Below, piece after piece: positions 1-64,000 of a DNA stretch of 64,000 nt (within the stretch, counting starts at the first letter, position 1; each line of letters begins with the position of its first letter). The position numbers and the translations under genes are program-made. The DNA comes from Ectocarpus siliculosus (taxonomy: Eukaryota > Sar > Phaeophyceae > Ectocarpales > Ectocarpaceae), in the NCBI GenBank assembly GCA_000310025.1, contig FN648327.1, positions 205,722-269,721 on the forward strand. Direction: 5' to 3'. The notes beneath the pieces are model-generated. The model had not been told where the DNA came from, made no database searches, and saw only the letters and a list, made by a program, of their open reading frames with translations.

Positions 1-44
1 CAACATGGTTGCATACTCCGCTCCTGCAAAAACAAACAACGAAC

Positions 45-3000
45 CTGGAGCACAGTCCAAGCCTTGAGGGCCATAGGGTCCCGGCTGAAGAGCACCCGCT
101 TGCTGGCCATCCTGTTCACCAGGGGCTGGAGCACGTCCACGAGGCTCTGCCTTATGGCGTCAATGTGGCCCCCGAGCTTGCACTTCACCACCTGTTGGGG
201 GTTTGGGGGTTTGCGTCGTCATCGTCGGCCATAAAAATAGAGCACCGGCGGCGGTAGCGGCAGCAGCAGCAGCAGCGGCGGCAGCAGCGGCAGCAGCGGC
301 AGCAGCAGCAGGGGGAATAGCACGAAATCCTCAACATGGTGAGCAAGAAGTCGGCCGTCTTCGGTCTCCAAATTTTGGCATCCGACCTGCCGACTGAACA
401 TTGAGTGTGTCTCATCCTGCTGCTGCTTTTGCTGCTGTTGCCACTGCTTTTCTTGCCCTCCTCCTCGCCGCCGTCACTACCCTCCGTAGTCACTATTAAC
501 ATGCCACGAGGTCTCAAGCAAGCATGGGGGCTCTGAAATGAGTGGACATACCGCCGAAGAAGAAAATATTAAGTGCTAGGCGGGTGTGGTAGGCGGGCTC
601 TACCCGACTTGCCTCGATCTGACGCGCGTGAGTGTGCCGAGCCACCTCGGGGTCGTCCTCGCTGCGGCACTCGATGTGGGCGATGCGGAGGTTTACCAGC
701 ACCTGCTGGATCGTCTGAAGGAGGCGGAGCGGGCGAGAACGGAAGAAACGCGCGGGAGCAAAAACAGAGCATGACTATAAGACCATGGAGAGCAGCAGCA
801 GTGGACACATAATATTCCCTGAGGGCGACGCAAACAACGGGAGCCTCTTGCATCGGAGAAATCAAACCCTCTTTCACGCTGCTAACATCACCCCACACAC
901 GAGACCACGGAAATAGCGCGAGGCAAGCAAGGTCACACAAAAAAGAAAAACTCCGACACCGTACCACTGACCGCACCGCCAACATTGTTCAGCGCGTCCA
1001 CCCAAACAACACACAATACTGACAGCAACGACGAACGGCGCACCTTGATGTCGCTTCCCGGAGTCGCGCTCAACGCCAGCACCCGGAAGTGCGCCGTCGC
1101 GGCGGCAACTTCTCTGATCACGTTCACGTACGCGTAGTTCCCGGTGCCCCGATGCGCCTGCGTCCGGCACCAAGCGAACCGACCGGCGGGTTTTCAATGG
1201 ACAAGGCAGGCGTTTCCAATGCCCAAGGGGTTTTTTCAATGCCCAAGGGGGTTTAGGCGTTTCCAATGCACAAAGGGGTTTCCAATGCACAAAACGGATG
1301 ACCGCGGGGACTTAATTTCTGCAGGGGAGGACCGTCCCCGCCGTGGGGGGGACGTTCGCCGTCGGCGATGAGTAAAAACAGCACGTTTGAAACCGAGTGT
1401 TGAACATAATTTTCTGATGATTTTTTTGGAGGGGCACCTTTATGGTCGTTGGATAGTGGAAGTGTGTGGGCGTTCGAGGGGAATTGTGTACAAGGCTTCT
1501 CAGATACAGAGGCAACAGAGAGGATACGTATTGTGGCTGCCCGCCCACGTTTCGGCACCGTGAATCAACCGGTATTCTGGGCAGACGAAGCACGGGCATT
1601 TGACAGAGGTGTTGAGCACCCAACACAGGAATCAAGCACTATCGGGTCCTTGTTCAGACGAATCGCTCTTGTCATCGACCCCTCGCCCCCACGGCCTCTC
1701 AGAAACTGACTGAGTATATTCTCACACTCATATCATAGGGCCAACTAAACGCACGAGAAGGCAGGCAAAAAAAAACAAGCAAGCAGACGTGATGACCCAA
1801 CCCCCCCCGGCGTGCTCTGTCCCGGCTTTGTAGGGATACCAAGTTAATGGTCCAAACGACTACGGCATGCAAACACGAGAGTACTCCCCTCCCCTCTCAC
1901 CTCGTCCACGACGACACAGACAAACCGCGCGGGGTCGCAGCGCTTGTGCTTGATATCGTTGGCCATGCTCTGCGGGGTGCAGAAGAAGACCCTCCGCTCG
2001 TCCCACAGCTGGGCCCTCTTCTTCGGGTCCACCGACCCCTGGAGCTCGGCGGTGTCCTGCTCCGGAACGCCCATGATGTCGTAGCAGGCGCTGATCTGCT
2101 GCGCCACGAGGGGCTTGGTTGGGGCCAGGAACACGACCTTCCCCCGCGGAAACCTGCCCCGAGCGTTCGTGACACACGGGGTTGGGGGCGATAGAAATTA
2201 TAGCTCCCATTTCGAGATGTAGGTGCAATGGCCTCGGGGGGGCGACGCAAGAGGAAATGGGAATGATTTTAGGGGTCGCTTCCGCTCCTGGTCTAGTGGA
2301 TAGCGCTAGTTCCTGTGTACACAGAGGGAAGAGAGTGCTGAACTCTTCTCGCATTAAAAATCGAAGGCAAAGTACCGCAGGAGGGGAGGGTAGAGAGGGG
2401 CTCTTCTGTGTGACCACGGGTTGGAGTAAACGGCACTAGCGCTGTGAGCGCTGATTAGAAGTGAAGACAAAAAAAAAAAAAAATCGTAGCGTGCGGTAGT
2501 GCTGGTGGCGGTATAATAAATCGCATGTATCATCGGACGGTGGAGGCGGGTATGGTTGGCCAACGAGTGTAATTTTGATGTTAATGCTTCACAACTTTTG
2601 GGCAGCTACACTCTCTATTCCCGTTCCGTAGGTGGTTGGGTTTGCCATGAGTTGAAGGTAGTGTGCGACACTTTGATAGGTTTGCTGAGGATGACCGGCT
2701 ACTTGAACGTGTGCTGAATTTATCCCCGCTGAGATGCTCTGGGAGAAGGTATTTTGACCTGAGCCTGGGGTGGGGATATGAAGGTTGTTCGTTATGTGGT
2801 AGATGAGTTGCCCTCGGACCGAAGAGTGCATGCTAGGATCATGGAAGACGCGACGGGCGATACATCGCAGTAGGCATGCACCATCATCAATTTCGTCGAC
2901 AATATGCCAGGAACCCGTCGCTGCCAGAGCCACTGGAAGGGATATTGCCGTTGTCATTTCCGTTGTTGTTGCCGTTGTTTTGGTCATCAGGGTCGCCTTG

Positions 3001-6000
3001 GTTATTGTTATTGTGGCTGTCGTTGGTGCAACCGTGACCAGGTAGCTGAATGTCGAACACTGGTGGACGTTGCGCACTCTTCTGAGCAGCTACCTACTAT
3101 ACCCTTCTGTTACCCGGGACTGGCTGCATTAGCACTTCATTTCAGCCGCGGCCCTGGCGGCTAATCGGCAATAGCGATTCAATCATTAGTTTGCACACGC
3201 AAAACGAAATGTAGTTAAAGATTCAACGAATTCCAACAATAGGACTAAAGCTCAAATGTGATTTTGGATATAGATTAATATGACGTGTTTGCGCATACAA
3301 CGAAATTTGCTATACTGATGCCATGTAATTTCTTTTAAAAATAAAGTCTTTCCACCGTGCGCAAAAAAAAAACCCAGAAGACGAAGACAGATGATCCGCA
3401 TTTGGCCGTGTAATCTCGCCGCGCACATACATACATGCAGCCGTGGAGTTCGAAGGGGCCAGGAAAGATGTGCACATACATGTGCACCTAATATTTGAAA
3501 ATTGAAGCGATAGTCACACCACGCCCTGTCCTCCGAGATGTCGGCGATGCACAAATCCCTCCCCCTCACTGTCCTGATGACCGTGCGATCTACCCGTACT
3601 GTCTCCACCTGCAGCGCTATGAGCGCAGCGCACAACTCGAGCTCTTCCGTTTCGTGCTCATCTTCTTCCTCGCTGTGCCAACCAACAGCAGCAGGACAGC
3701 TGCGCACAAGAGGCAAAGCTGCTCGTGCATCAGTTCTCCGGGCCTCATGGCGCCGTAGCGGCGTTTAAGGTTGACATCCCGGATCGGCCTCCTGGTTCTA
3801 TCCATGACTTGTGTATAGGGGCATGGGGCGGGCACTGGCTGCGCGTCTCGTAGCCCGCTGCCGTCTCGTGCCGTCTCGTGCCACAACGGCGCAGCAAGCG
3901 GCCCAAACTGACGTGGACCAACCAGCGCGCGTGGTCGTTCGGGCGGCAAATTTTGCTTGCAAATTTCTCTAAATAGCGAAATCTCCAGACATATTTAGGC
4001 AGAAGTCGCGTCGGAGGAACTTTAGATACCCCGAACTGGTCGTTACGAGCCAAATTTTGTTCTGCGCAAACACGTCAATGTACCTATTCCCATTCAGAAA
4101 AGGATCGTTGATGAAGAAAGATTCAACCTGAATTGTTTTCCAAGGAATCTAAGAAGAGGAACGGTCGTGTTGTGATCCTGGACGATTTTTTCCAGATGAT
4201 CCAGTCCAGCTCACGGGCGGGTTTAGAACGCACGTATACCCATCAGCGGAGTATTCACAATAGGTACCTATATGCATACCCCTTCTGTTACCTGAGGCTG
4301 ACTGCATCAAGAAGTTCATTTGATCTACTCTGAAGTATCTATCTATGTACATAGAAACCGTATAACCGAAAACATATTTTATATTATGCGTGACCTGTAA
4401 AGATCCAACGCAAGGGCGAAAGGTTCACCACTCAAAAAACCAATCAGGAATAATATTCGGAGCAATCTAATAGACTATGTTGATTTTTTTTCTTTCTTTC
4501 CATGATCCAGGAGCTTTATGCTTTATAACCTGTGTACGCATACCCATCGGCGCACTCTTCTGAGCAGCTACCTACTATACCTATTACCCGGGACTGGCTG
4601 CATTAGCACTTCATTTCAGCTACATATGTATGGGAGCGGCATTATTCACAAACAACGTATTCCTCATTTTGTGTGAGCTTCAAAGATAAAACCCCAAGGA
4701 AGGGCGAAAGGTTCACCCAACCAATAACTCGAGCGGAACTCCACTTCTTTGAACGTACTACACACATCGTTATGTATGTTGTGATGCCTTCCTATATTCC
4801 TGACTGACTGCTATTACTACCACCGCTGATTGCATCATCGGTGATCGGACAAAAAGGGACCAACCTCCTGCCTGCAAAGACACGGCAGTAGATCCTCGGC
4901 ATATAACAAATGGTGTCACGATCTATTGCTCTAGAACGTAAAGATTCAACGAATTCCAGGACTTAAAGCTCTCTTAAGGAAATCAATACAAACGTGCAGA
5001 ATTTGCGTGGAACTTGCTCCATGGACGGTGTATTTTTCTGTTTCTCACAGACTGCTGTTCGCCTGTACGTGAGTTCGTGTGTGCTGCAGCGGCGTCTTTC
5101 TTGCAAGTCCTCCTGCTGTCATCCTGCTGCTGATGCGACTGCTGTTCGCGTGTATGTGAGTGTGTATGTGCTTTCGCGGCGTCTTTGTTGCAGGTCCTGC
5201 TGCTGCTTAAATCCGCAGCGTAAGACCACTCGCTCTTGTGTAGTCATACTGTGTTGCTGTTCGCGTGTACGTTAGTTTGTGTGTGCCTTCGTGGCATCTT
5301 TGCTGCAGGTCCTCCTCCTGCTGCTGCGACCGCTGTTCGCGTGTACGTTAATTCGTGTGTGTTTTAGCGGCGTCTTTGATGCAGGTCCTACTGCTGCTGC
5401 TGTAATCCGCTGCGTTGATCACTTGCTCTTGTGTATCACGGTAGTACCGTGGTGCTGCCCATGTTCTGTGGGACTTGTGTGCTCTAATTCTTCTGTTTTT
5501 TCGAAAGCAGTAAATGGTTTTTGTATTTCTTGGGAAGGCTTTGTTCCCGCGGAACACGTCCCCGGGGTATAGAGACAGTTTCAACTTTGGGCGTCAAGCA
5601 CACGCGCCACGGGTGGGTCGCGGTCCTCGGGCGTGCGCGGTAGTACCGACGACCCTCGTGCGTGCCCATGAGAAAGACCCTTGAGAAAAGATTGACTTAC
5701 GCCGGCGAAATTTGTCCCGAAGCACAAAAACAGGCGAAATGATACATATACATATACACAAAAAAGCACAAGCACAGAAAGACTACCCGTTGGAGATATA
5801 ACCACAGCAGTCGAAGGGGATGTGCTGCACTCTTCACAGTGAGTGGAGGCAAACCGGCTGGTTATAAACTCGGGAGGGATTCTCGTGGCCTCAGGGGCAG
5901 GGGGGATATCCTTGTGGAGGCGGTTGGGGTTCTGGTCGCCCCAGCTTGCCTCGGTTGCAAGGTGTGATAGACCGTGGCCCGCGAAGCTCGAGATGGTTTT

Positions 6001-6941
6001 AACAGGTGCATGTCATGCCTTATTCGTCGGCCCGGAACGCGAGAGAGAACTGGTCTTGGGTGCAACCGACGCACCAGAAATAGCGCAACGCAGATACCAC
6101 CCAAGTGCATTTAGCGGTGAGAAGTGCATAGCGGATTCGTCTCATCATGAAACTGCCGTAACTACACATCGGTATGGCGAGCCCCGCTCTCGAGCACGGG
6201 TTTCGACGAACAAACGACTAGAGCAGTAGAAGGGCGCGATCATGTCTGCTTCAGCCATCACCAACTGCAATATGTACCAACCGAAACAAGATGGCCCTCA
6301 TCACGCCGTGCTTGTTTTAACTCACGGCCCCCTCACTGCAAATGCCAAGAGGTCCTCAAAAGACCAGGGCAAGCAGAACGAGTCTGCCCCGGCAGCAAGT
6401 CGGTACAACGTGAGGGGCCCAACAGCATGCATGGCTTCGTAGCAGGTTACGACAAACCGGGGAACCGCCTGACTTCCGCACTCACCACCGGTAGTAGTTG
6501 TACATGACGACGGCGGCGATCAGCGTCTTGCCGAGGCCCGTCGGCAGTGCCACGAGGGTGTTCTGGAACAGGGCCTGGGTCACGATCTGCAGCTGGTACT
6601 GGCGGATGGGGTAGTTCACAGGGTAGATCCACGTCTGCGCGGCCTCCTCGTCTATCGGGACTCGCGGCAGCGGCTTTGCCGACGACGGACGCGGTTGACC
6701 CCGCCATTGCTGACCGCGACTGTCCTCGTCAGGGTCGTGGCACACTTGCCAGGCGCCCCCGCCCCCGCCCCCGAAGAGATCTTCGATGTAGGATCCCGCC
6801 CCGTCTTGGTTGATGTAGACTCGGCCGCCGCCCTCAGACTCGCGGCCTCCGCTCCCGCTCCCGCTCCCGCGCGCTCTGTTCTTGTTATAGCTGACTGCCG
6901 CCACCGGGGGCCTTTGTCCCGGGCCACCGCCTGCACGGTCA

Positions 6942-6976
<35 letters not shown>

Positions 6977-7348
6977 GGTCGGTCGCCCGCTGCCCTGGTT
7001 GTAGGGTCTTGCGCTACCACCGACGTTGCCGCCGTAGCTGCTGCTGCGTTCGTTGCTGCTGGAGCTGGTAAAGTTGTTGCTGCTATTGTTTTTTCTACTG
7101 CTACTGCTGCTGCCGGGCGGAACGAAACGCTGGAACGGATTGCCGGTGTTGAATCTCGCGCCGGTGCTACCGCTGCTGCCGTTCCCGCTGCTGCTCCCGT
7201 CTGCGGCGGCGGCGGAGGCCGAAGGCGCCCGAGCTCGACAGTGGTGGCAAGTGTCAAGCCTCGCCTCGCTGTTCCGGTTGCATCGAGTGCATGTCCAGAG
7301 TGATCCTGGGCGATGGCCGCCTGTGCCACTACTGGAACCTCCGAGCAT
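45..7348 (-). CDS. FANCM: FANCM/Mph1-family DNA-repair helicase, 5' part (gene runs off the left edge)
   Basis: Superfamily-2 helicase/translocase that remodels stalled forks and crossovers in the nucleus. Exons on the minus strand are 7348-6486, 2153-1901, 1157-1044, 714-613 and 191-45; all junction phases agree (493 codons). Residues about 15-40 hold a RanBP2-type zinc finger (W-x-C-x2-C-x10-C-x2-C). A Ser/Gly-rich linker with a poly-Gln run follows, then NYPIRQYQ (Q-motif-like) and Walker [10 protein letters not shown]. Exon 2 has motif Ia APTKPLV; DEAH is split across exons 2/3 as DE|AH; exon 3 has motif III LSATPG. Exon 4 (NLRISHIE-like) and exon 5 (KRVLFSRDP) match the FANCM insert between the helicase lobes. 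The zinc finger is not known in animal FANCM. The intron after exon 4 starts with GC (GAG|GCAAGT). The start at 7348 is the first in-frame ATG after an upstream stop; a further 5' exon is possible. The second helicase lobe lies outside the window. Confidence 0.9.
250..313. repeat. GCA/GCG trinucleotide microsatellite in a FANCM intron
   Basis: Imperfect (GCA)n/(GCG)n tract in the intron between the exons at 714-613 and 191-45. It creates long Ala/Arg/Cys low-complexity ORFs in several frames that are not genes. Confidence 0.85.
2589..2925 (-). pseudogene. OTU-like cysteine protease fragment in the large FANCM intron
   Basis: The minus-strand frame reads [18 protein letters not shown], then a V-R-x-x-L-I-Y-H-I segment, then [20 protein letters not shown] and a stop. 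This follows the OTU pattern: catalytic D-G-x-C, helix with the VR, Y-L-x-x-M and the W/Y-G-x-x-x-E segment. The C-terminal catalytic His region is missing because the frame stops at 2589. Upstream (about 2930-3050) a different frame is Asn/Gly/Asp-rich, which suggests a frameshift. OTU domains are common passengers of eukaryotic transposable elements, and the fragment sits in a repeat-rich intron, so a decayed element is the likely source. Same strand as the host gene, but no splice context ties it to FANCM. Confidence 0.6.
3086..4972. repeat. Interspersed repeat copies in the FANCM intron
   Basis: A block of about 60 bp (GCAGCTACCTACTATACC ... TTCATTTCAG) occurs at 3086-3147 and 4556-4622, with a diverged copy near 4255-4325. 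AAGATTCAACGAATTCCA recurs at about 3219 and 4940, and GGGCGAAAGGTTCACC recurs at about 4416 and 4702. All are in direct orientation. They look like fragments of one transposable-element family inserted several times in the intron, which otherwise has no host exon that I can see between 2154 and 6485. Confidence 0.6.
3252..3716 (-). pseudogene. Unrecognised acidic open frame, probably transposon-derived
   Basis: A 154-codon open frame on the minus strand starts with an acidic stretch (Glu-rich) and then reads [16 protein letters not shown] and [13 protein letters not shown]. The last segment resembles the region just before the catalytic domain in PIF/Harbinger-type transposases, but I cannot see a DDE triad. 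It lies beside the OTU fragment on the same strand in the same intron. Family assignment is a guess. Confidence 0.2.
5050..5450. repeat. Imperfect tandem repeat, about 80 and 115 bp alternating units
   Basis: Four units each begin with GCTGTTCGCSTGTAYGT and contain a GCGGCGTCTTTNNTGCAGGTCC core, at about 5053, 5139, 5250 and 5330. Units 2 and 4 also carry a CACTYGCTCTTGTGTA tail, so the array looks like a duplicated two-unit block. It is intronic in FANCM and gives spurious Cys/Leu-rich ORFs. Confidence 0.7.
6943..6972 (-). repeat. CAG/CTG run encoding poly-Gln inside FANCM exon 1
   Basis: An uninterrupted trinucleotide run lies in the open frame between the zinc finger and the helicase core and encodes about 11 Gln. 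It is in a disordered linker, so length change should be tolerated. Confidence 0.9.
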
Positions 7349-8492
7349 ATTCTGTGTTGCTGCTGTATCAACACCCAAAGAGAAGATGGCAGAGATTCAG
7401 CAACGGAGTGCGGGGGAAAGAGTGGTCCATTTGGATGTGTAGACAAGGCATTGTGTTTTTCGAAGCAGTAATTGAGAGATTTTGCTGCTGCTGCTACTCC
7501 TTGTTTCTGTGTACAAACTTGCTTGTCACCGAAGCTCAGAGTGCATTCCAGCCAGTTTCAGCGTCGCCGACGTGTGACCAAAGGCCGACCGCGGGAACAG
7601 ACCTCACAGTCGCAAAAAGTAGAACTTGTAGAGGGCCGTATGTACTGCTGTAGCCCTTGTCCGCCGCAGGGAGAGTAACAGGCAGGCGGCGGCATCGCAG
7701 CGCCTAGCCCTCTCGTCGATTGTGGCTCTCCCTCAGATATACTACCGCCTGCAGCACTGCTTGTCATCACCGAAAGCTTCTAACCGCTGCTATCGGCTAG
7801 CGCCGCTGCAGCTACTGCTGCTGCTAACCTGCTCCAGCCGGCAGCCAGGCTGCGGGCGTGTGTTTCAAAAAATATCTCCCTCGGTACATGTGTATATATC
7901 TCTTTATTGCCGCGCACACCTCGATCCCACAGGCGCAAGTCCAGCCCGCCTCCTTGGTTACGCAGGCCTATTCGTCTTGCCCCTTTGGCTCCTTACCCTC
8001 CGAGCGCTGCGGGCTCCGTCGGCGTGCAGCAGTACAACAAAAGTGGCCGTTGCGACCAACACCAAATCAATCAAATTCGCTGCCCGCCGAGCCGCCGCCC
8101 GCCCCCCCCCCCCCCCTGCATCCATCGAAACTGCGGAGCGAATTTCGGTTCTCATTTTTTTTTTTGGAGAGGACGGGTAAACGTGCGCGTGTGTGTGAGA
8201 GGCAGACCGTCGAGAGCCTTTCCTCCGCACTGCCTCACTTAGCTACTACCCGCGCCCCCCTGTTGACCAGAGGGACTGAGGAGGACAAGCACCGGGCAGC
8301 CCGTGCGCTGGAGGGGAGGGGGCGGCGACATCCTTTGACATCATCGTCCTCGGACGCACTGCTTGTTTTCGGCAACAACGTGTGAGAACGTGAGAACGCT
8401 ACACACTACTGCTGTAGCAGGAGCTGGTGGGCGGACCAAAATCACCGAACTGACTGCTGTTTGGGGCCAGTCCTACCCTCTTCGTCCAGACC
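7349..8492. promoter_or_regulatory. Divergent intergenic region between FANCM and the fimbrin-like gene
   Basis: About 1.1 kb separates the first coding exons of two genes transcribed away from each other, so both 5' UTRs and promoters should lie here. I see CTG/TGC-rich stretches, a C-run near 8102-8116 and a T-run near 8154-8165, but no convincing TATA box or named site. Confidence 0.4.
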
Positions 8493-11400
8493 ATGGGGGA
8501 GAAGTCCGAGCGGCACAAACTGGCGAGCTTGAAGGCCCAGCCTGGATCTCACCACCACTTCTCGAACGCTGAGGTGCGGGCGTATACAGCTGTCATTTTT
8601 GGTTCTATATAATATACTTGTATGCAGGGAACACATGAAGACAGAAAAAAGAGTCGTTGTTGTTCCCTTGTTTTCAACTCAACGATAACACGGCGGGTTA
8701 TCTGTAGTCTAAAAAGTCTACATATCACCGAACACATCCACATGTCCACCTGGTAGACTCGACAAGCAATGGCACGGAAGACACACAACAAGCTCGTGGC
8801 GCCAACTGGGACATAGGCCCCCTCTCGCTAATTGTGGTTGTGTTGGTAGTCGTTGTTCCAGCACTCAGCACCAGAGCCGCTGCGGGGGAGGGCAGCCGTG
8901 TCTTGATTTTGTGCTCCGTTCAAGCCACACACATGTGTGCAAAGCGAGCAATCGACGAGCCCGCGACTAAAGATGCGCACGTCCAACCACGTCTGAAAAA
9001 CATGACGCACCACCCCGCGGCTTCAGTTCTAGATTTCTTGGTTTGCATCATTATTTGCATACGCATGCGTTTCTCAGGAAGGCCGTTGCGGAAGCAACAC
9101 ACCCAAAGACTCTGAGAGATTGCATGCTGTCGGTAAATGAAATATTGTTCGCATGTGTCAAATTTGTACCTAACGGCGGTCGGTTGCCAAACAGCAAGAG
9201 CAGACTACAGAGAAGTTTCGTAGACGCATTTTCGGTTTGCCGGTTTTCATAATTCACCAAAATGTAGCCGGCCGGCCGCAGGCGTGCATCATGTAGGGTG
9301 TCTTTTACACACCTTGCGACACGCCTCCTTCTTCTTCGCATCTCTCTCTCTCTCTCTGTCTGGCTCTCTCTCTCTCTCTGTCTCTCTCGCATCTTCAGCT
9401 TTCATAAATTGCAGCATGCTGCAACATGCAAGTATATAAATAGTTAGGCCGCACGGAGTGTAGCCGCTGGGCCCGGTGACCCACCCGGTGTTAGTTGCCT
9501 CACGCTTTCTCCCGTCTGCCGCGTCCCCCACATAACCTCATCATCTCACCCCCCTTTTTGTGATAATACCTGCTGTGTCTACCTCTGGTTGCATCATTGT
9601 GGTGATGCATGATGCAAGTCGTGTTTGAGTTCGCGAGGGGGGGAATTACACTCAAGACTATTTGTTCCCGCTGGTCGGTTTTTATCTGTGATCGGTCATG
9701 TCCGGTTGTGTGATGACTGAACGTTCAGCGGGAGCCGTTCCCGTCGGAACGGCACCAAAGTTCTTGTCATGCATTCAACATGTATGCAAATTTGCAAATG
9801 CACGTGCAATCTGCGAGGCAGCCAACAGGCCGAGAACAGGAGACAGAACAATTACGGAAAAGGTACTGCTGTATCTATCAAGTACAAGTAAAGTACGAAC
9901 AAACTTGTGAACCGCATCGAATCGTGAACAGCAGCCAACATCAGCAACGAGATCGAGCGACCGCTTTTGTATGTAGGCCAGCAGATGATTACATACGCAT
10001 ATGCATCCAGCCAAGCACGCACCTGTTGTTTATTTCTACAACACAACAAGTCCATCTCTACACTGTATTGTATGCACAGACAGCAGTAGTCTGGGAGATT
10101 TGTACCGTTACAGCAGTAATAGCTTTTTGGTTCGTTGAGGTTCGTTCGCTGGGCAGTTCGAGTAAAAAACCCGTCAGCTGTGTGAGCTGTTAAAGCTTGG
10201 GGAAACCTCACAACCAACTGGCAGCTGGCAGCCAGCTGTGGGGTGGTCCTGCTGCGTGCTTTTACTGCTGTTGTGTCCTCTGGCGTCACCCATTTCAAGA
10301 CACTATAAAAACAGGGGGGGGGTTGTGCCCTTACGAGCGCTTTCGGGGGGGTAGTTTTTTCACTTATTTAGAAGAGAGCAAGTACGCCAAGTACGCAGGA
10401 ATTTTGTTTGGGTTTTTTACACGTAAAGATGTGTACCACAGGTCGATCGGGGTTTTTTCAGAAGAGAGGGGCATCACTGGGGGGGGGGAGAAAAAAAGCG
10501 CTTGTTTTCGCCGTGTTTTTTTTTCCCCGCATGCATAGTAGGTTTTTTTTTTGGCCCTCGGGAGAAGATGGGGGGGCAGCTTTCCTTAAAAGGGGGGGTT
10601 TTTTTGTTGCATCAAGCCCTTTTTTGGTTTAGGGAGTTCAGGCACGGGTTGACGCCCCCCTCCCCGGTTGCTAAATATCCGAGGGAGGGCTTTTTTTGCC
10701 CCCCCCCCCCCCCGTCCGAGTAGATCATGTTGTGCGGGGTCGAGAACCCTCACTCCGCGCAACGGGGGATGATCACACCACGTTGTGTTAAAATGGTCAA
10801 GCTTCCTCGAGGCAGTTACACAGTGCTTACAACTGTCTCTGGAAGTGAAAGCACCCAAAAAAAAATTTAATCCTACCTAACTGTCCTCCCTACCCCAGGA
10901 AATTAACCCAAAATGGCCAAAACCCTTTACAAGGAGCAGCTCACCCTTTATGCGACTCCCCCAAAACCTCACGGGGCTTCCCGCTTGGTGAAGTGAAAAC
11001 CCGGGCCCGGGAAAACCCCGGGTGCTCCCTCCCCGCTTTTTAAGGGTGCCAGGGCCATGGGCCAACCACTACCGCCAGGACGAATAAAAATACACCCCCC
11101 CCCCCCCCCCCCCCNNNNNNNNNNNNNNNNNNNNNNNNNNNNNNNNNNNNNNNNNNNNNNNNNNNNNNNNNNNNNNNNNNNNNNNNNNNNNNNNNNNNNN
11201 NNNNNNNNNNNNNNNNNNNNNNNNNNNNNNNNNNNNNNNNNNNNNNNNNNNNNNNNNNNNNNNNNNNNNNNNNNNNNNNNNNNNNNNNNNNNNNNNNNNN
11301 NNNNNNNNNNNNNNNNNNNNNNNNNNNNNNNNNNNNNNNNNNNNNNNNNNNNNNNNNNNNNNGGGGATGGGTTGTGTGGGAACAATGTTCCGTCCTTTTG

Positions 11401-14400
11401 GGGACGGGTGGTCAATGGTTTAACCATTAAGGCACAGCAAAACATAAGAGTAGGCCCCCCCCCCCCCCGTCTCTTTTTCTCCCTCACGAAACGACGAAAC
11501 AAGAAAGTACTCACACACACACACTTTTATTTTAATCCAGAGAGTAGCGTAGACTCCCCCGTGACGCTCGGTCACAGGGTCCCAGATTGTTGTAGCCTTT
11601 AGAAGCATTTTGTGTTTTCAACGGCTTTTCATTGGTCAGCCGGTCAGCGCGGTCGACGCGAACAAGGAATACACACACAAGAACGATGGAGATGAAAGCA
11701 AGGAGGATGATGGTGAAAGCACTCCAAAACGAACTCGAGTGCAAGGTAGCAGCCCTGGTAGACGTGCGCATTTTTCTTCTGTTGCTACCGTTTCTGTCTT
11801 TGATCTGGAGAATAGATTAGTCTCCCCCATGCCGCCCCCTCACGGAGTCACAGTTAAAAATCAATGACGTTTTAAGTGTTTTTTGTGTTTTCAACCGCAC
11901 TGAGACTGACGTGTTTTCATTGGTCAGCCGGTTAGCGCCGTCGATATTGATAACAAAAACCCACGCACACCCACAAACGGGCGTTTGCTTGCGGCCACAA
12001 GAAAAACACAGATGCGCTAGAATAGCAGGTGGCGAGACACACGCACCCAACAACGTTATTGCTTGCGACAAAATATACCGCAAGGGACCCCGTGCATACA
12101 TGCCAGCTGTGACGTAAACGCGCACACAGGAAAAGAAAATAACCGACGTTATTGCTTGCGACAAACACACAGACGTACCAGCTGGCGACGTTCATCAACG
12201 CGCGTTTCGAGGACGAGCCGCTGCTGTCGACCATCCTGCCGGTGGACGGCGCCAAGCCCGACGAGTTCTTCGGCGCCTGGGGGGACGGGCGGCTGCTGAT
12301 ATGCCTCGTTGACGCGGCCTGCGAGGGAGTGGTGGACCTCGACTTCATGCGGCGAAAGTCAGTGGGTTGGGTTGGGTAGTGGTGCATGCCGCGTGTTGTT
12401 TTTGGAAAGGGGGGCCGTTTAGGGGAGTATTGGTTGATGAGGGTTGGTGGATCTGGCCTGCTTCGTGGAGCAAGCTACCGCAGCCGTTTATTTTTTTGTG
12501 TGTGGTGCTGTCAGGAGGACAGAGTGTGAGAGTGCAGGTTGAAAGGGTGCCTGGAAGGGCGCCTGGCCTCGTGGAAGGGTTGCAGGTAGGTGCGTTGGAC
12601 AAACGATTCCGCCGAGAGATAGGGGGGGGGGGGAGAGGGGGACAGGGAGAAGGAGAGAGAAGAGGAATAAGCCCCCGTTGTTTTGCTCGTTGTCTCTTGG
12701 TCGTTCTTTTGGTGGGGCAGTAGGGGGACAAAAAACTCACTCACTCACCCCCAGTTACGTGGAAGTGTTGTGCTTGAGTCTGGACACTGGGAACGGCGCC
12801 GGTGAAAATGGATCCGCGGTCTGGTGCTTCTTCGCCAAAGAAGGCGACTCTCGGGACCCTTCTTCCGAAAGTTCGGCCGTTTCGTCACCGCCTGATACTT
12901 GTCTGTGAACACCCCCCGCGCCCATAACCAACACGCACGCGCGCGCGCGTACGCTCCAAAACGAACTCGAGTGCAAGCTAGCAGCCTTGGTAGACGCGTG
13001 CAGTTTTCTTCTGTTGCTACCGTTTCTGTATTTGATCCGGAGAATAGCTTAGCCTCTCTCATGTCGCCCCCTCACGGGGTCCCAGTTAATGGCATTTAGG
13101 AGTGTTTTTTGTGTTTTTAACCGCACTGATACTGATGTCGTTTCATTGGTCAGCCGATTAGCACGGTCGATGCTAACGCTGACTTATTTCTATACCCGGT
13201 CGGTTTTTGTAGCGCGTTCGATGCTAATTTATGGAGCACAAATACGACTCGACGACACACAGGGCGTCCAAGCCCCAGGGCGTGAGCGTGCGGCACCCGA
13301 CAATCCAGCACTTCGCGGTGCTGAACGATGCGTTGCAAGGGTGCAAGAACATCGACGGCTTGCGGCTCGGGTTCGTGGGCGCGGAAGACTTCGTTCAGGG
13401 TAACCGGTACGATGCATATTTCACAGGACGGGAAGAATGGATCTACGAAAATTGATGCCTATACGTCGGTGTGGTGCTCGATCTACGTAGATGTTTATAC
13501 GTTGATTTGATGTTAGATTTACGTAGATGTACTACGGTATCCAATAGTCGAATTAGAGTCACCCCCACGCCCACGAGAAACCCAGTGCACCCTTTCATCG
13601 TCGACGTCGGGGAAGAGCGACCAGGACTCTGCGAGGGCCCGGGAGCTCGGGGAGAGTTGCGTCTTGCTGGTTTACTTTTCCGTCACGTGCATCATGTGTA
13701 TCCGTCTTTCCTAAGTGCGGAGGCATCTTTTCTTCCGGTGTTCTTGATCGTCTGTCGCCCGCCTCGATACGACGCGCCACAACCCCGCTCCTGTCGCCCG
13801 CTGTTCGCCCCTACCAACGCTGTCCGTTCGTTGCCATCTGTTCCTGCCTTTCTTCCTTCTTGTCTGTTTCTCTTGTGTGTCTCGCTGTGCATCCTGTCGT
13901 GTCCGCCAGACCTGTCATTTTGGGCGTCGGGTGGCAGCTGGTACGGCTGGCCATCTTGCAAACCGCCAACATCGACGATCGGCCAGAGTTGTCAGGTAAC
14001 CAACCCCCCCCCCCCCCCCCCTATACCATGAGGTTCAAGGTTGTCGGCACTGGGTGATGAGGCTGGGCCTTCACCCAAGTGTTTTTTTTTACCCGGATTG
14101 GATATTGCCATGTGTGCCACTGCGTGGGAACGCTGAGATTGCCAGCACAGCACCCGCACGTGCGACGGGAGATTGTTTCTCGGATGCATTGTGGCTTTGG
14201 GTGTCGTGTTCAACCAGGTGTTGTCAATGCTGCTGCTGCTGCTGTTGTTGTTGTTGCCGGTGTTGTGCGACAGAGCTCTTCACGCCAGAGGAGGCGGCGA
14301 AGAACATCGGACAGGCGGGACAGGAAGAGCTCGTCCTTTCGCGTTGGTGAGTACCCGTACCGTACCGTACCGTACAGTACAGCAGCAGGCTGGTGGTGCG

Positions 14401-16556
14401 GCTGGTACAGCCGCTGGCGGCGGTGACCGTTTGGTGATTGTGACGGCGAAGAGGGTCGGTCGTGTTGAGTGTTTCGTCGATGATGCTGTTGCTGGTATCG
14501 TTTTCCTGTTCATGTCTGCAGGCCTTCGGTTGGTTACTGTCATCGATGTTGGCGGTGGTTCCACCCCACCACTCCACCACCACTACCGTATCCGTAGTCG
14601 TCCATGCATTCCACTGTGCCCCCCCACGAGGGTAGATGCCTGAAGGCCGCCGGAGGCGTCAGGCGCAACAACCTACCGGCACCACTCGCTTGGGGTTGGC
14701 GCTAGAACAACACAAGCCTGCCCTACAACAAATACTCGGCTTCAAAACAAGCTTGAGGGTGTGCGGTCTGAAGGGCCACAGCTGCAGACCTCATCTCAAA
14801 AACAAAGCACCACTAAATATTTCGCCGGATTTTTTCGACGATCGACAGGGGATTTTCCACATCACTTGTCGTTTTTCGGTGACTTTCTCCGTCTCTTGCG
14901 TCCCACCCCCGTAAGTTGCTCGTTCCTCTCGAGCACGCACGCGCGGTCAATGGCCAAACAACTAAAGATGCAAAACATGAGCCCCCCCCCCTCCCCCCCC
15001 CTCCTCTGGCGCATACACGCAATCCCAAACAGGTTCAATCAGTTCCTTGGCGCCGTGGGAAGCGAGCGACAGGTGTGGAGCTTCGGCGCGGAGCTGGCGG
15101 ACGGGGTGGCGTGGTGCACCCTCCTCAACGCGATCGACCCAGCCGCGTGCCCCCCGCCCGACGAGCACGACGCGGAGACGAACGCAGCGAGCGCCATCGA
15201 GGCCGTGCACAAGATGGAGGTCAAGGTGCGGAGCGGCTGCGGCGCATTTCTGTCTCTTGGGGCCTGTTTTTTTTTTTTTTTTGAGGGAGGGGGACAAGCG
15301 ATGGACGTTGCCATCGAAGGTTGTACGTAGTGTTTGTTCCTCTTGCGGATGCGAGGGAACGCGGAGGCGTGTTCGGTTTCCTTGGGGGAGGGCCCAAGGG
15401 GTTTTTGTACCAACGTGCTATGTTTTTCTTTGTTTTTTGGTGATCGGCTGCAGCCCATAGTGTTGGGCTACGTAGGGCTCGTTCTGTCCCGACGGAGTAG
15501 GCAGGCGGTACGTGGAAGTTTTACACCTACTGCAGTAGAGCTCGAAGATTTTGGAGAGTGGCTTCTGCCTCCCTACCGGCGTGTGTTGTTCATATCGATC
15601 GGGACCCTTGTGCGGCTTTTATGTACATAGTCAGCAGGGAGAGAGGAAAAGACGCATCCATCGGTTTTTTTTTGGCGGCGTAGCTTTCTGTTAGGCTCCA
15701 CCTCAACGGAGAGGGAGAGCATCTATCTGTCCACGACGACGACTCACGCACGGACGGATCACGACTACGGGGATCGCACGGCCTGTCTCGCATCTTTGGC
15801 CCAACGCTCTTCGCGGGTTTTCGCAAGGCCTTAGCGCACGATGTAGCCGCGATTGAACTCAGATTTTTCTACCGTCTTTCCGTTACAAGTCGACTGCGAA
15901 GAAGGACCGACTATTTCACATCGTAGCCACCACCGCCACAACCGCCATCAACATCGACACACGCATCGTGTACCATGACAACCTTCTTCAATCCCACGCG
16001 CGCAAAAGCCTAGCCGCCTCGAGAAACCAAACCAAACACCTCCGTCCCTCCGTCCCGCTCTCCCTCCCTCCCACACATCTCGCAGGGGGTCTTCATGACG
16101 AAGGAGGCGCTGTTGGAGTCGGACAAGAAGCAGAACGTAATGTTCTGCGCCCAGCTCATGAACGTCTTCCCGACCATCCCGACCTACCTCCGCCCCCCGC
16201 CCACCTTCAAGAGCGGCGCCAGCGGCAGCTCCAAGCGCGGCAGCGGCAGGGCCCCGTTCTCCTCCACCTACGACTCGCGCGGCGGCTCCGGCGCCTCCAC
16301 GGCCGACTCGAGCATGTACACGAGCAGCCCGGCCGCCGCAGATGCCGGCGGCGGCGGCGGCCGAGGGGCCCCGCGGTATGTGGGGTCGTCGTCCGCCCCC
16401 CCGCCGGCCCCCTCCCCCCCGAGGTCGCGCTGGAGCTTCGGGTTCGCCGACAACACGGGAGGGAGGTTGTACAACTACAACAGCGACGACGAGGGAGAGT
16501 CGGGCCCCGGCTGCGGGCTCGGTTTCAGCATCTTCAGCTGCATCTCCCGGAATTAA
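8493..16556 (+). CDS. Half-length fimbrin/plastin-like actin-bundling protein (two CH domains)
   Basis: Exons are 8493-8573, 12173-12357, 13263-13406, 13910-13995, 14274-14346, 15033-15225 and 16086-16556. Phases agree at every junction and give 410 aa. The start (MGEKSERHKLASLKAQ) leads into the PGSHHHFSNAE segment that precedes CH1 in fimbrins. CH1 covers about residues 28-150 (TILPVDG, DGRLLICLV, FVQGNRPVILGVGWQLVRLA). The linker ends in LVLSRWFNQFL, the fimbrin LLRWFNYHL equivalent, and CH2 runs from there to about 285 (DGVAWCTLLN, MFCAQLMNVFPTIP). True fimbrins carry four CH domains; here a Gly/Ser/Pro-rich tail of about 115 aa replaces the second pair and ends ...FSCISRN. No EF-hands are visible upstream. 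Expected role: binding F-actin in the cytoplasm. Exon 1 is joined over a 3.6-kb intron with an assembly gap, so the 5' end is the least certain part. Confidence 0.87.
9340..9389. repeat. CT/GA dinucleotide microsatellite
   Basis: (TC)n broken by two TGTC/TGGC interruptions. It encodes RERERE on the minus strand, which is not a gene. Confidence 0.9.
11115..11362. other. Assembly gap (248 N)
   Basis: A run of N flanked on both sides by G/C homopolymers. Open frames crossing it are meaningless. Confidence 1.
11525..13215. repeat. Three copies of a 230-300 bp repeat in and next to fimbrin introns
   Basis: 11695-11952 and 12945-13175 share AACGAACTCGAGTGCAAG, CTTCTGTTGCTACCGTTTCTG, a CCCCCTCACGG segment and then a TTTTTTGTGTTTT...CATTGGTCAGCCG segment. 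A third, shorter copy at 11525-11667 keeps only the second half. The second copy lies in intron 2 of the fimbrin-like gene, right before the exon at 13263. The last ~60 bp are also dispersed elsewhere in the window. Confidence 0.75.
11875..11952 (+). repeat. Dispersed ~60-bp repeat (CATTGGTCAGCCGGTTAGCG family)
   Basis: Core CACTGANRCTGACGTNTTTTCATTGGTCAGCCGGTTAGCGCNGTCGATGC. Copies are at 11611-11667, 11875-11952 and 13100-13175 on the plus strand, 29337-29390 on the minus strand, and 62571-62625 on the plus strand. The spread and both orientations point to a small mobile element or a conserved piece of one. Confidence 0.75.
14229..14262. repeat. CTG/TTG microsatellite in fimbrin intron 4
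   Basis: Trinucleotide run just upstream of the acceptor CGACAG|AGCTC at 14273. It may serve as part of the polypyrimidine-like tract. Confidence 0.8.
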
Positions 16557-16569
16557 TTACAGTTTTTCT

Positions 16570-16604
16570 TTGGTTGGTTGGTTGGTTGGTTGGTTGGTTG
16601 GTTT
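16570..16604. repeat. (TTGG)n microsatellite in the fimbrin 3' UTR region
   Basis: Pure TGGT tetranucleotide run starting 14 bases after the stop codon of the fimbrin-like gene. Confidence 0.9.
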
Positions 16605-17170
16605 GTTTTACTTACGGAAGGAAGGAAGGAAAGGAAGGAAAGGAAAAGTAGTTATTTTTCCGTAGATAAATCGCACGCGGGTGGTATTGCATAGGTGTAG
16701 GTGTGGGTGGTGTGTGGTGCTTCGAGTTTGTTTTACGATTGATTGGGAATGGATGGGATCTTCTTCCTAGGGCAGCTATCGCTCGTTGCACGCGCTCTGG
16801 TGCTGGTTTCGTGGTCCCCCCTCCCCCCCCCCCCCCCGATTGGTTTGGTTTTTGTGTTTCGTTGATTTTACCCAAGAGTGGCACGGTATTGTTCTTTTCG
16901 CAGCCCCCCTGGCCGATTTTGATGCCGAGGGTCAGTTTTTTGTCCTTTTCCATGGTTGATATTTTTATGCCCCCCGAATGATTGAGCAAGTCTTGGTGCT
17001 GCTTTTTTTGCTGCGGCAAGAAATGCCGTAAATGTTGACTGCTCAGATAAAGCGACCCTTGTAGTATCGATTTTCGGACGCGGAGACACGCATGGCTAGA
17101 GTCGTTCCCCGTAGCATATTTGTGCAGTGTTTGAATATAGTTCGGATCTTCTGCATGTATCTCGGGATCG

Positions 17171-17210
17171 CGCGGGCGGGCGGGCGGGCGGGCGGGCGGG
17201 CGGGCGGGGG
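17171..17210. repeat. (GGGC)n microsatellite
   Basis: Pure tetranucleotide GC-only run; potential G-quadruplex former. It gives a PPARPPAR open frame on the minus strand that is not a gene. Confidence 0.9.
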
Positions 17211-20200
17211 GAGGGCGGGGTCCTTCACCTACTGTTTTCTATTTTCATCTTGTGAAGCGCTGTGTGTGCGAACGAGCAGAGGTTCGGGTTGTGCCTAGAG
17301 GCGTGTTTTTGCCCCATCTCCTTGTCCCTCTTACCATCTATCTGGTTTTGTTTTCGGTGGCTTCTTTACTTTGTTTTTTTTCGGTGAGGGACATACGCTT
17401 TGTTTTATGTATCTTTTGTCGTCGTCGAGAACGACAGCGATAGCGTCATAAAAAAGCCGCCAGAGGCCTTGACGCCATGCCTCCAAGGCTGTATCGAAGG
17501 GCAGAGCGGGTACCGCTGCCGTTCGTGTCCTCCCGGCGGTCGATAGCGGCGAAACCGATGGCACACATTCGTTCTCCGCCTCTTTTCTTGGTTGCACCAG
17601 CGGGCTTTATTTACCATGTGGCCTTCTTCTCGCAACATTTTCCACTCACTCTCTTTCGTCATGTATTTCGTGCCTGCCGGCGTGTTGTGTGTGGTGGCCG
17701 GCGTATGCGCTGCTGTAGCGCCCGTCGTTTCTCGAGCGAGCGAGCGGGGGCGGGACTGCTGGTGTCTTGGCGAATGTGTGTAGTTTATACGCCCCGAGTT
17801 ATGCAGTTTTTTCTGCGTGGGGGTTGTGTCGTCGCGTTTGTTTTTTTTTGTGTTTCTTGGTCGTTTTTATTGTTCAACCGCGGCGTGGCTGTTGTCGGTG
17901 GCATTTCGTCTCGGGGGAGAAGAAACTCGGTGTGAAAACCTCGCATGTAGTAGGCGCTGAGCCTTCCTGGCAACGACTGCCTCCACGTCCGGCAGTTGAA
18001 ATAGCTGCGGGAACGCGAAAGGGGGTGAAGGTTGCAACTTGTAAATCGATCTTTTGTTGTTTAGAATTTCTTTTTTTTGTTTCGGTATAATCTGCTCAGG
18101 AGGAATATGGATGCGCTTTCCCCCTCCAAAATTGGCACCTATTTTTTTAGGTAGCAAATAATATGGCGGGCGACCGGAGTGCGGCAGTGTTTGGGTGAAA
18201 GGGTAGGATGTAGATTGTGGCGTGCCGGCACACCCAACCAGTGGAAATGAAGTTGCGATGTTTTTCGTCACTTGCGTGGGCCAAATAATGTACCGTTGTT
18301 GCGCTGGTTGCCGCTGCTGCTGCCGCCTGTAGAAGGGTACGTTGCGGTATTTTCCGCCACTTGTGTGGTCCCTAGCAGTAGGTACTGGTCCAGCTCATTG
18401 ATTGATGCTGTACGTTGCCGTTTGTTGAAGGATTCACGCGGCGTTGATGCTCGGGTGTCGGGGTTGATCTTTCTGTGTTAACGAACGCGTCTCTCGCCGC
18501 GTATGGATGGGTGCAGGTACAGTTATTAAGTAGTTCATCGGGCGTGCTAAATTCATACCATTCGCGTTACCGTGGTGAGGGTAGAGAGTGAGAGCGGCCG
18601 TTAAACCTTTTGTAGAAAAATGGTCCATAAGGGCATGTCGATGTACGTACGTTATCTGTTGCCACCGCAGGAAGTTGTGTTTGTTGGTTGTGGGGATGGG
18701 GCTTCACCGTTGGGATTTGCGCCGTACAGTATCGTGTAGCATCCGCCGCAGCCCTTGATGACTCAGGTTGCCTGTTTATCAAGGTGGGCAAGAGCAAAAT
18801 ATTTTGTTTTCAGCGGCAAGTACGAGGTTGCGAAAGGGGCTCAATGCTTTCGTAGTCCTCAGCAGGGAAAGAAGGGCGACTGTAGAATCTAAGCCATCAA
18901 TCAGCTGAGTTTTGTCTGTAGATGCAAAAAAATAGGTTCAAGAAAATAAATAGATTAATCCAAGCGGTTTATTCACACATACACGCACACGTGCTTGCGC
19001 TTGCGATGCGGTGAACTTGACAATGTGCCCGGTGTCCCTTCTGACGGCAGCAACAGTTTGCCCTTTTACCTCTTTGTGTCCCGAGACACGAGTTCAAGAC
19101 GGACGCACACCCGACCAACGACAAACCTACACTACTTATTGTCTTCCTTGTTTTCCGCACGAAGGCGATACTTCCTTTGAACGAGCTTTTCGCCGACTCT
19201 CTTTTCGCTGCCCACAAAGCTGCAAGCGAGCCATCGACTTCGCGTGAGAACCTACCTGGGGGTTGCTACTGATCTTTGTACTCTAGCCAAGCTCTGACGA
19301 AGGTTGCCACTAAAACGTATCGAGACGGTTGGTTGGGGGGCGGACGGACAGAACTTCCGGGCTCTGACCGCCGACCAGCTTTTCTCAAAAGAAGCCGAAC
19401 CCTTGCGAGAGTATTTATTTATTGTTGCTATGTGAGGTTGGGGGGGAGCCGCTACCAAAATTATTAGTCGTTACCCTCGTCGAAGAACAACAATGGCATG
19501 GACGGCCGGCACTCGGATTTCCTGCCATCCCCCCCCTCTCGTTTGTGTGCCACGCCCCAGTTCAGATTGAATTGGAACAGTGACATTCCGTGCGAAACAG
19601 AGAAGGGCACAAGAAGAGTTACGCCCATCCGACGGTAATTATTGTCCAGAAATCGTGCTCTGTTTCATCAAGGGCGCCCATCTGTGCGGGTACACTGGGT
19701 ACCCTCCATCTCGTGTCCCCCTCTGCGCGGTCTCTTCGCACCCGTCTTTATCTAAATAGTGTAGTCTACACACACACGTCTCTTCGGATGGCAAGAAATC
19801 TCGGCAACATGGAACGCGAGGAACAACGACAACCAAGAGAGGACTTCCGACCGGCCACAGACAGGTGCCTCGACGACAACAAAGTACTAGTTTATACCAC
19901 TAGAACCTGTGGTTTGTGGAGCGTTGATCTCTGGCCATTTGTACTCCACGCGGCACGCGTGGTTTCGCTCAACGTCAATCCTTCAACACGACCAGCCCAA
20001 CCCACCTCTGCGAGCGACGACGCCAACATGTCGCGATGAACATGTCTGTCAATGTCCACGAACCCGCTACCGCTGACAAGCATATGGAACCACTTATTAC
20101 TTGATAAACACGACTGCCTTAAGCCAAGCGCGGTTTTCTGTTTTTCTCTCTCCGTTTTACGTGCATATAACAACGCAAGCTTTGAAGGAGGAATGGCTAG

Positions 20201-21149
20201 CTTAATTGCGCAGAGGACCGCCGGGAATAAACGAAGCAAAATCATAGAAATAAGTATAGTCTAGTTTACGAGCCCAAGGGGAAGTATCCCATGTACCGAC
20301 AACGACCCGTTTGGACCTTTGCAGTAATCCTAGCAACGCCACAAGGGCGTGCCTTATCTACAATGGCAAGATTCCTAAGTAAGTTTAAATACCGATATTG
20401 GCGGCGCGCAAAAATAGCACGGGTACATGTACTGATGGAGCAAAGCCGGCGGCACTACAGCACTACTGTACACCATGTGCTCATATCGTGTCGTCATGTA
20501 CGCACACGCTAGAGCCAGGCTTTCCAGTCGCCCAAGCTCCTCGATCGCGGGGGTGTTGGTCGAGTCAAAGGCCGGCGAACAACGGCCCCGCCAGACTCAC
20601 GGCGAGCACCGTGGCAGCGGCGGCAGGGAAGAAGCTGCCAGAGACAATGACGCTGGGTGCCGAAGCGGCGTCCGCCTAGGGCAGACAGGAAGATACAGAA
20701 CAAACAGCGCCGGTACCTCAAAACATTAATTGGCGGGATGGAAAAGGAGAGGACCAAGGGCTATTCGCGGGGGGAGGCAGAAGAGGGGAGCCACCACGTT
20801 GAAGGCGTTTCAAAGTAAGGGGACGGGCAGTCGGGCAAGAAGGGGGAATCGTACACACGGGGGCGCTCGACAGAGCGTACCAGGACGTTGTGTGTGCAAT
20901 GGGTTAAAAATATGCGAGAGAGTTGGAATCCGGATGTCATCTATTTAGTTTCTTTCGTGTAGGTTTGGGATCGCGGAATAGTTTTTCTTCAAACGAATGG
21001 ATGAGTCGTTGCTAGCATGAAGTGTTGGGGTTACGACCGTTTAGAACGTCTCGGTGTCCAACAAAAATCAGCGGTAGCATGGGGCTAAAACCGACAATAC
21101 CACTTGAGCCTGACATACATGCACAGCACAAGCAAGAGCACCGTCTCCA

Positions 21150-24100
21150 TCAACAACTCGCCTGGACGTCCACTTCATCCTCCTCGTCAGTCTCTTCAGC
21201 CTGCTGCTCATAATGACCCTCCACGGCCATGGCGGAGTAGTCGAAAGAGTAGCTGTACTCCCCGAGGTCGTCTCCATCGAACGCGGTAACCTCCATGAAG
21301 TCAATGAAAAGAGCCTGGTGGAATATTGGGCGCGTTTTGTAGCTGTGGCGTCAGACAACAGGGTTTAGGGCGTCGTGTTTTTTGGGGTCGGGAAGACCGT
21401 GAAGAACTTCAGGATACAGCCGCAAGAACAACAATATCTACCCTTTGTCGCTGCCCCAACACACGTATGCATGCTGCCACTACTGCTGCCGACGCGGATA
21501 CGAGCACTTTTTATTTCCTACTATGCATATATGTATAATAGTACAATAAAACCATCTCTATCCGTAGATAGCGGTTTCTACCGTGGGAATGACAATGAAT
21601 GCATAGCGTCAGCGGAGCATTACCTGTGTTCCTAAAACATTTCCCACGCAGCACGTTCTTTCTTTTTTTATGTCTCGCGAGTCCCGGGCAGCTCTACAAC
21701 ACGCTAATCAACAGTTAGTTCCCCTCCACACACCTGCGTGGTGCCGGGTTCGGAGCAGGACACGGTGAGGAGCATCTCGTTGTTGTCGTCCACGTAGTCG
21801 GCGACGTCGGCGGTGACGGGCATCGTCAGGGTCACCGGCGTCCAGTCTTCGCTGCCGGCGGCCGCGAAGTCGCCGACGGTGTGCAGGGTGCTGTTCCCGT
21901 CGGCGTCGATGCTGCTCACGCCGACGCTCCAGACGCCGCCGGAGCCCTCCGTGGGCACGAGCGCCGACGCCCCGACGACAATGCTCTGTGGTAGTCATCG
22001 GCGTGGATTCATTCGGGCTTGTTAGGCTGTTGCTGTCTTCCCACGTTTGAAGATCGATCCGATCTCTCTGTCCAGTATCATCTCCCCTCTGTCCATGCTG
22101 GTCTGAAATCTTACGCGGTCGATTCTCGTCGTCACAGGCTAACTTAATGGTAAACTCAAATGACAAGATAATTGTTTATCGATTCTCAGAAATAAAAACG
22201 GGGGGGAAGGGCACACACACGAGGAACGAATGGAGGCTGGCTCTTGGTCCCTACATAAATTTCCCGTTTTTTGTGGTGGTGAGAACCCAGCGGGGGCGGC
22301 ATCTTGTGTCAGGAAGAAGACGGGCAAAAACTCATGCACACCAGGGAGGTCACGAAAAGAAAAACGGCCACGTGTTTTTCACATCGGCCCAAGCAAAAAA
22401 TTGTCGCCTCTCACGGTGCAAACAAACATGCATGCATTGAACGCCCCCGAGACCGACTTCGGTGCTACCGACCGTGGCGGTGTACGACAGACAGATGGAA
22501 AACAATCTACACCGCATCGACATGCCCCTTGGCGCCCGTTAGTCAGACGGCACGGTTGGCTTCCCTTTCGGGCCGACAAAAAACCCCGTCTTGACAAAGC
22601 TGCACTAACACGGGCGCGCGAACAGCGGTGCTGGAGAGAGCACCTACATACTGTCAGCACGGGCAGTGAGTCTCCGACGACCCGAGCGTCAAAGCGAGCG
22701 AGCTAGCGACATGGTTGGGAGTGACTCACCTTGGCGGTGCCATCGGCGACGGACGACGGCGGGGAGAAGTAGAAGTCGGTCTGTTTAGCGGCGGGAACAG
22801 AGACAGCCGGGCGGCACAGCAGAGCAGGGAAGGGCTGAGTGAGAGAATCTATCACGGGGGCGTGGATTGGCAGACGAAGGCAGACAAGAAGACGCCGGAT
22901 AAATTTCCGGTGCTGTATCGCGTTTGCCGACTAGTCTGTGCCAGTCATACCGCAGTACCGCTGTGAAGGTAATTCGACTATCCACCCCTTGTGATGCACA
23001 TTTGACAGCTGCATATATACGCCGGTGAACAGAAGAGCACGGCCAACAGCTGCTGCTGCGGCCGCCACACACTCGTGCGCTCTTGCTGCGACCCTTCTCG
23101 CAACGGTAGCAATCGAAGGGGGTCCTCGTTCAGAGGGAACGGAGAACGCTTCCATGCTGCAGCTGGGGGGGCCCAAGAGGATTGCGGCCAGAGTCGCTAA
23201 GAACAATTTTCCTTCTAAAGGATAGCACGCTTCGATGTGGAACCATCTCACGCCATGCTTCAATTAGTAGCGGTTTGTTTACTCCCCGCGAACGGACAAC
23301 ACAGAAGCTCATCTGCGTTAGTCTCCCATACTCTTTGCAAACATCGCGCTTCGCTTAACAGATCACCATGCACGAGGTTTTGCAACCGCAACTATCTGTG
23401 TGTATACCTGAGCGTTCCCGAAAAGGGTCAGCATGCGCACGTAGCTCGCCATGTTCTCAAACGATACCGGAACGTCGTCACCGGCCTGCCACGGCGTGGT
23501 GCGATTCAAGGGGGGTGACATGGGGTGAGCGGGGGGTGGGGGCTTTTCCATGAGGAAGGGGTCGTAAAGCACCAAATCAGGCCTGGGAGAAACGTGGGCG
23601 AGTGTGGTGGGTTACATTTCTCTCAATTGACGCACACGGTCGCGGAGAGCCGAGAAAAAAAGAAAACAATACGCTACCTGCAAACCGACATGTCGACGGT
23701 AAGCTGGAGAGAAAAAGGCGGCGGCAGGAAGTCTACAGCGCACGTGGCTCTAGCTGGGCACATGAAGAAGCACGATTCCATTCATGGAAAGCAACCCACC
23801 TGGACGGAGACCCGGTCCTGAAACATCTCTTTCTCCAGACCAGCAACAGTGTCGACGTACGTGCACCTTCCCGTCGACGAGCTCACGGGCGTCATCGCCG
23901 CAAAGGAGCCTCCGGCAGCAGCGGTGATTGACATGTAGTCGATGAAGATCACCTACAACATGATGATGGTTTTTTGTTTAATGCAACATACACACGGGTG
24001 TTGGAGGCTCACTGTACTGCTTGCATGTTCGGCACGAATGCACCAATAGCACCAACCATTCATCTAGAGCGGCACCGGTAATTTTTCCGAATCACCACCG

Positions 24101-26587
24101 GCGGAGGACAAAAAATAACGCTTGCTCTGAAACAGCCTTCATTCGTGTGCCACGCAAATACAAAAGCATCGCCCGGAGGATAGGCTTGTGGGTAGTACCG
24201 ACGACCAAAGGGCTGCCGGAACACGCTTTGCTTCTATAAGACAGGGTGCAGGAAGCTTCCTAGGGGAGAGAACGTTCAAACGCACCCAGAAAAAACAGCT
24301 GGCCTACGGCCAGCCCTATCAATCTGCGCCTTTTCTCGCACAACCGCGCGGCAAAACCAGACAATACGCAGCCGCCGGTCCCGCTACTAAGACAAACCTG
24401 CGTGCTGCCGGGCTGCGAGCAGGACAACGTGATGAGCATCTCGTTGTTGTCGTCCATGTAGCTGGCGAGGGAGCCCGTTGCTTCGTCGGCGGTGAGGGGA
24501 ACCGTGAGGTAGATGGTCGTCCAGTCGGTGTTCCCGGCGGCCGCCAAGTCGCCGACCGTGTACAGGGTATCGTTCCCGTCGCCGCCGCCGCTGGTGCCAA
24601 TGCCGACGGTCCAGACGCCGCCGGAGCCCTCCGTCGGCACGAGCGCGGACACCTCGATGGTGAGGCTCTGCGTGTGTTCGTGTGTGGGCGCGAGCGAGCG
24701 GGCCCGGATGCGAAAATCTTGAACGTGAGTTGAGTTCAACGACGACTTTTCTGGGTCCATTTATCTATTTTCCGTTAGGTTCATTTCTCGAAATGTGTCT
24801 TGGGTAGTTAGTTAAGTCTGTGACCACGGAAGGCGTCCTTGTCAGTTGGACCAGCCCGGATGTTACAAGGCACTGAGCGGAGTCCGAAACGATCACGATT
24901 TTCGATGCCAAGGCAACAACAGCCGAGAGACCACGTCTCCCAGGCGGGCACACGACAACAACAACATGAAGGCGAGGAGCCGCCACGATCGAACAACAAG
25001 CGAATGCCTCGGGAGGCGTATGGAATCGTTTTTGATCGAGCCGTCCTTCGCCCCTCACGACCACCACGGCGTAGTCTAGCGTCAGTAGCACGCCCTATTG
25101 GTTTGCCCGAGGCCCCTCGTCGTGACTGGGTGGAAGTCAAACAAGGGACGTATCCGAAAATGCGGAAAATACCCAACAAAAAATAATGAAGGCCTCGTCC
25201 GAAACCCCGATGTCCGAGCGATATGTTGGGGAAGCTGCGGGCATCTGGAATAACCACGATGGCGCGTTCCTTACCGAAGCGGTGCCATCGATGACGGCCG
25301 ATGGTGGGGAGAAGTAGAAATCAGTCTGTTCACGAGGTACAGCGCAGAACAAAGTAGACAGGGATTAGAGTAGAGCACCCCGCAGAGAATGGGGAAGGAT
25401 ACACAGATGTTCTTCAACTTGTCTCTTCTTGGCAGGGTCATCCTCTCGTTTGTATTTGAATCGCGCCGGCCACACATGCAGCAGTGCAGTCCTAGAAAAC
25501 AACAGAACTCTTCAAGCTGTCTTCGTTATTCTTGTCTCGTCGAACGACTCCCAAACCTTTTCACAGGATCTCGGCACCATACGAGTATTGTTATGGGTGG
25601 GTTCGTGGGGAAGATGTGCTGCATATCACGCAGCGTTAACTATTGATTGTATACTCACTCGTGGCCTACACGGGTAGGCGGAACACGCTTTTTTACCTGA
25701 GCGTTCCCGAATACTGTCAGCATGCGCACATAGTACTCCATGTTCTCAAAAGCGATCGGAACGCCATCCTTCGTCTGTCGAGGCGCAGAACAAAGACAGG
25801 GAGTTCCGGGCACAAGAAACGAAGTAAACAGGGGGGAGGAAGGTGTTGGTTAGGATCCCCTGCGATTGTAGGATTATCTACTATACTGCAGTAAGTGTAC
25901 AACAAGATCGATATACTTTTATTACGGCACAGAGGATGCATTTTTATCGGCGACTTCGCTTGCCTGCTCCTCAGAAAACTGATCGACAATCTGCCCGTCG
26001 AGCGGGAATCGGAGACCATTTGCAACGCGGTGGACACGTAGAAGGTGCTTTTCGATGTTTTCCCTGTCTTTCGACAGATGCCATGTACGTTACTGTCCCC
26101 TGTTAATAATAGTTTGGCGATATTTTACGACCCAAATAACCTCTCTTCCAGTTCGAGCGCTTTGTGCACGAATCAATCGTCGAATGACTCCGTCAAAACG
26201 TCAAAACCATGTACTTCCGGCCCGCTCTAAATTCACCCGAACGGTGCAAAAAACATATAATACGTTGGCCGTGCGCGAGCGGACATTTTAAGGATGTGTG
26301 CGCATGTGTGTGTGTTTTTCTGTTCTTTCTGAATAACTTGCAGGACGGACGGTTGCATTGTGTACAAGACTAAAAAGAAAGACTTGCATGGCGTATGCAT
26401 AGACTACTGTACTGCAAATACAAGAGCACGCACGCACAAGGGGGAACATGATTCAACAACATACCCGGACAGAGGAACGGTCCTGCATCTCCTCCTTTTC
26501 GACGCCGGCGATCGTGTCGACAAAGGTGCAAACGCCCGGGGTACCTATCGCAGCGGTTATCGCAACAGCGGTCGTGGCGAGGGTGCA
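21150..26587 (-). CDS. Tandem four-exon-module protein of unknown function (3' part; 5' end not found)
   Basis: Minus-strand exons are 26587-26465 (D0), 25774-25697 (A1), 25325-25275 (B1), 24667-24398 (C1), 23952-23800 (D1), 23485-23408 (A2), 22780-22730 (B2), 21985-21734 (C2) and 21314-21150 (D2 plus stop). Every intron is phase 0 with GT-AG ends, so the joined frame is 406 aa. A1 and A2 are both 26 aa (VRMLTxFGNAQ; 18/26 identical). B1 and B2 are both 17 aa (TDFYFSPPSxVxDGTA; 14/17). C1 is 90 and C2 84 aa (SALVPTEGSGGVW, DDNNEMLxTxSCS). D carries xxFIDxMxxTA and, except the last, a CTxVDTxAGxEKE segment. The A-B-C-D unit of about 184 aa reads like a beta-sandwich with a closing FIDY/F strand; I do not recognise the family. 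D2 ends in an acidic tail with a final Cys. D0 implies at least one more upstream unit; no signal peptide was found. Confidence 0.8.
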
Positions 26588-26756
26588 CTAGGTAAGGGTT
26601 CAATAGTCGGAGTAGGACCTGGGACGAAGAAAAACAGGAGGTCGAAAAGCTCGTTCGGAAGGAATACAGGGCGCTCTTGCGAGACGCCAGTCTCTCCAAA
26701 GCTCGGCTAAAACGGGAATCCTCTCAACGCTGTGTCTAGTCTATTGTACGTGCCAC

Positions 26757-26840
26757 CCCACGTGATCGACGCCCCCCTAGCTGGCGTTGCCCTCGTCCAG
26801 ATCGTGTCGATGAACGTGCCGGCGAATAACACCTACTGTA
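26757..26840 (-). CDS. Possible further upstream D-type exon of the module-repeat gene
   Basis: After an acceptor-like TAG at about 26838 the frame reads VLF..., then TFIDTIWTRATPA, close to the start of module D (FIDYMSITAAA) in the same gene. No donor with the right phase is obvious, so it may be degenerate or need a different border. Confidence 0.35.
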
Positions 26841-27023
26841 CCTCTCGGACACCACGTGGTGCGCTATGCACATGTATCAACGCACCGCTCTCGCCGACAT
26901 CATCGTTACCGCTTGCCCCAGAAACTGCTAGAAGCGCGAAGGCCAAAAGCTTGGGCCATGGAGATCGACGAGCCATTATCTCTGACAGTGGTTATTTTGC
27001 ATTCGCGAGACAACGAAGAGCGA

Positions 27024-27028
<5 letters not shown>

Positions 27029-27114
<86 letters not shown>
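27029..27114. repeat. (GA)n microsatellite, about 43 units
   Basis: Nearly pure dinucleotide run. It produces RERERE and SLSLSL open frames on the two strands, which are not genes. Confidence 0.95.
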
Positions 27115-27118
<4 letters not shown>

Positions 27119-27404
27119 AACGAGGAACAGTTAGACTTGCATGTAAGCGCTGTGGGTTGAGAGTTTTGAGAGATAATATGCATATATATGTTGCGACGAC
27201 GAAGTATTGTCCACACTGGTTGCCGTGGTCTTCGCTGTGCCGCCACAACAAATATTTCCGTGACTTTCGGCCCCACGATTAGATAATCTTCGGTTGCGTA
27301 GACCACGTCTGGGGGGACGAGAGGTCGGAAAAATATTGGATGCACCCATGGGGACGCCCATAAGCCATGCACCCACACCTTTTTGTTCCGACAGAACCAC
27401 CCAA

Positions 27405-27660
27405 CCAAAAGCGACCTAGGTCCACACAACCTAGCACCTACACAGGTCAATACCAACCTAGCACCTATCAAGCAATAAACCAACCTAGAGATTATCCCGT
27501 CAATACCAACCTAGCCCCAATGCCGGCACAACAACCTAGAACTGAGCCACCCAGCCCTAACCTAGCCCTAATGCAGGCACAACAACTTACAACTGAGCCA
27601 CCCAACGTCAACCTAGCACCTATTGGGTCGCTTTGGGGTTAGGATTAGGGTTAGCGTTGG
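27405..27660 (+). repeat. AACCTAG minisatellite ending in TTAGGG-like sequence
   Basis: Units of about 50-57 bp contain AACCTAGMMC and ACTGAGCCACCCA, repeated from 27405 to 27632. They are followed by GGTTAGGATTAGGGTTAGCG (27638-27657), a short degenerate vertebrate/algal-type telomere motif. A related array lies at 37105-37261. Confidence 0.75.
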
Positions 27661-30503
27661 GGATTTAGCCGGTTTCATGTAAGTTGCTGCTTGGAGGGAC
27701 AGAAAACTGCGCCTCCCTTTGTAGTAAAACGACAACGTGGAAGAAACAAGAAAACGCATTGTTCCTCCACAGGACTTCCGTCGGTTTATATGCGTCCCTG
27801 TGGGTACATACAATTTGTCGGCGAGAGGTCGGTACATGTGTAGAGAGAGCGCGGACGAACGTGAGGACAACCCACCCGAGACAATGTAGACTACCTGTTA
27901 TATCTATCAAGATGTCCGACACGCGACCGGACCAACCGCTGAAGACGACAGCGTTTATCTGTTGGGTATTGAGGTGGCTGCGTCTAGAGACTACATGCTG
28001 TATATTTTGGCGCATTCTCGGCGTACCCAATTATACCGATGATCCGATGCAGGTTGTCTCTTGGTCCGTTCGTCTGTTCGGACTCTTGGAGTGGATCTTG
28101 GGCGGAATGCATCCTCATGCAGGTAGTCTTCAATGTGATGTAGACATGCAGAGAGGCACGCTGCTCCAACCCCTTCATGGATCTCTACAGGAAAATACCA
28201 ATTTACTCGTCAGACGATTTCCCGGTTTCCCGCCTGTCTCCTGTCTGCCTACATGTAGCTGTGTGTCGCTACCTTCCCTTCGCTGTGTTTCTCTCTCAGG
28301 ATCCATGCAACTACACAGCGACGATCATTTGTACTGTGAACATTCGACATTCGAAAGAAGGCTAGCATTGGCGCGTGCGGGTGCTACTGCTGGTGCTACT
28401 GCTGTGAGATGCACAAGGTGCCCCACCACACCACATCCATCGGCTCTTGGCACCGGAACAGCTGTGTTCTATATATGTACACTCCCCAGAGCATGCATGA
28501 TCTAGACACATGCATGATCTAGACAGACGACAGCAGCCGAAGATGTCATGCACAAAATACGCCTACCCCCTCTGTGGTACACACATCTCTTCTCTCTCTG
28601 GTGTCGGCCAGAATGCAGAACGAAAACGGGCGAAAACGAGAGGGAGAACAAGAGCGGTAAATGCGCGCTCACCTTTTTTCGCACCACCAGCGTCGAAGGG
28701 AATGAAGTCCGGTTCTCGTGTTTTGCCGAGCGGAGACAGACGACGTGTGTGCGCTGGGAGGCGGTGTGCGTGAGTATGCAGTGCGACAGATCCTCCCCCC
28801 TGCTGGCCGCCGCATTGTTATTCCGTTGTCGAAGGGTTCGCGTCTCGGTGTTGGTCCGCACCCGCCCGCAGCATAATATTCTTCCGTCAATTGATTACGT
28901 ACGCAAATTACACACGTCTGTACTGCTGCTGCTGTCATACACCGCAATACGCACACATAGCGAATATCTTTCATGTACACGTATTTTTGTATCGGCCTTC
29001 GTGCAGGGTCTGTATAGCCGGGACGGCGAGCTCTGGGTGTATCGTGTAACGACGATCGCGATATGTAATTTGTCCCCATGGGCGCACGCTACACGACGCG
29101 GTACACCACGGGGGAACTTGGCCCGTTGTTAACGAAATGACCCGACCTGTTGTGCTTATACAGCAGTGGTGCTGACGACTTGGTCGAAAGCGGTGGTCTC
29201 CATGGCTCTATTACAGCAGTTGTGGCATGCGGGTTGATGATATCATGAGGTTCCTATCGTAGAGAAGAGTAAAAAAGAACTAAGGAAAAAAGCGTTAAGT
29301 TGTTGCGTGCTTGTGCAAGCTTGTGTCTATACTTTTGGCATCGACCGCGCCAACCGGCTGACCAATGAAAAGACGTCAGTGTGCCGACGTGTTACTACAT
29401 ACAGCAGTACGCATCTTGCGATGTGTACCGCCGTACCGCCGTATATGTATGTATGTACTAACTTGGTGCACTACAGGCCTAGGCCAGAACCAGAAGCGAG
29501 AGGAAAACTCACTTTGCAAGATAAGCTCATCGCTTACGCCGGGATTCGAACCCCTGACCTGACCTCTCTAGAAACGTGGAAGGTTTCGAGGGTACCAACT
29601 AGACCACCGGGGCGACCAGGGACTAGGGCTTGTATTTTGGGTGTCGATTCCGACGTTCCTCCTGTTGACGATCAAGCCGGTCAAACGTCCCCCTAAAACC
29701 ACGCCCCCCCCCCGCACCCTCCCTCACCCAGATACCACGGGTAGTATTCGCCCTCCCGCACTCTCCTCCCGTCCCAAGCCGAAATTACGTTTAGAAGGGA
29801 TACAAATCGCTCGACACCAAGCACCTCTCTCTCTCTTCCAAAGTGGAGGACACGTACGTGCGAATCTGGCTAGTCCGCTGCACATTGTCGACTCCACGTA
29901 CTCAGTACACGCAGCTACCACGATGTTGACTCCTCACCGGCCAGGGTCTGCGAATGGCAGGCCACCCCGCCCGTCCTTTTTGTTTTTCCTTTTTCTTCCT
30001 TTCCCTGTATCCGCGGCGGCTTCCCCCCGTCATCTTTTCATGGCATGATGTATGTATGTCATGTGTGGCTCGTCTTGTCTATGATCTGGCGCCTTTCTTT
30101 CCGTTCTACATACTGTGCTGTACCAGAACTCACCAATAGCAGCAGCTCAACGCAACAGTTTTCTCGCTACAACAGCAACTTGACGTTTCAAACCCTCTAC
30201 GATGTGTTCCTGTTACTGAGAAAGTATACGGAGGGTTTCTCCCCGATATAAATATTTATTTTTGCTGTTGACCCGGCAGAGAGTTTTTGCAGGAGGTTTT
30301 TTATTTTCTTAATATGACACCACGAAACCATCTGTACTGTATCAGGGGAGGTTTTTGACTTTTTTTCCAAGTTGAACATTGTCATCAACCTATCCCAAAT
30401 TACTTCACCGCTGTATTGAACTATCTATCCTCCGCATAGAGACTTGTCTCTTTTGGGGGGGGGAGTCTTTCTTTGATTCGTATTGTTTTGTCAGAACATC
30501 TCT
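27661..30503. other. Intergenic region without a supported gene
   Basis: Scattered open frames (for example 27684-28505 plus, 28548-29132 plus) have no recognisable domain or conserved splice context. A dispersed 60-bp repeat (29337-29390) and a tRNA-derived unit (about 29400-29620) are described separately. The right edge is the border of an LTR element. Confidence 0.45.
29440..29620 (-). repeat. tRNA-derived SINE-like unit with Pol III A and B boxes
   Basis: On the minus strand, TGGTCTAGTTGGTA (29611-29592 region) fits the A box and GGTTCGAATCCC (about 29551-29540) fits the B box, about 50 bases apart. The acceptor arms do not pair and the T stem pairs at only three positions, so this is not a working tRNA. 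A tRNA-headed SINE or decayed tRNA pseudogene is likely. Confidence 0.5.
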
Positions 30504-31255
30504 TGATCTTTGGAGATTCTGGATACAATGGAGACCGATGGAGATTGATTCTGGTAGTAGGTGTTTCTGGTTCGTTTGCGACAAATGGAAGTTCGAACTA
30601 GTCTCTCTGGTTTAATGGTTTATGGTTGGTTGTTGCAAGAGGATGGGAGGAGAAACGACTGTTGCACAATGACATTGATTTCTGGAGTTTTTGGGATGGG
30701 TTTCGTGTGATGCATAATATAAGCAAGTTCGGGTATAATCTTGACAATGCAGCGAGCAGGGGGGCTGTTGGATGTACTCACAGCATTGACAGATTATTGC
30801 AACCGAGGAATGTTCCTAGAAGATGGAGCGGGGGATTTTGGGGGTTCCGCAGTTGTAATAAATTGGGGGAATGGTGGTACCATCTTTGCCACATATTATT
30901 GTTTTCTGGGTATGTATGCGTGTCAGCAACGGTGTTGGCCACGTGCCCTTGATTTATTCATCTTCCTTTTTCCCGGCTATCACGCCCTGGGCTATCACGC
31001 CCGTGCCCATACTACCTATCCACCATCTATCACGCTGCCAGGCTTTCACGCCTCTAGGCTATCACGCCATCACAACAGCTATCACAGCACCAGCGTCAAC
31101 ACATCAGAGCTATCACGCTCCGGAACATCATAGATGCGGCGGGTTACCACACCCGTGGGCAGTTTACTGTATTTTATCGTTGCCGGCAAACTCGCCGCGC
31201 GGTTCTTTTATTTTTGCCGTCTACAACTGCGCCGGGCGCACCAAGCCACCCAACA
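30504..31255 (+). repeat. Left terminal repeat of the gag-only element
   Basis: Nearly identical to 35725-36478. It ends ...CACCCAACA. It contains a short CTATCACGCC minisatellite (about 30976-31120) and a GGGGGGCTGT motif that recurs in the right LTR region. Homology stops abruptly at 30504. Confidence 0.9.
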
Positions 31256-32648
31256 CGCTAGCGTAATAGATCAAGAAAGTGGCTGCTGTGTCTGCGCGAA
31301 TAAGACGGCTGGAGGAGATGGACGAAGACCTCCGCGGGGACCAGGGACTAGTTCCTCTCCCCACGGGGAAGACAACGGGGGGGAAGGACGAGGTTCGTTG
31401 AACCTCCCCGATGTGGACCAGCAGGGAGGAACGAAAGCAGCCGCGGATGGAGGGGAACAAGATCCAACTATCGCCCTTGTCGACCTCCTCCGCCGGGTTG
31501 CCAACTTCGCCTCCCAGACTCCGGGACATGACGTCCGCTCAGGCACGTCTAGTTCCCAGCCCATAGAGTTGAAGCTGAGAGAGAGAGTCGAAGTACCTGA
31601 GTGGAATGATGCTTTCTTGAAGGATCGAAGTGTGACTGTCGCGTTCCGAATTTTTACGAGTTGTTTCTCAGGGTGGATGGATGCAGAGGGTCTTGAAGAG
31701 ATCATGAGAGGAGAAGAGATTCCTGTGGGTTCGTTGCACGTCGATAAGACTTGGTTGCGGCAGAGGTATGGCGATGAAAGTGTTCGAAAGGCCACGAGAG
31801 TCTGGATGTGCTTGATCACGAAAATCAACGTTCAACCTATACTAGACCAGATACTAGCTTCAGAGAGTCCACAAGCAGGGTGGAGAGTGTTTCAGTCCTA
31901 CTACACTACAAACAGGACGCATGAGAGAGAAATCCTGGACGGCACTTGGAACTGCCTTAGACAGAAGCATGGAGAGACTCTGGTCGACTACTGGGGAAGG
32001 GCGAATACTGTGTGGATGCAATTACAGTCTTGTGGGGACAATCGAGAGGAGACGTTAATGTCGAGACACTTTGCACGTGGCTTGCTCCCAATGTACGACG
32101 ATGTCAAAGACCGTATTCTGTTCCACCCCATGCTTTCGAGAGGTACTCTGGAAGAGACGCTGAGGCTGGTCGAGCACGAGCAGAGGATCAAACGGAGGTG
32201 TGGGGAGGGGATCGAGGACACGAGGCATGCGCCCGTCGCTGCCGGCGCAGGCCGGGACGGCGGCATGAGGAGAGCAGCTGCTGCGGGAGCGGATGGCGGA
32301 CCATCTCATGAGCAGAGAGGTGCCTTCTTCTGCCAGGTTCACGGAGCGAACTCCTCCCACAACACCCCAGACTGCCATAAACTTCGCAAGGACTTCTTGT
32401 TCCACTACAACGACTTCATGGCGTTCATTCGCGAGAGGGACGGTATGCGGGGACCAGGTTTTCCTCAGGCCGGGGGGCAAGAATCGGGGCGCTTGTCGGG
32501 CGGATCATATCGAGAGCAGCTGCACCAACTCGACCAAGGGGCAAGCTGGGGTCGGGGCCGCCCGTTCTGTCCCCGTTCTGCAGGGCCCGACGCTGATGAG
32601 CAGCGAGTCTTCAACGAGGCCTTTAGCACCGCTACTCAGCCGGCGACT

Positions 32649-32698
<50 letters not shown>

Positions 32699-33539
32699 CA
32701 TCGGCGCTAATCCAACGACCTCTGCCTCCTCGACGGCGACCCCCTCTCCACCTCCGGGCGACACTCCTCCAGCAAGTGGCGCCCCTCTTCGTCTCTTCCT
32801 CACACGTAGTGTGAATTCTCTAGGCGAGTCTGATTCTGTGTCTGGAAATGAGATTAGAGTTGTTAGTGATGGGGAGGTGTCTGGTGTTCCCGTTGCTGGT
32901 ATGTCTGTGCCTGATGTTCCTGTGGTTCCTGTGGTGAAGCCTGCTGTGACCTTTCAAGCCCCGGTATGGCACACTAGGATGTCAACACCCAAAGGTGGTG
33001 AGCAGTTGCAGGGAGACTCGGGGACGAGTGCGGGGATGTTTGATGCGAGGGAAGGTGTTGCGTCTAAGTGTGATGTGGCTGTGTTGGGTCGTGCCGAACA
33101 AATGGATGTTGACGGTTTCCACCACCGCGCTGGCGACTTTCCCCAACCCGTTTTGAGTTTGACTGCCAAGCAACAAGGGAACACCCTCCCCAGGGAGTTG
33201 GGACCCGGGGCCATCGCCGCTTCGCAGCCCGCTGCCACCGCTGCGCCTTGGCCTGCAGCCGCCGCCGCCGCCGCCGCCGCCGCACCACCGCCGCTGCCGC
33301 CAAGTCCCGGGGCACCCGTGCCGCCTGCATCCTCGCCGGATGTCGCCGCGCTGCCGGACCCGCGGATGACTGCGACGAGGACTACCGCCGCTCCGCTGCC
33401 CGCCGCTGTTACTACCGCCGCGCCGTTGCCGACACGCAAATCGGTGCCGACCTCCGAGGCCGATGGACCACATCCATCTCCGACGGCGCGTATTGAACGG
33501 CAAGCCGATGATTTGGCCTGGGATGATACGGACCGGTGA
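31134..33539 (+). CDS. Gag polyprotein of the LTR element (copia/UBN2-type)
   Basis: 801-codon frame whose first ATG lies inside the left LTR; the true start may be downstream. The conserved gag region spans about residues 160-360 and shows the UBN2/copia-gag pattern: CLRQKHGETLVDYWGRANTV, a GLLPMYDDVKDRI segment (GLPxxY) and TLEETLRLVEHEQRIKR. Instead of a CCHC knuckle there is C-x2-H-x6-H-x4-C (about residues 399-417), a possible zinc site. A poly-Gln run of about 17 (32650-32697), Pro/Ala-rich stretches and a poly-Ala run (near 33258-33285) form a long disordered C-terminus. After the stop, the +1 frame stays open to 33678 with a Glu/Gly-rich then WEIKNNLLGVAPPSG segment, perhaps a frameshifted tail. 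Role: particle assembly and RNA packaging. Confidence 0.8.
32650..32697 (+). repeat. CAG run encoding poly-Gln in gag
   Basis: Uninterrupted CAG codons in the gag frame. Confidence 0.95.
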
Positions 33540-35724
33540 GCTGGGGGAAGGCGAGCTGGGGGGCGACGAGATGGAGGGCGGTGGAGAACAGGATGTTTGG
33601 GAGGGGTGCATGTGGGAGATCAAGAACAACCTGCTGGGGGTCGCCCCTCCGAGCGGGGCACTCCGTTTGGGCTCGTGACGCGCCTTGCATCGCGCGACGA
33701 CATCGAGTCTGATCTAACAATGTGGGTTTCGTGTTTAGTTTAGTTTTTTTTGCCTTTCTTTCTGGCAGCGCGTTTTACTTTTGCACTGGTTTTTTCTTCT
33801 TTGTTTGTTGCTGTTTTTATGTACATCCAGAATCATGGGGGGGGGGATGTCATGTGTGACCATGATCTCTAGAGGGCATGAACAGCAATCGATTTGTTTT
33901 TGTTTCCCCATATGAACAGCTACCTTTGCAGGGGGGCTGTCTACATGTTTGTTAGTTGGCATTTTGATATTCGCGGAGTGTTCTTGCATGAACTCTGGAA
34001 ATGTAAGGGGTATGTTTCGGGATGTGACAGCGGGGGGCTGTCTATATGTTTGTTTAGTTTTCTATCCGTTTCGTGGACAGCAACGGCGGCACCGATTTGC
34101 GTGTGCGCACTGTTTAGTTTGGTGCTCAACGACTATACTGGAGCAAGGAGTTGGCAGGAGTGATTGTTAGGACATATGTGCTTTCCGAATACTCGTTTCT
34201 GTCGTCCAAGAAATTGTAACATTGTTTCGTTTGAGTTTTTGTGCCTACTCTTTGAAGCTGTTTTCCTCAGAATTGTCCGTCCCCATTCCGATGTTTTTCT
34301 GATGCAGCGCTGCCGCTTGTTTGGTATTTGTCTGAGAATGGTTCTGTGCTGTTGACGGTTTGAGATAATTTCCAGAGAAGGATGCATCGCCCAGCGGGGA
34401 TGGAAACCACGGGCAACGGCGGTTTAGTGACAGATGTATGCGGGTTTGTGGATCCGGAATTGTTTTTTTGGTTGGTTTTTGGTTTTGGCTTGTTTCGGCG
34501 TTCTTTCGGATTTGATTTTGCGATTGAAATTGCACCTGCAAGAATATTTGACGGCATGAAGGCTGCGTTGAAACTGTTCAGAAAGGATCATGATGATGGA
34601 ATAGGGTTATTGGTTTGAATCCTTGCGGCCATGTCGCGAAGGCCGCTACTATGGTTGTGCTTGTTGTTTTTGTTTTTTCCTTCTGCGTGTGGCATTTTTT
34701 TTAGGTAGAAGGCTCTATCTACATTGTTGTTGTCCCCTGTGTGTTTGGCGCGCCTCTCCATGTACCATCGGCCAGGGGTAACCCCTCTATTTATATAAAA
34801 TGCTATGTCTTCGATGCTGTTGTCAATTGTCATTGGGGGGGGAATTGGTGTGTCATGACAATTAACTACAGCAATGTTACGAAGAATGGAATGTTTCGTC
34901 TGTTTTCGATGTTCGATTTGCAGAGTTCGGGATTTGACAATGCAGGTTGCGATTTTGGGGTTGTTTCCAGTACCCAAATGTCACAAGATGCGTTTATCAA
35001 GTAGAGGGTTGATCCCTTCACGTCTGGTGTTCGGAGAAGGGGGGCCGCAGCCAGACATGCATGGGTAGGGTATGCAGGAAGAAAATAAAAGGTATTGTAG
35101 GAAACTGAACGAACGGAGGTTTGTTTGTGTTTGAGGAAAAATAATGAAAGAAGAAGGGGGGCCTATCTTTGTAGCACTCCATGACTCCAATGTACCTCGC
35201 GCTGTCAACCACGCAGGCAGGGCACGTAGCGATGTCACATGTTTCAAGGAGATTTTGTTTCTGAGGCAGGTTTGGTGTTGCTCCCATGTTGCTGAGGTAT
35301 TCTGGTTTGTAATTTCATCGTGTTTGTTGGACATTGAATTCAAGATTGGCCGATAGAAAATACTCGAAAGGGTTTTTTTGTATTAATGGTCTTCGTGTTG
35401 TTATGAGGATGAGGTATTATTGTGGAGTCGAGCATTTTTGTGCAATCATGATTCTTGTGCTACGTGTGGATTTGAAGTCTCCTCGGAAAGTGATTTGTCC
35501 CGGACGGTGTTGGATGTGTTTGCATTTGTGTTCGTTTTCATTTGTTCCTGATATAACCCATTGCGGTTGTTTCCACGATTTGAGTTTTGGATGATTTGAT
35601 ATTGGGAATTTGAAATTCATGAGCGACCGATGGAAATTGTTGGTGGTGTTCCTGGTTTAATGGTTTGGAACCGATGGGAATTGCAATCAAGTGTTTCTGG
35701 TTTAATGGTTTTTAGTGAATGTTT

Positions 35725-36478
35725 TGATCTTTTGGGAGATTCTGGATACAATGGAGACCGATGGAGATTGATTCTGGTAGTAGGTGTTTCTGGTTCGTTT
35801 GCGACAAATGGAAGTTCGAACTAGTCTCTCTGGTTTAATGGTTTATGGTTGGTTGTTGCAAGAGGATGGGAGGAGAAACGACTGTTGCACAATGACATTG
35901 ATTTCTGGAGTTTTTGGGATGGGTTTCGTGTGATGCATAATATAAGCAAGTTCGGGTATAATCTTGACAATGCAGCGAGCAGGGGGGCTGTTGGATGTAC
36001 TCACAGCATTGACAGATTATTGCAACCGAGGAATGTTCCTAGAAGATGGAGCGGGGGATTTTGGGGGTTCCGCAGTTGTAATAAATTGGGGGAATGGTGG
36101 TACCATCTTTGCCACATATTATTGTTTTCTGGGTATGTATGCGTGTCAGCAACGGTGTTGGCCACGTGCCCTTGATTTATTCATCTTCCTTTTTCCCGGC
36201 TATCACGCCCTGGGCTATCACGCCCGTGCCCATACTACCTATCCACCATCTATCACGCTGCCAGGCTTTCACGCCTCTAGGCTATCACGCCATCACAACA
36301 GCTATCACAGCACCAGCGTCAACACATCAGAGCTATCACGCTCCGGAACATCATAGATGCGGCGGGTTACCACACCCGTGGGCAGTTTACTGTATTTTAT
36401 CGTTGCCGGCAAACTCGCCGCGCGGTTCTTTTATTTTTGCCGTCTACAACTGCGCCGGGCGCACCAAGCCACCCAACA
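35725..36478 (+). repeat. Right terminal repeat of the gag-only element
   Basis: Copy of 30504-31255. The sequence before it (33848-35724) is non-coding and may be the rest of a long 3' LTR; it contains CTGGTTTAATGGTTT sub-repeats near 35655, 35697 and 35829. Confidence 0.9.
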
Positions 36479-36879
36479 TCTCAATTGGCCATTTTTTCTC
36501 GTCATTATGTATTATCTTGCTTTTTCTCAGGCTTTTCCTCAGGCCTTTGCTCGCCCATCTCTCTCTTTTGCAGTGTCTTGCCACCAGATTTACACATTTA
36601 TCCCATGTAACTCGGTCTTATCTCGGCCTCATTCGGTGATAGGCTGTGATGTGTGCTGCGCGCTAGCTTACACGGGGATGGTACGCCTGTCTAGCGGGTG
36701 CAGGCAGTAGCACGAGGTAAAATAACACCACCGTACAACAACAGCAAACTAGTAAATGACGGGGGGGACACCTCCTCCAGTGAAATCAACTCGACACGAC
36801 CCTTCTCCGCTCCTCAAATTCTCCTCAGGCACAAGGTGTGCAGGTGGGTGACATTATTGGGTAAGGTCATGGCCCTGGG

Positions 36880-37100
36880 CAATGTTCGGTCCATGGCCGG
36901 TCCATGGACGGGTCATGACCCGTCTATGGACCGTCTATGGACCGTCCATGACCCGGCCATGGGACCGTCCATGACCCGGCCATGGACCGGCCATGACCCG
37001 GCCATGGTCCAGCAATGGTCCAGCCATGGAACAGTCATGGACCAGTCATGGACCGGTCATGACCCGGGTATGGACCAGTCATGGACCGTCCATGGGCGGC
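36880..37100. repeat. Palindrome-rich minisatellite (CCATGG / GGTCATGACC units)
   Basis: Short overlapping units such as CCATGGACCGGTCATGACC repeat about ten times with changes. Each unit is self-complementary in part, with CCATGG and TCATGA cores. A small relative (GACCCATGGGCATGCCCATG) is at about 37345-37398. Confidence 0.85.
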
Positions 37101-37104
37101 CATA

Positions 37105-37261
37105 AAGCTCCCACCGTGGGCACTTCAACCTAGAACTTCGCCACCGGCATATCAACCTAGAACTTAGCCACCTTCACATCAACCCAGAACTTAGCCACCA
37201 GCGCCAACCTAGCACGTATCGGGTGGGCTTGGGGTTAGGGTTACGGTTAGCATTAGGGTTA
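37105..37261 (+). repeat. AACCTAGAACTT minisatellite ending in TTAGGG-like sequence
   Basis: Three to four units of AACCYAGAACTTNGCCACC, then AACCTAGCACGTATCGGGTG and GGGGTTAGGGTTACGGTTAG. The last segment is nearly the same as 27608-27660, so the two arrays belong to one repeat family. Confidence 0.75.
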
Positions 37262-37403
37262 TTTGCCGCTATATATAGTACCCGTTCCAAAGCAGATAAT
37301 CAATTGCTTAGGAGTGCACTGGTTCTGTTGAAGGGCTGTCATTGGACCCATGGGCATGCCCATGGGTGACCCATGGTTGTCCCATGGGTGTCCCATGCGT
37401 TAT

Positions 37404-37929
37404 TGTTCCGGACGGCCGCGTAAACCGGTTCTAATTAGTGCGATGATGGACACTTGTGACGCAAGGCACAAGTGCCCGGAGCGCTCGTCCCTGTGATGGG
37501 CACTGCATAAGTGCTCGGAGGGGGGTTTCCCGAGAAGATGTAACCGTCTCTCGGGCAAATAATGGAAACCAATGGAAGAATTCCGATTGGTTACCATTCC
37601 CCGCGCGATGATGAAACGGTTCCTCCGCATGACAGCTTGCAGCGATCCCGCCCCCCAAGCTGTCAGTGACCTTTGAGTCCGGAAACTGAGCACGAAACAT
37701 CTGTGAACGAACCCGACCTGAGCGCTATTGACCTGATATCACAACTGTGAGCCATGACCACGCCTACATGCATGCACGCCTGACCGGATGATGGAGTATC
37801 GCTGCTGCTCGCTTGTGTTGATGATGGCACGCTTGGTACATGTCTACAATCGAACTCGCAGAGACTAGCTATGATCTGAGGTGAGAGTGTCTTTGCCTGG
37901 AATACCGTAGATTAGCCTCGTCTCTGTCA
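37404..37929 (+). repeat. Left LTR of the NADAR element
   Basis: Contains one good stem-loop (37448-37458 pairing with 37467-37477) and a weaker second one. Downstream it matches the right LTR through GACCTGAGCGCTA, GTCTACAATCGAACTCG and GGTGAGAGTGTCTTTGCC. Confidence 0.8.
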
Positions 37930-37935
37930 GATTAT

Positions 37936-38346
37936 TTGGGAAAACTGTACATAAAAAGGGTGAGAGACCTTCCCAACGGCACAACGCTTGGAGAAGTTTT
38001 TCGACAGTACCGTTCTGCGGTAAGCAACATGACGCCCTATTCCAATCTTTTGAGCCTCAACGAGACTTGGATTGTCGGGATCACACGGAATAAGATCAAC
38101 GACCAGTTTTCTGTGATGATGTCTGACTATTTTTCGCATATAAAACGTACCGCTGCGGAGCCGTACAGTAGCCTGGATGAGATATGGCCAGTGCTGAATA
38201 GGTTGACGACCTCTACGGTTAAGGCTGAGAATGGGAAGCAATATGCTCCACTCTCGCTCGCTGGATTATCATGGCATTCGCAAGGCGGTAGTCGTCCTCT
38301 GTTTGTCGGCCGTACTCCGCGTACTTATCGGGTATTGTTTGTGTAG
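37936..38346 (+). pseudogene. Possible gag fragment of the NADAR element
   Basis: 136-codon frame that starts just inside the left LTR (GKLYIKRVRDLPNG, NETWIVGITRNKIND, LDEIWPVLNRLTTS). The position and the absence of any other domain suggest gag, but I do not recognise a family motif. Confidence 0.35.
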
Positions 38347-40165
38347 TGTATTAACTTCAGACGGTGAGGCAACGCCCGTACCCAGGGCGCTGTCGTGCTC
38401 AGAAAAGGAGGAGTGGCAGCAGGGCTGCTGCACACAACAAAAGGGGGCCCCGGTGCATCATCACCGTACCCCTACCTAAAAGGTTCTACACCATCTGCGT
38501 CACACTTGTACGTACGGCTAACATATCCAAACCATGTCCGTAGACCCACGAACATCCTCCAGGTCGTTCTGCGACGCCGTCGCAGCAGTCTTGGAGCTCC
38601 CAGGGAGCTCGTTGCAAATCGGTCATACGTGTTGTGGCAATTACCCCCCCATTGGATACCGCTCCTTAGGACTAGAGCCGACCGCGAACATAAGCGTTCA
38701 GCGAGGAATGCTGTTCGTTGTTTAAAATTTCGAGGTCTGTCAAACACTGTGAACAACCTTTCACCAACGCTAGTGGTGTGCTCAACCCAGATTTGGTGAC
38801 TCCCTGATGGTGATGACAGGTTTCGCCTGTGGCACGAGCGCTTGCGGTCCTGGAGGACTAAGCCTGCGACTACCACAGCACAGAGCACACCAACCTCAAA
38901 CGCTCAACAAAACAATCGATGCCGTTCACACCAGTTCATGGAGTACAACACGCAGGTACCGCTCCCAACCCGCAACAGCGCAGTCCGACGTGGCACCAAC
39001 CGCCACCACAGGGGCTGCTGCAACCAAGTGCACCAGCCCAAGAGCACAGGTTGGTAGAATAGCAGCCTAGTTCCTGCTCCCACGTCTGCCACACACGCGC
39101 AGCCGAGTGTAAGAAGCAACAGTCGGCTCCCCGTAGACTCGAACCCATAAGACCGCACTCCTGGAACGTCTAATGCTGGTAACTGACGGCCCGACGGCGG
39201 CTTATCGTTACTCCCCGACCCGCCGATGGCACAACAGGGGGGAGCTAGATATGTGTCGCAGGAACGTATTGTAGGTACGGTAGAGTCACCACTCCTGTTC
39301 CTACCACAGACACTTCCGCTAGAAGCGGTAGTGCTTTGGCCTCATCGGGTGCAGATGGCAAAACCCACCATCCCGATCACGGCAGCTTTAGCGCTGTCGT
39401 CAGTACACACACCAAGATTTGGGACTCAAGGAGTGTCCTCTCTTGAAGGCGGTCCCCCGAGCGTAAATAATGCTCGAGCAGCTTGCACAACGCACGACTA
39501 CACCACGTTGCCGCCCGCGAACCGGCCTAAACCATTGGGTGTTGACTAAACGAATGCACGGGTCGGTATGAGGTGCGGGTGCGGAAGGTCGGGATTGTCG
39601 AGCATGCCCTCTTGGTCCGCTTTGACGTCCTCGTGTAAGACCGTTGGGACACGCACGTTGTCGACAATAGATGAAGCATCGCCGGGTTTAGCCACCTCGA
39701 GCGATGGTTTGGACATGTCCTCTGCGTACGGTTCATCGACAGCCTAGGGTGCCAAAGCCGATGGAACTCGAGACGGTGATAACAGCCACTCGCCGCAAAG
39801 CAAGTGTATGACCGATTGCGCGCACGGAGACACAAGACGATTTCCCGTGGTCTGCGATTCGCGGAGTACCAAAGCTGAGCGGTCCCCAACCGCAACCACG
39901 GAGGTGCTGACAACACCGTATTCGGAGGACGCTCCGATTGCGCCCCTCGTTGAACAAACACGAAAAACTTGTCGCCCTCGTCCGGGGGGACCCGTCATGT
40001 CTCCAACGTGATGGATCCTAGCGAAAGCCGTACAGACAATACAGCTTCCGCCTGGTTGCGCTGTGTGTAGAGTAGAAGACTCGGGGCTACAGAAACCTCC
40101 CCCGCTATAGCTGGTATTCGTATCTACCCCCTCCTCCGACCGACGCCCGGTGTACACCGCCCGCG

Positions 40166-40660
40166 TTTGATCCGAGCAAGGAGTATTGTACGCCTGATAT
40201 GGCGTTATTCTGGCAAGCCCCGTTGGTTTTCTCGCTCTGGAAGCCTTCCATCTTTATTGTGGATGGTGTTGAATACTCTTGCGGTGGCAATTCTTCGCGG
40301 CTGCTAAGGCTAGTCTAATTGGCGACCAAGATACTTTGCGGCGGATTATGCGTGTTTCCGACTTTTGAAACGCAGGCGTTACGGACGCCAAGTCAAAGGG
40401 TTTGACAAAGCAGTTTGGGAGCGCGAGCGCGAAAACGAGGTACGCTTCGCCTCCTACTGCAATTTCTCGCAAATCCCGCTATGCGACAACATCTTTTGGG
40501 CACCAGCGACAAACTGCTCGTCGAAGCTAGCCCATACGATGCCATTTGGGGCATTGGACATCGCGCAGATGACCCTGCGCAGTCTATCCCTGTTTGTGGC
40601 GAGGCTCCAGTCTGGCAAGTGCCTGCAGGTTGCCCGAGACCTCCTCCAAGAGCACGCGCC
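40166..40660 (+). pseudogene. NADAR-domain (YbiA-like) remnant, broken by frameshifts
   Basis: NADAR proteins act on ADP-ribose or riboflavin-intermediate N-glycosides. Reading across frames in order gives FW...PLVFSLWKPS and VDGVEYSCGG (40197-40290), FFAAAKASLIGDQDTLRRIM (40291-40350), YGRQVKGFDKAVWERERE and VRFAS (40378-40455), NPAMRQHLLGTSDKLLVEAS followed by PYDAIWGIGHRADDP (40463-40578), then WRG and SGKCLQVARDLL (40594-40655). This is the whole NADAR order, with the diagnostic LVEASPxDxIWGIG motif intact. At least three frame changes make it non-functional as assembled. It lies inside an LTR element, so it was probably element cargo or part of its polyprotein. Confidence 0.85.
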
Positions 40661-40989
40661 GACGCCAATACTTCCCCCACAAGTTTCAACCGACGCCTAA
40701 CTCCGGAATACTATACATGAGGTTAACCCTGAAACGCAAGAGCGTATTTCGACGGCTGCAGCCGAGGAGGCCGCCCGGTCGTCAGGTTGCCGCATCAAAT
40801 TAGCGCATGTCCCACGTGATCACAGCGCTGAAATCCTCGCGGTTACGTCGGCTGAGTATGATGAGGAGAGCCGTGTGCCGTTGCTTGCTGAGCATGGTCC
40901 TTGCCTCGTAGGTGGTGTTGTTGCAGTTAACGGCGCTTTATTTACGACCCGAGTAAAAATCTACGCCGGGCCGTCCAAATCACAAATAC

Positions 40990-41690
40990 GGCTGTGCTGC
41001 TTCGCTGGATTCAGGCTGCTTTGCTGGATGCAGGATCACCGGCCACATTCATCAACGGTAGCGCTGTTGGCACCGTCAAAGCCATGGGAGCGATCTCATA
41101 GGCTTATCTCGCACGGTAAGCGCACGTTCTTGGAGAGGTTTTGGAAAATCCGAGTCTCTTCAGACGTCCGATACAGTCCATCTGAGTGTGCAATTTTCCA
41201 CAGTGACACGCCTTCGGCTTCTCTTGCCGTTTGGGCACACATCGTCCCTGCAAACGCCGTTCATTTTCTCAATCGTTTTGGACGCGATGGTTCCATGCGA
41301 TTTTAACACCCGGAAGTACCGCATGTTGCCTTCGAGGCCCCTGGACAACCCCTTTTTTTCTGAATATGCCCTTGCCCACCAGGACGATTCTGGTCAGGAC
41401 GATTCTGTTGCGGTTGCGTATGTGCCCGATTTCACAGCCCCGGCCGACCAACTCCAGCTCCGCTGTGCAACGCCGACGGGTACCCATTGTCAGATGACCA
41501 CCGATTGATTGAGGTCAAATTGGTGCGTTCCAACGGTAATCTGGCTCTGACCGGTCAATACCTTGTCGACATGTTACGTGATGTTTCGTCGAACGAAAAA
41601 ATGTTTTTCTCCGACGGACGTCAGTTTGTGCCGCTCGCGGGTGCCTCAGAACTTGAGCGAGGAGACTTGCTCGGTATTGCTCCGCCCCGC
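40990..41690 (+). pseudogene. Possible aspartic-protease region of the NADAR element
   Basis: One frame reads LLRWIQAALLDAGSPATFIN, similar to the retropepsin active site (LLDTGSxxSFI, with DAG in place of DTG). About 60 residues on, another frame reads LPFGHTSSLQTPFIF and DAMVPCDFNTRKY, where retropepsins have their second conserved segment (GxDFL). A later frame ends in GDLLGIAPPR (41693). The frame is broken several times, so this is tentative. Confidence 0.4.
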
Positions 41691-42285
41691 TGATGCGCGT
41701 GGCGGTAGAGCATTTAGAACAACAGCAGTTTTTCGACAAAGCCGACTGCACGCCACCACCGAGAGACAGACTGGGGTCTCTCCGAGGTAGCGCTCGCCGG
41801 TGTGCTTCTTGGTGGAGGAACTCTCTGAGCCCTCCGGTTTGGGGTCTTTTAGGCGGGCGGGGCGGCACGAAGCCCAACAGCTGAGCTGTGCCATTCCGTT
41901 TCGCGGTCAAATTTCACACAGGATGTGTATCGTACCAGTTCTTCTGCACTGGTGGTACAAGCACGTTGTACCACATCGGACCACCCGACGGGTTATACTG
42001 TTGTCTCCCGAAGCAGTTATCGCACGATTTCGAATTGGGTGTTTTCTGAATGGTAGCGTACCATCGGGAGGTTCAATCGTCCGAGACTGCTACTGTACAA
42101 CAGTTTCGTCCGTCTGGTGGTATTCGGAGGGAGATTTGTGTTTAGTAGCAGAGACACGTTAGGATACCGCGGAGGCATTTTGCCGTGCGGGACGTGTGGT
42201 ACGGGGGAAGTCTCCCTCCGTAGGCCACCGAAAGTACTAATCAAGGAAATTCGAAAGAAAAACAATAAAAGGTCGAAAGTAAACT

Positions 42286-42881
42286 TGTTCTGGACGGCCG
42301 TATGCACCGGCTCTAAATAGTGCGATGATGGACACTTGTGACCGCAAGGCCAAGTGATCGGAGTACAATAGGGCGATGATGGACTCTTGTGGTGCAAGGC
42401 ACAAGAGTCCGGAGCACATGTATCCCGATGATAGCCACTTGGGCATTTAAGCACAAGTGTCAGGAGGGGGGTTTGCGAAGGATAGATATAACCGTCCTTC
42501 GCAGAAATCATGGAACCAACGGCGCAATTGCCACTGGCCAACCAATCCTGCGCAATGATGAAATGGTTCCTCCGATGAGAGCTAGCACCTAGCTCTCAGT
42601 GACAATTGAGGCCGGAAACTCCGGAAACTGAGCACAAACCCTTTGTGAAGGAACCTGACCTGAGCGCTACTGATCTGCTATCGCAACTGTGAGTGATGAC
42701 CCCGCCTGCCTGACTGGATCATGTGTTATCATCTGCCTGCTTGGCGTACTACTGCTTGCTCGCTTGTGTTGCACGGAACGCTTGGCCTATGTCTACAATC
42801 GAACTCGAGACTACTAGCTAGGATCTGCGCAGGTGAGAGTGTCTTTGCCCGGAATATCGTAGTCTAGCCCTGTCTATGTAA
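42286..42881 (+). repeat. Right LTR of the NADAR element
   Basis: Holds three units of a GATGATGGACWCTTGTG...CACAAGWGTCCGGAG stem-loop; the middle one (42381-42391 with 42400-42410) is a perfect 11-bp stem. Its right edge is about 200 bases from the stop of the receptor-like gene on the other strand. Confidence 0.8.
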
Positions 42882-43077
42882 GAAACTACCATCGGCGCGT
42901 ATCCACGTCCTGAACGTCATCCCCGCCTCGATACTCATTGTTGGGTTGCCGGCGTGGGTACACCACCATCGATAAAGTAAAAAGTTGTTGCCGCTTCGGC
43001 TTTGCCAGGCGCTCGTGCTGTTTATCCCCCTCTGACGTTTTTCTCTGGTCGACGAAGTGGGGTAATGGCTGCCATGC

Positions 43078-43779
43078 TCAAAGTGACGTTGGGGTGCGTT
43101 CCGCGTCGTCCATCCCAACCTCTATGGCCGAAGGGTCTGCCGCTCCCATTTCCTCGCCACCTTTGGGGTTGTTCTCGAGGAGGAAAGGAAACGTTGCTTT
43201 TTTGTCACGAACGTCGCACGGGGCGCAGCTCACATTTCCGCAGTGTGGGCACGTCGCAATGTACCTGGGGTCCGGGTGGAACAATACTTTCCCCGATTGA
43301 CCACCGTTCTGTCCGGCGTCGGCCTCCGCCTTGGCCCGGAGCTTGTCGCACGAGCAAGTGGTGCGGTGCCCGAGCCCTTTCCGCTTAACCTCCATCTTCT
43401 TGTCGCAGGCCGGGCACTTGACCTTCGTCTTCCCTCGAACCATGAGGATAACGATACCGCAGCAACCGTTCGCGATCAAGAACCAGACCAAGCCCGCTGC
43501 CGCCACGGTGGCCGCAGCCCCGCCTAGGCCGAGCCATATAGCCTGCCGCTCGTACCACTCGTCTTCGTTCGGGGGTTGAGACGGGTCTTCTCCTTCCGAG
43601 GTGGGTGCCGGCGTTGGGGCAGATGGAGATGGGTCCGTGGTGATAGTGTCCCGAAACAAGGCGATCGTGCCATCCATTGAGCTGACCACAAGGGCCGTGC
43701 GGCCGTCGGGACTAACGGCAATGCTCCTGATATCGGTCAGGCCCCCGATGTGGCCCCCGTCTCCCTCAGCGATTGTGTC
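43078..43779 (-). CDS. Last exon of the receptor-like gene: blade 7, TM segment, Cys-rich tail
   Basis: Begins with propeller blade 7, then an acidic/Pro stalk, then a hydrophobic segment of about 33 residues (AIWLGLGGAAATVAAAGLVW, FLIANGCCGIVILMV), then a basic stop-transfer RGKTKVK. The cytoplasmic part has CPAC, CSC and CPHCGNVSCAPC, spaced like two zinc-ribbon half-sites, and ends in an acidic stretch. No kinase or GTPase domain is present, so signalling would need partners. The stop at 43080-43078 is close to the right LTR of the NADAR element. Confidence 0.85.
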   Translation of the reverse strand, partial: DTIAEGDGGHIGGLTDIRSIAVSPDGRTALVVSSMDGTIALFRDTITTDPSPSAPTPAPTSEGEDPSQPPNEDEWYERQAIWLGLGGAAATVAAAGLVWFLIANGCCGIVILMVRGKTKVKCPACDKKMEVKRKGLGHRTTCSCDKLRAKAEADAGQNGGQSGKVLFHPDPRYIATCPHCGNVSCAPCDVRDKKATFPFLLENNPKGGEEMGAADPSAIEVGMDDAERTPTSL

Positions 43780-46700
43780 CTGATTGTGTTTAAAACAAAG
43801 TGCCGTCGGGTTATTAGAGGGAATCCACGTGTCGTGAGAATTTTGACGTTTGGCGGTTTATGACGTGAAAATCGGTTAGTGGAATTTCGACATGGATGTA
43901 TTTAGTTGCGTCGCCTTTTTTTCCGTCGATTATTTGCGGTGTTTTTTTTTTCATCTTTCGTCAGAACACGAAAGCCCGCGAAAGGATTGACGCGTCAAGC
44001 CTCATGTCGGGACACATATACATTCCTCTACAAGCATCGCCGAAAAAGTAGCGTCGCCAGCAGCGAAGGCATCCACCTCCCCTGCTGAGTACTCCTGCGC
44101 GGTCCTGTACAGATTTTGGCGGCATCTCGCGACCTCGCGGCGGCCCGTTGTCCGGAGTCGCTGGTTCGAAAGTTGGCCAGCAGGGTTGGTTGGGGCAGAT
44201 TCCGGGACACCCCGCCCTCGAAGGGAGGACAGCAGTAGAGGCGTTAGGGAGGGCACACGGACTTGGCCGGCCACCGTAGGTGCATCTCGCTCACCCCGCG
44301 GTTGGGGTTGACGCTGGGTCGCACCACACCCCAGGGAGCGTCGTCGCTGCTACGAGCTCGTGGTACTCTTCGAGTTGAATCAACAGGTCAACTGAGCTCA
44401 ATAACGGCGAATAGTTCGTCATGTTCCAGACACAAACATGGCATGGCCATCGCGATAATAGAGAGGCACTCGTTGTACCTCTCATGGCGGATCTTTCCGC
44501 GTTCGAGGCGAGCCATGGCCTCCTCCGCTTGTACGCGTGTGTTTGCTGGTGGTTAGGAGCGTGGTAAGCTCATACATTGCGGCCGTTAGGAGGTTTATTT
44601 TTGGTTCCTGGTTCTTGCAACGGGTAAACATGCGGCGCGATCTAATTTCGCGGTAAATGCCAACCGTGACTTCTTTTCGCGTCAATGGTCGAAAGTCCGA
44701 ATTCCCCGTCAATCCATAGTGGATACCCTGTATTACCTACATACCAGTAGTGCTTTTCTCGTATGGCATGTGCCAGAGGGCTGAAAAGAGGATACACACC
44801 GACATATCCTGAATTCTTTTTTCACCTGCGGTCCGATCCTTCCTCCAACGACAGGTACTACTGCAAGTACACTTGCTCTTGCCTTTGGAATCAGAGAGAG
44901 GCACTTGAACACGATCGTGTGAGAGCAACAAGGTTATCCATCGAATCTGCCAAGCGAAGATGGCGGCATGGGGGTTCATTTCGAACAAGTCGAACTTACC
45001 TGCAGCTCGAGAACCGCGCATTCATCGTCGCCAACGTTCAGCACCCAGAACGTATCGTTCGCGTTACTCGCCACCAAGACGCGGGAGTTATCCGGATTCA
45101 CAGTCACCTGAGTGTGCGTGACAAGTGTGAGATGAGCTACAGGAATACGTCTGCCTTCCCTGGTAGTCGGAACGGTGTAATGAATACCGTGTTCGAGTCT
45201 CGCTTTCTCTATTCTATGTTAGCGACAAACAGGTTGGCGTAGATAGGGGGAGCGGTTTGAAGGGCAAACAAATGACAGTCCGAGTTGACTCAAGTGCAGT
45301 AGAACGCCCGAATTTGCCGCCTGTTTGAAAGGTCATGTTGCATACAGTGAGAATCGATGTACGCAGGCATTAGTTTGAGACCAAACATCTGTGACACCGA
45401 CGTGGAGAGGCGGCGAGGCGTAGATACCCCGGCTTGAACTCGTCCGACCAACACCCCCACGAAAATACAAATATACACCGACGCCCAGCCCGATAGTTAG
45501 AACACAGACACGCCTTGCCTAATCGGGGCACCTTCCCAATTCTGGCGTGTCCATGTTTTTGGACGTTAGCCGCACAGAAACTGCGCGACGGCAGAAGTAG
45601 CAAACGACCTGCTGCTGAGCTCGACCCTACTCACCAACGACGCCCCATCTAGGCCAAGCTGGGTCGGGGTCGTCGCTCCTTCCAACTCAACCTCCTGCAG
45701 TTCCCCGGTGCTTTCGTCCACGCAAAAGTGCGTCAAGGCTCCCGGGTTGGACGAAGCCACGTACACGTCCCTCCCAGAAGGGCTGACAGCAACGGAGGTG
45801 GCACCCCCTAGCTCTCTGTGAGGCATAGACGCGATCGTCGGAAAAAATGTATGTGGCCTGGCTTCCTTTCGTACCTTTTGCATGATGTACGGTTGGTTGC
45901 CAAGTGCTGTTGTGGTATGTGCTACTACGGGAGCCTCGTAGAGAAGAAACGCCAGAATATGTTGGCAGCAAGTGCGCAACGGCAACTGCTAGCGAGATGA
46001 ACCTCTTCAATCCGAAAGAGCCCCAAGCACGGCAACAGCAAAGCCTATCCTCTGCAACATATTAGAATACTGTTCGACTACTCAAGTATATTACGTTTGG
46101 TCTTTTGTAACGGGCCACAGATGTCCACGGTTTGTTCTCCCAAGAACGAACACTCACCCTTCACTGTCGGAAATCGTCTGCAGCAGCGCCAGATCCCCAG
46201 TTTGTGGGTCTCTGCTAAACAACATGAGCGCACCACCAGAAGCCACCGAGTCCGTCCCGTACAGGAACAGTCCATCGGGCGAGACCGCCATTCCCGTCGG
46301 AGAGACGAGAGACTCGGTCACGTTGGAAACGTACGTCAACCCACAAGTCTCAAGGTCTGCAGCAAACGTGATGATGCACCCGCACGCTGGCGACGAAACG
46401 TACACGTGGTCTCCGAGCAGAGGGCTGGCAACCACGTCCCAGGCTTCAGCCAGCGCCGCGCCGGACACCGTACCCGCGTAGGTCAGGTTTCCCGATCCCG
46501 CGCCGTCGATGCTCAGGCTCGTGAGCGAGTTGTTGCCCGCGGCCACCACGAAGAGGCACCGCCCGTCAGGGGAGGGTGTTAGGACAGTGGGCCCGTCGAG
46601 AGTCCCCGCCCCCGTCCCGCCGGTATTCATGTCAAAGTCGCCGACCATCGTCAAGCTGCCGTCGGAAGAGTCTACCTCGAATGCAACGATGCTGTCGCTC

Positions 46701-49700
46701 TCCTTCCCCGTCAAATACACGTGTGTGCCATCCGGGGTATATACAGCCTCCCACGCCCCGTCTGTGGCGTCCATGACCTCCACGAACAACACATCCGGGG
46801 CGATTGCCGTCGGCTGCGGGGAGGGCCCCGGAGTTGGGCTAGGTGCCGTCGGCTGCAGGGAGGGCCCCGGAGTTGGGCTAGGTATTCCTCCTTCTGCGTT
46901 AACCCGGTTGACGGTCAAGCATTTGAATAAGGACTATGACAAGAACGGGCAAATATATTTTTCGAAAGTCACACGCAATGTGCGAAAAAGCATCGTTCAA
47001 GAATGTGCTTCATGTTTATTACAGTGCCCTATGGTCAATTGCGCTCGATCAGAGCTCATCGGTTGACATGCCGGCAAGTCGTGGTATTGTGGGGACGTGC
47101 TCCGGAGCATGGGGCACGGGAATCAGGAGCAGCGGCAGCGGTGGCTCTGACAGCCGTGGCAGGCCGCCGAGGGGACAAATTGATAGACATGCTCGAATCG
47201 GACTCAGCAGCAACAGCTGCTCCCCATAAAGAAACATTACTCACGCGTTTGACGGAACAAAGTAACAACACACTTCTTGCTTGTCAAACCAGACAAACTC
47301 AGGTTCGCTGGTAAACCCCGCAGCGGGCACGTAAAAACCGCGGCAGGACCAAATAGGGGCAAAAACCCCACGCATTCCTAACCTCACTGCTGCAAGAAGC
47401 ACTTACATTGGAACAACGATATAGTAAGTCGACCGAAGACTACGAACGAACGGAAAGCAAAGATTGTCGGTCGGGTGCGGTGTCATGTAGAAGTGGCACC
47501 GTTGAGATGTCACGAGGAACGGGGGAAGAAAGTCTGAACCAGCCACATGCATGATATCCCGAAACGCCCAACGCCATTCAAAACACTTTTCTTGGTCCCC
47601 AAACAGACGGAGCGATCGGTTCGCCGTATCGCATCCCAGCGGGAAAGTCATGACCAATCGTCAAAGACGCACGGTGCGCGATGTACAGCAATACCGCCGG
47701 AAATTACCAAACATCCAAACAACACCAAGGCAAACGAATGCAGAGAGATGTGTATCATTGGAAATTCTAGTCCGGTCGTGCAAACATCAGTTTCAGTTTC
47801 AGTTTCTTCGGCATCACTTACCGCACATTTCGACGCCCGGATCGAGCTGAAGCTCAACCGTGGCTACCGCGCTATTCCTGGTAGTTGGAGGTGGAGAGGG
47901 AACGTCAGGGTTGCTCGACTGTATCAAACTCTTCCCTACCTCGATGGACACCTAAACCAACGAGAGGATGGATGCCCCTGGAAGCACTGCCTCGCAACCT
48001 TTCCATTGAAGGGTGCGAGCATGATGAAACAGTGTACCAATGGGAAGAAAACGCGTGTCCTCTGCCATGGAAAACTCTGCCTTCGTCCCCTGGCTCATGA
48101 TATCGTCGGAGCAGCGAAAAAGGTAGCGAATGAGGGCTTCTGAACACGAGAGGCTTCTAGTGGCCGGAACACGGCCTCACTCAGCGCAATGCGATCGATG
48201 CCTTGGGATGTGTAAGCGTTCGCTGCGGTTAGATCTCATAGAGCAGTACTCGAACGACGGTGATATCGACAACGGAACCGTGCAACGCCCCGCAAGCGTT
48301 CCAACCAACACGGAGATGAAGTCCGCGCTAGATAAGGCGAACGCATAATAAGTTGACGAAGCAGTGAGTCGGCACTCACATGGGAGGGAAGCACGTCAAG
48401 TTTTCGTTTCCGGTCGCGACCCTGGTAAGAAGCAGTAGGAGTGTGGAAATAGGGTATGGTTCACGCACGGCTGTTCTCGGCGATGGCAGGTTTGGCTGCG
48501 ACGAAGTGCCATGCCAACGGCAATGCCCTAACCGGTGTGATGTCTGTATTGGGTCTTGCGGGTCTATTTTTGGTGTTACAGTTGAGCGAGATGCTGCTCA
48601 TGACTCATGCAACGCAGGAGCCCAAATATCTGACTTCACGCGCGGCGTGTATCAACTTCTTTCCAAGATACGTAGACTACGCGTACATAGCAAAAGAAAC
48701 TACGTGCATGCGCGACATGGTAAGGGTCTCACATCTCTTCGATGGGGAGGCCGTCGAAAATGTTGTTCTCCAGGAAGAGTAGCCCGTTGTCATCAATATA
48801 CCTATATAGATCACCATGACCCGTAACGACAGCAACAATTGTGACTACAGGTTTGTGGTGGTGTTGCTTTGTTCATCTCGGTTGAGTGATTACATAATGC
48901 GTTTTTCCCGTCCCGCGGGTTACGCGTGCATCATCGAAGACTCATTCACTCACACGGAAGCGCGGGGATCAGCGAAAGTGAGCGACTCTCTTGTCTTGCG
49001 ACGCGATTCAATGTCACAACACACGACAGACATGGACGGCATGAGTAGCGATGATTTTATTGCGACCAAAACCGTTGCGAATCGTGCGCGAGTAAGGACA
49101 GCACCACACCAGTCATTGGCGGAGGGGGTTGGTGCGAACGGCACCAAGGCATGAGAAAGTCGTCACCGCAGGCCAAGGCAATAATGTACGTGCAACACCA
49201 CAGGTTGGAGAGGGTTAAGAAGGTCTAGGCGTGGGACGATACACTGGCTGTGTTGTAGAAAGAGGGGTGTTGTCGAGCAGACCGAAAGGGCGCCTTTCGA
49301 TGGCGTAGTTGTCGAGGTACTTTAATGGGTCCCCAACAGCCACGATGGAGTTGGTGCGCGGCATAGAGGGGTATGTAGGGGAGGTCCATCGCAAGCAGAA
49401 GATTTGGCTGGGAGAACTCCTTGCGAGGTGAACGATCTGCCGGATTGTGTGATTCCCAAGGTGCCGCATCACCCGGTGACATGTCGACCGTTGTCTGTCG
49501 TTCCGGCCTGTGAAAGCATTTACTCACATTACTGCAAGGTTGTCGAGGCCCTCGAGGAGTTCACCCGGGATGATCTCGAGGCTGTTGTTCGAAAGGACCC
49601 TGGTTGCGACGTCAAATAAAGGTTGGTCAAAAGGGCATGGCAGTGATGGGTGGAGCATTTGCATGCACAAGTCCAACTCCAAGATGGTACAACAAAGCAT

Positions 49701-52700
49701 TGGAACGTGCACAGTTTGTCCCGACGAGTATGCAGCATCCGCAGCTCTATTGTAGCGCCACGTCAAGAACACCAATCTGTGGGCGATATCATGTCATTAA
49801 CGATGTCTGACACGGTTCGTCAGCCTGAGCGACGAGGAGCTGGTAGAAACGGAGCAGCCAACCCACAGTAGCTAGTAGTTGTTGGACCCGGTGGCATATT
49901 GCCAAACTGACTGACTACTCACAAGTGTGTGATGCTTTCTCGTCCAAATGTGTCCAAACAAGGCGAGATATCGCCGAGATCAGCATCTGTCAGTTCGCAA
50001 CCACTGAAATCCCTGTAACCGAGCAGTAGCAGCAGATGCGTGAGCGGATCAGTCGTGCAAGCCGCGTAGACAAGACAGTTTCTGAAAACGGCCGCCAACA
50101 CACGCGCCATATCGCGGTACGATGTACGTTCTTGTGATAGCCACCGTTGGCAACAATTTAGCGTTGCCGAACATGCTATGGTTTGAAGTGATTTGCTGCG
50201 TACAATGTCTCAGGGCTACGGACTCAGGTGTTGGGCTTTGTCTTTGGGTAATCGTTGTCCACGATGTAGATGACATGCTGCATTCATTGTGCCGAGTAAA
50301 GAAGCAGGTACCATCGCAATCCTTCCCAACAAAGTGGATACCGACCCGAACTCACAGTTCGCTTGAACCCGAAACCGAGGTGCATCGCCCGTCAATCAAA
50401 CAGTCGTTGGTCGAATCTTCACGGAGGTACGCCGCCGCAAAAAACACAGGCACGAACAGTAGATAAGGGTCGTGGGCATTTAAACAGATCTTGGCAGGGT
50501 CGAAAATCCACCTCGAACGAAAAAAGACAGACTACGCAACCCTAGCTTTGTCGGCACTGGGAGACCCACGACTGCCTCAATGGTATTTCCGGTTGTTGCC
50601 ACCAAAAGCGGCGGCGATCACCATAACGTAGCAAGCCATAAAGTGCGGGTATGTAGTCATTGCACTTTGGCTCTCCCGTGGCACCTGCCGGCTGGCCAGT
50701 TGTAACTGTGGCAGCAAGTTTTGTAGGACTCGTTCTACAAGGATTGACGACGGGGGTTGAGCATCCAGGTCATCTCTTCAGCGGTTAGCTGGGGGCGTAA
50801 TAGGCCAACAACGATACTGCAAGCCAACTTACGATCGCCATACGGCGCTGCCGACGACAATCAGAAACACCCCCACCTGCTGCTATGCATGATCTCCCGA
50901 CCCGTCCAACTCCCCACGGTATACCTACGTAGTACGTGGCACGGTGGGATCTATTCCGGTTTCGTTTTAGGCTATACCCCAAGTTTCGGACTGGGGTCGG
51001 ATTGCCGCCCCATGTTCGCCGCTTTCGTGAACGAAATGGGAAATAGTACTTGCAATACTTGAAGGCGTCTGCCCACACAAACAGCAACGAAACATACCAC
51101 TCCGAAGAATACTGACGAAGTCGAGATCGAAGGGCCCCTGAATCATGCAGATCCAGATGAATTGCTCTCCAGTTTCCAAATCGGCTATTTGGTCGCTGAA
51201 ACGGCAACGGCCGGGAAGGGGCGGGGTTCGGCGGGAAAGGGGAAAACGAGAAACAGAAAGAGGAGCTACAAGAGCTCTTTTTCTCAGGCTTCCGGCACGA
51301 CACGACACCACCGGACGACGAGCAACCACACCCATTTTACTCCCATGGCCTTTTGGCGAAGACGTTGAGCGTGCGTCGGTGTTCTATGTAGTATGCCACC
51401 TACGCGCTGTCGACAGGCGACCGAATGGAGGAACACAAGAGGCACAATTTCGCTGAGGAGGAAAGAAAAATAAACAACGCGGCAAGAATTCTGCCGCGGA
51501 TCTTCGAAAAAAAGTGAAGCGGCTATGAATTCCAACTACATAGTGGGCGTCGCCGGCAGGCTCACACAAATACGCTGACGAAGGAATCCCAGCCTCCTGA
51601 GTTTGTAACTTCGACTACTCCGAAGAGATCGGTGTACGAACCGTCCGCGCACGGGTCGGTTTCATTTGCGGGGTCCCTGACGACTCGAAACGATGCTCCA
51701 GGGAAATCTTGACCAAGGGCAACCCTGAACTCAAAGTTGCCTCCAGAGACTTGTTGCGGAGGAGTGACAGGGAGGACGGTGGGGTGCAGAATGGGGCGGG
51801 TTACATACGTCTGTTGTACATGTGTGCACGGACGGCCATGAACTTTGTATGTCGTTATGGTGGTGGGAACGACGGCATTGAGACGTAAAACATCCATTTC
51901 TGTCTACCAATGAACCTTGCGGCATGCGCAAGCTGAACAGACCAAGCCGGAATATTGCGGTGGGGACAATGACGAGGGACCTCTTGCCGTCGTTGCGGCG
52001 AAGAACTCTCCGCATGTGTACAAACGTAGCAAGCAACAGGATCGCTGGTCCAGGTCGACGAGTACGTTTTCTGTTCGACTGAAGCACCCTTCGTGTTTTC
52101 AATCTCACCTATGTACGTAACGTCGACCGTGTAACGTAGCCATTCTCCATCGGCGATGAATCAGACATTGACTACTTCTTCTCCGTCTACGAGAACCGTG
52201 TTGATGTCAACGCTTTCGTTGGCGCGAAATACCTGCCATTTTGTCGGCCATAGAAAAGGTGGTACGGGTGACGGATCAGACTCTGGGAGAAGTCGTTTTC
52301 ATCAGACCTCGACCCTGCAACGTTTCGTGCCCCGTCTTCCCTGTGGCGTTAGACTCCGTCAAGTGCCGAACAGCAGGCGTCGGTGCATACAGTACCGTAA
52401 AACGGGCCAAGCTCGTCTCCGCACACGACACACTATGTGCTTGTCACGGGTCGTGTGAAACAGCTGCCGATCGCTATTCGTTGTACATACATACCCTACA
52501 GCCACCCCTTTCCACGCCGTGTACAGTGAGTGCCACAACAAGCGTTGTGTCGGGTACTGCGACGTCGTGGGTGCCATTGTGGCTCGAACACCTACATTTC
52601 GATGAACCACTCTCCTCTTTCCAGAATCGAATCGTGTCTGTGATCCTATCTTTTTACTTCTATGTGTCGCCGCTCTTCACCGGTTCGCCGTCAAGGAAAT

Positions 52701-53475
52701 TGCCTTCGTTGGCAGCTGTTTCGTCATTGTAAGCAACGCCCTGGCCGCCGTAGTCGTAGTTCTCCAACTCGATTTTTCCGGGGAGGACGGCCGCAGTCCC
52801 TTCATAGGGGCCAGCTGTTTTATTTGCAAACGTTGGTAGGCAAATGCTCAATTTTTCTCCCTAGAATACGAGCTTGATGCATCATATGGTCTACTACATG
52901 GCAGCGTGGAGCATGGGCAGCCTGAGGATAGACAGAGCCGTTTTGGTCTTGACGGTGAGGCCGGGAAAGTAAAGCAGAGGCTTCGACAGCACCCAAGGCG
53001 GCGAATCGGAAGACGTAGAAGTGGGAACGTTGGCGTCGCTACTGTACGTGCTTTCACTTGAACAAAGGGAAAACAAATAGGCGAACAGAACTTGTGCACG
53101 GGTGCACCTCGCAGCGGGCGCGCCACGAGTAAGGGTCAAAGACGCGCGCTTTCCGACACTTTCTGCGGTAAATAAAGTACCAAAAAAGCAACTGAACAAC
53201 ACATAGTTAAACGAACGTGTAGAGATATGGTAAATTAAGCTGTCATCTGGTCGAGTGCAGTGTCGCTTACAACAGCACAGGGCCACCTTAGAAACGCCTT
53301 ACGGCACGCCTACGAGCATCATTATCGCCCCCGGCTACTGTACGCATGTGTGCAAGATCTGCCGAAATGCAACTCACACACCTTCTTGTGCAGAAATGCC
53401 TCCCAGGAACAGCAAGACTACCCCCAGCAACCCCGCCGCCGCAGCGCTGCCGCCGCCGAAATATAAAACGCCCAT
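43078..53475 (-). CDS. Receptor-like protein: signal peptide, CBM6, LRRs, seven-bladed propeller, TM, Cys-rich tail
   Basis: Minus-strand exons: 53475-53382, 52814-52681, 52232-52109, 51749-51566, 51195-51098, (unresolved), 50012-49923, 49599-49528, (damaged LRR near 49320-49250), 48801-48733, about 47928-47822, 46893-46158, 45857-45635, 45107-45000, 43779-43078. Phases agree within each block. The start is MGVLYFGGGSAAAAGLLGVV with a hydrophobic core and SAQ cleavage site, joined in phase to CBM6. The layout predicts a cell-surface protein that binds wall or foreign carbohydrate outside and signals through a short cytoplasmic tail. An in-frame TGA (52163-52161) and a broken LRR argue for a pseudogene, a rare allele or sequence errors. 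Joining CBM6 to the LRR block crosses at least one exon I could not find (phase 1 to phase 2), so two adjacent genes remain possible. Confidence 0.65.
43780..44999 (-). other. Large intron of the receptor-like gene
   Basis: 1.2 kb between the blade-6 exon and the last exon, in phase 0 at both ends. It contains an open minus-strand frame near 44300-44485 (MTNYSPLLSSVDLLIQLEEY) that looks protein-like but has no matching splice sites. GGTTCGAAAG at about 44162 resembles a Pol III B box without an A box. Confidence 0.45.
45000..46893 (-). CDS. Beta-propeller exons of the receptor-like gene
   Basis: 46893-46158, 45857-45635 and 45107-45000, completed by the start of the exon at 43779. A tandem Pro/Thr linker (PSPTPGPSLQPTA, PSPTPGPSPQPTA) precedes seven blades: TPDGTHVYLTG, SPDGRCLFVVA, SPLLGDHVYVSS, SPDGLFLYGTD, SPSGRDVYVAS, NPDNSRVLVAS and SPDGRTALVVS. 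The S-P-D-G-x-x-x-Y-V pattern is that of the YVTN/lactonase-like propeller superfamily. No enzyme activity can be inferred; a binding role is more likely in this setting. Confidence 0.88.
48733..50012 (-). CDS. LRR exons of the receptor-like gene
   Basis: 50012-49923 (90 nt) is an N-terminal cap-like repeat: DFSGCELTDADLGDISPCLD then ESITHL. 49599-49528 is exactly 72 nt and one repeat (VLSNNSLEIIPGELLEGLDN). 48801-48733 is 69 nt (DDNGLLFLENNIFDGLP). All enter and leave in phase 2. A further repeat near 49320-49250 (DNYAIERRPFGLLDNTP) lines up with the others, but its acceptor is one base out of phase and it lacks a GT donor. One-LRR-per-exon with constant phase is known for brown-algal LRR receptor candidates and permits exon shuffling. 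Confidence 0.75.
51098..52814 (-). CDS. CBM6 carbohydrate-binding module exons of the receptor-like gene
   Basis: Four exons (52814-52681, 52232-52109, 51749-51566, 51195-51098) encode one family-6 module: GPYEGTAAVLPGKIELENYD then GGQGVAYND, then a VDI strand and FIADGEWLRYTVDV, then SGGNFEFRVAL...GASFRVV and TNSGGWDSFVSVFV, then ICMIQGPFDLDFVSIL. This is the canonical CBM6 order, including the aromatic/Asp ligand-site positions near the end. The Gly normally found before the W/F-I-A-D-G-E-W segment is replaced by TGA at 52163-52161. CBM6 modules bind beta-glucans, xylan or agarose-type chains. Confidence 0.85.
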
Positions 53476-55057
53476 TACCGGTATTATGCTCGTACCGGGT
53501 TTGAAATCAGAAAGCTGCCGAGTTGGTCGGGGGCGGGGAAGGTCAGTTCCGGACAAGCACATTGAGTAGTGGTACTGACATTCGTTGCCTTCGTATTTGC
53601 TACCCTCCTTTTTCGCAGCGACAAGACGATCACCGAACCAAAAGGGCCCCTCCTCTGTCTGTTGGACATCTGCGATCGATCCGAGAAATTTGACAGATTT
53701 CTGCGATGTCTCTTCTTTTTTCTCTTCCGTGAATCCGAGAAATCCAGAGAAAAATCGCTCCGTTCAGCGCGGCCCAAAAGTCGCCAAAACCCAAAAAACA
53801 AAATGAGATAGGCTGAAGTAAACTCAGGATATCTCCGAGGGCTATAGGTGAGGCATTTGTCTACGTGGAATCCACGTAGGGTAGGCACAGGGTTGATACC
53901 GCACGCGGTCCAAGACCAGTGTCACACGTGTGAGGTATCACCCACAATATCGTCACTCGTTTTTGCTGTCACACACGCTCCTACGTCGGAGCTTTCCCGT
54001 TTTGGGGAGGGCGCAAACAAAACGGATCACTTCTCTGCCCCCAAAGGGGGTGGCCTATCTTTTGCGAGGGACGAGGTAGCGGTTGCGGTAGCGTCTCTGG
54101 GGTNNNNNNNNNNNNNNNNNNNNNNNNNNNNNNNNNNNNNNNNNNNNNNNNNNNNNNNNNNNNNNNNNNNNNNNNNNNNNNNNNNNNNNNNNNNNNNNNN
54201 NNNGGGGATGGGGGACTGAGGGGGGGAAGGGGTGTGAAGCGGGCCTTCGACATTTGTGGCTTGTCAGCGGTGCCATCGAAACTATTTCTATGTGGAGGGG
54301 AGGACGTGGGAGCGAACATAACGTGCTTTTCACCTGTCGTTGTGACAAAAAAGTGAAAAAACAGAAAATAGTCAAACAAACACAGCAATTGAGTGGTCGA
54401 TGGGGCGGGGGTGGGTGGGAATGGCAGGGACACATCAAGGTACAAAAGGGGTTAGGGCGACGGGTGTCGGAAAGAGGGAAGATAAAAATTGAAGATACGG
54501 AAGGTGCTGACTGCTTTGTCGACGAAACGTCGTAACTGTCGCAGCAAAAAATTACTCGTGTAGGTGAGGGGAGGGGGGGCGGGGCGGACCTAACGAACGT
54601 TAACCATTCGAATGCATTCATAATTTATCGTAGCATATTTCTCGCGTTGCGCATGCCAAGATATTGAGGTGGAAACACGAAACACGATGGTGTGAGGGGT
54701 GTGTGTGTGATAAAAGGGACAGGACTGCTCGGCACCTATGCAGGACACTATGGGGGGGGGGGTTGTTCTCTTGTGGCGGATATATTTTATGTCGTTCGTG
54801 TGGGGGGGGGAGTAGGGCTACTCGGACGTCGTGTACGCGTTGGTACTTGTTTGTTTGGGGGTAAAATAAAACGTAAAGATCGCGTGGTAACAACGGACCG
54901 GGCATATGGCTGCGGGGACTTCTCTCATTGAGTGAGGGGGTGGTGAGGATAGGAGGGGTGCATTGTAGCCGACCCCGTTCCGCCGTAACAAGCCTCGTAG
55001 CACAAATAAAAGTTGGCCTTCGAGTCCATCCCGTGGGCGGGGCAGGCGCGGGGCAGC
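53476..55057. other. Region upstream of the receptor-like gene, with assembly gap
   Basis: Should contain the promoter of the minus-strand receptor-like gene. I see no named site. The short plus and minus open frames here have no recognisable domain. The N run is at 54104-54203, and G-rich sequence follows it. Confidence 0.4.
54104..54203. other. Assembly gap (100 N)
   Basis: Run of exactly 100 N, the usual placeholder for a gap of unknown size. Confidence 1.
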
Positions 55058-55555
55058 AGGTGTTGGGTAGCGGGTGCTTAGCGTCAGAGGTTGCGGAGAA
55101 AAAGTTGGCTCAGGACCTTGTCATTAACGGGTGAACAGCAGGGCAAGCAAGCCCTGCATACTAGAAGGGGTTCGCCCTTCCAGTAACACATACCAAAACA
55201 TGATACACCAAACCCCCTAGATCTCCGTAGATCCGTATCTAGTGCTGAGTACACCTTACAGTCCCCCTACTCGGTACTAGATACGATATTTTCATCTTTT
55301 CCCCTTATCGCGCAACTTGGTCGTAACAACCTCAAATCTCAAATCTAGATCGTCCATCGTTCCAGTTCGAAGCAAATCTCCCAAGATAACGTCTTCCTCC
55401 GAAATAATTGATTTCCCAATAGAACTCCCTCGTCCGACCTTCGTTGAATGTTGAAAATCAAATAAATTTCCTACCCATATTACCAGTTAATAGTCTATCC
55501 CCTCAAGACGGTACTCTCTCCGAAACTCCAACGTTTTCTATCCAAAAAATATGAA

Positions 55556-55920
55556 GTTTGTTGTCGAAGACCGAATGAACTGTAGTTTATTGTGCACGGT
55601 AGAATTCGGAACATCTCCCAGATCTACGCATGTATTTGGGTTCTTGTTGTGCCGCCCTGGAGGCGTGTTGGTTCGGTTGTCTTGGTTCAGTTTTCTGGGG
55701 TCCTACAAAGAGAACGGTCTCACGGAGTTCTCATTCCGCTGTCTCGCTGCTCCTGCAGCAAGAGTTTGATAGACGCGTGTCTACTGGACCACAGGGCCAC
55801 GTGTTGAGGAATGCACAGTGTGTAACTCGCAGCCCGCGTCGGAGGGTCACGCGGCAAGGAGGGCAGCAGCTAGCCACATCGAAGTTTGGACCTAGCTAGC
55901 AGAAATTCGTAGCTTTTCTC
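55556..55920 (+). repeat. Repeat fragment with an inverted copy at 59935-60305
   Basis: About 365 bp that matches 59935-60305 in reverse orientation at roughly 75-80% (for example CCAGATCTRCGYATGTATT, TGTGCCGCCCTGGAGGCGTG, CATCGAAGTTYGG). Both ends decay gradually, so the family boundaries are unknown. Confidence 0.75.
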
Positions 55921-56044
55921 CCGCCCACCCACCCCTTTTCTTTCGAAGGTGTGGGATAGGAGAGGTTACGAGTGAGGACTTCTTAGGAGAGGCCTCTTAT
56001 CATTTCTGTGATTCGGAGTTGGTGCAACCGTTTCCCACGTAGAA

Positions 56045-56292
56045 GTATGGCGCAGCATTGGGGTGTTTTCTGAATGGTGGTGCGTACCATTGGGAGGCTC
56101 AATCGTCCGAGACTGCTACTGTGCAACAGTTTCGTCCCGTCTTGTAGTATTCGGAGGGAGATTTTGTGTTTTAGTAGCAGAGACACGTTAGGATACCGCG
56201 GAGGCTTTGCGCCGTGCGGAACGTGTGGTACGGGGGAAGTCTCCCTCCGTAGGTCACAGAAATATCGATCAAGGCAATTCGAAAGAAAACAA
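56045..56292 (+). repeat. Fragment of the NADAR element (3' interior)
   Basis: Matches 42020-42273, with shared GTGTTTTCTGAATGG, CAATCGTCCGAGACTGCTAC and AGACACGTTAGGATACCGCG. Both copies keep an inverted pair GGAGGGAGA ... TCTCCCTCC. Confidence 0.85.
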
Positions 56293-56299
56293 TAAACGT

Positions 56300-56965
56300 C
56301 TCAACCGAACATAAAACTTACGACGAAAAACCACATCATCATCACTTCAGCTTCACCTCTTGGTTCTCCTCCGAAAACCCATGACATACAAAGTTTAACC
56401 GCAAACACCATCCAGATCGCTTCTTATTCTCAGTACTTCTCAAGGTGCCAAAACCCAAGAGTTATCCCAAGCAAATATCTCCATGAAGCCCACCTTTGGA
56501 CAAATCCTCAAACGAAACCAGGTTTCAACATGTTAGCCAATAGACAAAAAGCATTCGGAAAGCACTTAGGCCCCAACCGTTGCTTATCAATACATGTCAA
56601 TCCTTCCTCCAGAAAACGTATAAAAGGCAAAACCAAACATCCGGAAACATCAGGACAAACCTTCAATAGTAGTTGCGGCGTTAGCATATCAATGAAAGTA
56701 CACCCAACAGCCCCCCCGCTGTGACTTCCCAGGAAATGCAAACACGTACATCGGCAAAATACCAACTCCGCAGGTAAAACGCGAAAATAGCAAATGCTGA
56801 GAACCAAGATAGAATACGAATTTCAACACAAAAAGACAAAATATAACCAGCATCCAATCACAATCCCCCAACGTCAAAGGTGCACTGCAAAATGTAAAAC
56901 ATGACAACTTCTCGTGCTGCTACAATGATCATGGCACATCACTCCCCCCCCATTATTCTTGATAA
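56300..56965 (-). repeat. Reverse-oriented LTR-like sequence related to the gag-only element
   Basis: On the minus strand, AATAATGGGGGGGG is followed by GTGATGTGCCATGATCA, close to the polypurine/LTR junction at 33832-33862, and then by a GGGGGGCTGTTGGGTGTACT motif that also occurs at 30760. Probably a solo or truncated LTR of a related family. Confidence 0.5.
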
Positions 56966-57044
56966 CAGCACAGCAAGAACGCTGCTCGAACATACAATAC
57001 GCTGCACAAAAGACAAATACCCGAAAAAACACCAAATCACGTAT

Positions 57045-57215
57045 GGTGCCCCCCCCCCGCCGAAAACACACTAAAATCGAACGGCGTCGCTTTGACCGCC
57101 AGAAACAACAAAACAACGAAAACAGCAGCAAGTGTAGCGCCCCCTCCCGCCGAAACCATTACAAGAACAGCGTCGCTTTGACAGCCGAAAACGACAATAT
57201 AGTCAAAGAACAACA
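57045..57215. repeat. Tandem duplication, about 95-bp unit
   Basis: CCGCCGAAAMCAYWCTAMAA, GGCGTCGCTTTGAC and the following Lys/Asn-codon-rich stretch occur twice in a row. Confidence 0.7.
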
Positions 57216-58045
57216 GACGGCGCTCAACAAGGCAAAGGTGGTTGGGTATGGTGGGCAATGGGGGGCGGGGGGGGTCAACGTCTACACCACACGCGTCGAA
57301 ATGTCGATGCACACGTCGCCGAAGGCGATGCAATCACCGGTCGATACCCCCCCCCCCCCGACCTGCACACAGTATTCCACAAGCCAATCGATAGAACAAT
57401 ATACTGTATATATATAGCCTCCTTCATCCCATTCAACACAGACACAGCGAAACCCAAAACGACAAGAACAGAAACGAATACCTACCACACTGTCTACCAG
57501 CGTGCCCCATAGCAAAAAAAATTGACAGTGCATATGCATACGTCAACCCCTTGCAATATGTCATCAGATGGTTGGTCGTGGTCGAATAGCTGATCGGAAA
57601 CAAGCGCACGTTGCCAATGTTCAGTTCTCTAGAAAACTCTGCATCATCACCGCTAATTTTCCAACTTCCATGTACAGCGAACAACAGTGATTGGCGACAA
57701 AGTTTTGCAATGTCTCAGTCTACCATCACGACCATACGCTTATCTGCAACAAAAGATGATCAGTCCTCTGCAACAAAATACACTGAAAACGAGGAATTCA
57801 ACAGCAAAAACGCTACCCATCTAACAGACCGAATGCCAACCAACATCAGAAACTGCCTACAGAAACCGTACGAATTCAAAATGAAAACCTCGAACGCGCC
57901 CACCCCAGCAAGCCCGTCAAACTCCTTGCGTTGCACCTCGGTTCAGACTTCGGCATTTCCGCCAATACGCCCAAGTGCCTCTCTCCCTTCGCCATCAGAT
58001 CCTCCTCTGCTGCTCCGGCCGCAAACGCATGCGCCCCGGCCGTCC

Positions 58046-58480
58046 TCACCCCAACGTCTTTCCACGGTCGAAAGGAGTGTGTACCCCTAGCACGGGACCC
58101 CGTCTGCTTGCCCTCAGCAGGCGCCGTTTGCCCGGGTCGAACGCCCTAAACCAGGCCACGTCCAGCCCTTCGTCGCTACTGATGCTGCTGCTGCTGCTGC
58201 TGCTACTGCTGGTGCTGCTCTTCCTGTCACCGACCTCCTCGGCGTATCTTCCACCATCATTGCCGCTACTACTGCCGTTGCGGCTGCCGTCGGCGCTCTC
58301 TGCAAGCACACTGCCGGTGTCGCTCACCCCCACAAACACGGTGCCGGGATCGAAAGGGTGCGTGGACACCCCCCTCTCGCCACAGCCGCTGTCGTCCCAG
58401 TTGTCACCAACCTCACCGGCACACCGATCGTCATCATCGCTGCCTTCGTCGATGTCGTCACCACTGGTGCCCCATTTCAG
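58046..58480 (-). pseudogene. Ser/Asp/Gly-rich open frame in the minus-strand LTR element
   Basis: Minus frame reads an Asp-rich stretch, then STHPFDPGTVFVGVSDTGS, a run of about nine Ser, and DEGLDVAWFRAFDPGKRRLL to a stop at 58046. It is in the sense orientation of the element and near its 5' LTR, so gag or a gag tail is possible. No known motif. Confidence 0.3.
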
Positions 58481-58766
58481 CTGTCCTCGCAGTCATTGTC
58501 GCCGACGAAAACCACTTCCATCACGTCGGCTGCGACGACAACTTTTTCCGCCGTTGCCCCCGCGGCTCCACCATCGGTCGTCGGTGGTGCTGCCGTCGCC
58601 GCCGCCGGTGCCTCGGCCCGCGGTGCCGTCGCCGCAGCCGCAGCCGCAGCCGCTCTAGCTGTCGTCGCTGGTGGTACCGTCGCCGCCGCCGCGCTCGCTG
58701 TCGTCGCCACCGGTGTTGACGGCCACCGCGACGGGAAGTAAGTAGACAAAACACGAGCACCCGTTA

Positions 58767-58898
58767 TGAGTCAACCTTTTCTCTGCAACCTCTGACGCTA
58801 AGCACCCGCTACCCAACACGCGAGCGCGTAGCGCTACGCGTTCGCGTGTTGGGTAGCGGGTGCTTAGCGTCAGAGGTTGCGGAGAAAAGGTTGACTCA
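58767..58898. repeat. 132-bp near-perfect palindrome at the LTR edge
   Basis: Centre GTAGCGCTAC at 58828-58837; two 66-base arms differ at about two positions. The right arm is the LTR end plus adjacent LTR sequence; the left arm is its inverted copy running into the element. Confidence 0.9.
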
Positions 58899-59046
58899 GG
58901 ACCTTGTCATCAACGGGTGAACAGCAGGGCAAGCAAGCCCTGGATGCTAGAAGGGGTTCGCCCTTCCAGTAACACACACAAACACATGATACACGAAGCC
59001 CCCCAGATCTCCGTAGATCCGTATCTAGTGCTGAGTACATCTAACA

Positions 59047-60508
59047 TTGTTGGCCTGCTTTGTCCAACAACTAAAAAATGTTACCGACGTCGGGGGAGTC
59101 GCGCAAGAGTAGACCAGTACACTGCCGCCAACTGAAAAATGGTTCCGCCTGAAAGTAACAGACCAAGCATGTAAGCTAGAGTGATTGACAAACTCACCCA
59201 CGCGAGTCCCCCAACGCACCTCTCACGAAGCAACGACTTCACCAGACGTAGCATTAGTCCCCTATTACCACATCTCTCGGAATCTTGGGAGAGTCAAAAG
59301 CAGGCTGCAAAAAGCTAACTACGAAAAAGCGAACAGCAGGTACGCCAGAACTCATGGCGAACTCATCCGCGTCGTACCACGAAGACAAAAAAGAAGAAGG
59401 CACATACACACGCTCACACAACTCTTAACGTCCCCCAAGATGGTTCGTGAAACCGACCCTATCCAAACCCGGCGCGTAACCAGCCTCCCCCGCCATCCTC
59501 ACGAGCCCAACCAACCAAAAACAGCCCCCTCCCCCCCTGATTGGTCTCCATTCCGGAGCCGGCGCGGAACCACGCCATCTACCTGCAGCACGGTCTGTGG
59601 CACATCGCTGAAGGCGGAGGGGGCGCCCATTACCCTAGTAAGAACTTGTGCTCGGGTTGGTGCAGCAACGAGCATCGCTCAAAATAGGAGTTTCTGAAGT
59701 GAGGGCCGCTTCTGTGGCACGCGTGAAGCTTGTGTTCGCGGCAAGAAAAAAAGCGGAGGGGTTCGGAAGAGCGGGGGGGTGCTACTGACCGAAAATGTTG
59801 TTGCGTAGAGGGCGGAGGGGGGTGCATTAGCGTCTATTTGCCATCATGTGTTTCTTTCGTTTATCGCACGCTTGGCTGGGCACTCCAATCGACCGTACTC
59901 CATCATCATCCTGCCCTAGCCCACAGCCCCTTGAGAAAAGCTACGAATGTTTTCCAGCTATGATCCGAACTTCGATGAAGCTAGCTGCTGCCCTAAATGA
60001 CGCTCCGACGCGGGCTGCGTGTTATGCACTCTGTGCATTGCTCAACGTGTGGCCCTTGACTCCATCCAGTGGACACGCGTCTTTCACACTTACTCTGGCT
60101 CCAGGAGCAGCGAGGCAGCAGAATGAGACCTCCTTGAGACCTTTCCCTTTTGTGGGATCCCAGAAAACTGAACCAAGACATCCGGACCAACACGCCTCCA
60201 GGGCGGCACAACAAAAACCCCAATACATACGCAGATCTGGGAGATTTTCCGAATTCTTCCGTATACAAAAACTGCAATTTGTTTTAGTCGATCTTCGACA
60301 ACAAACTTTCATTTTATCCCACACTTCGTGTGTTGCAACACACGCAGCTCAGTTAGAAGGAGGCCGCCCCGGGTGTCAGGGCTCCTTCATACGACACATA
60401 TTTTACAGAGTGGTCGACCCCATAGGGTGTCCCCAGGGTGGGCCTACTGTTGTAGTGGTCACCTATCATGAAAGTCAACGTCGGTCGTGGCCGGTGTAGA
60501 CTACTCTG
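59047..60508. other. Repeat-bearing intergenic stretch
   Basis: Between two elements. It holds the inverted repeat fragment 59935-60305 (partner of 55556-55920). The plus frame 59185-59697 has no domain I recognise. Confidence 0.4.
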
Positions 60509-60510
60509 TA

Positions 60511-63441
60511 CAGTGGGACCCCCGGTTCAGCGACCCCCTGTTTAGCGACATGCCCTGTTTAGCGACCCCAAAAAATCGAGACACCGCTGCACCCCGGTTT
60601 ACCGACCATGTGGTGGCTAAACCGGTCGACCCCACAATAGCGACTTATTGAGCTGTTTTCAGCGAGTAACAGCGAACATCAGTTCAATTTTTGCGGAAAC
60701 CCCGCGTTGCTCCACACGCAAGACACAGCACCGCTGGACACGTACACACACGCAACATTCCGTGCGCCGATGGAGAGTTGTGGAAACAGCCGGATGTGGC
60801 ACTGCGGGCCCCAGGGGCATGATTGCCATGGTGGCTGCGGTAGACGACCGCATTGCATGTTGGGGGGGGTGCAGGTTCTCGATGGCATCGAGATGCACGG
60901 CACCTGCCACGCGTGTGCATCCAAGAACATGCAGACTTCCCCACCCGTCTTGAATCCACTCAAACGCAAAGAGAGAAAAAGCTAGATGGCGCGGGCGAAG
61001 TTGGCAGTACTGGGGGAGGAGAATTTATGGCGCCGCCGCCCAACTCGAAGATTTCGTCGCTTTTTGGATCGCTAGAAGAAGAGTGCGGGGAGTCGTGTGG
61101 TTTAAGCGAGGCAGCGTATCATCTTCGCAAGGCAAAGATGCTGTTCATCGAAGCACACGCCGCGAAACCAGCACGACAGACAGACATCACAGAGTTTATT
61201 GTTGTTTTCTTTCGAATTGCTTCATTATTTTTCTTCGGTTTCTAGGCCACACGTTGGGGAGAGAGACACACGGAACACACACCATCTCTCTAGCCACGTT
61301 GACTACGAGGCGCGGCGTTGACTCCTACGAATCCGTCTCTCTCCCCGCAAATAATACCAGCCGGGGGACTACGACTGCAAACGTAGGAGTCCCGAAACTG
61401 ACCAAAGCCCCAAATGGTACACACCATTCTACAACACCCCACTAGAAACCGAATAATCCCGCGCTTATTCCCCCACCTTCGAACGAAAAGGGATGGGAGG
61501 GCGGGATTTTTCGCTCTAATACGTTTGCATTGGGCGGCCACTGCTGTCCTTGCTTTCTACACGCGCTCTGTAGCTTCCGTTCCTCACTCAACCTGCTACA
61601 CCGCTGCGTGCTTTCTTGGCAACGGAATGACAGGATGGGGGGTTCTAGTTCTCTTCCATTGGGACCCCAGAATACCGGAGATTAAACGAAATTACAATTC
61701 GAAACTGTCACCTCAATAAACCGCAGTTTATGTTGTCTGTACGACGAATAAACTTTCCTTTTAGTTAACCCCTTTGGGTCTGCACTTTTTTTTTTCCGGC
61801 CAAAAAATGAAAGAGGCGGGAGGCAGTGCGGAGAGAGAGAGAGAAGTGCAGCAATAGAGACTGCTGTACTTGTGCACATGGAACAGCTATCTCCACCTAT
61901 AGACCATGAGGGCAGCCCGCGACAGGGTGGTAGCGACAGGCAGGGTCATAGAAAGGTTGATGGGTAGTCGCGGTGCGGCTGGTAGGGCAGATTAGCCTTT
62001 AGGCCTTCAAATGATGCGTCGTCAAGCTGCCAAAACTACTATGATAAAATCATCCATGAAAATCATCTATGAGAGGGCTTGTAGACCTATAGCCAAATCT
62101 GCACTTCTGTACTTCTCTGTCCCCCCCCTATTGTGAGCCCTGCCGGGTCACTAGAGCTCCTGTGTTTTTCCCACAAGCACACACGCACAACAGCACACAC
62201 CTCTCTTCTCATGAACGGCTCCCTGTTAGGTTCGGGCGAGGATATGTGTGGAGTTACGATAGTACATACTGTAGTGCTGTATTGTTGGACTTGTCTTACT
62301 TGCTACTGCTGTTATAATGTAGCTGCTGATACGATTGACTGCTGGATCTTAGGACTATACGATTATCAAATTTGGAATTGCAGCATTCCAGGATATCCTG
62401 GCTTTGCTGGGCTTGGTTTGCCCCTTTTGATTTGGGGCATCTATGTGGAGCTATATCTGTGTCGCAGGATACTTATTTCGACAGATGCCTGTGGCGTTCG
62501 CGTTAAGCGCAATGTGCATTTCCGCATTTTGGTATGCATACCCTGCCAGGGACGGACCTTGATTTTCCCGCTGGCACTGACGTCTTTTTCCATTGGTCAC
62601 CGGTGACCTCGGTCGATGCTAATAAAAAGACACACCTATCTATGCATGCTTATGAACTTGCCAACACCTCGCGTGAAGGGATACAGGGAAGCAACTCCAT
62701 AGCATGCCAATACACCAGCATATGCGAATGATCTATCACTGATCTATCAGAACGCCTGAAGACCCAAAAGGGTTAAGCATGATCGGTACACACTACAGCA
62801 GTATGTAGCAGAATGAAGTCACTAGCACCACGAGGTTCTTTGTCGCTTTGGAGTTCACGAACTTTCTCCGTGCCGTGGGGGGGGGGTTATTTTTGTTTTT
62901 TCGGAACGGTGCCATGATTTTGTTTGTGTTGGTCGACATGTGGAGACAGACACACATGTAGGGACAACTTGTTCTGCACGCGGGAAAACGAAACGACATA
63001 CAAGGACACCCTTTGTGAACACTTGTTGTTGAGACATACTGGTATTTAATTTAAAAGTCGGAGGGTACAACAAGCTTGCTGGTTGATTGGAATGCACACC
63101 GTATTGGAACTACTGTACTTCGCGGTTATCCACCCCAAGGTGGGTGCTTCTTCTTTCCTCCACCTTCGCATGACTGCTGCAATACAACGCATATACATGA
63201 CCCGGTCAAGAATTAAGGAATAATAACAACACACACGGAAAGACTACCCATTCGTACTTCTGCAACACGGCCACGAAATGGCGTTTTTTCCCGGTTTAGC
63301 GACCGCTGGTCGCTAATGAGGCTCCCGGTTTTTAGCGACTAGCTCCCGGTTAAGCGTCCTAAACCGGATCTAGCGACATGCCCTGAATAGCGACCACATT
63401 TCGTCGTGACACTAGGGGTCGCTAAACCGGGGCCCCCACGG
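60511..63441. mobile_element. TA-flanked element with 27-bp terminal inverted repeats (Tc1/mariner-pogo-like)
   Basis: Left end CAGTGGGACCCCCGGTTCAG and right end (reverse complement) CCGTGGGGGCCCCGGTTTAG match at 23 of 27 terminal bases. Both ends are flanked by TA (60509-60510 and 63442-63443), the target duplication of the Tc1/mariner superfamily. Subterminal GCGACATGCCCTG and many TAGCGAC/GGTCGCTA words occur at both ends. The 2.9-kb interior has no transposase I can recognise, so it is probably non-autonomous. The interior includes the dispersed 60-bp repeat at 62571. Confidence 0.7.
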
Positions 63442-63443
63442 TA

Positions 63444-64000
63444 TATTGCTGCAGCTCTGCCATCATCACCAATCAACAATATTCTGCCCTCGCAAGCATC
63501 AATCTGACTACTTTCCGACGGCACTCCGTGGCGGCAAAGTGTACTTGCTTACTTCGTTGTTCTTTCAGCTCGTTTCTCACCACGTCCTATTGTGCTCGCC
63601 GTCGCGCGACTGCTGCTGTGTGTGAACTCGGTGCCCTACCCGAGAACTTTTTCCATTTTTGGACAGATTTTTTTTCTTCCTCATGATACAACGAATCCAT
63701 CTCTATCAAAGTAATTTTGTAACCGTCGAATAAAAATCATGGAATCAAAGAAAGAACCTTGGTCACCCCGCCAGTGCATACGCGAGACGGGACTCGAAAG
63801 CGGTGGACGGTGGACTATCTACTCCGTATAAGAGATGGAACTTACGCGGTGCAAACAATTCCGTGAACAGTGAACAAGTGACTTATTGTGAGGGCCGCTC
63901 GAGCGCTCGAGTGCTCGAGTACGAAATGAAAGAGCTCAAATGAAATGCACGTGGTGAAAGGAGAACCAATGTTCTGCGCGGAGAACCGAACCAAAACTGT
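63444..64000. other. Right edge, no supported feature
   Basis: No gene seen. A perfect 14-bp palindrome CTCGAGCGCTCGAG at 63898-63911 is followed by another CTCGAG. Confidence 0.4.

Follow-up and report, generated by a model that had tools for sequence, protein, structure and literature searches.

Does the minus strand between positions 53475 and 43078 of a 64,000-nucleotide stretch of the Ectocarpus siliculosus genome (contig FN648327.1; hereafter, the window) encode one surface protein that joins a CBM6 module, leucine-rich repeats (LRR) and a propeller, or several shorter genes set side by side? The answer developed below depends on the exon structure of the locus, on a single paralog elsewhere in the genome and on an in-frame stop codon within the CBM6 part.

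Gene model and domain assignments

Exon ends were set by eye, with homologs as the guide and without a gene finder or RNA. The predicted model comprises 15 exons in one continuous frame of 917 codons including the final stop, joined by 14 introns of which all 14 are GT-AG. Its predicted order is a signal peptide, a CBM6-like module, a short LRR module, a Pro/Thr linker, a seven-bladed propeller, one TM segment and a Cys-rich tail. The initial annotation had proposed in-phase exon blocks for this region, which the single frame through 14 GT-AG introns supports apart from a TGA at codon 100; the blocks it had named were recovered, but it had overlooked this stop and also an N-cap exon (50416-50356) that the frame needs, and in a model lacking this exon the frame is lost between exons 5 and 6. 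The signal peptide, phase-2 LRR exons, Pro/Thr linker, single TM segment and Cys-rich tail that it described are all present in the model, the seven propeller blades could be counted by eye in the sequence, and the domain order and the absence of a kinase hold in the joined model.

Exon 1 (53382-53475, minus strand like all exons of the model), located by hydropathy and an ATG-exon scan, begins with the ATG at 53475, encodes the signal peptide MGVLYFGGGSAAAAGLLGVVLLFLGGISAQE and ends in phase 1. Four exons follow for the CBM6 module. Its first part (AGPYEGTAAVLPGKIELENYDYGGQGVAYNDETAANEGNFLDGEP, exon 2, 52681-52814) was placed by a PDB match and a C30 homolog, and is 60-63% identical to the CBM6 exon at C30:1322026-1322145; the second part (exon 3, 52109-52232), placed by CBM6 homologs, carries the in-frame stop; the third (exon 4, 51566-51749) ends in phase 2, as do its counterparts on C20 and C30; and the last strands, closing with EQFIWICMIQGPFDLDFVSILRS, lie on exon 5 (51098-51195), which ends in phase 1. 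A frameshifted CBM6 after 51566 was considered and rejected, since the homologous exons (two on C20, one on C30) finish in phase 2 with a GTGAG or GTAAG donor, which makes the break after exon 4 an ordinary intron.

The LRR module is small, with an N-cap, two canonical repeats and a C-cap. The N-cap exon 6 (DSTNDCLIDGRCTSVSGSSEL, 50356-50416), found through LRR homologs, is entered in phase 1 and left in phase 2; exon 7 (49923-50012) encodes the cap/first strand (DFSGCELTDADLGDISPCLDTFGRESITHL); exons 8 (49528-49599) and 9 (48733-48801) are phase 2-2 repeats of 72 and 69 bp; exon 10 (48380-48421) starts the C-cap (VATGNENLTCFPPM, with counterparts NPDLQCVP and NPDLQCLP), which ends in phase 1 with exon 11 (NSAVATVELQLDPGVEMC, 47822-47877). 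Exon 12 (46158-46893) holds the Pro/Thr linker, with a 39-bp tandem repeat at 46805-46883, and blades 1-4 of the propeller, followed by blade 5 and part of blade 6 on exon 13 (45635-45815) and the remainder of blade 6 on exon 14 (45000-45107). Exon 15 (43078-43779) contains blade 7, a second linker, the TM segment, the cytosolic Cys-rich tail and the final stop codon at 43080-43078. The two highest hydropathy peaks of the model are the signal peptide and the one TM segment (43438-43530, approximately residues 767-797), whose best 19-residue window has a mean hydropathy of 2.28. The predicted cytosolic tail (43081-43437) carries the motifs CPAC..CSC and CPHC..CAPC, with eight Cys.

Profile searches of the joined translation matched the three domain types of the initial annotation with different strength. 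Lactonase (PF10282) was matched at 3.4e-18 (66.4 bits versus a cut-off of 21.7), and exon 12 alone already matches a propeller family at 3e-14 when single pieces are scanned; LRR_8 (PF13855) exceeded its cut-off of 27 on the LRR segment alone (28.1 bits) and fell below it on the whole protein (22.6); CBM_6 (PF03422), scored with an X placed at the stop codon, stayed under its cut-off of 28.9 on both the segment (24.3 bits) and the whole protein (21.7). The signal-peptide, CBM6 and LRR pieces, the first 6 of 10 scanned singly, matched nothing in Pfam at E up to 1, and no kinase domain was among the Pfam families reported for the joined model. Sequence searches of the PDB matched the CBM6 part (query residues 14-84) to the solved CBM6 chains 2y8k/5la2 at E=3.6e-6, and the propeller resembles the phosphogluconolactonase-type propellers 4qrj (3.5e-10) and 3scy (6.2e-9), all of which we take to be bacterial enzymes or enzyme modules.

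Some features of the surrounding window may be recorded here. N runs (assembly gaps or masked stretches) occupy 11115-11362 and 54104-54203, the second of them a short way 5' of the gene. A neighbouring gene may begin at 57159-57071 on the minus strand, where an ATG exon of signal-peptide character (MVSAGGGATLAAVFVVLLFLAVKATPFDF) is followed by a GTGTGT donor in phase 1; the minus-strand frames of 54300-63999 matched nothing in Pfam at E up to 0.001. Identical 747-nt direct repeats at 30509-31255 and 35732-36478, 5,223 bp apart, resemble the LTR pair of a young retrotransposon.

A paralog and related loci in the genome

Genome searches covered the 189-Mb assembly of 492 contigs. Two protein queries, exon 12 and the last exon, each matched a single further locus, on C11 (these counts being lower bounds). 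The paralog there is 63-69% identical over the propeller exons and 53% to 58% over the last exon, its three core introns have the same positions and phases, and the eight tail Cys are identical between the two paralogs. Comparison with the C11 paralog gave dN/dS values of 0.23/0.67 for exon 12, 0.19/0.74 for exon 13, 0.15/0.91 for exon 14 and 0.28/0.63 for exon 15, so that dN spans 0.15-0.28 versus a dS of 0.63-0.91 over the four core exons, as an average across both paralogs. The propeller-TM-tail core, well supported by the Lactonase match and by this paralog, is the conserved part of the gene and is under purifying selection.

The C11 ectodomain comprises Cys-rich pieces, which were picked out on their codon scores, and tandem copies of a Pro/Thr linker exon. 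This linker exon (C11:1854956-1857285) recurs with a period of ~373 bp and seven phase-1 donors, and the propeller acceptor is likewise phase 1, as if the stalk lengthened by whole-exon duplication. Over 23 kb of C11, no CBM6 or LRR probe matched below E 0.14. Among the frames of C11:1853001-1862000 only the propeller passed its Pfam cut-off, weaker names all lying below theirs; those of C11:1844001-1853000 matched nothing in Pfam at E up to 0.1, and the sole genomic match of the N-terminal piece was to itself. The two family members thereby differ in their N-terminal ectodomain, as though it had been exchanged via exon shuffling at borders of phase 1.

CBM6 genes with exon splits common to this gene were seen at C20:493900-497130, C30:1313750-1322145 and C23:2974878-2975390, some apparently with tandem CBM6 modules. 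The Pfam CBM_6 profile had 0 matches in the whole genome, which is put down to short exons and is uninformative on the number of CBM6 modules. Among six other CBM6 starts, the C23 one has a phase-0 acceptor only, the first C30 copy could be phase 0 or 1 and four are ambiguous; as far as these six can tell, CBM6 as a general phase-1 module in this genome is not supported. The N-cap, repeat and C-cap plan of LRR exons 6-11 recurs, with 22 matches of which 5 are the query's own exons, and the N-cap acceptor, judged by eye, is phase 1 in 7/7 homologous exons. No CBM6-LRR pairing was found in 18 kb around each of the three CBM6 loci, and a CBM6 probe did no better than E 0.029 in the 3-5 kb scanned at each of nine LRR loci. 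As separate observations, a 575-residue open frame at C16:2359328-2360683 has repeated LRR modules with Cys-rich and Pro/Thr linkers and is intronless there, and the EsV-1-7 Cys family (PF19114), presumably typical of brown algae, has at least 150 matches (150 of 150 scored, from 880 candidates) and none in 14 control genomes, in keeping with a brown-algal source.

The three module-border introns of the model are all phase 1, the internal introns having phases 0,1,2 in the CBM6 part, 2,2,2,2,2 in the LRR part and 2,0,0 in the core. Given 4 phase-1 introns in 14, three such borders have a chance probability of 0.011, calculated after the fact, and the phase of the CBM6/LRR border is partly circular, the border having been sought as a phase 1-to-2 exon. 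Modules flanked by phase-1 introns, as in class 1-1 proteins, are therefore found at 3/3 borders conditional on the gene model. We would advance only tentatively, and regard as rather doubtful, the wider proposal that brown algae independently evolved animal-style surface proteins by class 1-1 shuffling, with a core and interchangeable, optionally spliced cassettes. If true, the interchangeable cassettes would be CBM6, LRR and Cys-rich modules on a propeller-TM-Cys-tail signalling core.

The stop at codon 100 and rival readings of the locus

The in-frame TGA at codon 100 (52163-52161, minus strand) lies within CBM6 exon 3, at a column occupied by G, G, G, A and G in five other CBM6 exons (two on C30, one on C23, two on C20). 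Translation of the assembled sequence from its first ATG would end there, and the full CBM6+LRR+propeller protein may not be made in the sequenced strain. The CBM6 cassette of exons 2-5 is 540 nt long with phase 1 in and out, and its omission leaves 737 codons with no internal stop; being symmetric and in frame, it would allow a CBM6-less isoform to remain complete. The stop would also be lost without a frameshift by dropping exons 2-3 (258 nt), although this would disrupt the CBM6, or by dropping blocks 2-11, 3-13 or 3-14. On the best reading of the locus, CBM6 is probably optional or broken here; under the wider proposal above, if true, splicing it in or out would yield two receptor forms from one locus, only one of them bearing a glycan-binding module.

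The claim of a single gene is based on the phases and splice sites, on exon borders shared with homologs and on the failure to find a convincing alternative start. It competes with an unlikely reading in which there are two genes, a CBM6 gene running from 53475 to ~50967 through exon 5 and bearing the nonsense codon, and an LRR-propeller-TM gene starting in 51097-50416. The C20 CBM6 gene does stop directly after its counterpart of exon 5, the sole lesion falls in the CBM6 part, and none of the other loci inspected has CBM6 and LRR side by side. In addition, 51097-50013 contains four signal-peptide-like ATGs (50841, 50660, 50639 and 50479), exceeding the background of 0.92 per kb on the minus strand of the window; the LRR-propeller intron has one, at 47758. 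All four, however, are without a listed phase-1 donor (50660 and 50639 would need GTGGCA), and the donor that closes exon 5, GTATGT, is in the correct phase. In a scan of the CBM6-LRR and LRR-propeller introns, no ATG exon combined a signal-peptide-like sequence with a usable phase-1 donor, whereas exon 1 does. As controls, the same scan returned 1 such exon over a neighbouring 7.5 kb and, over the ~4.9 kb that precede each of three LRR genes, 0 for C15, 1 for C55 and 2 for C14; the empty result upstream of the C15 LRR gene means that the scan can miss true starts, which tempers this argument against a second gene.

Somewhat less improbable is that the codon-100 stop has made the entire gene a recent pseudogene or null allele in this strain, already dead or on the way to it. 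The TGA does occupy a conserved CBM6 column of exon 3, and a protein search gave no second copy of this exon in the assembly. Yet it is the lone internal stop in 917 codons, every intron keeps its GT-AG ends, the core is constrained (albeit when averaged across the two paralogs), the stop would be lost if exons 2-3 or 2-5 were skipped in frame, and an assembly error is possible at codon 100. A different objection concerns the function of the protein: the propeller could be a membrane-anchored lactone or sugar-lactone hydrolase, making the protein a wall-associated enzyme and not a receptor. We consider this the least probable of the three, and quite improbable in itself. Its top propeller matches are to the Lactonase/SGL families and to phosphogluconolactonases, but the lactonase-type propeller fold recurs widely as a scaffold, and in our judgement the conserved Cys-rich tail and modular ectodomain better suit a receptor or tether.

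Proposed function and comparison with known systems

The best explanation, for which we see about an even chance, is one gene encoding a type I single-pass modular surface protein with a conserved core and an apparently swapped ectodomain, proposed to act in ligand contact and partner recruitment. Judged from its modules, the product is probably an exon-shuffled, kinase-less wall-contact receptor or tether with a swappable ectodomain. The ectodomain modules would make contact with wall polysaccharide, with protein ligands or with both, and the Cys-rich tail, perhaps zinc-binding, would recruit a partner, a role proposed for the tail because no kinase is present. We infer the single transcript and the topology, as well as zinc binding, ligand binding and signalling. 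The pattern-recognition receptor suggested by the initial annotation may be kept as a candidate, and a wall-tethering or adhesion role would fit equally well. The layout of a core plus a swappable ectodomain makes the propeller-TM-tail core a simple search target in other brown algae.

Propeller ectodomains are also known from the alpha-integrin-like proteins of brown algae. The brown-algal LRR receptor kinases are likewise membrane proteins with LRR ectodomains; compared with these two groups (PMC8307928), the protein proposed here is kinase-less, has a propeller that is lactonase-type by Pfam and adds CBM6 to LRR. The single modules of 2y8k/5la2, 4qrj and 3scy are similar in sequence to those described above; unlike here, these proteins are not known to be joined to LRR and TM. 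A CBM6-LRR-propeller protein was not found in the literature among the matches listed, which were titles and abstract starts, mostly of non-subscription sources.

The closest precedent for the exon structure is given by the brown-algal LRR-ROCO genes, in which LRR repeats lie on shuffling 72-bp phase-2 exons (PMC11378527). The likeness extends to the brown-algal host and, in part, to phase-2 LRR repeat exons, of which the present gene has one of 72 bp and one of 69 bp. LRR-ROCO proteins are ROC-COR GTPases, whereas here the LRR would be extracellular, with phase-1 outer borders and two repeats only, and the gene adds a signal peptide, a TM segment and a propeller (PMC11378527). Symmetric phase-1 borders in a multidomain extracellular protein would be shared with the metazoan class 1-1 proteins (PMC8001218), from which the present case differs in being non-animal and in its other modules. 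The individual module kinds and the shuffling of phase-2 LRR exons in brown-algal genes (PMC11378527) were already known; what would be new here, on the sequence analysed, is how the modules are combined, that the paralog carries a different ectodomain and that phase-1 borders occur outside animals. One review states that class 1-1 shuffled proteins are practically without evidence in non-animal eukaryotes, and the gene described here would be a testable counter-example to the view that symmetric-module shuffling is practically confined to animals (PMC8001218).
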